A stretch of 46,014 nucleotides of DNA, from assembly GCA_003963305.1 (NCBI GenBank), contig RXJR01000002.1, positions 1-46,014 on the forward strand, given 5' to 3'. Each line of letters begins with the position of its first letter. Within the stretch, counting starts at the first letter, position 1. Origin of the DNA: Candidatus Melainabacteria bacterium (lineage in GTDB: Bacteria; Cyanobacteriota; Vampirovibrionia; Obscuribacterales; Obscuribacteraceae). Under the pieces are notes generated by a model. It was not told the DNA's origin. It worked only from the letters and a program-made list of their open reading frames with translations, and searched no databases. Shown here one piece after another: positions 1 through 46,014 of the stretch. The position numbers were made by a program, and so were the translations under genes.

Positions 1-170
1 CTACCAGTGGTATCAATTGGCATGCCGACTTATTACTGCCTGCTCCCTGCACACGCCAGTTTCGTATGCTGCGGTATCGTGAAACGCAGGAAAAAAGAAA
101 TAACACTATAAATTATAGTTGTAAAAGGGCAAACCAATAATCCCAGCGCCAGCCTGAAGCGCCTCAGAAA

Positions 171-1298
171 CTAGACCCGCGCTCTCTGGTCGTCTTCGCC
201 TGTATAACGAGCCATCGCATATCGATTCGCTGCACTACCGGGAGCGCGAGAAGCCATGCTCATCGAGTCTTTCCATCCGGCCACAAATCCATCTCTGCGC
301 GACATCATACTCATTAGACGTTGCCCGCTGATCGGCTGATGGTGAGGATTCTTGCGGTCAGGATCACCGATGATGTATTCGCCGTTTTGAGTTCTGCCCG
401 CGATGTAGATATAGTGCGGATTACCCGTGTGAGGGTTTATCACTTTCGCTACAGCTGTGTGCCCCTGAGCAAGCTCTCGATTCAAGTCTTGCATCGCCTG
501 CGGTCCAACTCGACCCATTCCATAGTTGTAGACTTTGGTGTGCAAATCAGGAATTCCCTGACGCAAATTGGACGCCACCTGATCAAGGGTGCCACGATAG
601 CCGTGACCAATCGTGCCGGCGATCTGCTTCCATCGCGAACTCTCGGCATTAGACGCCGGTCGACCGGTGCTCCAATCACTGCACATCATTGCCATGCTAA
701 ACGCAGAGCAACTATTACCATCGTTTTGAGGAGCGTAGAAACTATTGCGGTCGGAGGAAGAACGAAAGACTGTACCGCTGTTTTCAACTCTGGGATATCG
801 ATCTGCGGGTGGTAAAGATTGGTCTAGAGAAGTACGCCGATAGGGATTCTCGTACTGATTGTTTCCAGCGTATGGAGATTGCCCGTATCTGGGCTCGAAA
901 TTGTTCGAGGCCACACGGTAATTACCGGCAGGCGCCTCCTGCGGAGCACCGTCCGTTCGATACTGAGGGTTCGGCGAACGGTCGTAAGGTCCGATCGCTC
1001 CAGCGCCTCGTCCGACGTAGTGTTTGTCGAATGGGTTGCTACGACGCCAGGCTTCCTGATCGGGATTAGCAACCGAATTCTCCAGAGTCAAAGGAGGCGG
1101 ATAGCCCGCTCTACTGAGCTGGCTGTTAGAGCGCCCCATCGCATCTAGCTGAGGCGGCACCATGGAGTTATTCAGGCGCATAGTCTCAAGCGCGTCTCGA
1201 GAGAAAGCAGCAGAGGAAGAGCGATGATCGAATGCATCTGCCCTGCCAACTCGACTATCTCGACTATCTACCCTCTCAATGCGCTCTGGTATGGCCAC
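171..1298 (-). CDS. Peptidase C39-like (papain-fold) protein with long disordered N-terminal region
   Basis: The C-terminal half looks like a C39-type papain fold. A Gln/Asn-rich stretch leads into NSCSAF, where the Cys would be the nucleophile. About 100 residues later comes HYIYIAGR, with the candidate catalytic His, and then GDPD with the candidate Asp. The first ~190 residues are rich in Ser, Arg, Pro, Asn and Tyr and look disordered. There is no signal peptide and no membrane segment. I start it at the GTG at 1298, because AGGA lies 8 nt upstream (1307-1310). An ATG at 1424 would add 42 residues of unconvincing sequence reaching towards the divergent regulator. The substrate is unknown. 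C39 domains either cleave Gly-Gly leader peptides or act as stand-alone peptidases, and no ABC transporter is adjacent. The fold call is moderate and activity is an inference. Confidence 0.6.
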   Translation of the reverse strand: MAIPERIERVDSRDSRVGRADAFDHRSSSAAFSRDALETMRLNNSMVPPQLDAMGRSNSQLSRAGYPPPLTLENSVANPDQEAWRRSNPFDKHYVGRGAGAIGPYDRSPNPQYRTDGAPQEAPAGNYRVASNNFEPRYGQSPYAGNNQYENPYRRTSLDQSLPPADRYPRVENSGTVFRSSSDRNSFYAPQNDGNSCSAFSMAMMCSDWSTGRPASNAESSRWKQIAGTIGHGYRGTLDQVASNLRQGIPDLHTKVYNYGMGRVGPQAMQDLNRELAQGHTAVAKVINPHTGNPHYIYIAGRTQNGEYIIGDPDRKNPHHQPISGQRLMSMMSRRDGFVAGWKDSMSMASRAPGSAANRYAMARYTGEDDQRARV

Positions 1299-1516
1299 TT
1301 TTAGAATCCTGCAGCAGAATTTTCCACAGTGATACTGGCAAATTCTTGTTACCAAAACATAACAGAGCGAATATTGACCCATTTTCGGCGCAGGCGACCG
1401 GCTGTGCGAGAAAAGGAACCGCAAGAAAGTTCAGGTCCTTCTCTGGTACAGCCCGGAAAGATTGTGGTAAAAATGACGCATCGAGCCGTTTTAAAATACT
1501 CTCCAAGCGATTCTTT

Positions 1517-2191
1517 GTGGCCAAAATATTACTAGTCGACGACGATCAAGCCCTGACAAAAATGGTGCGTGACTGGTTGGTATTCGACCATCATCAGGTC
1601 GAAATAGCCAGCGACGGCAACGACGGGCTCTACAAAGTACTGACTTACGCCTACGACATCATCATCCTCGACCTCAACATGCCGGGCAAAGACGGCATCG
1701 AGATTTGCTCAGAATACAGAGCCAAAGGCGGGCAATGCCCGATACTGATGCTCACCGGCAGAGACAAAATCGAAAACAAAGAAGAAGGATTCAACAGCGG
1801 CGCCGACGATTACCTGACCAAACCATTTCACATGAAGGAACTGACTGTGCGCATCCAGGCGCTTTTGCGACGCGCCAGAACAGTGGCAGAGAAATCTTAC
1901 AGCTGGGGCGACGTTAAGCTGGACAGCACCAGTTTCAAAGTCACCAAGGGCGATACCGAGATAAAACTACTGCCCAAGGAATTTGGTCTGCTGGAATTTC
2001 TGATGTCGAATCCTAATCGAGTTTTCACACCAGACGCCATTCTAGACAGGCTCTGGGCTTCAGAGTCGGATGCCACCAGCAACGCTGTGATCACCTGCAT
2101 AAGCAGAATCAGGACCAAGCTCGACGACAAAGGCACCAAAAACTCGATTATAAAAACGGTGCACGGAGTTGGTTACCGCTTCGATCCTTAG
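1517..2191 (+). CDS. OmpR/PhoB-family DNA-binding response regulator
   Basis: This is a two-domain response regulator of 224 residues. The receiver has the acidic pocket (DDD at 8-10), the phospho-acceptor Asp52 in ILDLNMPG, the switch Thr80 in LMLTG and Lys102 in LTKPF. The C-terminal winged helix ends in the usual VHGVGYRF hairpin. The start is the GTG at 1517, giving VAKILLVDDD; upstream in-frame sequence is not receiver-like. The ribosome binding site is weak. No histidine kinase is adjacent, so the partner may lie elsewhere or be one of the orphan kinases at 9.1 kb or 31.3 kb. It is closely related to the regulator at 28345, with the same spacing of all three catalytic residues. It is divergent from the C39-like gene and converges on the holin-like gene with only 8 nt between. 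Confidence 0.92.
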   Translation: MAKILLVDDDQALTKMVRDWLVFDHHQVEIASDGNDGLYKVLTYAYDIIILDLNMPGKDGIEICSEYRAKGGQCPILMLTGRDKIENKEEGFNSGADDYLTKPFHMKELTVRIQALLRRARTVAEKSYSWGDVKLDSTSFKVTKGDTEIKLLPKEFGLLEFLMSNPNRVFTPDAILDRLWASESDATSNAVITCISRIRTKLDDKGTKNSIIKTVHGVGYRFDP

Positions 2192-2199
2192 CGCTTTGA

Positions 2200-2589
2200 T
2201 CACTTCTTGTACTTGTTCGGATTGCCACCAGTGACAATACCAATCAGCAACATCAGCAAACCGCCTTCGATCGCCGGAACCCAGCCCTGAATGGTCAGAG
2301 TATGCGGCATAAAATCAGCCATGACCTTCAAGGTCACAGCCGGCAGCAGCCAGAAACCGAGCAACCAGAGGGGAATCAAGACCAGGAGCGCCATTCCAAG
2401 CGTAGTTACAGTCAGCACAGCCGTCAACGCAACTGCGCAAACTTCGACCAACCAGCCAAAAATTCCAAACAAAATCGCAGCTAAGAAGACATGGACAAAG
2501 CCGCCATGTACATCGATACCAGGAATCAACGGGAATATAAAATAGAATGCCAGAGCAATTAATGTAATTCGAATCAGCTGTGTCTTCAC
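2200..2589 (-). CDS. Phage-holin-family-4/YvlD-like small membrane protein
   Basis: This 129-residue protein is almost entirely hydrophobic, with about four membrane segments (roughly 5-25, 30-55, 58-85, 105-122). The pattern of an N-terminal RITLIALAFYFIFPL segment, Gly-rich turns and a late GLLMLLIGIV helix matches the YvlD/phage holin family 4 group of bacterial inner-membrane proteins. The role of that group is poorly defined, and true holin activity should not be assumed. The start is a GTG with GGAG 7 nt upstream. It lies 24 nt downstream of the secreted protein gene at 2614-3324 on the same strand, so the two are probably one transcript. Confidence 0.65.
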   Translation of the reverse strand: MKTQLIRITLIALAFYFIFPLIPGIDVHGGFVHVFLAAILFGIFGWLVEVCAVALTAVLTVTTLGMALLVLIPLWLLGFWLLPAVTLKVMADFMPHTLTIQGWVPAIEGGLLMLLIGIVTGGNPNKYKK

Positions 2590-2613
2590 GACTTCGCTCC
2601 CATGTGCGGCAAC

Positions 2614-3324
2614 CTAAAAATCACTGCTATTCATCTCAAACTGCATGCCTAGCGTGTCCGTGCGTGCCGTGCCAAGATATCCCAGCTTATTATTGGTCAT
2701 ATCATAGTCACCACTGGCAGTTTTTTTGATACGCGTTACAGTGTTATCCGGACGGTAGACGTCATACTCGATGCCGTTGATTTTGACTAGCTTTCCGCGG
2801 GCACCATTGGGATACGCGACGATATAACTGTTAGGACCACTCGGCGCAATGATTGTTCCATCAGCGAATCCGCCCACAACTTTGCCGCTGTTATCAGGGT
2901 ACTTAACAACCGATGCCTGGCTGCCGTCAATCATTTGAATTTCCAGCAATGTGTAAGGTTTATTTTTCGGTGCTTTCTTATCGTACGGATCGAAATCTTT
3001 GGCTGAAAAAACAAACATACTATCTTTGAGCATGCCGCTTGCATCAGTTCCCAGTTCTGAAACCATCGCCTTCGCTACCAGTCGAACCGGGTGAAATCCT
3101 GTCTTCTTTTCGGGCACCGGCAAAGTGGAGAGGTAAGCCTGACAAGTCTTGACCGGGTCCTGGGCAGAATCAGATGCCGAGGGCGCCGCGTACTGTGTCG
3201 CGCCTGTCGGACCATTCTGAGTTTGTGTGACGGCATTGACGGCATCTGCGCCAAAAGCTTTGCCGGCAATGCTGCCTGCAAGCAATGTCGCCAGAGAGAG
3301 AGTCGTCCACTTAGATCTTTGCAT
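2614..3324 (-). CDS. Secreted protein of unknown function
   Basis: The protein has 236 residues. It starts with a clear Sec signal peptide: a basic start, then a hydrophobic stretch to about residue 25 ending AFGA. The mature part opens with a Thr/Gln/Ala-rich linker. It continues as a beta-rich region containing short YP(D/N)...G-type turns (VVKYPDNSG, IVAYPNGARG), reminiscent of YD- or MORN-like beta repeats. I do not recognise a family. A GGAGG sequence sits close to the ATG. The downstream holin-like membrane protein is 24 nt away on the same strand, so these are likely co-transcribed envelope proteins. Confidence 0.7.
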   Translation of the reverse strand: MQRSKWTTLSLATLLAGSIAGKAFGADAVNAVTQTQNGPTGATQYAAPSASDSAQDPVKTCQAYLSTLPVPEKKTGFHPVRLVAKAMVSELGTDASGMLKDSMFVFSAKDFDPYDKKAPKNKPYTLLEIQMIDGSQASVVKYPDNSGKVVGGFADGTIIAPSGPNSYIVAYPNGARGKLVKINGIEYDVYRPDNTVTRIKKTASGDYDMTNNKLGYLGTARTDTLGMQFEMNSSDF

Positions 3325-3532
3325 TCCGCCTCCACAATAAAAACTTAGCGCGAACTCAGTATAGAACGAATCGCGTGCTGCCGCCCGTCAACAAACTTGC
3401 CCATGCAAGAAATTTGCAAGGAATCCGCAATTACGCTGCAAGAAGCCGAAGTTATTATCCTCTCACAAGGTTGAAGTATCTCCGCAACCTCTCATTACGA
3501 CTCGGCATCGCTTACTTATCGGGAGCAAGAAC

Positions 3533-4546
3533 ATGGGTGCAAACAACGAATGCTCGGCAGAACTTGATGGAAGACGCGCAGCTGTAGATCTGGCCATGGC
3601 GAACCGTCCGGACGACTTCACAAACAAGTGCTGGAATATAGACCAGAAGCTGAACAGAGCCAATTCAGACTATGCCAGGTCATTTATGACGGCGATGAAT
3701 AATGAACTGCAAGACAGGAATCTGCTTCCCAAAATAGAACTCAATATGGTCACAGCGGGTGACACACCAGCCATGCAAGCCTTGCAAAAGAATAAGCACG
3801 TCGAAACCCAAGATTTGATCAAAGACGAAGATCAATTGCGTGATTCAGGGCGCCACACAGAAGCCATGCTGATGCACAGACTCAGCTCGAACGCTCAAGA
3901 AATACACGACACGCACGCAGAAAGAAACTTCTGGGGCAAAAACCACGGCGGCATCAATATGGACCGCATCAATCGTTGGGCGGAGCAAAACAGAGCCGAC
4001 ATGCGTGGTGCTCTGGAGGACGCCTATCCGCGCTCCAACGACCGCAATTCAGAAGGTCCACAAAGTAATTTCGCGCCGAATAATTTCAATCACTTCCACA
4101 GACCGGAATCAAACTGGCACGACATGAAAAGCCAGAATATCGAGAAAGACAAGGTCGACCCACGCGCCACCGACTATGACAAGAAGCAAGACAACGAAAT
4201 AAATCGCCTCAGCAAAGAGGTCTCGGAGCAAAAGAAATTTCACGAGCAGCTGGAAAAGGCTAATGAGCTCAAAGCTAAAGTGGAAGCCGGAGTAATCAAA
4301 GACGCTCATCACACTGTCAAGCATGGCGAGACTCTCTACGACATGGCTTGCCTTGCGTTGCACAAGGCGGGAAGAGACCACCTCACGCCACAAGCGATCA
4401 GATTCGAAGAAGAAAAAATTCGCGCTCTTAATCACCTGGCACCACATGAGAAGTTACGCTCCGGACAGTCGCTGATGCTGCGCACCGAACAGGAAGTGCA
4501 ACACGAAACGGTACGCCGAATCAACCTCATGCGTCACCATGAGTAG
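3533..4546 (+). CDS. LysM-domain protein, no signal peptide
   Basis: The 337-residue protein is highly charged and largely helical. A coiled-coil-prone stretch (about 200-255, rich in Lys/Glu/Gln) precedes a C-terminal LysM-like domain (about 260-325). That domain has the TVKHGETLYDMA opening, an Asn-containing second helix (RALNHL) and the closing GQSLMLR strand. LysM domains bind peptidoglycan or chitin-like glycans. There is no recognisable Sec signal, so the protein is cytosolic or uses another export route. The N-terminal 200 residues match nothing I know. The start has GGGAG upstream. A strong bidirectional terminator follows at 4604-4640. Confidence 0.75.
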   Translation: MGANNECSAELDGRRAAVDLAMANRPDDFTNKCWNIDQKLNRANSDYARSFMTAMNNELQDRNLLPKIELNMVTAGDTPAMQALQKNKHVETQDLIKDEDQLRDSGRHTEAMLMHRLSSNAQEIHDTHAERNFWGKNHGGINMDRINRWAEQNRADMRGALEDAYPRSNDRNSEGPQSNFAPNNFNHFHRPESNWHDMKSQNIEKDKVDPRATDYDKKQDNEINRLSKEVSEQKKFHEQLEKANELKAKVEAGVIKDAHHTVKHGETLYDMACLALHKAGRDHLTPQAIRFEEEKIRALNHLAPHEKLRSGQSLMLRTEQEVQHETVRRINLMRHHE

Positions 4547-4603
4547 CACCAGAAGTTCCTTCCGGTTCAAAATAATCGCACAATAGATTTAGGCGCCGAG
4601 CCA

Positions 4604-4640
4604 AAAAAGTGAGAGAGGACTTCTTCCTTTCTCACTTTTT
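4604..4640 (+). terminator. Bidirectional intrinsic terminator between convergent genes
   Basis: A 14-bp stem (4604-4617 with 4627-4640) has a 9-nt loop. The stem ends are A5 on the left and T5 on the right, so both strands read as a GC-containing hairpin followed by a U tract. It lies between the LysM gene (plus strand, ends 4546) and the esterase gene (minus strand, ends 4704) and fits termination of both. One G-T wobble is included in the stem. Confidence 0.8.
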
Positions 4641-4703
4641 AGTTGGACCTGCGATTTTATGCTGTGAGCAAGAGCGCCGGAATAATGCGCATATGCTCAG
4701 ATG

Positions 4704-5423
4704 CTAATCTGCGCCACCGATATAAAGTGGCAGCATCTTCAACCATTCAGGCCAGTCATGCGCAAATCCATTCCACTCACGGAAAGCATGCCAGACACCT
4801 CTCTCCCAGAGCAAATCGGAGAACCAGCGGTTATTGCCGAACAGGGGATCTTCGTTGCCAATTGGAATAATCAATTCGAGCTGTTTGATTTTGTCTAAAT
4901 GCTCTTGATTATGGAGTTGAATCAAAAACTCGCAAGGACTGCCTTGCGCAATAACTTCATTCATTTCCCCATTCGTCCACTCGCGAACATCGTAAACACC
5001 ACTCATTCCAAGAGCACGGTTGAAGTGCCATGGGAAGCGCAATGCGATGCTCATCGAATGATAAGCGCCAAAACTGCAGCCAGTAGCAATCGTGTAAGGG
5101 TTGTCATTCTTCTTTTGAGAGAATGGCAATACCTCATAAATTATGTAGTCCTGATACTGCAGATGCCGTCTGGCGCGATCTGTGGGGCTGACGTGATGAT
5201 TGAACCAGCTTTCCGGGTCAACGCTATCGACGCAATAAAGTTGCAGCCATCCACGTTCCAAATGCTCGTGGATCGGGTCGTTCATGCGCCGGTTCTCCCA
5301 GTCGAAGAAACGCCCTTCGGATGTAGGAAAAACGATAACCCGAGCTCCGGCATGACCAAAGACGGTCAGCTCCATGTCCCGGTTGAGGTGAGGGCTATGC
5401 CACTTATGATATTCTCGCAACAT
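4704..5423 (-). CDS. Esterase-D-like alpha/beta hydrolase
   Basis: This is a 239-residue single-domain alpha/beta hydrolase of the putative esterase type (esterase D / PHB depolymerase-like). The nucleophile elbow is GCSFGAYHS, near residue 120. A candidate acid lies in IPIGNEDPLFG and the catalytic His in GFAHDWPEW near the C-terminus. An oxyanion-type VIVFPTSEG strand lies near residue 30. It has no signal peptide and is probably cytosolic. I start at the ATG at 5423, which has AAGGA 10 nt upstream; a longer reading to 5504 adds 27 Arg/Ser-rich residues without support. It is divergent from an ATP-grasp ligase with about 190 bp of shared upstream DNA, which suggests coordinated expression. 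The substrate is unknown. Confidence 0.8.
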   Translation of the reverse strand: MLREYHKWHSPHLNRDMELTVFGHAGARVIVFPTSEGRFFDWENRRMNDPIHEHLERGWLQLYCVDSVDPESWFNHHVSPTDRARRHLQYQDYIIYEVLPFSQKKNDNPYTIATGCSFGAYHSMSIALRFPWHFNRALGMSGVYDVREWTNGEMNEVIAQGSPCEFLIQLHNQEHLDKIKQLELIIPIGNEDPLFGNNRWFSDLLWERGVWHAFREWNGFAHDWPEWLKMLPLYIGGAD

Positions 5424-5612
5424 CCACTTGGATTCCTTATTTCGCCGCCTGCTTATATCTGCAAAGTTAGAGTGTACAGGACGTCGACGGTCAGCTGATT
5501 TCAAGAAGCTCAGAAAGGATCAATTAGTTAACCAAGTGGATATACTGTTCAGTGCTTGCCGGGCAGTCCACTGCTCTGCGCATCCTCCCGCACAAAATAC
5601 GATCGGCGTGTC

Positions 5613-6779
5613 ATGAATTCAGTTTTTCTATCTCCAAATTTCCCGCCCAACTTTGCAGCTTTCTCAACCCAACTTCGAGAGGCAGGCGCTACAGTCCTGG
5701 GACTCGCCGACGATCCTTACGACTCCCTCAGTCACGAGATACGCAGTTCGCTCACCGAATACTATCGTGTCTCTGATATGCACAACTATGATGAACTGGT
5801 GCGGGCACTCGGCCACTTCACCCACAGATACGGCAAGATCGACCACATAGATTCGCACAACGAGTATTGGCTCGAAACCGAAGCGAGACTGCGCACAGAC
5901 TTCAATATTCCTGGCATTAACATGCACGATATAGCGAAAGTCAAACGCAAATCAGAGATGAAACGTGTCTTTCTAGAGGCGGGATTGAAGCCGGCGCGCG
6001 GTCGCGTCTGTCGAGATGAGGCTGAACTGCGTGCCTTTATCAAAGAAGTTGGCTTTCCGGTGGTGGCAAAACCTGATATCGGAGTTGGTGCGGCGAAAAC
6101 TTTCAACTTGAAGAGCGAAGCCGACATCGCACCTTACATCAAAGAAAAACTCCACTGCGACTACATTGTAGAAGAATTCATCAGCGGTCAAATTGTTACC
6201 TTCGACGGACTTGTCGATCAGAACAACGAACCTATTTTCACCTCATCGCTGCGTTACTCGAAAGGAGTAATGGACGCAGTCAACGAGAATACCGATATCT
6301 ACTACTACACAGTCAGAGACATCGAACCGGCAATCACAGATGCTGGTCTGAAGACGCTGAAAGCTTTTGATGTGCGCTCGAGATTCTTCCACTTCGAATA
6401 TTTCATTTCGGAAGATGGCAAAACAGCTACTCCACTAGAGGTCAACATGCGTCCTCCGGGTGGTTTGACTCTGAATATGTTCAATTACATTTACGACTTT
6501 GACTGCTACAAGACATGGGCACAGCTCGTTGTTCACGGTGTCTCCAAACCGATGGGACCGCGCCCGAATTTCGTCATCTATGTCGGTCGAAAAGATCACA
6601 TCCCCTACAAACTCTCCCACCACGATGTGTGCCAGAAATACGGATCAATCATGAAGCACGAAGAGCGGATCAGCTCAGTGTTTACAGGAGCGATCGGTAA
6701 TCATGGATACATTTTGCGCCACGCCGAGCTGGAACCATTAATAGCAGCAGCCGATGACATACAGTGCCGCAACGGGTGA
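5613..6779 (+). CDS. ATP-grasp domain carboxylate ligase-like protein
   Basis: The 388-residue protein looks like a stand-alone ATP-grasp enzyme of the carbamoyl-phosphate-synthase/biotin-carboxylase type. It has an N-terminal pre-ATP-grasp Rossmann half (about 1-110). The ATP-grasp core follows, with FPVVAKPDIGVG (nucleotide-binding Lys and loop), YIVEEFISG (adenine-contact Glu) and a metal-binding PLEVNMRPPGG motif near residue 285. Such enzymes join a carboxylate to an amine or thiol through an acyl-phosphate. The last ~90 residues are family-specific. The start ATG at 5613 gives a clean beta-strand opening (MNSVFLSPN). The esterase upstream is divergent. Paired ATP-grasp and alpha/beta hydrolase genes occur in amidoligase neighbourhoods, so a small peptide or modified metabolite pathway is possible but unproven. 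Confidence 0.82.
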   Translation: MNSVFLSPNFPPNFAAFSTQLREAGATVLGLADDPYDSLSHEIRSSLTEYYRVSDMHNYDELVRALGHFTHRYGKIDHIDSHNEYWLETEARLRTDFNIPGINMHDIAKVKRKSEMKRVFLEAGLKPARGRVCRDEAELRAFIKEVGFPVVAKPDIGVGAAKTFNLKSEADIAPYIKEKLHCDYIVEEFISGQIVTFDGLVDQNNEPIFTSSLRYSKGVMDAVNENTDIYYYTVRDIEPAITDAGLKTLKAFDVRSRFFHFEYFISEDGKTATPLEVNMRPPGGLTLNMFNYIYDFDCYKTWAQLVVHGVSKPMGPRPNFVIYVGRKDHIPYKLSHHDVCQKYGSIMKHEERISSVFTGAIGNHGYILRHAELEPLIAAADDIQCRNG

Positions 6780-6846
6780 CAGTACAGTCGCGAAATAATC
6801 CCTTTGAGGGACACGCAACAAGCGAGCGACAGGGAAAATACCCTGT

Positions 6847-7869
6847 ATGCATGTTCACAGATCACCACTAGCAGTTGCTCTGGCAGTCACTGTAAAGCAG
6901 CGTCGCGCTGAACTAAACATGTCCAGCGAGGACCTCGCTGACGCTATGGGCGTGCCGCCTGAGATTGTTACGGACATAGAGGGGTCGACCCCGAATGACT
7001 CACTGTATTCAAAAGGCACGCTGATGCTTTTGTCGCTGGCGCTGAGACTGCCGGAAAACGCTCTGGTCGAATACAGCCATAATCCCTCTGAAACCGCCCC
7101 CGCACGCAAACCTGAGGCTGAACCTGCATCTGAATCGGAACCCACAGCCGTTCCAAAACCTGTATCTGCACCGGAACCAGAACCTAAGTCTAAAGAAACG
7201 GATGTTAAGCCAACAGAAGACACCAAGAAGGACTTGCAGGAATCAGTGCAGCCCCAACCAACAAGAAAAGCGATCGTACTGCCGCCAATGTTTGCGCGAC
7301 GAACTCCAACAATTACTGAAACGGCACCGATTACCCCGAACGATAATGATGATGATCAACAAAAGGTTTACATCGGACTGGAAGCAATTCCGCAGGGTGA
7401 CCTGGTATACAAACAATCGCGCAGCAAGCCTAAACTACCGAAACCAGAAACTCCCAGATCACCCTTCATCCCACATCACGGCATTGAGCCCAGGCGCAAT
7501 ATTCAACTTGGTCCCACGAACAGGTCCAAAGATCTCTTGCGAGATCTGGAATCACCACGCAAACAACCATTGCATTCAAATGAAAAACAAGACGTCAGTG
7601 AGGAAATAACGACGGCTGCAGGGACGGACTCAGAGACCGCAGCGGCAGTAACGGAAGTGGCGGTTAGTCAGGCGCCAGAGAGCGCCGGAAAAATCTACGT
7701 TCAACCTCCGCTCGCGACGCGGAAACGTTATGTTCCAGCTCTTGCAAGTCGGCTGCCCTTTTCAGACATTCAGAGAGAAACAGGAATTTTGCGAATCGAT
7801 CAGCTGATGAACTCCGAATTGATTCAAAAGGACTTACCGAATTCTGAACCGAACGCAAAAGATGACTGA
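6847..7869 (+). CDS. XRE-like helix-turn-helix protein with long Pro/Glu-rich tail
   Basis: The protein has 340 residues. Residues about 8-75 resemble a Cro/C1-type helix-turn-helix: a VKQRRAELNMSSEDLADAMG segment followed by a recognition-helix-like PPEIVTDIEG and a LALRLPENAL ending. The following ~60 residues are a Pro/Glu/Ser/Lys-rich linker. The rest is low-complexity but contains two similar Tyr-Val motifs (VYIGLEAIPQG, IYVQPPLATRK). There is no membrane segment. RodZ-type proteins combine an XRE domain with a membrane helix and Pro-rich tail, but the helix is absent here, so I do not call RodZ. The role is unknown; it could be a DNA-binding or scaffold protein. It converges on the secreted-protein gene with 19 nt between. 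Confidence 0.6.
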   Translation: MHVHRSPLAVALAVTVKQRRAELNMSSEDLADAMGVPPEIVTDIEGSTPNDSLYSKGTLMLLSLALRLPENALVEYSHNPSETAPARKPEAEPASESEPTAVPKPVSAPEPEPKSKETDVKPTEDTKKDLQESVQPQPTRKAIVLPPMFARRTPTITETAPITPNDNDDDQQKVYIGLEAIPQGDLVYKQSRSKPKLPKPETPRSPFIPHHGIEPRRNIQLGPTNRSKDLLRDLESPRKQPLHSNEKQDVSEEITTAAGTDSETAAAVTEVAVSQAPESAGKIYVQPPLATRKRYVPALASRLPFSDIQRETGILRIDQLMNSELIQKDLPNSEPNAKDD

Positions 7870-7888
7870 AAGTCCGGGTGAACAGAAC

Positions 7889-8680
7889 TCAATCCTTGCC
7901 TAAAACTTCAGCCCAATCGTTCAAACCCTCTCTTTTACCGGCAGAAAGAGTAACATCGCGCTGCCCTTTGCACACCTTGTACTTAGCTGGAGTTGGATAA
8001 ACGATCTGTACAGCCGCAGGGGGGAAGCCTTTGCATGAAGTTATGTCGAGCACGGCGGTGTGTGTATTGTCAGCGCGCACATCAACGAACGCAACGGGAT
8101 AGCCGTTCGTAGCCGGCATCATGAATAGCTTTTGGACAAACTTACAAACAGTATCGTTATTCGAGATGGCAGGTGCAAGCCAGTACTTCGAAAGAACAAC
8201 AGGTGATTCCGGTGGCAGATCACCAAGTGTCCATGCCGGTTTTACTTTAGTTCGGTCAGCTCGCATCAAAGTGAAGAGAACTGTATTCAAACCCTTAAAC
8301 TGAGCCCGCGACTTTTTCGCCTGGTCGAGTCGTCCTTCAATAACGTAATAGCTGCTCAACGGAATGCCCGCCACAAGGAACTCTCGCATCGTTGTCTCGT
8401 ACATTTTGGGAGTACTTCCGTCTCGATAGAACATTACTTTCCAGGTCGGTGCCATCGTCACAATGGAGTATCCCTCGGACAGGTTAACGGCTTTCACCTT
8501 ATCCTTATTGACGAAAATCTGCCACCGCCCGAGCAAGTAATGCTTCTGCAACACGGAAAAAGCTTCATCGCTTAGAGGAGCAACAGAGGCCAACTTAGGC
8601 TGTGCCACTACACATGGCACTAATAGAAACGACGTAAGAGATGCCAGACAGGATACCCAAAGTTTGAACTGTCTTCGCAT
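7889..8680 (-). CDS. Secreted protein of unknown function
   Basis: The 263-residue protein begins with a typical signal peptide: an RRQFK basic start, a hydrophobic core to about residue 25, then VVAQ. The mature domain has mixed alpha/beta character and four Cys in its C-terminal half (VCKFVQ, ITSCKG, KVCKGQ and others), which could form disulphides in the periplasm. I do not recognise a family. It has a GAAGAG-type binding site upstream. It is a single gene on the minus strand, convergent with the HTH protein. Confidence 0.65.
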   Translation of the reverse strand: MRRQFKLWVSCLASLTSFLLVPCVVAQPKLASVAPLSDEAFSVLQKHYLLGRWQIFVNKDKVKAVNLSEGYSIVTMAPTWKVMFYRDGSTPKMYETTMREFLVAGIPLSSYYVIEGRLDQAKKSRAQFKGLNTVLFTLMRADRTKVKPAWTLGDLPPESPVVLSKYWLAPAISNNDTVCKFVQKLFMMPATNGYPVAFVDVRADNTHTAVLDITSCKGFPPAAVQIVYPTPAKYKVCKGQRDVTLSAGKREGLNDWAEVLGKD

Positions 8681-8764
8681 AACGGTGATCTCTTCAGTTC
8701 TACCAATGCTGAGATCATTAAATCACATGACGACAATCTTCGTGGGAAAAGACCAAAATTGGTG

Positions 8765-8846
8765 GTAGCCGAGAAGCCACAGCAATTACCACTTGAGCCT
8801 ACTTGTCTGCATGCACGCTCGTAGCCTAAAGGCTACAGCAATCGCC
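8765..8846. repeat. Imperfect 26-bp repeat pair, second copy palindromic
   Basis: Two related 26-bp stretches, 8765-8790 and 8821-8846, each begin GTAGCC and contain a CACAGCAAT/TACAGCAAT core. They differ at about six positions. In the second copy GTAGCC-TAAA-GGCTAC is a perfect 6-bp hairpin that overlaps the stop region of the small gene ending at 8833. The palindromic form suggests a REP-like dispersed repeat, but only these two copies were noticed here. Confidence 0.45.
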
Positions 8847-9066
8847 TTCGACATTTGGCGCAAAACACCCGCAGCCCATGCGGTTTGAAGAAGCGCACAT
8901 CTCCCCATTTACGTCCATACGCGATGTACATACGATCGTCACTGACACCTCTATAGGCGATGTGAACAAAGCCTTCGCAGCAAAGATCATCTTCAGGTTC
9001 AGTTGCTACAGGCTCAGGCTTGTTTTTCCTGAACAATGAAATCAGTCGATTCAAAAATGACACCAT
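8833..9066 (-). CDS. Small cysteine-containing hypothetical protein
   Basis: The 77-residue protein has a hydrophobic/basic N-terminus (MVSFLNRLISLFRKNK), an acidic linker and a compact domain. That domain has a CC pair (DDLCCEG) and a C-terminal CAKC motif followed by basic residues. Four Cys in CC...CxxC could bind zinc. I start at the ATG at 9066; a TTG 12 nt earlier is possible. It lies downstream of the sensor-kinase gene on the same strand (gap about 75 nt), so it could be co-transcribed with it. There is no family match. It is short but has good composition for a real gene. Confidence 0.5.
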   Translation of the reverse strand: MVSFLNRLISLFRKNKPEPVATEPEDDLCCEGFVHIAYRGVSDDRMYIAYGRKWGDVRFFKPHGLRVFCAKCRRRLL

Positions 9067-9142
9067 ACAGATCCCCAACTTCTCTCAATCAATCAGTCAA
9101 TCACCAGGAAGACCTGGAGCAATCAGTGAAGACTGCAGTCAA

Positions 9143-10633
9143 TCACGAAGACTTCGAAACAGCAGGCAAGAAAATAGTAAATGTCGATCCTTTGCCCAAT
9201 ACTGATTCGACTTCAATTGTGCCGTGATGCCTGGCAACGATTTCACGCGTAATTGCTAATCCCAACCCCGTGCCCCCACTTGCTCTGGTTCTAGCTTTAT
9301 CAGCTCTGTAAAAGCGCTCAAATATATGAGGCAAATCTGCGGCATCGATTCCGACACCATTATCTTGAACTTTAATGGCCACGCGCTCAGAATCAGCCAG
9401 ACGCGCACTGACTGAAACGGTTCCAGCAGGCGGGGTGTAGTTTACGGCGTTGGTGACAATGTTGACGATCGCTCGTTGCAGCTGCAATGCGTTGCCACGG
9501 ATAATCGGAGCCGTCTCGCTCTTACCATCCAGACCGTCTAAATTAACCAGCTCGACTTCTTTCTTGGTTGCATGAGCGCGTAGCTGTTCAACAGCATCGT
9601 TGATGACCTGCACGATGTTAACGTCATCATGCCAATCTTCTCCAAGCCCACCATCCAATCTGCTGATATCCAGAAGATCTCTGAGCAGACTGGTTTGCCG
9701 GTCGACGAGTCGCTCCAGAGAAGTGAGAAATTGTGGGCGCAGCACTGGATCTTCCGCCGCTCCAGCCTGCAGTGCTTCAACCACCGAGCCTATCGCCATA
9801 GTCGGTGTCTTTAGTTCATGACTGGCATTGGCAATGAACTCCTGACGCAACCGCTCCTGCTCACGCAACCGACCGATCATTTGATTGAAAGACAGCCCTA
9901 ACTCACCAATCTCATCGCGCCTGCCGACCGGTACAAACTCGGACATGTCACCGGAGAGAGCAATGTTGCGAGCCATAGCACTCATCTCTTTAACGGGACG
10001 GTTAACTCGCTTAGCCATCCACAAACTGATCAGCAATGTGACAACGCCTGTTGCCAAGATAATTTTCAGAAAAACATACAAGTCATTGTTGAGCCGCCTT
10101 TCGATGTCCGTGAGCGGCAAACCGACCCTGATTACACCGGTGGTGTGACCTGCCGCTCGCACCGGATAGGCAATGAACAACCAGTTGCTATTCGTCTTGT
10201 TCGATTTCCGCTCGTAAATACCAATCACGCCGGCGAGAGCATCGTTGATTTCCGACTGATTGGAAATGTTCTCGCCGCTTGCAGTGTCGGTGCTGCCGGG
10301 TCCCCCGCCTGAGTCAGCCAGGACGTGCCCATCATCATTGACAACTGTGATCGCCACGCCCAGCTTGTTCGCATGCCGATCAACGGCCATTTTGATGCGA
10401 TTGCGCGACTGCTCAGAATCGAGAGCCAGGTCATTATCGATTTCCAACGAGAGATTAACCGCCTCAACTTCAAGCGAGTTGCGCAGATCAACAATCGATT
10501 CGGACTTAATCATAAACAAAGCCCAAATACTGACCGCGAAAAGCGCGATCGTAACCAATGATATATATGTGACCAACAGCTGATTAGCTAGACTTCGAAA
10601 GAGCCATTGATAAATGTTTTTGAAAAATCCCAT
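9143..10633 (-). CDS. Membrane sensor histidine kinase (HAMP-HisKA-HATPase)
   Basis: This is a complete 496-residue kinase. Transmembrane segments lie at about 20-42 and 188-206, flanking a ~145-residue extracytoplasmic sensor domain. A HAMP linker (about 207-260) follows, then the HisKA H-box FIANASHELKTP with phospho-acceptor His272. The ATPase domain has N-box IVTNAVNYTP, G1 DNGVGID, F-box FERFYRADKA and G2 GGTGLGLAI. It resembles PhoR/ResE-type kinases. No response regulator is next to it, so it is an orphan here; the OmpR regulators at 1517 and 28345 are candidate partners by family only. GAGAG precedes the ATG. Confidence 0.93.
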   Translation of the reverse strand: MGFFKNIYQWLFRSLANQLLVTYISLVTIALFAVSIWALFMIKSESIVDLRNSLEVEAVNLSLEIDNDLALDSEQSRNRIKMAVDRHANKLGVAITVVNDDGHVLADSGGGPGSTDTASGENISNQSEINDALAGVIGIYERKSNKTNSNWLFIAYPVRAAGHTTGVIRVGLPLTDIERRLNNDLYVFLKIILATGVVTLLISLWMAKRVNRPVKEMSAMARNIALSGDMSEFVPVGRRDEIGELGLSFNQMIGRLREQERLRQEFIANASHELKTPTMAIGSVVEALQAGAAEDPVLRPQFLTSLERLVDRQTSLLRDLLDISRLDGGLGEDWHDDVNIVQVINDAVEQLRAHATKKEVELVNLDGLDGKSETAPIIRGNALQLQRAIVNIVTNAVNYTPPAGTVSVSARLADSERVAIKVQDNGVGIDAADLPHIFERFYRADKARTRASGGTGLGLAITREIVARHHGTIEVESVLGKGSTFTIFLPAVSKSS

Positions 10634-10842
10634 TTAAATCTCTCTGACTCTATGATGCTATTTCAGCATTTCCTCGTTGATTTTCACAGAACATGGCTAT
10701 CATTCCTGTATGGTCATATTGAGCGCGACAACAAAAGAGTGTTAACACAAATCGAAATTTCTATGCCAAACTACTGATGCCGCGTAATGCGGAATTGGTT
10801 CGCAATCTTTGAGAACCACCAATCTGGAGGTCCTATTCCATA

Positions 10843-11166
10843 ATGTCTGCTGTTGTGAACGTAACCGATACATCCTTTGAACAAGAAGTACTCAAGGCAG
10901 AAGTGCCAGTACTCGTCGACTTCTGGGCACCATGGTGTGGTCCGTGCAAAGCGGTTGCACCGGTTGTAGAAGATCTTTCAAAAGAGTATGAAGGAAGACT
11001 AAAAGTAGTCAAACTGAATACCGACGAGAACCCTAAAACTGCGCAAGCCTATACCATTCGCGGTATTCCGAGCCTCTATCTGTTTAAGAGTGGTCAGGTT
11101 GTCGAGCAGGTTGTCGGCGCTGTGCCGAAGGCAACCCTCGCCTCTGCAATCAACAAACACGTCTAA
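10843..11166 (+). CDS. trxA: Thioredoxin
   Basis: This is a canonical 107-residue thioredoxin. The WCGPC active site is at residues 31-35 (Cys32, Cys35), preceded by the PVLVDFWAP strand. The cis-Pro loop is [10 protein letters not shown] and the Gly-rich end is [10 protein letters not shown]. It reduces protein disulphides in the cytosol, normally recycled by thioredoxin reductase, which is not in this window. GGAGG lies 12 nt before the ATG. The leader contains a GGTTC/GAACC hairpin just upstream of the binding site. It stands as a monocistronic gene, and the next gene is 350 bp away. Confidence 0.97.
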
Positions 11167-11517
11167 AACGAGTGGCTGACACGGTTATGCCGTGGATACC
11201 AGCGAACGTAATTGCGAGTACTGCGCCGAGCGTGATCAATTGACGATCAAATCGGCGCTGTTTTTGCACCCTTTTTACTGAATTAATGGCACTATTTTCG
11301 AACAGGACTTGAAAAGATAGTCCTGCTGGCTCGACTTGCAAAGATGCATATCTAACAAACTCTTTGCGCACCGAGCACATGTAAAAACTTTGAACCTTCT
11401 ATAATTGCGGCTCTACGATCTGTAGACAGAACGCTGATGAGCCAGGCGTCGTGACGAAATCGTAATTCCAGGCGGTTTCGCGCAATTACTAAAGAGAAGC
11501 TCTGAAAAGGAGAAATT
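11167..11517. other. 351-bp gap between trxA and the fasciclin gene
   Basis: I see no convincing gene here. A 5-bp hairpin (CACGG/CCGTG, 11180-11194) follows trxA, but it has no U tract and is a weak terminator. A TATAAT sequence at 11400-11405 may be the -10 element for the fasciclin gene, giving a leader of roughly 105 nt. No good -35 box stands at 16-18 bp from it, so the promoter call is tentative. Confidence 0.35.
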
Positions 11518-12084
11518 ATGCGATTCGGATTACTCACATCGTTAGCAGTTGCCGCCGTCTCGCTTGCGGGTATGACGATGCCGCAAGCGAGCGATGCCCA
11601 CACAACAGGCAAGCCTCATCACCACCACAAGAAAGCTTGCTCATCCAAAGCATGCGAGCAAGCATGCGCTGCCAAAGGTGGAACGATCATAGCTGTGGCA
11701 GCGAAAGCTGGTACATTCAAAGAATTGTTGAGTCAGTTGGAAGCTGCCGGTCTTGTCGGAGTTCTGAAAGGACCAGGACCATTCACAGTCTTTGCTCCAA
11801 ACGACGCTGCATTTGGTCGCTCACGCTCACTGGACAAACTCAGCGGCGACAAAACCAAATTGGCAAACATCTTGAAATATCATGTTGTCAAAGGAAATTA
11901 CTCAGCTGCAGACCTCCAGAACAAGCGCTCTTTGACTACGCTGGAAGGCGAGTCGGTGATGCTCAATGCCAAAGACGGAAAAGTAATTGTTGATGGAGCC
12001 ATCGTAACCGAGGCAGACATCAAGGCTAGCAACGGTGTCATTCACGTAATTGACGCTGTTTTGGTTCCTGAACGCGGTAAATAG
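11518..12084 (+). CDS. Secreted fasciclin (FAS1)-domain protein
   Basis: The 188-residue protein has a signal peptide (about 1-27) and a short His-rich, Cys-rich linker (PHHHHKKACSSKACEQAC). A single FAS1 domain covers about 55-186. FAS1 hallmarks are the opening TFKELLSQLEAAGL, H1-like GPGPFTVFAPNDAAF, the central LKYHVVKGNY and the closing NGVIHVIDAVLVP. FAS1 domains mediate adhesion or matrix interactions in secreted proteins. The His/Cys linker may bind metal, which is an inference. AAAAGGAG sits just before the ATG, and an intrinsic terminator follows at 12126-12161, so this is a single-gene unit. Confidence 0.92.
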   Translation: MRFGLLTSLAVAAVSLAGMTMPQASDAHTTGKPHHHHKKACSSKACEQACAAKGGTIIAVAAKAGTFKELLSQLEAAGLVGVLKGPGPFTVFAPNDAAFGRSRSLDKLSGDKTKLANILKYHVVKGNYSAADLQNKRSLTTLEGESVMLNAKDGKVIVDGAIVTEADIKASNGVIHVIDAVLVPERGK

Positions 12085-12125
12085 AGAGCCGGTCTACCGC
12101 CTCGTTTGGTATCGCATTTGATGTC

Positions 12126-12161
12126 AACGCACCGCCTCCGCGCGGTGCGTTTTCTTTTTTT
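12126..12161 (+). terminator. Intrinsic terminator after the fasciclin gene
   Basis: A perfect 10-bp GC-rich stem (12126-12135 with 12142-12151) has a 6-nt loop and is followed by TTTTCTTTTTTT. It lies 42 nt after the fasciclin stop codon. Confidence 0.92.
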
Positions 12162-12301
12162 ACCGCCCGCGTTTCTCGCAACCGGCGAAGCAAATTCGAT
12201 TTGTTTCTCAATGGCACATTTCGGATCGCTTAAATTTAGATAACTGAAGAGAGTTCCTGTGCCAATATATAAAAGGGTGTTTTGTCAGGACGAGCGAACC
12301 A

Positions 12302-12850
12302 ATGCCACTTAGAGAAATGCTGATTGTCTTCATCGTCGTACTGGGCGTGGGCGCCTTCATCAACGGCATGCCGAAAGACGAAGACCCAATGCGCGAAGCT
12401 GTCAGCGATGTGCAAGCACCGGGCAGCGGTTCGTCATCGGAACTGCAAGCAAAAAGTCTTCTGGACAGTCCATTAATCGCCATTGGCACTGACGACAACT
12501 TCAAGGAAGAGGTTCTCTCCGCAAAGAAACCAGTGTTGGCAGTGTTTTATGTAGACAGCGACCCGCACTGCTCCAACATGGCACCCATATTCACCAGTCT
12601 GGCCGACAAATTCCAGGACACACTGAAGGTAGTCAAAGTAGACCTGATGACTAATCCCACGCTCTTCAAGAAATATTACGGTCAACTGCCGGCCATGGTG
12701 ATATTCAAGAATGGCGCACAGGTTCAGGCTCTAGCAGGAGAAATGACCGAAGCAGACCTGATCGATTTCCTCAACAGACAGCACATAAAAGCCTCTGCTG
12801 CAGCGCCTTCGTCCGCGCCCCCCTCTCGCTCTGCAATGCCGGCCGGTTAA
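12302..12850 (+). CDS. Membrane-anchored thioredoxin-like protein with DPHC instead of CxxC
   Basis: The 182-residue protein has an N-terminal hydrophobic anchor (about 6-22), a flexible linker, and a thioredoxin fold (about 60-165). The fold shows KPVLAVFYV, the helix MAPIFTSLADKF, VVKVDL, the cis-Pro loop LPAMVIFKNG and a Gly-containing terminal strand. Aligned to TrxA, the active site WCGPC reads SDPHC (residues 86-90). The attacking first Cys is therefore Asp and only the second Cys is kept, so normal disulphide reductase activity is not expected. The tail is Ala/Ser/Pro-rich. The anchor shares the FxVVL....FxNG pattern with the small protein at 13179, just upstream of the triple-AAA protease. 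The domain probably faces the periplasm. Confidence 0.8.
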   Translation: MPLREMLIVFIVVLGVGAFINGMPKDEDPMREAVSDVQAPGSGSSSELQAKSLLDSPLIAIGTDDNFKEEVLSAKKPVLAVFYVDSDPHCSNMAPIFTSLADKFQDTLKVVKVDLMTNPTLFKKYYGQLPAMVIFKNGAQVQALAGEMTEADLIDFLNRQHIKASAAAPSSAPPSRSAMPAG

Positions 12851-13178
12851 CTCAAAAGCGCATCGAGCAGAGCCTTTTGGTATAGAACCTGCCACCAGAT
12901 ACGGCATCAATTGATGTGCACGGGATCGTAAGAATCGTGCTAAATCCATGCCACGACTTAAATTCGACGCTCAATTCGCCTCGTAAGTGGGTACACTTCT
13001 ATATATGAAGAACCCTTAACCTCGTCCATTCGAGAAACGACTCACTGTTCAGACAATTAGTCGCTGGGGTAAACCCTGATACCAGTTCGGTATTAAGCAA
13101 TTGGACCGACCACTACAAGTCAAGATAAAATGTCTATCAGCAGCGCGCTCTCAATCTCCCACTCCCAGTGATTACCAA
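12851..13178. other. 328-bp gap with possible promoter for the protease operon
   Basis: No gene is visible. A short hairpin (ATACC/GGTAT) lies near 13080-13095. A possible promoter follows: TTGGAC at 13101-13106, a 17-bp spacer and GATAAA at 13124-13129. It matches consensus only moderately (three and four of six) but is well placed about 50 nt before the ATG of the small membrane protein. Confidence 0.3.
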
Positions 13179-13430
13179 ATGAAAGACTACATAATCGCGT
13201 TTTTTGTCGTGTTGGCAATCAGCTGCTTCCTGAATGGAGGAGGCATCGCTGAAAACCTGCCCGTCGGAGTCGCAGGTACAAGCGACACCTCGTCCGGAAC
13301 GAGAAGGGCCGATGGCCAGATTCCGGAGATCAACTACATAGACGGAGCTTCAAAAGCTCCGCAAATCACCCAGATTGAAGATTCAGACCGTCGCGAATCT
13401 AGCCACTCGCAAAACGGCAGCAACTTTTAG
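13179..13430 (+). CDS. Small single-span membrane protein upstream of the AAA protease
   Basis: The 83-residue protein has one N-terminal hydrophobic helix (about 4-20) followed by a polar, probably disordered tail of about 60 residues. I start at the ATG at 13179; a longer reading to 13101 adds 26 residues without support. The helix and following NG turn resemble the anchor of the thioredoxin-like protein at 12302. It ends 21 nt before the start of the 1137-residue FtsH-like protease, so co-translation is very likely. FtsH complexes are often controlled by small membrane partners (HflK/HflC, YccA and others), and a comparable role is possible here, but there is no homology to those proteins. 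Confidence 0.6.
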   Translation: MKDYIIAFFVVLAISCFLNGGGIAENLPVGVAGTSDTSSGTRRADGQIPEINYIDGASKAPQITQIEDSDRRESSHSQNGSNF

Positions 13431-13451
13431 GCAAAGGAAGGATAACCGAAC

Positions 13452-16400
13452 ATGAAAAAATGGGCACGCTGGACTCTTCTAATCCTCTGGACGTTGCTTT
13501 TGCTTGGCACTTCGACGTTCTGGAATCCGTTCACGTCGTTTCCAGCTCTGATGAAGTATTCAGTAGTGACTGCATTCGGCGCCATTGTCTTCGGCGCCCT
13601 GATGATCATCATGCAGTTCTACATCATGATCAAAATCCTCTTCCCATTGCCGCCCAGAGCCGACGCAAAGGCGCCAAAAGGATTCTGGCGGACGGCACTG
13701 CCCTTTCTCTTCCTGCAGCCTTCAATAAGCCCTAAGGCACCCCAGACGCTCGATACCGTTATCGGTAACGAACCAGCCAAACAGGAAATCCGCGAAGTCA
13801 TCGACATGCTCGCGCACCCCGAACATTACCTGAAGTCAGGCGCCGAAGTACCGAAAGGCATGCTGTTTATTGGACCTCCAGGCGTGGGCAAGACGCTTTA
13901 CGCCAGAGCCATAGCAAACGAAGTCGGAATTCCGTTCTATGTGCTGGAAGGTTCCGGTGTAAGCGGTTTGATCATGGGATTGGGCGTGCTCAAGCTCAAG
14001 ACCTTGTTTGCCCAACTGAAGCGTCACGGTAAGGCGATACTGTTCATCGACGAAATCGACTCCATGGCAGCCAGACGCCAGGGCGATCGCGGTTTTGGCG
14101 GTCAGTCGGATATGAACATGACGCTCAATACGTTACTGACAGAAATGGACGGCTTCCACAGCACCAACCTGCTCATTATCGGTGCCACCAATAATGATGG
14201 CATTCTCGACCCGGCATTGATGCGCGCAGGTCGCATGGACAGAAGAATCTACTTCCAATCGCCATCGCCTGCTGAACGCCGCCAGATCTTCCAGTACTAT
14301 CTTGATCGAGTTGCTCACGCACCTGAAATCGATCTCGACGAAATCATGATGTTGACTTCGAACTACTCACCGGCAGAAATCGCCAATGTCGTCAACGAAG
14401 CAGCTCTGATATCGATGCGTCCGGGCGGACCGAGTCATGTCACAACAGACTCGATCAAACAGGCTCTGGACCGCGTTGCCGTAGGACTGGAACGAACGCT
14501 GGTCGGTTCAGGGCTGGAAATTCAAAACGCAGATCCGACTATCAGACTGGAGCATGTAGTCGGAATTGACGACGTCAAACAGGATCTGGCTGAAATTGTC
14601 GATTTTCTGCAGCACGGAGATGACCTGCGTTTGATCGGCGCAAAAATTCCAAAAGGCGTTCTCATGGTTGGACCGCCCGGGGTCGGTAAAACGATGCTGG
14701 CCAAAGCCATCGCCAACGAGGCCGGCGTGCCGTTCTACGGACTCTCGGCGAGCTATCTTGGTGATTTTGGTGGTGACCGCATTCGAGCGCTCTACCAGCA
14801 AGCGAGAAAGAGCCCGGCTGCCATCGTATTCATTGATGAAATCGATTCAATCGGGGCCAAAAAATCTCACGAGGGAATGAGGTCTGATGCGCTTAATCAG
14901 ATACTGGTGGAGCTCGATGGATTCTCCCGCAGCAACGTCATCACGATAGGCGCGACTAACAACGAACCTATTCTCGACCCAGCTTTCATGCGCAGTGGCA
15001 GATTCGACAGGAAAGTGTATGTCGGCTTGCCGGATGCACCAGCCAGAAAAATCATTTTCACGCAATATCTGAAGACCATAAAACTGGCTTCCGAACCGGA
15101 TCTAGATAAACTTGCCAAACAAACCACTAATTTCTCAGGAGCAGACATCGCAGCAGCAGTAAATGAAGCCGCGATACTGGCTGTGCGCAAGAAGAAAACA
15201 CACGTCGAAGAATCAGACCTGGAAGAAGCCGTAGACAAAGTGTCCGTGACATCAGGTCACAAGTTGAACACTCATGGTGTCAACATGTCGCGCGTTCCGG
15301 ACATAGAAGTTCGCCTGGCGGACCTGAAAGGAATGGACGAAGCTAAGGCAGAAGCGGCCGAAGTAGTTGCTCTCCTGAAGCATGCTGATAAGGTTCTGGA
15401 ATCTGGTCTGAAAGCGCCAAAGGGTGTTCTGTTAGTTGGCAGACCCGGAACAGGTAAGACCATGCTCGCTAAAGCGATCGCGAATGAGGCAGGCGTGCCG
15501 TTCTACTCACTCTCAGGAAGTGATTTCCAATCGATGTGGGCAGGCGAGACCGCAGTTCGTGTCCGTGCCGTTTACGAGCAGGCCAGACGGGGCGGAAAGC
15601 CTTGCATCGTCTTCATCGACGAAATCGATGCCATCGGAGCCAGACGAGGTGTTGAAAGAGGCGGTGGTGCAGTTCAAGACCACAACAAGACGCTGAACCA
15701 ATTGCTCGTCGAAATGGATGGATTCGGCAAACACAAAGTGCTCACTATCGGTGCAACGAACCATCCAGACTTGCTGGATTCGGCCCTATTGAGACCAGGT
15801 CGCTTTGACCGACGAATCGATGTGCCGTTGCCTAACCTTGAAGGACGTGATGCCATTCTTCAAAGCTACCTGAAGAAAACAGCTACCGATGAAACAGTCA
15901 ACACGCTGGACATTGCCCGCATGACAGTATTCAGTGCAGGAGCAGAGCTGGCTAACATTGTTAACGAAGCGGGATTGATCGCCATCAGAGATGGCAACAT
16001 GAAGATCTCGCAAAGCGACCTGTTCCAGGCCGTGCAACGAGTGCGATTTGGCATGCAGTACAGTCGACACATACTCGTCGAAGAGTTGATGGCGACTGCA
16101 TATCACGAAGCTGGGCACACGATGGTTTGCTACTACCGCAACCGCCGCGAGCGCATCCAGGTCGTGACCGTCGTGCCCCGCGGTGGCGCTCTCGGCTACA
16201 TGTGGCCGGTAGAGAAAGAAGACTATGTTCAACAGAACAAGCATGAATACATTGTCGACATTGAAGTCTCACTGGGCGGCATGGCTGCAGAGCAGATATA
16301 CATGGACACAACTACTTCAGGCGTTTCTTCAGATCTCAATTCGGTAGGTCATATCGCCAACCTGATGGTCAGGAACTGGGGTATGGGTTCATTCAAATTC

Positions 16401-16865
16401 AACACGACAACTGCCTACGAATACAAGGGTGATTGGAGTGAACCTAGACAGGCATCATCAGAGACGAATCGCGAGATTGAGATGGAGATCAAAAATCTTG
16501 TCGACACTTGCATGGAAAACGTCACCCAACTGATCAAAGCAAAACGCGTCCAGCTGGACAAGCTGGCACAAGCACTGGTCGAGAAAGAGACACTGTACTT
16601 CGCTGACATTGCAGCGATTCTCGAGCCAGAGCGCTCCAAAGCCGATATTCAGCGCGAGATCGATCTTCTCGGAACACGCAAGCTCGTCGGAAAACCGCCT
16701 GTCATCGACCTCGACAACTTCGGGGGCTGGGCTCTACCTGGTATCGGCAGCGGTGGCAGCAGCGGAGCCAGCCCGGGTGGAAGCACGAACAACAAAGGAC
16801 CACAGATAAAGGATATTCGCTTCGATAAAGATGCGGATGACCACTGGAGCCCGCAGCAGGAATAG
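13452..16865 (+). CDS. FtsH-like membrane protease with three tandem AAA+ domains and an M41 peptidase domain
   Basis: The 1137-residue protein has two N-terminal membrane helices (about 7-22, 38-62). Three AAA+ modules follow. Walker A motifs are GPPGVGKT (141-148), GPPGVGKT (407-414) and GRPGTGKT (663-670). Each module has Walker B FIDEID (about 198, 461, 721) and two SRH arginines (AGRMDRR, SGRFDRK, PGRFDRR). The M41 zinc protease follows: HEAGH at 885-889 and the third ligand Asp961 in SGVSSDLN. The tail is Gly/Ser-rich. Ordinary FtsH has one AAA module in about 600-650 residues. All three ATPase sites and the protease look intact. The pore loop keeps an aromatic-Gly pattern only in module 3 (MWAG); module 1 has IMG and module 2 is about 4 residues shorter. 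Modules 2 and 3 share AKAIANEAGVPFY, suggesting internal duplication. Its likely role is degradation of membrane proteins. Confidence 0.93.
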   Translation: MKKWARWTLLILWTLLLLGTSTFWNPFTSFPALMKYSVVTAFGAIVFGALMIIMQFYIMIKILFPLPPRADAKAPKGFWRTALPFLFLQPSISPKAPQTLDTVIGNEPAKQEIREVIDMLAHPEHYLKSGAEVPKGMLFIGPPGVGKTLYARAIANEVGIPFYVLEGSGVSGLIMGLGVLKLKTLFAQLKRHGKAILFIDEIDSMAARRQGDRGFGGQSDMNMTLNTLLTEMDGFHSTNLLIIGATNNDGILDPALMRAGRMDRRIYFQSPSPAERRQIFQYYLDRVAHAPEIDLDEIMMLTSNYSPAEIANVVNEAALISMRPGGPSHVTTDSIKQALDRVAVGLERTLVGSGLEIQNADPTIRLEHVVGIDDVKQDLAEIVDFLQHGDDLRLIGAKIPKGVLMVGPPGVGKTMLAKAIANEAGVPFYGLSASYLGDFGGDRIRALYQQARKSPAAIVFIDEIDSIGAKKSHEGMRSDALNQILVELDGFSRSNVITIGATNNEPILDPAFMRSGRFDRKVYVGLPDAPARKIIFTQYLKTIKLASEPDLDKLAKQTTNFSGADIAAAVNEAAILAVRKKKTHVEESDLEEAVDKVSVTSGHKLNTHGVNMSRVPDIEVRLADLKGMDEAKAEAAEVVALLKHADKVLESGLKAPKGVLLVGRPGTGKTMLAKAIANEAGVPFYSLSGSDFQSMWAGETAVRVRAVYEQARRGGKPCIVFIDEIDAIGARRGVERGGGAVQDHNKTLNQLLVEMDGFGKHKVLTIGATNHPDLLDSALLRPGRFDRRIDVPLPNLEGRDAILQSYLKKTATDETVNTLDIARMTVFSAGAELANIVNEAGLIAIRDGNMKISQSDLFQAVQRVRFGMQYSRHILVEELMATAYHEAGHTMVCYYRNRRERIQVVTVVPRGGALGYMWPVEKEDYVQQNKHEYIVDIEVSLGGMAAEQIYMDTTTSGVSSDLNSVGHIANLMVRNWGMGSFKFNTTTAYEYKGDWSEPRQASSETNREIEMEIKNLVDTCMENVTQLIKAKRVQLDKLAQALVEKETLYFADIAAILEPERSKADIQREIDLLGTRKLVGKPPVIDLDNFGGWALPGIGSGGSSGASPGGSTNNKGPQIKDIRFDKDADDHWSPQQE

Positions 16866-16875
16866 TCGAAAAGCA

Positions 16876-17337
16876 CTAGCGCAACGGCTCATCATCACAC
16901 TCTTTGAGCTCTCCATAGTTCATGCCGAACGAACGGAGCAGCTGCGCAACTCGTTCCGATACGACTAAATCCGGCTTCCTCTGAGCGAAATCATCAACGC
17001 CTGGCTTTCCGGTGATCTTAAACCAGTGCCAGCTACCAAGCTCCGAGTCTGGTCGGGCTTTCCTCCATACACGCTCGAATTCATCTGCATCACCGGATAT
17101 TTCGACTTTGTCAAATTCAACACCAGTGACTGGGGGCGAAATGTCCTCCAATGCCTTCTTGAACCGGTCTGTACCGATGAAATATCCAAGCCAGCACTGC
17201 ATATCGTCCTCCGGCCAATAATGAAACTCATAATGGAGCTTCGAAATCAAAATAGGACGGTCTGTTTTTGCGCCAATGTACTCTGTACCTGGCCCAAAGC
17301 TGCCGGCAGCGTTTACCGAATAATCATAGAAAGGCAT
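16876..17337 (-). CDS. Hypothetical protein, possibly of an immunity-like family
   Basis: The 153-residue soluble protein is rich in aromatic residues (Tyr, Phe, Trp) and acidic overall. It ends with a PDLVVSERVAQLLRSF helix followed by a short acidic tail. This ending is reminiscent of the Imm43/DUF1629-type proteins, where a 'VSE...LL' helix precedes the C-terminus, but I cannot confirm membership. AAAGGAG lies 6 nt from the ATG, so translation should be strong. It converges on the AAA protease gene with 10 nt between. No toxin gene is adjacent, so an immunity role is speculation. Confidence 0.6.
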   Translation of the reverse strand: MPFYDYSVNAAGSFGPGTEYIGAKTDRPILISKLHYEFHYWPEDDMQCWLGYFIGTDRFKKALEDISPPVTGVEFDKVEISGDADEFERVWRKARPDSELGSWHWFKITGKPGVDDFAQRKPDLVVSERVAQLLRSFGMNYGELKECDDEPLR

Positions 17338-17518
17338 TTTCGCTCCTTTACATTACTTGGCGGCAGAAACGAGACCTAAGTGTGGCACAAGGAAAGCGCT
17401 CTCAGCTATAGTCACAGACAAATCCGGACCGCCCTCAAACATTCGAAGGCATGGATGAGTTAAAATTCGTCCCGTAGGCAGAAACGCTTATTGGAAAACT
17501 GCGAATGGAGTGTCATCA

Positions 17519-17788
17519 ATGAAATTGAACAAGAACGTGATCCTGTGCTCTATGGTAATTCTGCTGGGAGTTCCTGCATTCACATCCATTCCTGCTGCTA
17601 GTGCAAAAGATCTAGCCGCAGATGTAGCCAAGGAACAAGCCAAAGCTGCAGCAGACAACGAAAAAGCAAACAGTGAAGTGAACAAAGGGCACTCTTTTAG
17701 AGCCGGTCGGGCCGCAAAGAAAGCTGAGAAGGCCGAAGAGAAGGTCCAAAAGGATCAGCAAAAAATGCAAAACGGCGGTCAACAATAG
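17519..17788 (+). CDS. Small secreted Lys/Ala/Glu-rich helical protein
   Basis: The 89-residue protein has a signal peptide (basic KLNKN, hydrophobic core, cleavage near AASA at about 27). The mature part is entirely Ala, Lys, Glu, Asp and Gln, predicted as a long amphipathic helix or coiled coil. I start at the ATG at 17519, because GGAG lies 8 nt upstream; a start 9 nt earlier is less well placed. The family is unknown; small periplasmic helical proteins of this kind can be stress or envelope factors, but nothing shows that here. Confidence 0.65.
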   Translation: MKLNKNVILCSMVILLGVPAFTSIPAASAKDLAADVAKEQAKAAADNEKANSEVNKGHSFRAGRAAKKAEKAEEKVQKDQQKMQNGGQQ

Positions 17789-17874
17789 ATACCCCTACTG
17801 CCAGTAGACAAGCCCTTTTCGAAAAACGTCTGCAATTTTAGAATCGCAACACCAGAGGTTGCGACCTGCTTTTG

Positions 17875-17901
17875 CGTGAAACAGATCAAGTTTGTTTCAC
17901 G
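17875..17901. promoter_or_regulatory. 9-bp inverted repeat upstream of the Ser/Thr kinase
   Basis: CGTGAAACA (17875-17883) and TGTTTCACG (17893-17901) form a perfect inverted repeat with a 9-bp spacer. No U tract follows. Its centre is about 110 bp before the kinase start. It could be an operator for a dimeric regulator, or a weak terminator of the upstream small gene. A partial extra half-site (TGTTTCATG) overlaps just downstream. Confidence 0.4.
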
Positions 17902-17997
17902 TAATGTTTCATGACGACAAAAACCGAAATCGAAGCCGAAGTCGATAAGCCGGGAATAGCTTCAGAAGCGACTAGCTAACCAAAGGTACCGGCAATA

Positions 17998-18996
17998 ATG
18001 ATCAGCAGTGAGCAAGACCTCAGCATGGATCGCTTCAGAATAGTGTCGGAAGTGGGCGTTGGCGGAATGGGAAAGGTTTTCCAGGCTGTTGAGCAGCATT
18101 CCAACAAGGTGTTCGCTCTGAAGGTGATGCACAATCACCTCAAGAATGATCCGACCAACAGAATGCGATTCGAGCGCGAGGCGAAAGTGGCAATAGACCT
18201 GCGTCACAAGCACATTGTCGAAGTAACTGCGTATGGATTCACCGAAAGCAACGAGCCTTTCATTGTTATGGAATTTCTCGAAGGAGTTTCATTGCAAGAT
18301 GTGCTCAAACAAAAACATCGTCTGGAACTGCAGGAATTTTTCGCAACGTTTGCAGGCGTCTGCGATGGATTGAGTTATGCGCATGAATCGAACGTGGTCC
18401 ATCGCGATATCAAACCAAGCAACATAATGCTTGTAAACGGCGACTTCAATGAATCAAAGATAGTCGACTTCGGCATCGCGAAGGTCTGCAAACAAACAGG
18501 GGAGGTCTGCCCTGAAACCGCATCTGCACTCAAGTCCATCGTTACATCTGTTGATGCGCCTTCTGCGTTGAATAGTTCGCACGCTGTAGAAACCACTGTC
18601 AAAATGCTCGTGTCGCAAGAAGGAGCATCAGTATTGCAAAACCTTACGCAACCGGGAGAAATATTCGGAAGCCCACTATATCTAAGCCCGGAGCAATGCA
18701 TGGGCGAAGAAGCCGACTGCAGATCGGAAGTGTACACACTGGGCTGCGTCATGTTCGAATCTCTAACAGGAACGCCTTGCCTGAAAGGCTCCAATGCCAT
18801 GGAGACTTTGTTGTTGAGAGTTCAAAACGATGCACCATCGATCAATGATCTCGACGAGGGTCAGAAATTCCCGGTAGAACTTGAAAAAGTTGTCGCCAGG
18901 GCGCTGCATCGAAATCCTGATGAGCGATACCAATCAGTTCGAGAATTGGGCACCGCGCTCAAAGCTGCCAATCTTGACCTCGATCAGCTGGAATGA
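17998..18996 (+). CDS. Hanks-type Ser/Thr protein kinase with expanded activation segment
   Basis: The 332-residue soluble kinase has the Gly-rich loop GVGGMGKVF, catalytic Lys42 in FALKVMH, catalytic loop HRDIKPSN, metal-binding DFG, and an activation-segment end GSPLYLSPE. An EVYTLGCVMFE helix and a conserved C-lobe Arg (NPDERYQS) complete it. From DFG to SPE there are about 76 residues, against 25-30 in typical PknB-like kinases. An insert of about 45 residues rich in Ser, Thr and Val therefore sits in the activation loop. There is no membrane helix and no PASTA or sensor domain, unlike PknB. No phosphatase is adjacent. The last 38 nt overlap the convergent SDR gene. Targets are unknown. 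Confidence 0.92.
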   Translation: MISSEQDLSMDRFRIVSEVGVGGMGKVFQAVEQHSNKVFALKVMHNHLKNDPTNRMRFEREAKVAIDLRHKHIVEVTAYGFTESNEPFIVMEFLEGVSLQDVLKQKHRLELQEFFATFAGVCDGLSYAHESNVVHRDIKPSNIMLVNGDFNESKIVDFGIAKVCKQTGEVCPETASALKSIVTSVDAPSALNSSHAVETTVKMLVSQEGASVLQNLTQPGEIFGSPLYLSPEQCMGEEADCRSEVYTLGCVMFESLTGTPCLKGSNAMETLLLRVQNDAPSINDLDEGQKFPVELEKVVARALHRNPDERYQSVRELGTALKAANLDLDQLE

Positions 18997-19825
18997 TGCG
19001 ACGCAAAGTATAAATATCACTGCCGCCAAGCTGCTTCTCATAAAGCGATAAATTCTGCCACGGATCCCAGGCAGCACTAATTAGCTTACCTGTTATTGCT
19101 GATACTGTATCGGAGGCTAGCAAAACGCACAAAGCAGCGGCCTGCTCAAGAGAGTTGCCTCCTTGTTCTTTCTGTAGGCAGGCATCCTGAAACGCCTTAG
19201 GTCCGGCCAAGCCGCTACCAGCCTGCAGCACCTGCTCAAGCATTTCAGTGTTGAGTGCTCCTGGTGCCACAGCATTGACAGTTATATCGAATTCTTTCAG
19301 CTCTTCTGCCAGAGTCTCGGTGAAGCGCACCAGAGCCGCCTTACTTGCAGCATAAGCACCAAAACACGGTCTCGGAGCAGTGGCTCCTCCACCCGAAAGA
19401 TTGATAATTCGGCCATAGCGCTTAGATTTAAGATGGGGAATGGCAGCCCGGCATAAGAGGACGGGGCCACCCAAATTGATCTGAATAGTGCGCAGCCATT
19501 CTTGCCAATCGACTTCTTCGCTCAGTCCAATCGGACCAAGAATGGCCGCGTTATTGACGATGATATCTAGTCGACCGAATTGTTGAATTGCACTGGCAAC
19601 GATGGACTTAGCGTCACTCTCACACGAAACATCAGCCCTTATAGCCTTGACCAGGGCTGATGTCTGGCATTCAGCTTGCAGCTCTGCGGCAGTATCTAGC
19701 AATTTGTACTCGTCTCGGCCGCAAATGGTTATATTGCAACCGTTGGCAAGAAAGGCTCGGGCAATAGCTTTTCCTAAGCCCCGACTCGCTCCTGTAATTA
19801 TTGCACTGCGTTCTTTTAGTAGCAA
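18959..19825 (-). CDS. Short-chain dehydrogenase/reductase (SDR)
   Basis: This is a classical SDR of 288 residues. The cofactor motif is TGASRGLG (about 12-19), with a NNAAIL segment near 90 and the catalytic Ser in NLSGGG (about 145). The Tyr-Lys pair lies in YAASK and a PG-containing NAVAPGALNTEM segment follows. The NITICGRD strand end, with Arg after the second beta-strand, suggests NADP(H). The start is a TTG at 19825 with AAAGG 8 nt upstream. It follows the methyltransferase on the same strand with 63 nt between, so the two probably form an operon acting on one metabolite, perhaps a sugar or polyketide-like compound. The 3' end overlaps the convergent kinase gene by 38 nt. Confidence 0.9.
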   Translation of the reverse strand: MLLKERSAIITGASRGLGKAIARAFLANGCNITICGRDEYKLLDTAAELQAECQTSALVKAIRADVSCESDAKSIVASAIQQFGRLDIIVNNAAILGPIGLSEEVDWQEWLRTIQINLGGPVLLCRAAIPHLKSKRYGRIINLSGGGATAPRPCFGAYAASKAALVRFTETLAEELKEFDITVNAVAPGALNTEMLEQVLQAGSGLAGPKAFQDACLQKEQGGNSLEQAAALCVLLASDTVSAITGKLISAAWDPWQNLSLYEKQLGGSDIYTLRRIIPADRGQDWQL

Positions 19826-19888
19826 AGAGCGTACCTTTGAGAAGAATAGTAGTAGCTTACTTGAATGGTGAAAGTAAGATGCTGAAAT

Positions 19889-20767
19889 CTATGCTCGAGC
19901 AATTGGATACTCTGAGAGGCGGTACTTTTTATCGACCAGGCGAGCCAGCGCTGGCCAGGGCAACCATTGCTCAGTAAAGCTCATATCCTTGAAATTCAGA
20001 GCTTTTAAAACCTTATAGCGAATAAGCTTCTCTAGCCCCGGAAGAAAATATCCCTCCTCAACTTGGAATCCGCATTTTTCAAGGGCATAGGCCATCGTTT
20101 TAGGCTGAAAGAGACTGATATGAATTTCTGGAGCAAAATAGGACCAGTTGAGAATATTGCCTTCAAATGGCTGACTGTTGCCAGTTGTATAGAAAAATAA
20201 TCCGCCCGGTTTGAGCAGACTTCTGATACGTCTCAGCTCACTAATCGGGTCTAAACAATGCTCAAGTACTTCGATGGCTGTAATAACATCAAAACTCTGA
20301 TGATGATTTTCGAGTGCCTCTTCTGGCAAAATCCGCAGTCCAGCAGCCTCTGCCCGCTCGACTGCCCAGCCATGGTCAAAGCCGAACATTGCCACTTTGT
20401 AATTCTGCTCACAGTATTTCAGCAGACCACCGGTGCCGCAGCCATAGTCGAGCCATTTTTTGCCCTCTAGATTCTTGATGAAGTGACTGGCGATGGTGGC
20501 AATTCCTTGCCATTCGTAATTGCGAACAGTGCTCTGATGATGCTCAAATTCGTAGACATAGTCTATGGACTGGTCCGCGCCCCTGCCTTGATAGTAGTTC
20601 TGATCGTATATCAGCCCATAGTCGGTTTCAGGGTTATCGACATAGTAAAATCCGCAAGTCTGGCAATGAAACAATGAGAAAGCTCTCTTTATTACTCGCC
20701 CTGATTTATCGCCAACTTTGCTTGTTGCGCTTTGGCAAATGGGGCAAATTGCATCTCCTCTCTGCAT
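19889..20767 (-). CDS. SAM-dependent methyltransferase with N-terminal zinc-binding motif
   Basis: The 292-residue protein starts with two CxxC pairs (CPICQS, CQTCGF; about 9-38) that probably bind zinc. A class I methyltransferase domain of the Methyltransf_23 type follows. Motif I is WLDYGCGTGG (about 100), motif II/III is ITAIEVLEHCLDP, and motif IV-like SLLKPGGLFFYTT comes after it. This architecture occurs in methyltransferases of surface polysaccharide or nucleotide-sugar pathways. It is the first gene of a probable two-gene unit with the SDR. No ribosome binding site stands out. No glycosyltransferase is nearby to fix the substrate. Confidence 0.88.
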   Translation of the reverse strand: MQRGDAICPICQSATSKVGDKSGRVIKRAFSLFHCQTCGFYYVDNPETDYGLIYDQNYYQGRGADQSIDYVYEFEHHQSTVRNYEWQGIATIASHFIKNLEGKKWLDYGCGTGGLLKYCEQNYKVAMFGFDHGWAVERAEAAGLRILPEEALENHHQSFDVITAIEVLEHCLDPISELRRIRSLLKPGGLFFYTTGNSQPFEGNILNWSYFAPEIHISLFQPKTMAYALEKCGFQVEEGYFLPGLEKLIRYKVLKALNFKDMSFTEQWLPWPALARLVDKKYRLSEYPIARA

Positions 20768-20875
20768 TCTTGAGCTTGTCAGTGGTTCCTGCCTGTTTTG
20801 TCATTGGTGGAGCGGATAAGGTGAATCAATAGTTTATGCGTGAATTCATTGCTTGGCAAAGAGGTCTTTCAAAGT

Positions 20876-20904
20876 AAACAAAAAAGGAGCCATAAGGCTC
20901 CTTT
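20876..20904 (-). terminator. Intrinsic terminator of the YD-repeat protein gene
   Basis: On the minus strand, AAAGGAGCC pairs with GGCTCCTTT around a 4-nt loop (arms 20896-20904 and 20883-20891), followed by a T-rich run. It lies 25 nt beyond the stop codon of the gene that ends at 20929. Confidence 0.88.
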
Positions 20905-20928
20905 CTGATAAGTGCATAGGCTTTCCAA

Positions 20929-22968
20929 TTAGTCGTCTTGCGGATCAGCCGGTGGCTGTTCCTGCTTTGGCAACAGGTCTGGAGGGATGATATAGTCGCC
21001 CTTCTTGTAGCTGCCAGGATTAGCACCTGTAGCATCGGCTGGAATTCCGTTCTTACCGCGATTGGCTTTAACAATGGCATCCAACACGTCATTGGTATTT
21101 TTGCCGGTCGCCTTAGCGAGTTGATCGGCGTAGTTCCACAACCAGTGTCCGCTTCCACCTTCAAGTTTGAACGTGGTGTTGCCTTGATCGTCTTGCTTGG
21201 TCTCGAAAGGAACCTTTCCAGCAGGCGGAGTATCGCCGTTTGGATTAGGATTCGGGTTGCTGTTGTCACCAGGTTTGGTGGCGGTCGGTTTGCCGTCTGC
21301 GCCTACTACTGGACCATCAGCGGTGTCTTTATGAGCAACATTGTCTGGCGTGATCACCATAGTGTTACCGTCACCGCCTTTAACAGCTACGTTCCCGGAT
21401 GAATCAACCGAGATGTCGCTGAACTTGGCTGCTTTGTCTGTAGGCTTGTGGTCCTTGTCCGCTGCGACCCACTTACCATCTGCATTTCGTACAAATTCGG
21501 ACTCATTGCCCTGCGCATCAGCACGAACAACACTGGTCAGTTTGGTCGGGTCAGCAGCATCGTAGGTGAACTTCGAAGCGGAGCCATCAGGATATTTGAC
21601 CTGAGTCACTTCACTGTTGGCATTCACAGATATTTGCGAATCTTGCTTTTGTCCAGGAATTGGATTGCCGGAGCTATCTAACTTCAGCGTGTGCTGCGTG
21701 TAAGTGAAATCACCTGCAGGCGCGCTGGCATTACCATGGCTATCAACGACGTTCCACTTTCCGTCTTTACTTTGATAAGCATACTGTCCATCTGAAGTAA
21801 CTACTGGATTGTGGTTACCGGCCGATGTGTCAATGGAGCCATCTGGCTTCATCGGTCCCCAGTTTCCTTTACCGTCGGCTTTGTAGACCACAGGAGAGCC
21901 GCCATTGGCGGGAGTTTCAGTGATGCGATTGATATTACCGGTCGAATCGTACTCAAATTGCTCGGTTCTGCCGTTGGCATAGGCGATTCTGTTAACGTTG
22001 CCGTCAGCACCTCTGTCAACTTTCGGAGCTGCTACAGGATCACTGCCGACAGCTTTGTCATAAGCAGCGCTGAGATCGCTATATTTCTTCTTGCCACTGG
22101 CGATGTCATCCTTGCTGACACCAGCGAGTCCGAGGTCGGAACTCAATTCATCGACGTTGAAGCCGTCACTGACTTTGTCAGTGCCATCTTTCTTCTTCAG
22201 ACCGTCGTACTTACCATCTCTGAGGTCTCTCACCAGTTGATAGTTGGGGTCTTTGGCATCATGTGAGTTCAACCAGGCATCCATATCACCACTGCTGATA
22301 TTGCCGTCTGGTTTCCCACCATTCTTGGCAGTATCAAGCTGCTGAATCAGCGGAGCTTCACCGTTTGGTCCGGTCTTGAACAAACCGCTCAGACTACTTG
22401 TTACCTGATTATCACCGTTCTTCGCTTGCATGGCGCGGTTGTCTTGACCACGGCTCTCCTGATCAAAATAAGCCGCGATGCTCTTCGGTCCGAGATATGC
22501 ATTGTGTCCTGGGTTATCACCAGTTGCAGCAGTAGCAGCATCAAATGTGCCACCTTTTTCGAGCTGATCTCCATAAGCTTTGATCAGCGCTGAATTGAAG
22601 TTGTTCTGCATCAGTTGGACGACTGCGGGAATGGCGTCATGACTGATTCCAGTGTCTGGAAGGTTGTTTGCACCATTACCATCACTGGGCTGGCGCGAGC
22701 TGAGCTTGTGCAGCAACGATTGGTTCTCTGCTGCCCACGAGAGCGACAAGTCAGGCAACGTGCCATTCGCTTGCAGGTCTTTGACCAACGCGTTCTGATA
22801 GTTTTTGAAATCTTCTTGGGTGTAACCGTTCTTGCCAATTTGGTCGTAGTGAGACTGAACTTCTTTGTTCAAGCTGTCGTAGGCATCCTTTGCACCCTTA
22901 CCACCGTGATCGGCTTGTTTGACCTTATCTGCGGTTGCTTGAGCTTCCTTCTCATTATCAACGGCCAT
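20929..22968 (-). CDS. YD-repeat protein with C-terminal LysM-like domain
   Basis: The 679-residue protein has no signal peptide. The first ~310 residues are helical and polar, with Asp-rich segments such as GNISSGDMDAW that resemble EF-hand-like loops. The middle (about 310-560) holds YD/RHS-type beta repeats: RIAYANGRTEQFEYDSTGNI, VKYPDGSASKFTYDAADP and similar units with DGKW/GKWVAADKD turns. A Pro/Asn-rich linker (NPNPNPNGD) precedes a LysM-like C-terminus (about 610-665: WNYADQLAKATG...IVKANRG...YKKGDYIIPPD). RHS/YD proteins are often toxins or surface proteins, but there is no toxin domain at the tip and the repeat array is short. AAGGAG is well placed before the ATG, suggesting strong expression. 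Confidence 0.78.
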   Translation of the reverse strand: MAVDNEKEAQATADKVKQADHGGKGAKDAYDSLNKEVQSHYDQIGKNGYTQEDFKNYQNALVKDLQANGTLPDLSLSWAAENQSLLHKLSSRQPSDGNGANNLPDTGISHDAIPAVVQLMQNNFNSALIKAYGDQLEKGGTFDAATAATGDNPGHNAYLGPKSIAAYFDQESRGQDNRAMQAKNGDNQVTSSLSGLFKTGPNGEAPLIQQLDTAKNGGKPDGNISSGDMDAWLNSHDAKDPNYQLVRDLRDGKYDGLKKKDGTDKVSDGFNVDELSSDLGLAGVSKDDIASGKKKYSDLSAAYDKAVGSDPVAAPKVDRGADGNVNRIAYANGRTEQFEYDSTGNINRITETPANGGSPVVYKADGKGNWGPMKPDGSIDTSAGNHNPVVTSDGQYAYQSKDGKWNVVDSHGNASAPAGDFTYTQHTLKLDSSGNPIPGQKQDSQISVNANSEVTQVKYPDGSASKFTYDAADPTKLTSVVRADAQGNESEFVRNADGKWVAADKDHKPTDKAAKFSDISVDSSGNVAVKGGDGNTMVITPDNVAHKDTADGPVVGADGKPTATKPGDNSNPNPNPNGDTPPAGKVPFETKQDDQGNTTFKLEGGSGHWLWNYADQLAKATGKNTNDVLDAIVKANRGKNGIPADATGANPGSYKKGDYIIPPDLLPKQEQPPADPQDD

Positions 22969-23348
22969 AATTTACTCCTTGTTTGGGCCAAAACGGGTTT
23001 AGCCACAAAAGTAAGATGTGTAAAAGATACCTAGCGTGAATAAGCTGTTGGCTTTATTCCACGCACGGCACTGTAGTAAAACAAGCGCTGTGGCTTTTTC
23101 GGACAGGTAGTTATTCGGTTGCAGGCTCTCGTATATTACACACGTTTAATACACTTGTCATTGGGAGAATTACGTAGTCAACATTAAATGTCAAGACATA
23201 ACCCACATGAAGAGTTTTAGACGTAACCGTTCCGGGCGGGAAGGTGCGAACAATATAAGCGAAACTTTGTGGCACTTTAGGGACATTTCAGCACTCACGA
23301 CGAAAACGACCCTGTTAATATGTTCGAGATTACCAGGAAGGGTTTCCA
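22969..23348. other. 380-bp divergent intergenic region
   Basis: It separates the YD-repeat gene (minus strand) from a hypothetical gene (plus strand). No gene is visible. A minus-strand promoter can be read at 23133-23161. The plus-strand gene has AGGAAGGG just before its GTG. No long inverted repeat stands out. Confidence 0.6.
23133..23161 (-). promoter_or_regulatory. Sigma-70-like promoter for the YD-repeat gene
   Basis: On the minus strand, ATGACA (23161-23156) and TAATAT (23138-23133) are separated by exactly 17 bp. They match TTGACA and TATAAT at five and four positions. This would give a leader of about 160 nt before the ATG at 22968. Confidence 0.4.
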
Positions 23349-23924
23349 GTGGACGCCTCCGACCCTCAAACCAAACCATTTGAAGTTACCGACAAGCATC
23401 GCCCGGTTGATGACACTGAATTCCGAGCGCGTGTGCTTTTCTTAACCGCCGGTATAGGCATTCTCGGCAGCAGACTATTGAAAGACTATATAGATCACTG
23501 CGACCTGGCATCTGGAACTAACACCGAGACCAGTCTAACCATGGAGCAGTACAGCGTCACAGTAAAGGAGCTGCTCACGATCAGCATCTGGCTTACTCTA
23601 TTTGAGCAAGCCGCCACACGCACATTGCCATTGTGGTTTAAGGACTTCGTATTGGCCTGCCACAACGTTGCCGACAAGGTACAGCCCAAACCAACATCAC
23701 AAGAGACTGACGAGAAATACAATCTCGAATCGCCTGTTGCTGAAATCTGCCAGCAAGTTTCGATTAACCTGTGTATGCAACTCAATCTGGGTGCCACAGC
23801 TAATGATGCGCTGATTTACCTGGGCGACCTGCTGCTGCAAGCCAAACCGGAACGAGCAGAGCTGCTCGAATTCGCATTGACGCAGCCTGTAGCTGCGCTG
23901 GATAAGCGCATCAAAGAAAGCTAG
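23349..23924 (+). CDS. Hypothetical helical protein
   Basis: The 191-residue protein is predicted to be all alpha-helical and soluble, with Cys scattered (five). It shows no recognisable motif. A GIGILGSRLLKDYID segment near 37-52 and a TISIWLTLFEQAA segment near 78 are moderately hydrophobic but too short or polar to be confident membrane spans. The start is a GTG with AGGAAGGG 6 nt upstream. It stands alone on the plus strand. The function is unknown. Confidence 0.6.
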   Translation: MDASDPQTKPFEVTDKHRPVDDTEFRARVLFLTAGIGILGSRLLKDYIDHCDLASGTNTETSLTMEQYSVTVKELLTISIWLTLFEQAATRTLPLWFKDFVLACHNVADKVQPKPTSQETDEKYNLESPVAEICQQVSINLCMQLNLGATANDALIYLGDLLLQAKPERAELLEFALTQPVAALDKRIKES

Positions 23925-23979
23925 CTCACAAGCCGCGGATAAGTTTCATGCACTTACGCCTAGAGACACGTGCGTGCTC

Positions 23980-25989
23980 TTACAGGATATCGGGCGGATT
24001 GTATGCAAACAAAAACGTGGTGACGAAATTGAAACCGGCGTGTCCAATTATTGTCGTAGACGTATTCGTGTAACGCTTGACGATGCCCATCAAAATAGAC
24101 CATCCAGCAACTTGAATGATGAAGATCGGCGCATGCTGGAATTGAGCATGCAATACGCCATGCAAAATAGCGGCCGGCACCAAACCAAGAACAGGCTGTA
24201 ATGCGCCCCTGATTAGAGTTTCTTCGCCAACCCCGGCAAAAATTGCAGTTGCCAGCGCCAGTATCAGCGCACCCGTAAAGCCACCAGATGCGGTGAAAGT
24301 GCCACCATTATAGCCAGCCAGTTTACTATCGAGCCCAAGGTGTTGCCCATGTGTGTAGAATGCCCAGAGGAAATCATACATAAAGCTCATGAAGACTAAA
24401 CCAAGACCAATCATTATTTGCTGAGGGGTGGGGCGCACCAACGCCAGCCTGTTCAACACTTCCTTGAACGATCGAGTCACGAATATGCCGCAACCACAAA
24501 ATGACAGCATAACGAGACCCAGTCCGTTATAAGAAAACAATTGATCCAATGGAAGCGGCATCGGAATCGGCAATCCAGGCATCTGGAAATCTGATTTTGG
24601 CGCCATTGAAGCAAGCAAATAAAACATCGTCTGAACGTAGATAAAGAACCCAACCATGTGTGGAATCGATGCCGGCATAAAGACACGATCGGCTTCAAAT
24701 GCCGGTTTAAAGGCCGCCCAGCTTTTGACAGTTGCTCTCACAAGCTTGATGTCGAAAACGCAGTCAACAGCCGTGAAGATATAGGAAAAAAGTGTACGAA
24801 AGCCCTTCACCAGGTTCAGCCCGGTCAGAGCGCAGCAGACAAAAGTCACTTGCATGACCCACGGATCAGGCGTTCCAAGGGTTTCCGACGTCAATCCGTT
24901 ACTCGTCATCCAGTAGTAGAGGGCCAGACCGATGAACCAGAGAAAAATAGTTATTCGAAGGAACCACTCAATTCCAGGCTTGCGGGTTAAATAGAACTCC
25001 TCGCGCATAACAGGCGGTGACACAGACTGCGCGGCAGCACTTGCGGGCACAGCCTCGGGCTGAATCGATGAAGGTTCGGAGTTCGATGCCGGTCTGACCT
25101 CCGGAGGGGTGTCCGCGACATGCGCAGCGGCAGCGAGGGCTGCCGGCTCCGTCGCCGTCGCCACGCCGGCGGTCTCAGACCCAGTCGCGGCTGCTTGCCC
25201 TGCAACAGCAACGACGGCGTCGGACGCGGTCTCGGTTGCCGGCTCCGAATTGGCGTCAATAGCTGTGACAGCGGCGGACTGATCTGCAGCGACCGTTTCG
25301 GGTTCCGCTACTGTGGACTGATCCGCAGCGACCGTTTCGGGTTCCGCTACTGTGGACTGATCCGCAGCGACCGTTTCGGGTTCCGCTACTGTGGACTGAG
25401 CCGCAGCAACAGGTTCGGGTTCCGTCACGGTGGACTGATCCGCAGCAACAGGTTCGGGTTCCGTCACGGCGGACTGACCCGCAGCGACAGGTTCGGACTC
25501 CGTCACAGTTGACTGCTCAGCAACAACAACTTCGGACTCCGCCACAGTTGACTGCTCAGCAACGACAACTTCGGACTCCGGCACTGTTGACTGCTCAGCA
25601 GGGACAACTGCGGATTCCGTCGCGGGCTTGGTTGAATCCGGTCCTGGCTCATCCGTTCCTGGACCCACTCCTTGCGGAGCACTCGTGGATGAGTTCTCAT
25701 CTGCTGTAGATTCGGCGGAAGAGCCGATCGCAGATTTAACATCGATTTCTGAGGGCTGCTCATCTTTAATCTGAGCAGATGAGAGCGGCGCCGCTGACGT
25801 TTCCGAGTGTCCAGTCTGAGTTTCAGTCGCTGCAACGACAGCCGGCGGCTGCACGACCGCCCCCGGAGCGGACGCAGGCTCGATCACCGGTCGGGGCGCC
25901 GAGACGAGTCGTTTAACCCTCTTACCACCGGCGGCTTGAGCCAGAAGCCCCAAAATACCTATCGATAGAACGATAATAAAATCCAACAA
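23980..25989 (-). CDS. CPBP-family intramembrane metalloprotease with long repetitive N-terminal region
   Basis: The 669-residue protein starts with one hydrophobic helix (about 1-18). An Ala/Val/Glu/Thr/Ser-rich low-complexity region of roughly 310 residues follows, including about nine 13-residue repeats of the type AEPETVAADQSTV. Six or more membrane helices then run from about 345. The C-terminal CPBP (CAAX protease/Abi) signature is present: GEETLIRG (EExxxR motif), HGVLHAQFQH and GHAGFNF. These Glu and His residues are the expected metal site, so it may be active. CPBP proteins act as membrane proteases or bacteriocin immunity factors. A ~300-residue acidic repeat arm before the protease is unusual. 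The start is a TTG with AAGG 7 nt upstream. Confidence 0.85.
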   Translation of the reverse strand: MLDFIIVLSIGILGLLAQAAGGKRVKRLVSAPRPVIEPASAPGAVVQPPAVVAATETQTGHSETSAAPLSSAQIKDEQPSEIDVKSAIGSSAESTADENSSTSAPQGVGPGTDEPGPDSTKPATESAVVPAEQSTVPESEVVVAEQSTVAESEVVVAEQSTVTESEPVAAGQSAVTEPEPVAADQSTVTEPEPVAAAQSTVAEPETVAADQSTVAEPETVAADQSTVAEPETVAADQSAAVTAIDANSEPATETASDAVVAVAGQAAATGSETAGVATATEPAALAAAAHVADTPPEVRPASNSEPSSIQPEAVPASAAAQSVSPPVMREEFYLTRKPGIEWFLRITIFLWFIGLALYYWMTSNGLTSETLGTPDPWVMQVTFVCCALTGLNLVKGFRTLFSYIFTAVDCVFDIKLVRATVKSWAAFKPAFEADRVFMPASIPHMVGFFIYVQTMFYLLASMAPKSDFQMPGLPIPMPLPLDQLFSYNGLGLVMLSFCGCGIFVTRSFKEVLNRLALVRPTPQQIMIGLGLVFMSFMYDFLWAFYTHGQHLGLDSKLAGYNGGTFTASGGFTGALILALATAIFAGVGEETLIRGALQPVLGLVPAAILHGVLHAQFQHAPIFIIQVAGWSILMGIVKRYTNTSTTIIGHAGFNFVTTFLFAYNPPDIL
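25277..25605. repeat. In-frame 39-bp tandem repeats in the CPBP protease gene
   Basis: About eight to nine units of 39 bp each encode a 13-residue acidic repeat (consensus A-E-P-E-x-V-A-A-D-Q-S-T-V). The units around 25277-25400 are nearly identical in DNA sequence and become more diverged towards 25600. The high identity suggests recent expansion and likely length variation between strains. The reading frame is kept throughout. The edges are approximate. Confidence 0.85.
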
Positions 25990-26158
25990 GATTCCGCCTT
26001 ATATCTGGGAAAAATAAGTCCAGTTGGCATTTTTTAACGAGCATTTTCATGCTATTATATTGTCAAGATTCGGCGAACTGGTTATCCTCTATCATAATCA
26101 CTTATAGTGGAATAAGCCGTTTCGTAGGAAGTCCGAAAGTTCGGAGGTGTATGTCCAA

Positions 26159-26389
26159 ATGATCAAAACAAAGCGTTTAGTGGTTGCAGCAATCGCCGGA
26201 GCCTTTGGTCTCGGTGTGTTCGCGACATCCAGTTTTGCGAGCGGACCAGTCATGCTGAGCCCTATTAGCTCGCCAACTCCGGGACTATTTGTCGCACCAA
26301 CAGTGCACTCAGTTCCGATTAACAAGCAAATTCTGAAAACTTATCGTCAGGTGCGAGCCTTCTGGCTGTCGCGCGCTATCGTAAGATAG
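26159..26389 (+). CDS. Small secreted protein
   Basis: The 76-residue protein is dominated by a signal peptide (MIKTKRLVVAAIAGAFGLG, cleavage near SFAS at about 27). A short mature part of about 48 residues is rich in Pro, Ser and Val. The function is unknown. I choose the ATG at 26159; GGAGG lies 11 nt upstream, and the GTG at 26147 would overlap that site. An intrinsic terminator follows at 26418-26457, making this a single-gene unit. Confidence 0.55.
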   Translation: MIKTKRLVVAAIAGAFGLGVFATSSFASGPVMLSPISSPTPGLFVAPTVHSVPINKQILKTYRQVRAFWLSRAIVR

Positions 26390-26417
26390 AAAACTGACTT
26401 AACGCCTTCGGACTTAT

Positions 26418-26457
26418 TCGACGGGTCACCACCTCGGTGATCCGTCGAGTGTTTTTT
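26418..26457 (+). terminator. Intrinsic terminator after the small secreted protein
   Basis: A 13-bp stem with one mismatched pair (26418-26430 with 26436-26448) and a 5-nt loop is followed by GTGTTTTTT. It lies 29 nt after the stop codon at 26389. Confidence 0.85.
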
Positions 26458-26577
26458 ACATTCATTCCCCTGCCACAGATACGGGCTTGCCCATCTATAT
26501 AGATTTGACTGTGGCGATCGGCGCCAGGGAGTAAACTTGCGCTGACCGAATTGGGTGTGGACTGAAGCAACTGCAAC

Positions 26578-28116
26578 TCACCGAAAGAAGTCGTCCTCAA
26601 CAGACTTGCTAGCGCTCTGAGCCGCCTTTCTATCTGCTTCCGCCTTGGTTTTCTCGCCAATCTTATCGTAAGCTCTGGCGCGTTCTAAACAGGCTCTGCT
26701 CAACAAGTGAGGATTGGACATTGCAGCCGTAAAGTCTTTAATCGCCTCCGCGTTACGTCCTAACTCTGCCAGGCATAGCCCTCGACCGAAAACGTAAATC
26801 ATATTGTCCGGCTTCAAGACCATTGCATCGGAAAAATCCTTCAAGGCGTGCGTATATTCGTGCAAACGTCGATAGCAATCTCCTCGTGTGGCTACGAAAT
26901 CAGCTTTCAGCGGTGTCAACCTGACGGCCCTGCTCAAACAAACAAGCGCCTCCTTGTATCTTTGCAGGGCGAGCAGACAGCGTCCCTGTCGTTCATAGCC
27001 CTCCCCCGTAGGTTGAATAGAGTTGACAGCGTCAAATTCTTTCGCTGCTTCACTAAAATGCCCCAGTTGATAATTGCACTCAGCTCGTTCTTTCCGTTTC
27101 TGCACGTCTTTCATAACCAGATCTGGAACCCGATTGTAGTCAGCCAGTGCTTTCTCATATTCATCAAGGGCGCGATAACAGTCGCCTCTCATAAGATAAA
27201 GGGCTCGCTCGGAAGGGCGCGATTTGAGCATGCCATTCAAACAAACGAGTGCTGACTCGTAGTCCTTCTTCTCCCATACAATCCCGTACCGGATCGTATA
27301 CAGATCCGTTTTTTTGAATTTCTTCTCGAAGAGATCACAAACCTCCAGTGCTTCCTTCTTGCGATTGTTCTCGTAGAGAATATTTGCTTTCAAATCTAAA
27401 AGCCTTTCCTCTGTTTTCGGTAAGTTTGCATTCAAGAGTTCATTCAAAACGTAAAGCGCTGAGTCACATTTTCCGCTTCTCGATAGATCGAGAAGTTTTG
27501 CCAGAATCACGCCCAATCCGTCAGGCTGCTTTCTCGCGAATTCCACATAATCAGCAGCAGCTGCTTCAACCTGATGCTTGTCCAATTCAATCTCAGCCTT
27601 GCACCTGATTGCTCTTGGTTCATTCAACTTTGCTGCCAGAGAAAACTCTTGCAGAGCCTCTTTGTACTGCCCTAGCTGTTGATGAGCCAACCCAGCCAGC
27701 AGCAGCACTTCAGCATCCTTTGGTTGAGCCTTACGGGCTATATCCAGATCCGCAAGAGCCCGATTAAATTGCCCCAGACCGCTATAAGCGTGGGCCCGCA
27801 AATGATAGATGTAATAGTCAATCGGAGCAGGCTTCAGAGCAAGATATTTTGTTGCCAGTGCAACTGTTTTAGAATTGTTTTTTGTGGCGTTAGACATGCG
27901 CGCGGCTTGAAAATATGCTTCGGCAGCATCTGGATGCGTGGCAATATAGGCTTCCAAGATCTGCAATGCCGCTTTGCTGTCCTTAGTTGCTTGCGACTTA
28001 GCAATAATGGCGGATTGTCCAGATAAGTCAGAGGCAGCGCAGTTCGGCATGAAAGAAAACCATATTGAAATGATAGCGGCTGGAGCGAGCAACCGCGTCG
28101 TCACAGGCGCCACCAT
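26578..28116 (-). CDS. Secreted TPR-repeat protein
   Basis: The 512-residue protein has an N-terminal signal peptide or anchor (start MVAPVTTRLL, hydrophobic to about residue 24, then NCAAS). About twelve TPR units cover most of the rest, with the usual pattern of A/G at position 8, Y/F at 11 and P at 32. Examples are EAYFQAARMS, LAHQQLGQYKEALQEF and GDCYRALDEYEKALADYNR. TPRs are protein-interaction scaffolds. I start at the ATG at 28116; a longer reading would place 29 unlikely residues before the signal peptide. It is divergent from the regulator at 28345. The partner is unknown. Confidence 0.85.
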   Translation of the reverse strand: MVAPVTTRLLAPAAIISIWFSFMPNCAASDLSGQSAIIAKSQATKDSKAALQILEAYIATHPDAAEAYFQAARMSNATKNNSKTVALATKYLALKPAPIDYYIYHLRAHAYSGLGQFNRALADLDIARKAQPKDAEVLLLAGLAHQQLGQYKEALQEFSLAAKLNEPRAIRCKAEIELDKHQVEAAAADYVEFARKQPDGLGVILAKLLDLSRSGKCDSALYVLNELLNANLPKTEERLLDLKANILYENNRKKEALEVCDLFEKKFKKTDLYTIRYGIVWEKKDYESALVCLNGMLKSRPSERALYLMRGDCYRALDEYEKALADYNRVPDLVMKDVQKRKERAECNYQLGHFSEAAKEFDAVNSIQPTGEGYERQGRCLLALQRYKEALVCLSRAVRLTPLKADFVATRGDCYRRLHEYTHALKDFSDAMVLKPDNMIYVFGRGLCLAELGRNAEAIKDFTAAMSNPHLLSRACLERARAYDKIGEKTKAEADRKAAQSASKSVEDDFFR

Positions 28117-28344
28117 ATCTGGTGAACACTGATTCCGCTGGATTGCAGACCGCTGGTTTGAGCAAAACCATAGTGCCGGATAGAACATGCCTTCGAATCG
28201 CATCTCCTCAGAAAGTGCGAGATATCTTTCTTCTTAACATGCCCAGTCAAAGGCAAACCAATTTAAAGCAGAATCAAAACGATTGTTCGCTTCGCGCGAC
28301 ATGCGCTAAACTCTCATTGGTTGACCGATGGGCATGCTCTTATA

Positions 28345-29022
28345 ATGGCAAAAATTCTCGTTGTTGAAGATGATCGATTAGTTGCTGAGTTACTCAAAGA
28401 CAGGCTACAACTCGAACATCACAAAGTCGAATTAGCATTCAACGGGCAAGATGCCCTTGATCTGGCAATTTCCTTCCATTACGACTTACTGATTCTAGAC
28501 CTGGGATTGCCGCAGCTGGACGGTATCGACGTATTGAAGCGCTACAGAAATAAAGGGGAAACCTCGCCGGTCTTGATTTTGACGGGCAAGAACCAGACGC
28601 ACCAGAAAGAACAGGGGCTCGATGCGGGCGCCGATGACTACATGACGAAGCCCTATGACATCCGAGAGCTATGCGCTCGGGTCCGGGCGCTGTTAAGAAG
28701 AAGCGCGAGCAGCACTTCGAATGTACTCAAGTGCGGCAACATAACAATGGACACCGAAAAAGCTGAAGTAAAAGTGAATGGAGTCGTTGTTAAGCTGGTC
28801 CAGACAGAGTACCTGCTGCTGGAATTTCTCATGCGCAACAAGGGAAGAATCTTCAGCGCAGACGAACTGTTGAGGAGCTGCTGGGATTCAGACACCGAGG
28901 CGACTGAGGGTGCAGTGCGCACCTATGTCACAAGGATCCGAAAGAAGATAGATACTGATGGCAGCAAGTCACTTTTGCAGAGTATTTATGGACTTGGCTA
29001 CAAGCTAGACGATTCCGATTAA
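28345..29022 (+). CDS. OmpR/PhoB-family response regulator
   Basis: The regulator has 225 residues. The receiver has the acidic pair in VVEDD (8-10), phospho-acceptor Asp52 in LILDLGLP, Thr80 in LILTG and Lys102 in MTKPYD. The winged-helix DNA-binding domain (about 130-225) ends with SIYGLGYKL. The MAKIL start at 28345 is clear. It is a paralogue of the regulator at 1517 with identical spacing of key residues. The downstream gene is convergent (the stops overlap by 4 nt at 29019-29022). A PAS sensor kinase lies 2.3 kb further on the same strand, which could be the cognate kinase though it is not in the same transcript. Confidence 0.92.
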   Translation: MAKILVVEDDRLVAELLKDRLQLEHHKVELAFNGQDALDLAISFHYDLLILDLGLPQLDGIDVLKRYRNKGETSPVLILTGKNQTHQKEQGLDAGADDYMTKPYDIRELCARVRALLRRSASSTSNVLKCGNITMDTEKAEVKVNGVVVKLVQTEYLLLEFLMRNKGRIFSADELLRSCWDSDTEATEGAVRTYVTRIRKKIDTDGSKSLLQSIYGLGYKLDDSD

Positions 29023-31181
29023 GGCTTAATCTTTTCACGTAAAGCTTCCGCCTTCTTAGCTGCAAGCTCTCTCACCTGCGTGCTCGATGACTCGGCAGCC
29101 AGTTTCTGCAAGATTGTGATGCCCCGCACATCATCTAATTCCACAAGTTTGTTGATTGCAGCAATCTGGAAGTCACTTTCCGGTCTGCGACTGGCGTGAC
29201 TGCGCTCAAGCGCCGTGATCACAGTACCGAGTGCGGTGTCTTTAGGATTGGCACCAAGGAAAGGATTTCCGGATTCCTTAGACATTGGCACTATCGCGTC
29301 CAGAAGTTTGATGCGCGCTTGCTCGGGTACTGGCAAATTGACATTGTGTCCATTTACATCTCCAACCAGACCGCGAACAATAGCACGCGTCGAAAAATCG
29401 TGACTGATACCATTTGTACTGTTGACACGAACAAGCGCCTCTGCAGCATCGATCTGCCACTGCAACTTGTTGTTGCTGAGCGGACTGTCTCCACGTTTAT
29501 CATTCATCCTTCCGAATTTGCGGCCCTCAGTGAGGTGCCAACCATTCATAATCTCGTTCAGAACGCCTTGCTTCTTCTCATAGTTTGGATCGTCCTTATT
29601 GCAGGCATTGAGACGCACTTGCTCCCACTGTTTGACTCGTTCATCTCTAACAGCATTTTCATCGTTGATGACGGCACTACTACCGAAGTACCACGTTACG
29701 TCATCGACTTTCTTTTTGTATCCGACATCTTTGATCAGTTTCTCGGCTTCCTGCGCTAGCAGCCAGGACGTCTTAGCCGGCATCATCTCAGGATGATCCT
29801 TCGAGTTATTGTCCATAGCTCTCGTCAGTCGCTCCCGCTCACCCTGCATGAAGCGCTCAAATGGTGCTTTGATATCTTCGAACTTGCGGTCTTTTTCTGC
29901 AGCTACTAAGCGTTTACTATCCGCGACTGCCTTTTGAACAAAGTCGTCATTAGGCTTACCAATAGGATTGACAGGCTTTCCAGGCTGACCTGGTTGACCA
30001 GGAGCCAGAACAGGAGGTGTAACACCGACCGGTTGAGGAACCTTCTGAACTTCTGCTTTTCCTGGCTGCAATGACGGCACCACAGGCTGAAGATTCGGCT
30101 GGGTCGGATTGATCTTCGGTACTTCTGGCTTAAACTGCTGTGATGGTACCGGCACCGGTGGTGGAGCAATCGCAGGCTGCTTCACTTCAGGTTGAGGCAA
30201 AGCTGGTGGCACCACAGGCTGTTTCACTTCAGGTTGGGGCAAAGCTGGTGGCACCACAGGCTGTTTCACTTCTGGCTGAACCTTACCGGGAGGTGCAACC
30301 GGCTGTGCGGGCTGAACTTCCCAGGGTCGCACATTTGGCGCTGCTGGTTGACCAGGAGGGGGTTGGATATCGCCAACTGGTGGTACCGCATACGGTGGCT
30401 TACCAGGTTGCGGCTGTTGCACTGGTCTTGGCACTTGCTGCGGCACGAACGGTTGTTGTTGCACTGGCGGCGGCACTTGCTGTGGCACGAACGGTTGTTG
30501 TTGCACTGGCGGCGGCACTTGCTGCGGCACGAACGGTTGCTGTTGCACTGGCGGCGGCACTTGCTGCGGCACGAACGGTTGCTGCTGTGCAGGGCGAATT
30601 CCTTGCTGCATTTTTTCGATAAGCGCTCGTTGATCAGCGCGGAGCTGCTCGATTTGCTTTTTCAAGTTATCGATCTCGTCTCGAGCGATGCGCAGTTCAC
30701 GTTCCAGCTGCCGGGAACGATCTGTGGCAGCCGGACGGTCGGTAGGGGCATCCGGTCGAATACCCGGCGTAGCTGGTCGGACCCCATCAAACTTATACAA
30801 ATCCTCAACAGTCAAACCTGGCAATGCCGGTTTCTCCAGGGCGCGCAAGCGAGGCAACGGAGGCAGCTCCTTTTCTTCACGAGGCGCTCGTGGAGGAACG
30901 TCTCGATCACGACCAGTGCGGGGATTTCCAGGCGCCTGGGTTTTCCGCTCATCGGCAAGTCCCGCCGAATCGGTTATCGTCATAGCCGGCATAGCTGGAA
31001 TAGTGCAACGATCAGCAGTCGGCACAACCTGACATGGTTGACATCCGCCCATCGTCGCATACGGCGTGCTGTAAACGAGCGGTTGAGGTGCACAGGGCGA
31101 CTGTACAAAGTGCGGCTGTGAATCACACGGCTGACAGGATGACTGATGCCTGGCGGCAATTCGATCACGTATGAAGCCCAT
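29019..31181 (-). CDS. Large Pro/Gln-rich protein with C-terminal helical repeat module
   Basis: The 720-residue protein has a Cys-rich N-terminus (CQPC twice) without a signal peptide. A DLYKFDG motif lies near 130, a coiled coil near 155-195 (LERELRIARDEIDNLKKQIE), then two Pro-rich repeat arrays: 13-residue QQPFVPQQVPPPV units and 14-residue QPEVKQPVVPPALP units. The last ~300 residues are alpha-helical with HEAT-like character (ARIKLLDAI, FQIAAINKLVEL). That C-terminal part matches the end of the protein at 34123 in order and spacing of motifs, as does DLYKF. AGGAGGG lies 7 nt before the ATG. The likely role is a scaffold or surface structural protein. I do not recognise a named family. 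Confidence 0.75.
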   Translation of the reverse strand: MGFIRDRIAARHQSSCQPCDSQPHFVQSPCAPQPLVYSTPYATMGGCQPCQVVPTADRCTIPAMPAMTITDSAGLADERKTQAPGNPRTGRDRDVPPRAPREEKELPPLPRLRALEKPALPGLTVEDLYKFDGVRPATPGIRPDAPTDRPAATDRSRQLERELRIARDEIDNLKKQIEQLRADQRALIEKMQQGIRPAQQQPFVPQQVPPPVQQQPFVPQQVPPPVQQQPFVPQQVPPPVQQQPFVPQQVPRPVQQPQPGKPPYAVPPVGDIQPPPGQPAAPNVRPWEVQPAQPVAPPGKVQPEVKQPVVPPALPQPEVKQPVVPPALPQPEVKQPAIAPPPVPVPSQQFKPEVPKINPTQPNLQPVVPSLQPGKAEVQKVPQPVGVTPPVLAPGQPGQPGKPVNPIGKPNDDFVQKAVADSKRLVAAEKDRKFEDIKAPFERFMQGERERLTRAMDNNSKDHPEMMPAKTSWLLAQEAEKLIKDVGYKKKVDDVTWYFGSSAVINDENAVRDERVKQWEQVRLNACNKDDPNYEKKQGVLNEIMNGWHLTEGRKFGRMNDKRGDSPLSNNKLQWQIDAAEALVRVNSTNGISHDFSTRAIVRGLVGDVNGHNVNLPVPEQARIKLLDAIVPMSKESGNPFLGANPKDTALGTVITALERSHASRRPESDFQIAAINKLVELDDVRGITILQKLAAESSSTQVRELAAKKAEALREKIKP
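30175..30280. repeat. In-frame 42-bp Pro-rich repeats
   Basis: Two nearly identical and one partial 42-bp units encode QPEVKQPVVPPALP within the large Pro-rich gene on the minus strand. The edges are approximate. Confidence 0.8.
30418..30583. repeat. In-frame 39-bp Pro/Gln-rich repeats
   Basis: Four 39-bp units encode QQPFVPQQVPPPV within the same gene. The copies differ at only a few third-codon positions, so the array is recent and may vary in length between strains. Confidence 0.85.
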
Positions 31182-31317
31182 CTGTCAGCCCTCCTGAGAA
31201 TCGCAACACTTCTGGTTGCCTTTTCCGCATCTTAGGTGGCAATTGTTTCAACAAATTGGCTATGTAAAATCGGGAACTGTGATACAACCTTGAACGCGAA
31301 GGGTAGGGGCGAAAAGG

Positions 31318-33165
31318 GTGACAGTCAGAGTTCCAAATTTGATGGGAAAAGGGTTGCTAATCATCGCAATTCCGGCCCTCTTTCAGCTGATTTTCGGCAT
31401 CAGCCTGGCCTATATCGGGTTGAAGGCACACGAGGAACAAGAACGAGAAACACAGGCAATTCAGGTGCTCTTGCAAGCCGGTCGTATTGAGTCAGCCTGC
31501 TACACGATTACTAAAGAATGTGTACGCTTATCCGTTGAAAAAAGTGTTCGAGTGATTCGCACTATCAACGCAGCCACACAGAGCCTTGATACCAGCCAGG
31601 CCGAACTGGTGAATCTGGTAAAAAATGACGTTGTGCAAAAAACAAATGTCGAGCGTTTACTGCCGATGACAAAGTTATTTGTGCAGAATGTAGAAAAAAT
31701 CATTGAAGCGATCAAGGAGAACGACCAGATAGCGCTCACCATGAGCGCCATGCAAATCCGCAATTACACCCTGAAAAGAGGTGCGGGCGAAGAACAATTA
31801 GCCATAATCAGACAGGTAGAAGAAAGTCGACTGGCAGAAAGCCCAGTGCAGGGCGAAAAAACGGCTTTCATCCTGCTCATGCTTTCTATCGGACTGCTTA
31901 TCAGTACAATCCTTGCCCTGCTTTCCGCTGCCTACTTTCTGCAAGACATTGTTTTCAGAATCTACAACATCTCAAAAAATGCCGAGTTGATCACAATCGG
32001 TGAAGAGATGAAGCCTGTCATGAAAGGCCGCGACGAAATTGCCAGATTAGATAGGGTGCTGCACAGTATGGCGAAAAGCCTGAAAGACGCAACGAGGCGC
32101 GAAACAGCACTTGTCTCAAATGCAGCTGACGTCATTTTGTGCATCGACAAATCTTTCATGATCACAACTATAAATAAAGCAGCGCAGACACAATGGGGAT
32201 ACGCCGAAGGTGACCTGCTGCAAAAGCGGGTCATGAGCCTCATACCATCAGAGTCTCAGGAGAGCGCCCGAAATTTTTTCGCCAGTGCAAAAAATACTCG
32301 CAACTCCGAAACATCAGATCTTCCTATTATTTGTAACGATGGCAGAATTAAAACTTTTAGCTGGAACGTGCTCTGGTCACCAGAAGAAGACCTGCTCTTC
32401 TGTGTTGCACACGACGTATCCGAGCTGAGGCGCGTGGAGAATGCAAAACGCGACTTCATAAACATGGTCAGTCACGACATTAGAACGCCGCTAAGCGGCA
32501 TGGCCATTTTTCTGGAGATGATTCCGATGGGCGTCTACGGTGCGATAAACGAATCCGGAACCTCGCGTGCGAACGCCCTTAGCAGTGCATTAAACAGAAT
32601 CACAGCCATGGTTAACGACCTCCTCGATATTGAAAAAATGCAGTCGGGACAATTCCAGATCTTCAAGAATGAGGTAGATTTGAACAACCTCGTCAAAGCC
32701 AGTCTGGAAATGGTGCAGGGATACGCCGAGCAGCAGCAGATCACGCTTGAGAGCGAATGCAAAGGCAAAATGCTGGCTTGCGACGAAGCCCGAATAATTC
32801 AGGTGTTACAGAACCTGATGAGCAATGCGATAAAATTTTCGGCTCCGGGCAAGATCGTGAAACTAAATGTAGTGCAGGATGAGCACGACACCAGATTCGA
32901 AATTATCGACCAGGGCAAGGGCATTGCCAAAGACGATATTCCAATTCTATTTGACCGATTTACTCAAGCGAAAAATCAGGACGGCAGCAAACGTCGCTCA
33001 GGATTTGGTCTGGGACTCGCAATCTGTAAAGACATAGTCGAAAGACACGGCGGAAAAATTGGCATCATCAGCGAAATCGATAAAGGCAGCACATTCTGGT
33101 TTACGCTGCCAAACGATGAAACAAAAAAATCTGAAGCCCAGACGTCTGTAGCAGCGAACACTTAA
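31318..33165 (+). CDS. Membrane PAS sensor histidine kinase
   Basis: The 615-residue kinase has transmembrane segments at about 12-32 and 180-207. The ~150-residue extracytoplasmic region between them is mostly helical (four-helix-bundle or CHASE3-like). A HAMP-like linker (about 208-260) and a PAS domain (about 263-370, NAADVILCIDKSFMITTIN...W) follow. HisKA has MVSHDIRTPLSG (His386), and the ATPase domain has NLMSNAIKFS, DQGKGI, FDRFTQA and GFGLGLAI. The start is a GTG with AGGGG about 8 nt before; an ATG at 31342 is an alternative but would clip the first helix. The nearest regulator is at 28345, separated by an opposite-strand gene. It converges on the SIMPL gene, gap 12 nt. Confidence 0.93.
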   Translation: MTVRVPNLMGKGLLIIAIPALFQLIFGISLAYIGLKAHEEQERETQAIQVLLQAGRIESACYTITKECVRLSVEKSVRVIRTINAATQSLDTSQAELVNLVKNDVVQKTNVERLLPMTKLFVQNVEKIIEAIKENDQIALTMSAMQIRNYTLKRGAGEEQLAIIRQVEESRLAESPVQGEKTAFILLMLSIGLLISTILALLSAAYFLQDIVFRIYNISKNAELITIGEEMKPVMKGRDEIARLDRVLHSMAKSLKDATRRETALVSNAADVILCIDKSFMITTINKAAQTQWGYAEGDLLQKRVMSLIPSESQESARNFFASAKNTRNSETSDLPIICNDGRIKTFSWNVLWSPEEDLLFCVAHDVSELRRVENAKRDFINMVSHDIRTPLSGMAIFLEMIPMGVYGAINESGTSRANALSSALNRITAMVNDLLDIEKMQSGQFQIFKNEVDLNNLVKASLEMVQGYAEQQQITLESECKGKMLACDEARIIQVLQNLMSNAIKFSAPGKIVKLNVVQDEHDTRFEIIDQGKGIAKDDIPILFDRFTQAKNQDGSKRRSGFGLGLAICKDIVERHGGKIGIISEIDKGSTFWFTLPNDETKKSEAQTSVAANT

Positions 33166-33177
33166 ACCAGCTACTTC

Positions 33178-33900
33178 CTATTCGATAGCATAAACCACAG
33201 TGATTGCGGCAGTGCTCTCCTGCTCACCTGCAGATATCGGTACAGATTGAGCCATTTCAGCCCGTGCTGCCATCATCATCATCGGTCGAGGTGGCTGAAT
33301 CGTGCCACTGGATTCGGTGATATAGAGCACCCGACCAACTTTTACACCGGCTGCTCCGGCATATAATTCGGCTTTTCGCTTCGCATCAGCCATGGCTTTC
33401 TGGCGAGCCTGGTCGAGCACGCTGTCAGGCTCCGCCAGCGAGAAACTGATTCCATTTACATTATTGGCACCGGCAGTAATGACGGCGTCCAAAATATCGC
33501 CAAGGGTTGGCAAATTGCGAATTTTCACATGCACTTCGTTGCTCACCTGATAGCCGACGATACTGGGGCGCTGCTGCCCGTTGATGTTGTCGTAACGATA
33601 TTGAGGATTAACGCTGAAGTTGCTGGTCAATATGTCTTTTTCTGCGATGCCTTTACTCTTCAGTGTGCTCATAAGACTGTTCATCTTATCGGTGTTGTTT
33701 TTCAGCGCAACTGCAGCAGTCTTGGCGTCACTGACCACTCCCATGGAGATCTGAGCCTGATCCGGTTTGGCAAAGGCATGCCCTTCTCCAGTTACAGAAA
33801 CTGACGGTGGCAAATCTTTCATTTCAACAGCTAAACCTGGCAGCGCCGCGCTAACTATTCCGCACAAACTCAACGACAGGGACAGAAAAAGTCTGGTCAT
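33178..33900 (-). CDS. SIMPL-domain (DUF541) secreted protein
   Basis: The 240-residue protein has a clear signal peptide (TRLFLSLSLSLCG..., cleavage near GLAVE). A SIMPL/DUF541 domain covers most of the mature protein. Hallmarks are the opening VSVTGEGHAFAKPDQAQI strand pair, the helix LKNNTDKMNSLMSTLKSKG, GYQVSNEVHVKIRNL, and the LDQARQKAMADAKRKAELYA helix. SIMPL proteins are periplasmic or outer-membrane-associated with a poorly defined role (BP26/OMP28 type). I start at the ATG at 33900, which has GGAG 6 nt before; a TTG 12 nt upstream is less likely. Confidence 0.9.
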   Translation of the reverse strand: MTRLFLSLSLSLCGIVSAALPGLAVEMKDLPPSVSVTGEGHAFAKPDQAQISMGVVSDAKTAAVALKNNTDKMNSLMSTLKSKGIAEKDILTSNFSVNPQYRYDNINGQQRPSIVGYQVSNEVHVKIRNLPTLGDILDAVITAGANNVNGISFSLAEPDSVLDQARQKAMADAKRKAELYAGAAGVKVGRVLYITESSGTIQPPRPMMMMAARAEMAQSVPISAGEQESTAAITVVYAIE

Positions 33901-34122
33901 GATTATCTCCAACTCTCAGTGCATGCAATTATACGCCAGCCGTTTCTGGAATACATGCAACACTAGAACCTGATATGCGCAACGCTTTTGAGCATAAAAG
34001 CCACACGGATCAGTTCGTCCGTCGAACAAATCGAGCAGCAACATTGTTGCAACATTCAAAACATAGACTTCAATTGTCGGTGTTCTTGGCAACACCTTTT
34101 GGACAAGCGAGGGCAAAAACGC

Positions 34123-36891
34123 ATGGGTCAACCACTTACTAGTTGCGAATTAAACGGCACCTGCAGACCGTACAAACCGGCTGAGAATTACAAACAACCG
34201 GAAGAACCAACAAGATGGAACAGCTGTGCAAGCGATGCCTACTGCCGTCCGTCAAGCGTTGGTGTGACTACATCAGTTGACGGACAGGATAAAAAAGGCT
34301 ACGACACGATGGTGGCTAAGATTCCATACTCTGATAAAAACTATGGACAAGCACTAAAAGATGCACTCGAACAGAAAAAGCCAGTTGTCGCAATATTTGG
34401 CAGTTGGGACAAGAACAATTCTCGCGGTTTGCTGCAGGACGCTTTACCAGGTGGCGGACAGAGCAAAGATGCGATTTATTTGTACATCGACCCGGCAAAA
34501 TGCGACGACCCAGCTTTGAAAAAGTTTGCCGAACAACAGTTGGCCGGCGGACACAACGCGACCGCGACGATCGTATTCGATGTTAAACAAGACAAAGATG
34601 GAAACGCTCAGCCAAACGAATACAAATACCGCTGGATCGGCGACAGCAAATCTATGGTGCCATCTTTCCAGCAAGCCGTAGCCGATGCAACGGAACGCCA
34701 GAAAAACAATCCTTACACGAAAAAAGACGACACACCAGAACCACCTAAAGATGTCAAAGAACCGGTAAAGAAGCCGAAAAGCGATGACCCGGTCCTGGAA
34801 GTGCCACCACTGGATGACCTTTACAAGTTTGGCGGAAAGAAACAAGAGGAAGCACCAGCTCCAAAAGCTGTAGAGCCCAAAGCCGAACCTAAAGCCGAAC
34901 AAAAGCCGGAGCCCAAAGCCGAGCAAAAGCCGGAGCCCAAAGCCGAGCAAAAGCCGGAACCCAAAGCCGAGCAAAAGCCGGAACCCAAAGCCGAGCAAAA
35001 GCCGGAGCCGAAAGTCGAACAAAAGGGCGAATCAGCAAAACCAGCAGAACCACAAAGATACACCGTTGAAGAATACGAAAAGCTGAAAGCAAGCAAACAG
35101 ATCTATGACGGCACACAAGGACACCCTGGCTACGATGAAACACACAAGAAGCTCTCAGAAAGCGCCATCGCGTTGAATCAAATCCTCAGTAAACCAGGCG
35201 GTCCAGCTAACAAAACAGAGCTAGACACTGCTGTAAAACTGGCAAATGAGGCCGAACTGCAGCGAAAAGCGGAAGCGGAAATTCTCACTCAAGCGCTAAA
35301 AAGCCTTGACGGAGTTCCTGGAACCGAGAAGCTGGCCCAGGAGTACGGTAACAAATTGAAAGCCAATGAGACCTGTCTTGCGGGTTTGCAGACGCAATTG
35401 CAAGCTGAACTGCTAAAGGCAGAAACGAAAAAACAAACAGAAGAATTGAAAGCAGTTCAACAAAAGGCAGAACAAGACAAGAAGGCAGCAGAAGAAGCTT
35501 TGAAAGCGCAACAAAATGCTGCAACGCAATCCAAGACTCAATATGACGCCACTGTTAGAAAAGACAATGAAGATCGTGACAAATGGAGTGCAACCGTCAA
35601 ACAGGAGGAATTAAGACACGATGGTGCCAGGACAAATCTAGGTAACCAGTATCCCAAACCGGAAGATGCCATCAAGGCAGGCACTCCGTATGAACTGCTT
35701 GATCCTTACAAAGCACGCGCGAAGATGAACGAACAAAAATCCATGTGGAAAGGAGAGAAAACAGAGCACGACGACATGGCTAACGTTGCCGAAAGACAAC
35801 GCATGGGACAGTGGAGACAACTTGCAGACGAAGTTAAATCGCCCGGTCGAAGCGAAGACAAAAGCAACAAGGAAAAATTACTGTATGACGCGGTCACCAA
35901 AGCCGGCAAGCCATTCTCATCATCCTTCGATCTCCAGCTCACCGGTGGCGGTATCATTCAGAACCACGGCAGCGCATGGACATCGCGCGCAGCAGAAGCA
36001 ATGGTTGCAACTTGCGACCCGAGCCTAGATCGCAAAATCGCTGTAGATACAGTGCCTCTGGCGCTGACCAACAACAATGTTCCCGAAAGCAGCAAACTGA
36101 AATTACTGGACGGTCTCAAAAAACTTGGAGAAAATGGAGCTGATGGTAAGCCGGCAATTACACGCGAGCAAGAAATTGCTGTTCTAACCAGAGCTCTTGA
36201 AGAAGACCGAAAGAAGAACTTTGAAGCTGTCGGTTATGCATCCAGCATGAATTACAAGAATCAGCAAGGCTTCAAAGATAGCGATAAGCGCTCGCAGGTT
36301 GAATTCCAAGCCGCAGTTATAAAACGATTGGGCGAACTGAAAGCAGTCGAAGCAACCGACCTTTTAGCAGCCAGCGCATCACACGCCAATCCAACCATTG
36401 CCAGAGCTGCCAGAGAAACTATCGCCAAGATTCATCCAACCGTGGCAGAATTGCGCCGCGATGTGGTCAGCGACCCGTTGGTAGCTCAAGCAGACCGGCA
36501 CAAAGCGTTTGACGAACAGTTTGCGCATCCTCGCGCCGACAAACGTGCCGCCGCAGTAATAAGAGCGTTTGGAAGTCAACAAATCAGTGATGCCAAAGAT
36601 CCCGGTTATGCGAAACTGGCAGGAGTTGCAGAAAACCCGACTGAAGACGCCACGGTCAGATTGGCAGCAGCCTCCGTCTTGAGCAAATCAACAGTGGCGG
36701 ATGCACGCTCCAGGGCTCAGAAAGTGGCAGCAGACATGTACTGCACTGCCAACCAAATTCCTCAGTACTCTGAGGCAGCAGCAACAATTCTGAAAGACAC
36801 AATTCCAGATAAGCAAGCTGTTAGTGTAGGTCTCGCTGATGGACGCACTGTTATCATCACACGCCAGGGAGATAATCTCATATTCAAATAA
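34123..36891 (+). CDS. Large Lys/Glu/Pro-rich protein with thioredoxin-like N-terminus and helical repeat C-terminus
   Basis: The 922-residue protein has four domains in order. An N-terminal Cys-containing segment (to about 60) comes first, with no signal peptide. A thioredoxin-like domain (about 70-200) has KPVVAIFGSWDKNNSRGLL, where WDKNN occupies the place of WCxxC, so both active Cys are absent. Next come a DLYKFGG motif (near 230) and an EPKAEQKP repeat array. A long coiled coil (about 340-500) follows, then a C-terminal alpha-helical repeat module (about 590-870) related to that of the protein at 29019. GAGGG lies 9 nt before the chosen ATG; an upstream TTG at 33988 would add 45 unconvincing residues. 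The likely role is a structural scaffold; the family is unknown. Confidence 0.75.
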   Translation: MGQPLTSCELNGTCRPYKPAENYKQPEEPTRWNSCASDAYCRPSSVGVTTSVDGQDKKGYDTMVAKIPYSDKNYGQALKDALEQKKPVVAIFGSWDKNNSRGLLQDALPGGGQSKDAIYLYIDPAKCDDPALKKFAEQQLAGGHNATATIVFDVKQDKDGNAQPNEYKYRWIGDSKSMVPSFQQAVADATERQKNNPYTKKDDTPEPPKDVKEPVKKPKSDDPVLEVPPLDDLYKFGGKKQEEAPAPKAVEPKAEPKAEQKPEPKAEQKPEPKAEQKPEPKAEQKPEPKAEQKPEPKVEQKGESAKPAEPQRYTVEEYEKLKASKQIYDGTQGHPGYDETHKKLSESAIALNQILSKPGGPANKTELDTAVKLANEAELQRKAEAEILTQALKSLDGVPGTEKLAQEYGNKLKANETCLAGLQTQLQAELLKAETKKQTEELKAVQQKAEQDKKAAEEALKAQQNAATQSKTQYDATVRKDNEDRDKWSATVKQEELRHDGARTNLGNQYPKPEDAIKAGTPYELLDPYKARAKMNEQKSMWKGEKTEHDDMANVAERQRMGQWRQLADEVKSPGRSEDKSNKEKLLYDAVTKAGKPFSSSFDLQLTGGGIIQNHGSAWTSRAAEAMVATCDPSLDRKIAVDTVPLALTNNNVPESSKLKLLDGLKKLGENGADGKPAITREQEIAVLTRALEEDRKKNFEAVGYASSMNYKNQQGFKDSDKRSQVEFQAAVIKRLGELKAVEATDLLAASASHANPTIARAARETIAKIHPTVAELRRDVVSDPLVAQADRHKAFDEQFAHPRADKRAAAVIRAFGSQQISDAKDPGYAKLAGVAENPTEDATVRLAAASVLSKSTVADARSRAQKVAADMYCTANQIPQYSEAAATILKDTIPDKQAVSVGLADGRTVIITRQGDNLIFK
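34873..35025. repeat. In-frame 24-bp Lys/Glu/Pro repeats
   Basis: About six 24-bp units encode EPKAEQKP in the 922-residue protein gene. The copies are nearly identical in DNA, with GAG/GAA and CCC/CCG changes only. Confidence 0.85.
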
Positions 36892-36911
36892 TGCCAGGTT
36901 TATAGCAGGGA

Positions 36912-36945
36912 CTGAGACTCACCGCCGCAAGCGGTGGGTCCTCAG
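36912..36945 (+). terminator. Hairpin after the large scaffold-like gene
   Basis: An imperfect GC-rich hairpin runs from CTGAG (36912) to CTCAG (36945), with a CACCGC/GCGGTG core around a short loop. It stands between two convergent genes (stops at 36891 and 36955). There is no U tract on the plus side, so termination strength is uncertain. Confidence 0.45.
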
Positions 36946-36954
36946 CTTATAAAA

Positions 36955-38742
36955 TCATGGTGCGTCAGCAACAAAACCCAGTTTCGATGCCGTCTCCTGA
37001 TCTTGTTTTGCTAATTCCGCTTTTCCCAGTGCTTCATAAACCTTTGACCGATAGTAGAAGTTTTCTCCGCCACAGAGCGTTTTGCCCATCTCGATCGATC
37101 TGCTCAAGTCAGCCAGTGCATCGTCACACCTTCCTAGTTTAAAGGCTGCTTCTCCGCGATTACAAATTCCACCGGCGTTGTTCGGGTCAAGCTTTACCGC
37201 TCTCTCCGCTGCATCAAAAGCCAGTTGATACTTGCCCATCCGCATGTAGACAGCGCTTTCGTTAATGTGACTGAGCGGCTCGTTGGGGTTGAGTCTAATC
37301 GCTTCCTCGAAATCAGCCAGAGCGCGAGCGTCATCTTTCTGCTTCATGTAGATAAAGCCTCGCGAAACATACGAGCGAGCGCTTTTCGGATAAATTGATA
37401 TGACATGATTGGCGTCTGAAAGCGCACGATCGAATTGTTTCAACTGGCAGTAAACGGACTCGCGAGTATCGTAAGAAGCTGGCTCCGATGGTGACAATTC
37501 GATTGCTTTGTCGAGATTGGCCAGGGCTTGATCAAACGCCTTGAGTTTTAAATAAACCGCAGCTCTTTTTTGATATCCGGAAGCATCAGTTTTTGTCGAA
37601 TCGACTTCATCTAGTCGCGCTTTTAGAGTCGGCGTGATCTGCCCCGCACTGGCTGCATAAAAGACCAGTGCTTCCTTAACCTCAGTCGTGTTCTCAAGTT
37701 TCAGGCTCTCTGCTGCCACTTTATCAGCTTCACTGTTTCGTCCAGCAGCGAGCAGACAGGCATAGATACGACCGGCATCCTCAGGGAATGGATTGACATC
37801 GCCCGTTTCTTTCGCCATCTCTTGAGCGAAATCAAATTTATGCTTCAACACAACTAGCGGGTCTTTGATGAAAACAGCCGCGTCTGCCCATCGCCCCGAC
37901 CTGATTAAAAGCGGCTCTAGCTTGAAGGCCACATCCTTCAATTTACTGCTCTGTGCGGGATCATGTTTGACTTTGTCGAACCATTCAAATGAGGCTTGAT
38001 CATCTCCCAGAATCTGATTCAGAGTCACCCAGTCCGCCAGATTACGCGTTTGAGCCTCATCTCTCAACTTAACGAACGAAGTTCGAGCAGAAGGATATTT
38101 CGCAATCAAATCTGAAATCTCGGAAGCCAGAAAAGTCAGGCGCACTCCAGCAAGTTCGGGGGTCAATTTCGCCATGTTCTGCCAGACCCAGATGAAATTA
38201 TCTCGGGCATCTTCGTAGCGGCCCGAAGCGAGTTGAGCCCGGGCTAGTTCGTAACGAGCTTCCATTTCATCGCTGCCACCTTTCCCTTTAGCCACATTCA
38301 ACTCTTTCTGCATTCGGTCCACAGCAGTAACGCCACTTTTCACCGCCTTCAACCAGTTGAGCAGCTCGTCGCTGTCCTGAAAGCCCAGGGTTCTGTCAGC
38401 CTCATTAGCGCTGTCTTTAAACACCACCAGTGATGGCATAGCGACAATGCTCATCTCCCTGGCGAGATTCTGCTCTTTATCCACATCAATTTGAACGGCT
38501 ATTGCATTATTGCGAATCCAGTTAACGACCTTCGGATCTTGCCAGGTCGTTTTATCCATCTCACCGCATGGGGGGCACCATGATGCAGTAAAGTCGACGA
38601 GAAGGAGCTTCCCCTCCTGCTTTGCCTGAGCTTTCGCTTCTGCCAGAGTCAGATCCGAGAACAGCGCCGGGTGAGCCAGGGCGCCGGTGTTGCAGCCAAT
38701 CGTCAGCGCCAGCGCAATAAAATAACGAATACGGATCTTCAT
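36955..38742 (-). CDS. Secreted thioredoxin-domain protein with TPR repeats
   Basis: The 595-residue protein begins with a signal peptide (KIRIRYFIALALTIG, cleavage near ALAHP). A thioredoxin domain (about 28-140) has active site WCPPC (55-59) and cis-Pro loop IVAMPSLVVFKD. A helical middle follows, then at least five TPRs (about 400-580: AAVYLKLKAFDQALANLDKA, YVSRGFIYMKQKDDARALAD and similar). The thioredoxin part resembles the C-terminal domain of DsbD. It probably acts in the periplasm as a thiol oxidoreductase with a TPR docking arm. I start at the ATG at 38742 with GAG upstream; a longer reading to 38787 would mask the signal peptide. Confidence 0.88.
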   Translation of the reverse strand: MKIRIRYFIALALTIGCNTGALAHPALFSDLTLAEAKAQAKQEGKLLLVDFTASWCPPCGEMDKTTWQDPKVVNWIRNNAIAVQIDVDKEQNLAREMSIVAMPSLVVFKDSANEADRTLGFQDSDELLNWLKAVKSGVTAVDRMQKELNVAKGKGGSDEMEARYELARAQLASGRYEDARDNFIWVWQNMAKLTPELAGVRLTFLASEISDLIAKYPSARTSFVKLRDEAQTRNLADWVTLNQILGDDQASFEWFDKVKHDPAQSSKLKDVAFKLEPLLIRSGRWADAAVFIKDPLVVLKHKFDFAQEMAKETGDVNPFPEDAGRIYACLLAAGRNSEADKVAAESLKLENTTEVKEALVFYAASAGQITPTLKARLDEVDSTKTDASGYQKRAAVYLKLKAFDQALANLDKAIELSPSEPASYDTRESVYCQLKQFDRALSDANHVISIYPKSARSYVSRGFIYMKQKDDARALADFEEAIRLNPNEPLSHINESAVYMRMGKYQLAFDAAERAVKLDPNNAGGICNRGEAAFKLGRCDDALADLSRSIEMGKTLCGGENFYYRSKVYEALGKAELAKQDQETASKLGFVADAP

Positions 38743-38817
38743 AGATTTCTCAAAAGCGAATAATAGACATTCTGGCACGTTGCACATTGATTTCGGGCGA
38801 GCTTTCGTGCGAATTCG

Positions 38818-38895
38818 CGATCAGCGATTTAGCTTTTCTTCGTTTTTAGTTGGTGCGAGCTCACGATCAAGCATTTAGATTTTGTTCGTTTTTGG
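38818..38895. repeat. Imperfect direct repeat upstream of ppdK
   Basis: CGATCAGCGATTTAG at 38818 and CGATCAAGCATTTAG at 38864 begin two T-rich units, each continuing to a TTCGTTTTT run. The period is 46 bp. It may be a regulator-binding pair or remnant duplication. Confidence 0.5.
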
Positions 38896-39016
38896 CGCTG
38901 AAAGCTGGCATAGGGACTGATTTCTAGGATTTTTGAAAGACTGCGTTTTGTTACTAACGACAATTCTTCATGAAGTATATATCCGGCACAGGCGCTGGTT
39001 TTCACTGCTGTGTTAA

Positions 39017-39052
39017 GTAACAGAGTCTCCTATTGTAAATAGGGTCTGTTAC
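39017..39052 (+). promoter_or_regulatory. Bulged hairpin in the ppdK leader region
   Basis: GTAACAGA (39017-39024) pairs with TCTGTTAC (39045-39052), and inside it CCTATT pairs with AATAGG around a 3-nt loop. Three to four unpaired bases on the left side form a bulge. It lies about 205 nt before the ppdK ATG. It could be a DNA palindrome for a regulator or a leader RNA structure; there is no U tract. Confidence 0.4.
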
Positions 39053-39256
39053 AGATCTCTTGATAGATTCAGGTACTTCCTCTTTCGTGCTCACAAGGCC
39101 TTTAACTCTCTAAATAGCCATCCAGCTACAAAAGCCGCCCTCGCAAGTGCTCAAAGAAGCATGGCGATGGTGGTCTGGTTGTGCTGCCGACTGAGGAAAT
39201 TGGCGGAGACAAACGCTCCAACCCGTTCATCAACCACCATCCCGTAAGGATAATCT

Positions 39257-42028
39257 ATGTCGAAAACCTCCACGTCAGTTGCCCAAAAGAGGGTCTTCCT
39301 CTTCGCTGCCGCTTTCAACCACTTCGCAGGCGGCGCTACCTCGCTGACCTCCGCTGCCCGCGCGAGCATGCGCGATGCGCTGGGCGGCAAGGGTGCCGGT
39401 CTGGCTGAGATGACCGCAAGCGGCATCAGCGTGCCGCCTGGTCTGACGATTCTCACTTCCGTCTGCCGTGAGTACTACGACAACGGCAAGACGCTTCCCG
39501 ATGGGCTCTTCGACGAGGTGCTGACTGACCTCGCGCAGGTCGAAGCCGCCGTCGGTCGTCGTCTCGGCGATGTCGCCAATCCGCTTCTGCTTTCGGTGCG
39601 CTCCGGCGCCAAGTTCTCCATGCCCGGCATGATGGACACCATCCTCAACCTCGGCCTCAACGACAAGACCGTGGAAGGGCTGGCGGCCAAGCTGGGCGAA
39701 CGTTTCGCGCTCGACAGCTACCGGCGTTTCATCCAGATGTACGGCAACGTCGTGCTCGACCTGGGCAAGGACGAATTCGAAGAACTGCTCCATGCCGCCA
39801 AGGAACGCGCCGGCGTCGAGACCGATGCCGAGCTCAACGCTGACCAGCTGCGCGCTCTCATCGTCGACTACAAGCTGCTCGTCTCCAATCGCGTCGGCAT
39901 CGACTTCCCGCAAGACACCCAGGAGCAGCTGCGCGGGGCTGTCGAAGCGGTGTTCAAGTCGTGGAACAACGACCGCGCCATCTACTACCGCAACCTCAAC
40001 GGCATCGACCACGCCATCGGCACCGCCGTCACCGTGCAGGCGATGGTGTTCGGCAACCTGAACGAGCAGTCGGGCACGGGTGTGTGCTTCACGCGCAACC
40101 CGAGCACCGGCGAGCCTGTGCTCTACGGCGAGTACCTGCTCAACGCGCAGGGTGAAGACGTGGTCGCCGGCACTCGCACGCCCAAGCCGATCGCTCGCAT
40201 GGCCGACGAGATGCCCGCGTCCTACGAGGAACTGCTGCGCACCACGGCGGCGCTGGAGGCGGCGTACCTCGACGTGCAGGACGTCGAGTTCACGATCGAG
40301 AGCGGCAAGCTCTACATCCTCCAGACCCGCACCGGCAAGCGCACCGCGGAAGCGGCTGTGCGCATCGCCGTCGACCTGGCCAACGAAGGCGTCATCTCTC
40401 GCGAGACGGCGCTCACGCGTGTCGAGCCGGCACAGCTCAACCAGCTCCTGTTGCCCTCCTTCTCGGGCGAGGCGCTGGCTGCCGCCAAGATGACCGGCCG
40501 GCACATCGCCACGGGTCTGGCAGCGTCTCCCGGTGCTGCGGTCGGGCGCATCATCTTCGACCCGGACGAAGCGGCGGCACTGGGCGCGGCAGGCGAGAAG
40601 GTGATTCTCGTCCGCATCGAGACCTGCCCCGACGACATCCACGGCATCGTTCCGGCCCAGGGCGTCGTCACCGCCCGCGGTGGCATGACCAGCCACGCGG
40701 CAGTCGTCGCTCGCGGCATGGGCAAACCCTGTGTCTCGGGCTGCGAAGCGCTGAAGATCGACCTTGCCGGTCAGACCTTCACGGTCGGCGGTCGCGTCTT
40801 CCGCAAGGACGAGGTGATCTCTATCAACGGGTCGAACGGCGAGATCTACGCAGGCGCCATTCCGTCGACGAACATCAAGCTCTCCAGCCACTTCCACACG
40901 CTGCTTGCCTGGGCTGACGACGTGCGCGAGCTGGGCATCCGCACCAACGCCGACACGCCGGAAGACGCCGAGCTGGCACGCAACTTCGGCGCCGAAGGGG
41001 TTGGGCTGTGCCGCACCGAGCACATGTTCATGAGCCAGGACCGCCTGCCCGTCGTGCAGCGCATGATCCTGGCCAACAACGAGGGCGAACGCCGCGCCGC
41101 CCTGGCCGAGCTGCTTCCCTTGCAGCGCGAAGACTTCACCGGCATCTTCCGGGCCATGGCCGGCCTGCCTGTGACGATTCGCCTGCTCGACCCGCCGCTG
41201 CACGAGTTCATTCCGAAAGCCGCCAAGCTGGAGGAAGAAATCGAGACGCTGCGGGCGCTGCCGGGCACCGACGAAGTGCTCGCCGCCATTGCGCAGAAGC
41301 AGGCCCTGCTGCGCAAAATCGACGAACTGCACGAGTCCAACCCGATGATGGGTCTGCGCGGCTGCCGCCTCGGGCTGCTCTATCCCGAGATCAACGAGAT
41401 GCAGGTGCAGGCGATCTTCGAAGCTGCCATCGCGGTGACCGGCGACGGCATCGAGGTGCTGCCTGAGATCATGATTCCGCTCGTCGGCGTCGTGGAAGAA
41501 CTGCAGTTCGCTCGCGAGGTGCTCGAGCGCGTCGCTCGCCAGACCATGGAGACGGCGGGTGTGAGCATCGACTACAAGTTCGGCACCATGATCGAGGTGC
41601 CGCGGGCGGCGCTTACGGCTGACGAAATCGCGCATCACGCCGAGTTCTTCAGCTTCGGCACCAACGACCTGACCCAGATGACGTACGGCTACAGCCGCGA
41701 CGACGCCGAGGGCCGCTTCCTGCAGCACTACCTCGACGGCGTCAACGTCAACGGCAGCAAGCGCAAGGTGCTGGCGCGCAACCCGTTCGAAGTGCTCGAC
41801 CGGGGTGGCGTCGGCAAGCTCATGAAGTTAGCCGTCGAGGGCGGGCGCTCCACGCGTCCCGGGCTCAAGGTAGGCATCTGTGGTGAGCACGGCGGCGAGC
41901 CCAGCTCGATCGCCTTCGCGCGTCAGGTGGGGCTCAACTATGTGAGCTGCTCGCCCTACCGTGTGCCCGTCGCTCGTCTGGCTGCCGCCCAGGCGAGCAT
42001 TGCCTCCACTCAAGAGCGCGACAAGTAA
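39257..42028 (+). CDS. ppdK: Pyruvate, phosphate dikinase
   Basis: This complete 923-residue PPDK interconverts pyruvate, ATP and phosphate with PEP, AMP and pyrophosphate. The N-terminal ATP-grasp half has LGGKGAGLAEM (ATP-site Lys), VRSGAKFSMPGMMDT and SGTGVCFTRNPSTGE. The swivelling domain carries GGMTSHAAVVARGMG with phospho-acceptor His480 and the regulatory-type Thr two residues before it. The C-terminal PEP/pyruvate barrel has CRTEHMF, GTNDLTQMTYG and GICGEHGGEPSS with catalytic Cys875. About 40 extra N-terminal residues precede the usual start, but AAGGA supports this ATG. GC content and codon use are clearly higher than in the genes before 39 kb. A degenerate paralogue follows directly. 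Confidence 0.97.
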   Translation: MSKTSTSVAQKRVFLFAAAFNHFAGGATSLTSAARASMRDALGGKGAGLAEMTASGISVPPGLTILTSVCREYYDNGKTLPDGLFDEVLTDLAQVEAAVGRRLGDVANPLLLSVRSGAKFSMPGMMDTILNLGLNDKTVEGLAAKLGERFALDSYRRFIQMYGNVVLDLGKDEFEELLHAAKERAGVETDAELNADQLRALIVDYKLLVSNRVGIDFPQDTQEQLRGAVEAVFKSWNNDRAIYYRNLNGIDHAIGTAVTVQAMVFGNLNEQSGTGVCFTRNPSTGEPVLYGEYLLNAQGEDVVAGTRTPKPIARMADEMPASYEELLRTTAALEAAYLDVQDVEFTIESGKLYILQTRTGKRTAEAAVRIAVDLANEGVISRETALTRVEPAQLNQLLLPSFSGEALAAAKMTGRHIATGLAASPGAAVGRIIFDPDEAAALGAAGEKVILVRIETCPDDIHGIVPAQGVVTARGGMTSHAAVVARGMGKPCVSGCEALKIDLAGQTFTVGGRVFRKDEVISINGSNGEIYAGAIPSTNIKLSSHFHTLLAWADDVRELGIRTNADTPEDAELARNFGAEGVGLCRTEHMFMSQDRLPVVQRMILANNEGERRAALAELLPLQREDFTGIFRAMAGLPVTIRLLDPPLHEFIPKAAKLEEEIETLRALPGTDEVLAAIAQKQALLRKIDELHESNPMMGLRGCRLGLLYPEINEMQVQAIFEAAIAVTGDGIEVLPEIMIPLVGVVEELQFAREVLERVARQTMETAGVSIDYKFGTMIEVPRAALTADEIAHHAEFFSFGTNDLTQMTYGYSRDDAEGRFLQHYLDGVNVNGSKRKVLARNPFEVLDRGGVGKLMKLAVEGGRSTRPGLKVGICGEHGGEPSSIAFARQVGLNYVSCSPYRVPVARLAAAQASIASTQERDK

Positions 42029-42109
42029 CGCGCCACTTCGACCTCATCAAGCACATTGACTGCAGAAAAACGCAACCTGCATGATTTTGCTTGAAGAGCA
42101 CAGCCATAA

Positions 42110-42161
42110 GCGGCACCGGTCGGTTCGATCTTGCTCCGGCAAGTAGAGCCGCCGGTGCCGC
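42110..42161 (+). promoter_or_regulatory. Nested hairpin between ppdK and its paralogue
   Basis: A perfect 10-bp outer stem (42110-42119 with 42152-42161) encloses a 5-bp inner hairpin (42130-42143) closed by TCCG, a UNCG-type tetraloop flanked by C and G. There is no U tract. It lies 37 nt before the paralogue ATG at 42199, upstream of its GAGG. It may be a leader RNA or mRNA-stability element. Confidence 0.5.
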
Positions 42162-42198
42162 CATGGTTGAACTACAACGAACACTAAGAGGACTTTGG

Positions 42199-43920
42199 AT
42201 GACCTCCACTACTCACAGGAAAGTATTCTCCCTGGCCGCAGCCTGTGCTCTCTTCGGAGAGACGGTGCAATCAGGCTGCGCCTGCAGCGCATCAAGCACC
42301 ACAGGCGATGCCAGCCTGGGCTTTGCCCTGGGCGACAAGGCGGCGCGCCTGGCAAGCATGATTGCCAGTGGCATCAACGTTCCGCCCGGACTGGCCATTG
42401 CCACGTCGGTTTGCCGCGACTTCCACAACAACAAGCAGGCTCTGCCGGCAGGTCTCTTCAACGAGGTGCTGTCGGGGCTTCGCGGCGTCGGGCAGAGCCA
42501 CGGTCGCAGCTTCGGTGACGACTTCATGCCGCTTCTTCTGGCGGTGCGACCGAGCCCGGTCGTCTCGATGCCCGGCATGCTCGACAACGTGCTCAACGTC
42601 GGGCTCACCGACTACAGCACCGAGTTGCTCGCCCAGCAGCTCGGCGAGCGCTGTGCGGTCGACAGCTACAGGCGCTTCATCGAGAACTACGGCACAGTCG
42701 TGCTGGGCATCGAAGCGGCGCACTTCGAGCGGCTGCTCACCGACGCCATCAACCAGGCCGGAGTGCCCAGCCACATCGACCTGAGCGTCGAGCAGCTGCG
42801 CGCCCTGGTCGACGAGTACAAGACTTTCGTCTGGGATCAGTCGGGAACACCGTTCCCGCAGAACCCGTACGAGCAGCTGCAGCGCTCCATCGAGGCGGTG
42901 CTTGCCTCGTGGAACAGCGACCGCGCCGTGGTCTATCGCAACATCAACGGCATCTGCCATGACACCGGCACAGGCGTGATCGTGCAGGCGATGGTTTTCG
43001 GCAACTGCAACGACCAGTCGGGCACCGGGCAGTGCTTCAGCCGCGATCCGCGCACAGGTGAGCCCGGCAATCTGGCCGGCGAATACCTGTTCAACTCTCA
43101 GGGCGGCGACGTTTCGGCAAGCATTCGCACACCCAAGCTGATCTTCCGGCTGCAAGGCGAAATGCCGACCACCTACGAGCAGCTCAAGCGCATCGCCGAG
43201 CGTCTCGAGAACGACCACCGCGACATGCAGGAGGTCCACTTCACCATCGAGAATGGTGAGCTGTACGTGCTCATGTCGCGCCCCGGCTGGCGCACGGCAG
43301 AAGCTGCAGTGCGCATCGCCGTCGACTTCGCCAACGAAGGCGCCATCAGCCGTGCCGAAGCCGTCAGCCGCATCGCAACCGGGCAGTGGCAACAGCTGCT
43401 GCGCCCGGTTTTCAGCGGCGAGAACCTGGCTGCGGCGAAGATGATGGGCCGGCACGTCGCCACCGGCCTGGCTGCCGCTCCCGGTGCCGCGGTGGGCAAG
43501 ATCGTCTTTGATCCGAAGGAAGCGGCCGAGCGCACTGCGGCGGGCGAGAAGGTCATTCTCGTCGGCTCAGACATGTGCCCGGCAGACTTCGTCGGCATCG
43601 CGCCCGCCGAAGGCATCATCACCGCGCGTGGTGGCATGACCTGCTTCGGCGCCGGTGCTGCCCGAGGCATGGGCAAACCGTGCATTGCCGGCTGCGACTC
43701 GCTCAAGGTCGACCGGCACAACCAGCTCGTCATCGTCGGACGGCACGCGTTCTTCAAGAACGATGTCATCTCCATCGATGGCTCCAACGGCGAAATCTAC
43801 GCCGGCACCGTCAACCCGACTGCGGTCAGGAAGTCGACTCATCTCGACACCCTGATCGCCTGGGCTCGGGAACTGGGCATCGATACCGGCAAGGAAGGCG
43901 AAACGGGCAGCACCATCTAG
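42199..43920 (+). CDS. PPDK-like paralogue lacking the catalytic His and the PEP/pyruvate domain
   Basis: The 573-residue protein aligns with the N-terminal ~575 residues of the upstream PPDK. It keeps the ATP-grasp features (LGDKAARLASM with Lys, VSMPGMLDNVLNVGLTD, SGTGQCFSRDPRTGEP) and the swivelling-domain fold. The phospho-His motif GGMTSHAAVVARG has become GGMTCFGAGAARG, so Phe483 stands where His should be. The acidic QGED of the ATP/metal region is QGGD. It stops at the linker where the PEP/pyruvate barrel would begin, and no remnant of that domain follows. The open frame and codon use are intact, and GAGG lies 7 nt before the ATG. The first ~30 residues are hydrophobic and Cys-rich, weakly signal-like. 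It is more likely a pseudoenzyme or regulator than a dikinase. Confidence 0.9.
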   Translation: MTSTTHRKVFSLAAACALFGETVQSGCACSASSTTGDASLGFALGDKAARLASMIASGINVPPGLAIATSVCRDFHNNKQALPAGLFNEVLSGLRGVGQSHGRSFGDDFMPLLLAVRPSPVVSMPGMLDNVLNVGLTDYSTELLAQQLGERCAVDSYRRFIENYGTVVLGIEAAHFERLLTDAINQAGVPSHIDLSVEQLRALVDEYKTFVWDQSGTPFPQNPYEQLQRSIEAVLASWNSDRAVVYRNINGICHDTGTGVIVQAMVFGNCNDQSGTGQCFSRDPRTGEPGNLAGEYLFNSQGGDVSASIRTPKLIFRLQGEMPTTYEQLKRIAERLENDHRDMQEVHFTIENGELYVLMSRPGWRTAEAAVRIAVDFANEGAISRAEAVSRIATGQWQQLLRPVFSGENLAAAKMMGRHVATGLAAAPGAAVGKIVFDPKEAAERTAAGEKVILVGSDMCPADFVGIAPAEGIITARGGMTCFGAGAARGMGKPCIAGCDSLKVDRHNQLVIVGRHAFFKNDVISIDGSNGEIYAGTVNPTAVRKSTHLDTLIAWARELGIDTGKEGETGSTI

Positions 43921-43966
43921 CATCGCCCTCGCTCGCCAAAACTTACCGGCAGTAATGCCATAAACC

Positions 43967-44020
43967 CCCTCGCGGACGGTTTCATCTGCAGATCTTTTCT
44001 GCACTGACCGCGAGGGCTTT
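43967..44020 (+). terminator. Nested hairpin with short T run after the PPDK paralogue
   Basis: CCCTCGCGG (43967-43975) pairs with CCGCGAGGG (44008-44016), then CTTTTG follows. Inside is a second hairpin, TGCAGA/TCTGCA (43987-44003). It sits 46 nt after the paralogue stop and just before the AGGAG of the next gene, so it could be a terminator, an attenuator or a leader structure. Confidence 0.55.
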
Positions 44021-44036
44021 TGAGACAGGAGAACAT

Positions 44037-44510
44037 ATGACTCGCGAAGGAACAACACTGGTCATCGTCGACATGCAGCCCGGATTGCCCGCCTCTCACG
44101 AGGACTGGCTGAAGGGAGCCGTCTATCAAGAAATCATGACGGCACGCGGAGAAGACTGGGGCATCGTGATCCTGGAGTACATGCATCACAGCCCGCCCCG
44201 ATCGCTCGGCGACACGTACCAGTACCTCGTTTCCGCGGCCGCCGGCAACTGCGACGTGTTCGCCATGCGCGTGAAAGCCACGCTCGATGGCAGCGAACGG
44301 GTGGCAGATGCCGCTGCGCACAAGAACATGCCGACGGAACGTTTCCGAGTCTGCGGCGTCAACGTGCACGGCTGCGTCCAGGCGACCGTGCTCGGACTTG
44401 CTCAGCGCTATCCCGACAGCCTCATCGAAGTGGTCGGGCACGCCTGCAACGACATCAACGGCATCAACTGGAACCGCTTCAAGCTGCCGCCCAACGCGCA
44501 AGTCGTTTAA
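44037..44510 (+). CDS. Isochorismatase-like cysteine hydrolase
   Basis: The 157-residue protein fits the isochorismatase/nicotinamidase superfamily. VIVDMQPG supplies the catalytic Asp (near 12), a Lys lies in RVKATLDGSE (near 80), and Cys in GVNVHGCVQAT (near 117) would be the nucleophile. The cis-peptide-like turn before the Cys helix is present. It is shorter than most members (180-220 residues), and the region between Asp and Lys is reduced. The substrate cannot be told. AGGAG lies just before the ATG. It follows the PPDK paralogue in the same GC-rich block, separated by a nested hairpin. Confidence 0.85.
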   Translation: MTREGTTLVIVDMQPGLPASHEDWLKGAVYQEIMTARGEDWGIVILEYMHHSPPRSLGDTYQYLVSAAAGNCDVFAMRVKATLDGSERVADAAAHKNMPTERFRVCGVNVHGCVQATVLGLAQRYPDSLIEVVGHACNDINGINWNRFKLPPNAQVV

Positions 44511-44518
44511 CCACTAAA

Positions 44519-44578
44519 GCGCACGCAGAGGCTTGAGCCGCTCCGTCTTCGGGCAAGTCGCTCTGTCCTTACGTGCGC
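44519..44578 (+). promoter_or_regulatory. Long multi-segment inverted repeat after the isochorismatase-like gene
   Basis: GCGCACG (44519-44525) pairs with CGTGCGC (44572-44578). Inside, CAGAG (44526-44530) pairs with CTCTG (44561-44565) and GCTTG with CAAGT (one G-T pair). No U tract follows. It starts 8 nt after the stop codon. It may be a terminator-like or processing structure. Confidence 0.45.
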
Positions 44579-44667
44579 CGATCGTCTAATCACTTCGCCG
44601 GAGCCGTTGCTCAAACGAGCAATCGCTCTGGTGCTCTTGCAACCATGTCTTCCAGGGAAAACACAAC

Positions 44668-45081
44668 ATGCCTCGTCCACTGATTGGCGTTTCGATCATC
44701 TTCGTCGTCACCGCCATCCTCATCTTCATTTGCGGATTCTTCTCGCTCGGCACGTTCCCGCTCCTCCCCGCCGGCAGCCTTCTGCTCACGGCGCTTCTGG
44801 TCACGGGTCTGGCCTGGCTCATCTACTGCGTGGTCGGAGTAGCGGTCTGCCTGCCGCTGCGTGTCGTCCGTCCCGGCTATGCACTGCCCACGGTGCTCGG
44901 CACTGTCTCCGGTGCAGCCGCCATCGCGATCACGGGCTGGATTTTTCCCAGCATCGTCATCAGTCAGGGCTGGCTGGCGGCGGTACCGTTCGCTTTCGTC
45001 AACACTATGGCTGTATGGGGCGCCGCCTACGCCACTGGCTTCATCAATCCGAAGCTGACCTTCTGGCCGGAGCGCCGTTAA
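44668..45081 (+). CDS. Small multi-span membrane protein
   Basis: The 137-residue protein has about four membrane helices (roughly 5-27, 31-60, 70-88, 93-120) and short loops, with no catalytic motif. The last residues (NPKLTFWPERR) are basic and probably cytoplasmic. I do not recognise a family. AGGGA lies about 9 nt before the ATG. It belongs to the GC-rich block and precedes another membrane-anchored protein by 76 nt, so the two may form one unit. Confidence 0.65.
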   Translation: MPRPLIGVSIIFVVTAILIFICGFFSLGTFPLLPAGSLLLTALLVTGLAWLIYCVVGVAVCLPLRVVRPGYALPTVLGTVSGAAAIAITGWIFPSIVISQGWLAAVPFAFVNTMAVWGAAYATGFINPKLTFWPERR

Positions 45082-45116
45082 AGAGACGGATTCCCGAGCA
45101 ATATCCCTTCCACCAT

Positions 45117-45138
45117 GCTGGCAGCACACGCTGTCGGC
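45117..45138 (+). promoter_or_regulatory. Hairpin upstream of the last gene
   Basis: A 9-bp stem with two G-T pairs (45117-45125 with 45130-45138) closes on an ACAC loop. It sits 19 nt before the ATG at 45158 and may affect translation of that gene. Confidence 0.35.
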
Positions 45139-45157
45139 AAAGCCAGAGAGATATGTC

Positions 45158-45799
45158 ATGTTCAAGAAATGGGTTCCCTTCATCGGCGCAGGCGTCATCG
45201 CCGGCCTGGTAGGCGTCACCGCCGGTCTGGGTCTGGCAATCTGGATGTTCCCCACCCGGGAGAGTCCGGCACTGAACTTGCCGCAGTCCTTCGCCTTGCT
45301 CGAAGAGCAAAAGTGCTGGGGCTGTGATCCGGAGTACATCAGCTTTTTCGTCGGCGACCCCGAGCACGTGCGCGGCGAGATTGCAGTTCCACCTTCGTCT
45401 CACAAGAGCGGCGTGATGACTCAGGTCTTCTACACCGCTCTGAACGGCTCGAAGCTGATGCGCGCAGACCTGTCTGCAGCCGACGGCGGGCACCAGTTAC
45501 AGATCTTCAACTGGGACGGCGTGGCGACGGCGAATGTGCATATCGAAGACAGAGGCGCTCAAGCCATACGCATCACCGATGCGGCAGGCAACCTTCTGGC
45601 ACAAGGCAGCCGTGATGCCGATTCCGGTGCATTCATCGTGAACTCGCCGGATGGTCGGTTGCTGGCAACGATCTCGCCAGCTGCCGACGGCACATGGTCT
45701 GTTTCCGTCGAACGCTACTCCAGGGTCGCCAATGTGATCTACGCGCTCATTGCCGGCTACCAAACGGTAGTTACTACAGGCAAAGCCGTGTCGATCTGA
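45158..45799 (+). CDS. Membrane-anchored beta-rich hypothetical protein
   Basis: The 213-residue protein has one N-terminal membrane helix (about 7-30), a CWGC motif near 48-51, and a beta-rich domain of repeated short strands. A final hydrophobic helix (ANVIYALIAGYQTVV) follows. The strand pattern followed by a buried C-terminal helix is reminiscent of the LURP-one/scramblase-like fold, but this is a weak resemblance. The function is unknown. A strong hairpin follows at 45808-45844. It is the last gene of the GC-rich block. Confidence 0.6.
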   Translation: MFKKWVPFIGAGVIAGLVGVTAGLGLAIWMFPTRESPALNLPQSFALLEEQKCWGCDPEYISFFVGDPEHVRGEIAVPPSSHKSGVMTQVFYTALNGSKLMRADLSAADGGHQLQIFNWDGVATANVHIEDRGAQAIRITDAAGNLLAQGSRDADSGAFIVNSPDGRLLATISPAADGTWSVSVERYSRVANVIYALIAGYQTVVTTGKAVSI

Positions 45800-45807
45800 C
45801 AGATAGT

Positions 45808-45844
45808 GGATAGAAGCCAGTCACATAAAGACTGGCTTCTGTCC
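45808..45844 (+). terminator. Strong hairpin terminator at the end of the GC-rich block
   Basis: A 15-bp stem with one G-T pair (45808-45822 with 45830-45844) has a 7-nt loop, 9 nt after the stop codon. A T-rich stretch lies 10-15 nt further on instead of immediately after, so it may also act as a 3'-end stabiliser. The sequence after it is AT-rich and holds no supported gene up to 46014. Confidence 0.75.
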
Positions 45845-46014
45845 ATCTTCGTATTATTTTTTGGCCATCATGCCACCACATGCAATACCACAACAAAATT
45901 GCAGCAGAGTCGTTCAAATGAGAAATTAAAAACCGGCAGGGGTCTCATCATATTGCAGCACCTTGACTATTTCTTTGTTTTCGTTTTATTATAGAGTATA
46001 GTGTTATACCCCTT

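Follow-up and report, generated by a model that had tools for sequence, protein, structure and literature searches.

Short targeting peptides carried by otherwise unrelated cargo proteins are represented by the cargo-loading peptides of encapsulins and by the motifs that bind the beta-clamp. To our knowledge few bacterial short linear motifs label many unrelated proteins, and every known bacterial label of that kind led to a machine (the replication clamp, compartments, or sortases). This article describes a recurrent linker motif that may be of this type, together with the two large proteins in which it was noticed and the two-component locus where their genes are found.

The window, i.e., the whole stretch of 46,014 nucleotides that was analysed, comprises the first 46 kb of its contig in a genome of 7.5 Mb in total. 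A sequence-only reading had singled out two large proteins of 720 and 922 residues that share the string DLYKF(D/G)G. Both open reading frames are present, at 29019-31181 on the minus strand (720 aa, P0001) and at 34123-36891 on the plus strand (922 aa from the ATG at 34123, P0002), and the string occurs in each of them, as DLYKFDG at residues 127-133 of the shorter protein (30783..30803, minus strand) and as DLYKFGG at residues 232-238 of the longer one (34816..34836, plus strand). The order of genes is response regulator (+), 720-aa (-), histidine kinase (+), SIMPL (-), 922-aa (+) and thioredoxin-TPR (-). The OmpR-type regulator gene (28354..29022) is convergent with the 720-aa gene, their stops overlapping in a single TTAA, and the membrane histidine kinase gene (PAS, HisKA and HATPase domains; 31318..33165) is divergent from it. 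The gene for the SIMPL (DUF541) protein (33178..33912) has the kinase on one side and the 922-aa gene on the other, and downstream of the latter lies that for the thioredoxin-TPR protein (36955..38787). Promoter and terminator scans across the region returned no more than the chance level. Another genome of the same genus (G002) shows an identical order, including a SIMPL-like gene and a thioredoxin-TPR protein in matching places; its syntenic counterpart of the 922-aa gene (L041, 10285-11817) encodes the thioredoxin-like (Trx-like) domain and lacks both the motif and the C-terminal module described below; hence even inside the genus the pair is not constant.

The 720-aa protein consists of a Cys-rich N-terminal tail (residues 1-53; 31023..31181, minus strand), DLYKFDG, a coiled coil, a PQ-rich repeat spacer and a C-terminal module predicted to be a solenoid, while the order in the 922-aa protein is Cys-rich tail, Trx-like domain, DLYKFGG, EPKAEQKP repeat, helical stretch, module and HEAT-like tail. 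The N-termini had been described as unrelated, which is true in part: both proteins start with MG and a Cys-rich tail, and the Trx-like domain that follows in the 922-aa protein (residues 58-206; 34294..34740, plus strand) is absent from the 720-aa protein. This domain has a thioredoxin fold according to profiles, an AF2 model (pLDDT 83.6) and Foldseek (probability 1.00 to thioredoxins); an iterated HMM connects it with Trx domains that bear CxxC, and Thioredoxin_7 was scored in 11 of the 22 members of its family. At the place of the thioredoxin WCGPC it has GSWDKNNSR, and CxxC is absent from the active-site place throughout the aligned N-terminal domains. As the CxxC is replaced in the 922-aa protein, a role in binding is likelier than one in redox chemistry. 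The spacers are genuine tandem repeats that differ from each other, which bears out the proposed variable and extensible character, with 42-nt units encoding QQPFVPQQVPPPVQ (30413..30584, minus strand) and QPEVKQPVVPPALP (30173..30279, minus strand) in the 720-aa gene and a 24-nt unit encoding EPKAEQKP (34879..35025, plus strand) in the 922-aa gene. Paralogues in this and sister genomes join a 922-aa-like N-terminal part to a CxxC thioredoxin (L042, L050, L051 and L052) or to a thioredoxin plus a CAP domain (L056).

The C-terminal similarity of the two proteins lies below significance in a pairwise BLASTP, hence profiles were needed. An HMM was built from six modules, namely that of the 720-aa protein (residues 417-720; 29022..29933, minus strand) and those of its homologues from other genomes, with the 922-aa protein excluded. 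It matches residues 481-771 of the 922-aa protein (35563..36435, plus strand) with E values of 4.4e-15 for the whole protein (50 bits) and 5.1e-14 for the domain, against a top score of 4.7 bits among 200 shuffles; the two proteins thus carry a homologous module. A profile comparison without significant similarity, named beforehand as the outcome that would have disproved the relationship, did not come about. Across the whole genome the HMM finds these two proteins only (2e-138 for the 720-aa and 4e-13 for the 922-aa protein), their genes being 5 kb apart, and beyond the genus it reaches proteins of about 1900 aa in genera g7, g12, g15, g16 and g24. The C-terminal extension of the 922-aa protein (residues 772-922; 36436..36888, plus strand) and its module together match the HEAT region of such proteins from another genus. 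Among named genomes the relatives of the module occur in metagenome assemblies labelled 'Candidatus Melainabacteria' or Cyanobacteriota.

The module has no match in Pfam or NCBIfam and no sequence match in the PDB. Neither the 720-aa nor the 922-aa protein scores a Pfam HEAT match; a remote relative of about 1900 aa alone does so (L047, g12; HEAT_2 at 3.7e-12). The AF2 model of the module is all-helical (pTM 0.78, mean pLDDT 76.6), its confident part consisting of helical hairpins. A Foldseek search with it gave nothing significant (best E 0.02). Among solved structures it comes closest to HEAT/ARM solenoids and to designed helical repeats, with Z values of 8-11, where 13 is advised for helical repeats. 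The model, the fold comparison and the profiles point to a likely HEAT-like alpha-solenoid. Of the proposal of an undescribed family with a docking module, what stands is the module itself, which is real, common to both proteins and so far undescribed; motif and module, on the other hand, do not define one family.

Homologues in two other genera illustrate how the pair may have arisen. In these a Trx-like domain, a spacer and a 720-type module form a single chain (L043, L044 and L045 in g13; L046, L198 and L199 in g11) that is encoded between sensor-kinase and response-regulator genes. At all eight loci of this type (genomes G000, G002, G037, G042, G046, G012, G029 and G036), which belong to three genera, the module gene has beside it an orthologue of the kinase (40-69% identity) and one of the regulator (62-92%). 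The most plausible interpretation is that both proteins descend, as diverged copies, from a single Trx-solenoid protein encoded in a two-component locus, and the simplest reading of the protein anatomy is that an ancestral gene for a Trx-like domain, a linker and the module gave rise to two genes in this genus. The ancestor would have had an MG and Cys-rich tail, a Trx-like domain without CxxC, a disordered, repeat-prone linker and the solenoid, still as a single gene in the other genera; the 720-aa copy would then have lost the Trx-like domain, and the 922-aa copy would have retained it and gained the C-terminal extension.

The motif is not private to the two proteins. A strict DNA pattern for DL[YF][KQ][YF][DG]G has eight sites in the genome against none for the reversed pattern, and these sit in six proteins: the 720-aa and 922-aa proteins, a LysM protein (L065), a LysM-CHAP-like protein (L066), a GH75 chitosanase-like protein (L067) and a Trx-Trx protein (L042). 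The wider pattern DL[YF][KQE][YF]xG has 17 sites against two reversed in three genomes of the genus, and 15 against 11 elsewhere in the family (47 genomes). The 14 distinct carrier genes correspond to a Poisson probability of 3e-12 at the outside rate, or 3e-8 with the reversed controls as yardstick, the figures for the genus being drawn from three genomes. A looser pattern returned 50 matches in this and the two other genomes of the genus against 38 reversed controls in all, so that most of the extra matches are due to chance, but it did bring in LysM carriers, a family of about 290 aa that in all three genomes has D[ML][YF]RW[SA]GD close to the N-terminus, a CHAP protein (DVFSWSGG) and one protein in which DLYKYSGD is repeated in tandem. 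A CAP-protein carrier was found in genome G001.

Within the genus the motif occurs in disordered linkers of at least nine protein architectures (LysM, LysM-CHAP, CHAP, GH75 chitosanase-like, CAP and Trx among others), which are not fully independent, since an ancestral N-terminal part is common to the CAP, Trx-Trx and Trx-module proteins. Four Trx-Trx proteins keep DL[FY][QKR][YF]GGD as an island between differing flanks, and the islands of the Trx family read KPPRDLFQYGGDGKKS, EQKRDLFKYGGDGKTS, TSGPDLFKYGGDRERT and AYQRDLYRFGGDVKKS. In the LysM protein the motif is present in 5, 5 and 7 copies, a number that grows through local duplication. Short linear motifs are recognized by recurring more often than chance predicts in disordered regions of non-homologous proteins and by being conserved against their flanks, and DL[YF]x[YF]xG(D) is such a recurrent motif of this genus. 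A hydropathy test, used in place of a trained predictor, detected no hydrophobic 19-mer above KD 1.33, and hence no signal peptide or membrane segment, in 19 carriers, whose first 60 residues have a hydropathy of at most 0.77. Searches of the open literature with the motif strings returned unrelated matches only. A phage origin was considered and rejected: the LysM carrier has no viral match and the 720-aa protein no phage match. The genes of the LysM-CHAP and GH75 carriers adjoin paralogues (44% and 42%) of the response regulator of the locus.

Motif and module are independent of each other: other genera have the module and not the motif, and in this genus at least seven further architectures have the motif and not the module. 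In genome G001 several proteins carry the motif and none the module, for which reason the module was rejected as obligatory reader of the motif and is probably not its obligatory partner, a verdict tempered by the 87% completeness of that genome. Compared in this way, the motif would be the better candidate for the docking role that had been attributed to the module.

Relatives of the carriers in other genera offer a lead that a second spelling, DL[YF]PxxR, may replace the motif in CAP, GH75 and Trx-module proteins. At aligned places of the CAP protein g1 has RDLFQYGGD and RDFYQYGDG and g13 has DNLFPDRRS and RDLFPTHRS, the g13 protein having been found via its Trx domain, independently of the motif. 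In the GH75 linker g1 has DLYQFDGG and DLYQFDGD, and g13 has DLFP[SA]RRNE and NQFP[TA]RR[NS]E; the g13 proteins were retrieved by a search for the second spelling, which entails ascertainment, and the second copies of the two spellings are not in exactly matching columns of the alignment. The Trx-module linker of g11 contains three copies of DLYPDSRNE. Per protein, shuffles predict at most 0.03 sites of the second spelling, and among 29 proteins tested none has both spellings. The strict second spelling is absent from the Trx-module proteins of g13 and of genome G012, and a conserved motif island is not evident in the Trx-Trx linkers of g23. DL[YF]PxxR shows no genome-wide excess in other genera (17 sites against 13 controls), so a 'dialect' is suggested by the few orthologous linkers alone.

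The motif is most likely a genus-specific docking or sorting signal by which envelope-type proteins devoid of signal peptides would be directed to one shared partner. This single reader, which would gather or export the carriers, could be an export device, a compartment or an assembly that faces the envelope; the solenoid and the degenerate Trx domain would provide additional surfaces for binding proteins, and the neighbouring two-component system may control the carrier set or the locus. Taken together, the descent of the two proteins as diverged copies of a Trx-solenoid protein, the genus-wide linker motif and its role as a docking or sorting label are given a probability of roughly 0.6. Label spelling may vary by genus, as expected under co-evolution of label and reader. 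A bolder version extends this to a sorting code of the Obscuribacterales-like Melainabacteria, with DLYxYxGD as the spelling of one genus and DLFPxxR as that of its sister genera, in which cell-wall hydrolases without signal peptides, CAP, Trx and solenoid proteins would be the cargo of one non-Sec export device or one compartment, the reader changing along with the label from genus to genus; this is considered rather unlikely.

The composition and the repetitiveness of the linkers lend themselves to two other explanations. The aromatic DLYxYSGD, set among spacers rich in Q, G, N and R, might act as a self-association 'sticker' driving condensation of the carriers with no dedicated receptor, an idea suited to LysM carriers with 5-7 copies at QNRGRQNQGSG-like low-complexity spacing and to the retention of the aromatics while the second variable position drifts (K/Q/R/N/A). 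However, most carriers have one or two copies, fewer than condensation driven by valence would need, D, L and G are as strictly retained as the aromatics, and relatives have at that place DLFPxxR, with P, R and a single aromatic, all of which makes a sticker improbable. Linkers so rich in repeats and prone to slippage could also have let a functionless cassette spread as disordered, repeat-prone regions duplicated and recombined with one another; near-identical tandem copies such as DVYQYSGDQNRGRQNQGSG and the confinement of the spread to one genus would be in line with this. Copied cassettes should nevertheless have similar flanks, and those of the carriers are dissimilar; moreover, the motif island is conserved between species despite differing flanks and repeats, and the two copies of the CAP protein change together between genera, hence passive spread is judged a poor prospect too. 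The constancy of the locus prompts a different proposal, that the two proteins are an adaptor pair of one two-component system whose solenoid docks on the kinase or regulator, DLYKF being uninvolved. The kinase and regulator orthologues that flank the module gene at 8/8 loci in three genera agree with it, but it leaves unexplained the motif in proteins encoded elsewhere in the genome, and the 922-aa gene is located outside the pair of kinase and regulator genes and has a G002 counterpart without the module; this proposal is deemed very unlikely.

A docking or sorting label would offer a handle on uncultured relatives of the cyanobacteria, as its carriers constitute a defined set of proteins, and its reader could be sought as a factor with a binding groove that changes where the spelling changes. 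In addition, the locus provides a first anatomy of an undescribed Trx-solenoid protein retained beside one two-component system in three genera.

Several described systems resemble parts of this one. The stacked helical hairpins predicted for the module are like those of HEAT/ARM alpha-solenoids such as the PP2A scaffold, the CpcE/CpcF lyase, symplekin and alphaRep; Z 8-11 is nevertheless a common range among helical repeats, and at the sequence level the module itself matches no entry of Pfam, NCBIfam or the PDB. The N-terminal domain of the 922-aa protein shares fold and profile with the thioredoxin superfamily (Thioredoxin_7) and differs from it by the missing CxxC, so that a redox enzyme is not expected, and by its fusion to a Cys-rich tail and a solenoid. 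Several carriers have the LysM, CHAP, CAP and GH75 domains of envelope hydrolases exported by Sec or Tat, yet by the hydropathy test they lack a signal peptide or transmembrane stretch. As no defining partner was found, the motif system is not assigned to any known class of cargo or docking peptides. With the encapsulin cargo-loading and beta-clamp-binding peptides it has in common one short motif, placed in disordered regions of non-homologous proteins and spelled in a lineage-specific way, whereas the DLYKF motif differs from them in sequence, often sits inside the chain and in tandem instead of at a terminus, and is carried by proteins of cell-wall type.

An MG[FIL]xxR-type beginning that leads into a Cys-rich tail (CxPC, CxxxxC) recurs in the two DLYKF proteins of the window, P0001 and P0002, in the same-genus locus L041, in the Trx-module proteins L046 and L199, in the Trx and CAP paralogue L056 and in the CAP carrier locus L111, and no signal peptide is associated with these N-termini. 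LysM proteins and CHAP/amidase-like proteins, 250-650 aa long and likewise signal-less, are numerous throughout the family (matches in 22 of 55 genomes), with several copies per genome. A second sequence element, [VI]I[VI]NNV-x3-NA[YF]F-[DNG]Q (in L065, L109, L142 and L143, L145, L148), is common to the LysM motif carriers and the ~290-aa family that bears D[ML][YF]RW[SA]GD near its N-terminus.

TadE/G-like proteins (L065 7944-9725, with Pfam Tad and VWA; L109 376-2196) are encoded near LysM motif carriers, and N-termini that look similar (L047 10402-12171; L111 2148-4529) occur near the ~1900-aa HEAT protein of L047 and the CAP carrier of L111.

Within the window, GC content rises from ~0.49 to 0.58-0.67 from 38-40 kb onward; the GC-rich block (39257-46014), at whose start lie a pair of PEP-utilising/PPDK-like genes, one of 923 aa and one of 609 aa, is possibly acquired DNA. 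A second regulator-kinase pair (L067 8990-11001), located near the GH75 motif carrier, is a distant relative of the pair in the window.
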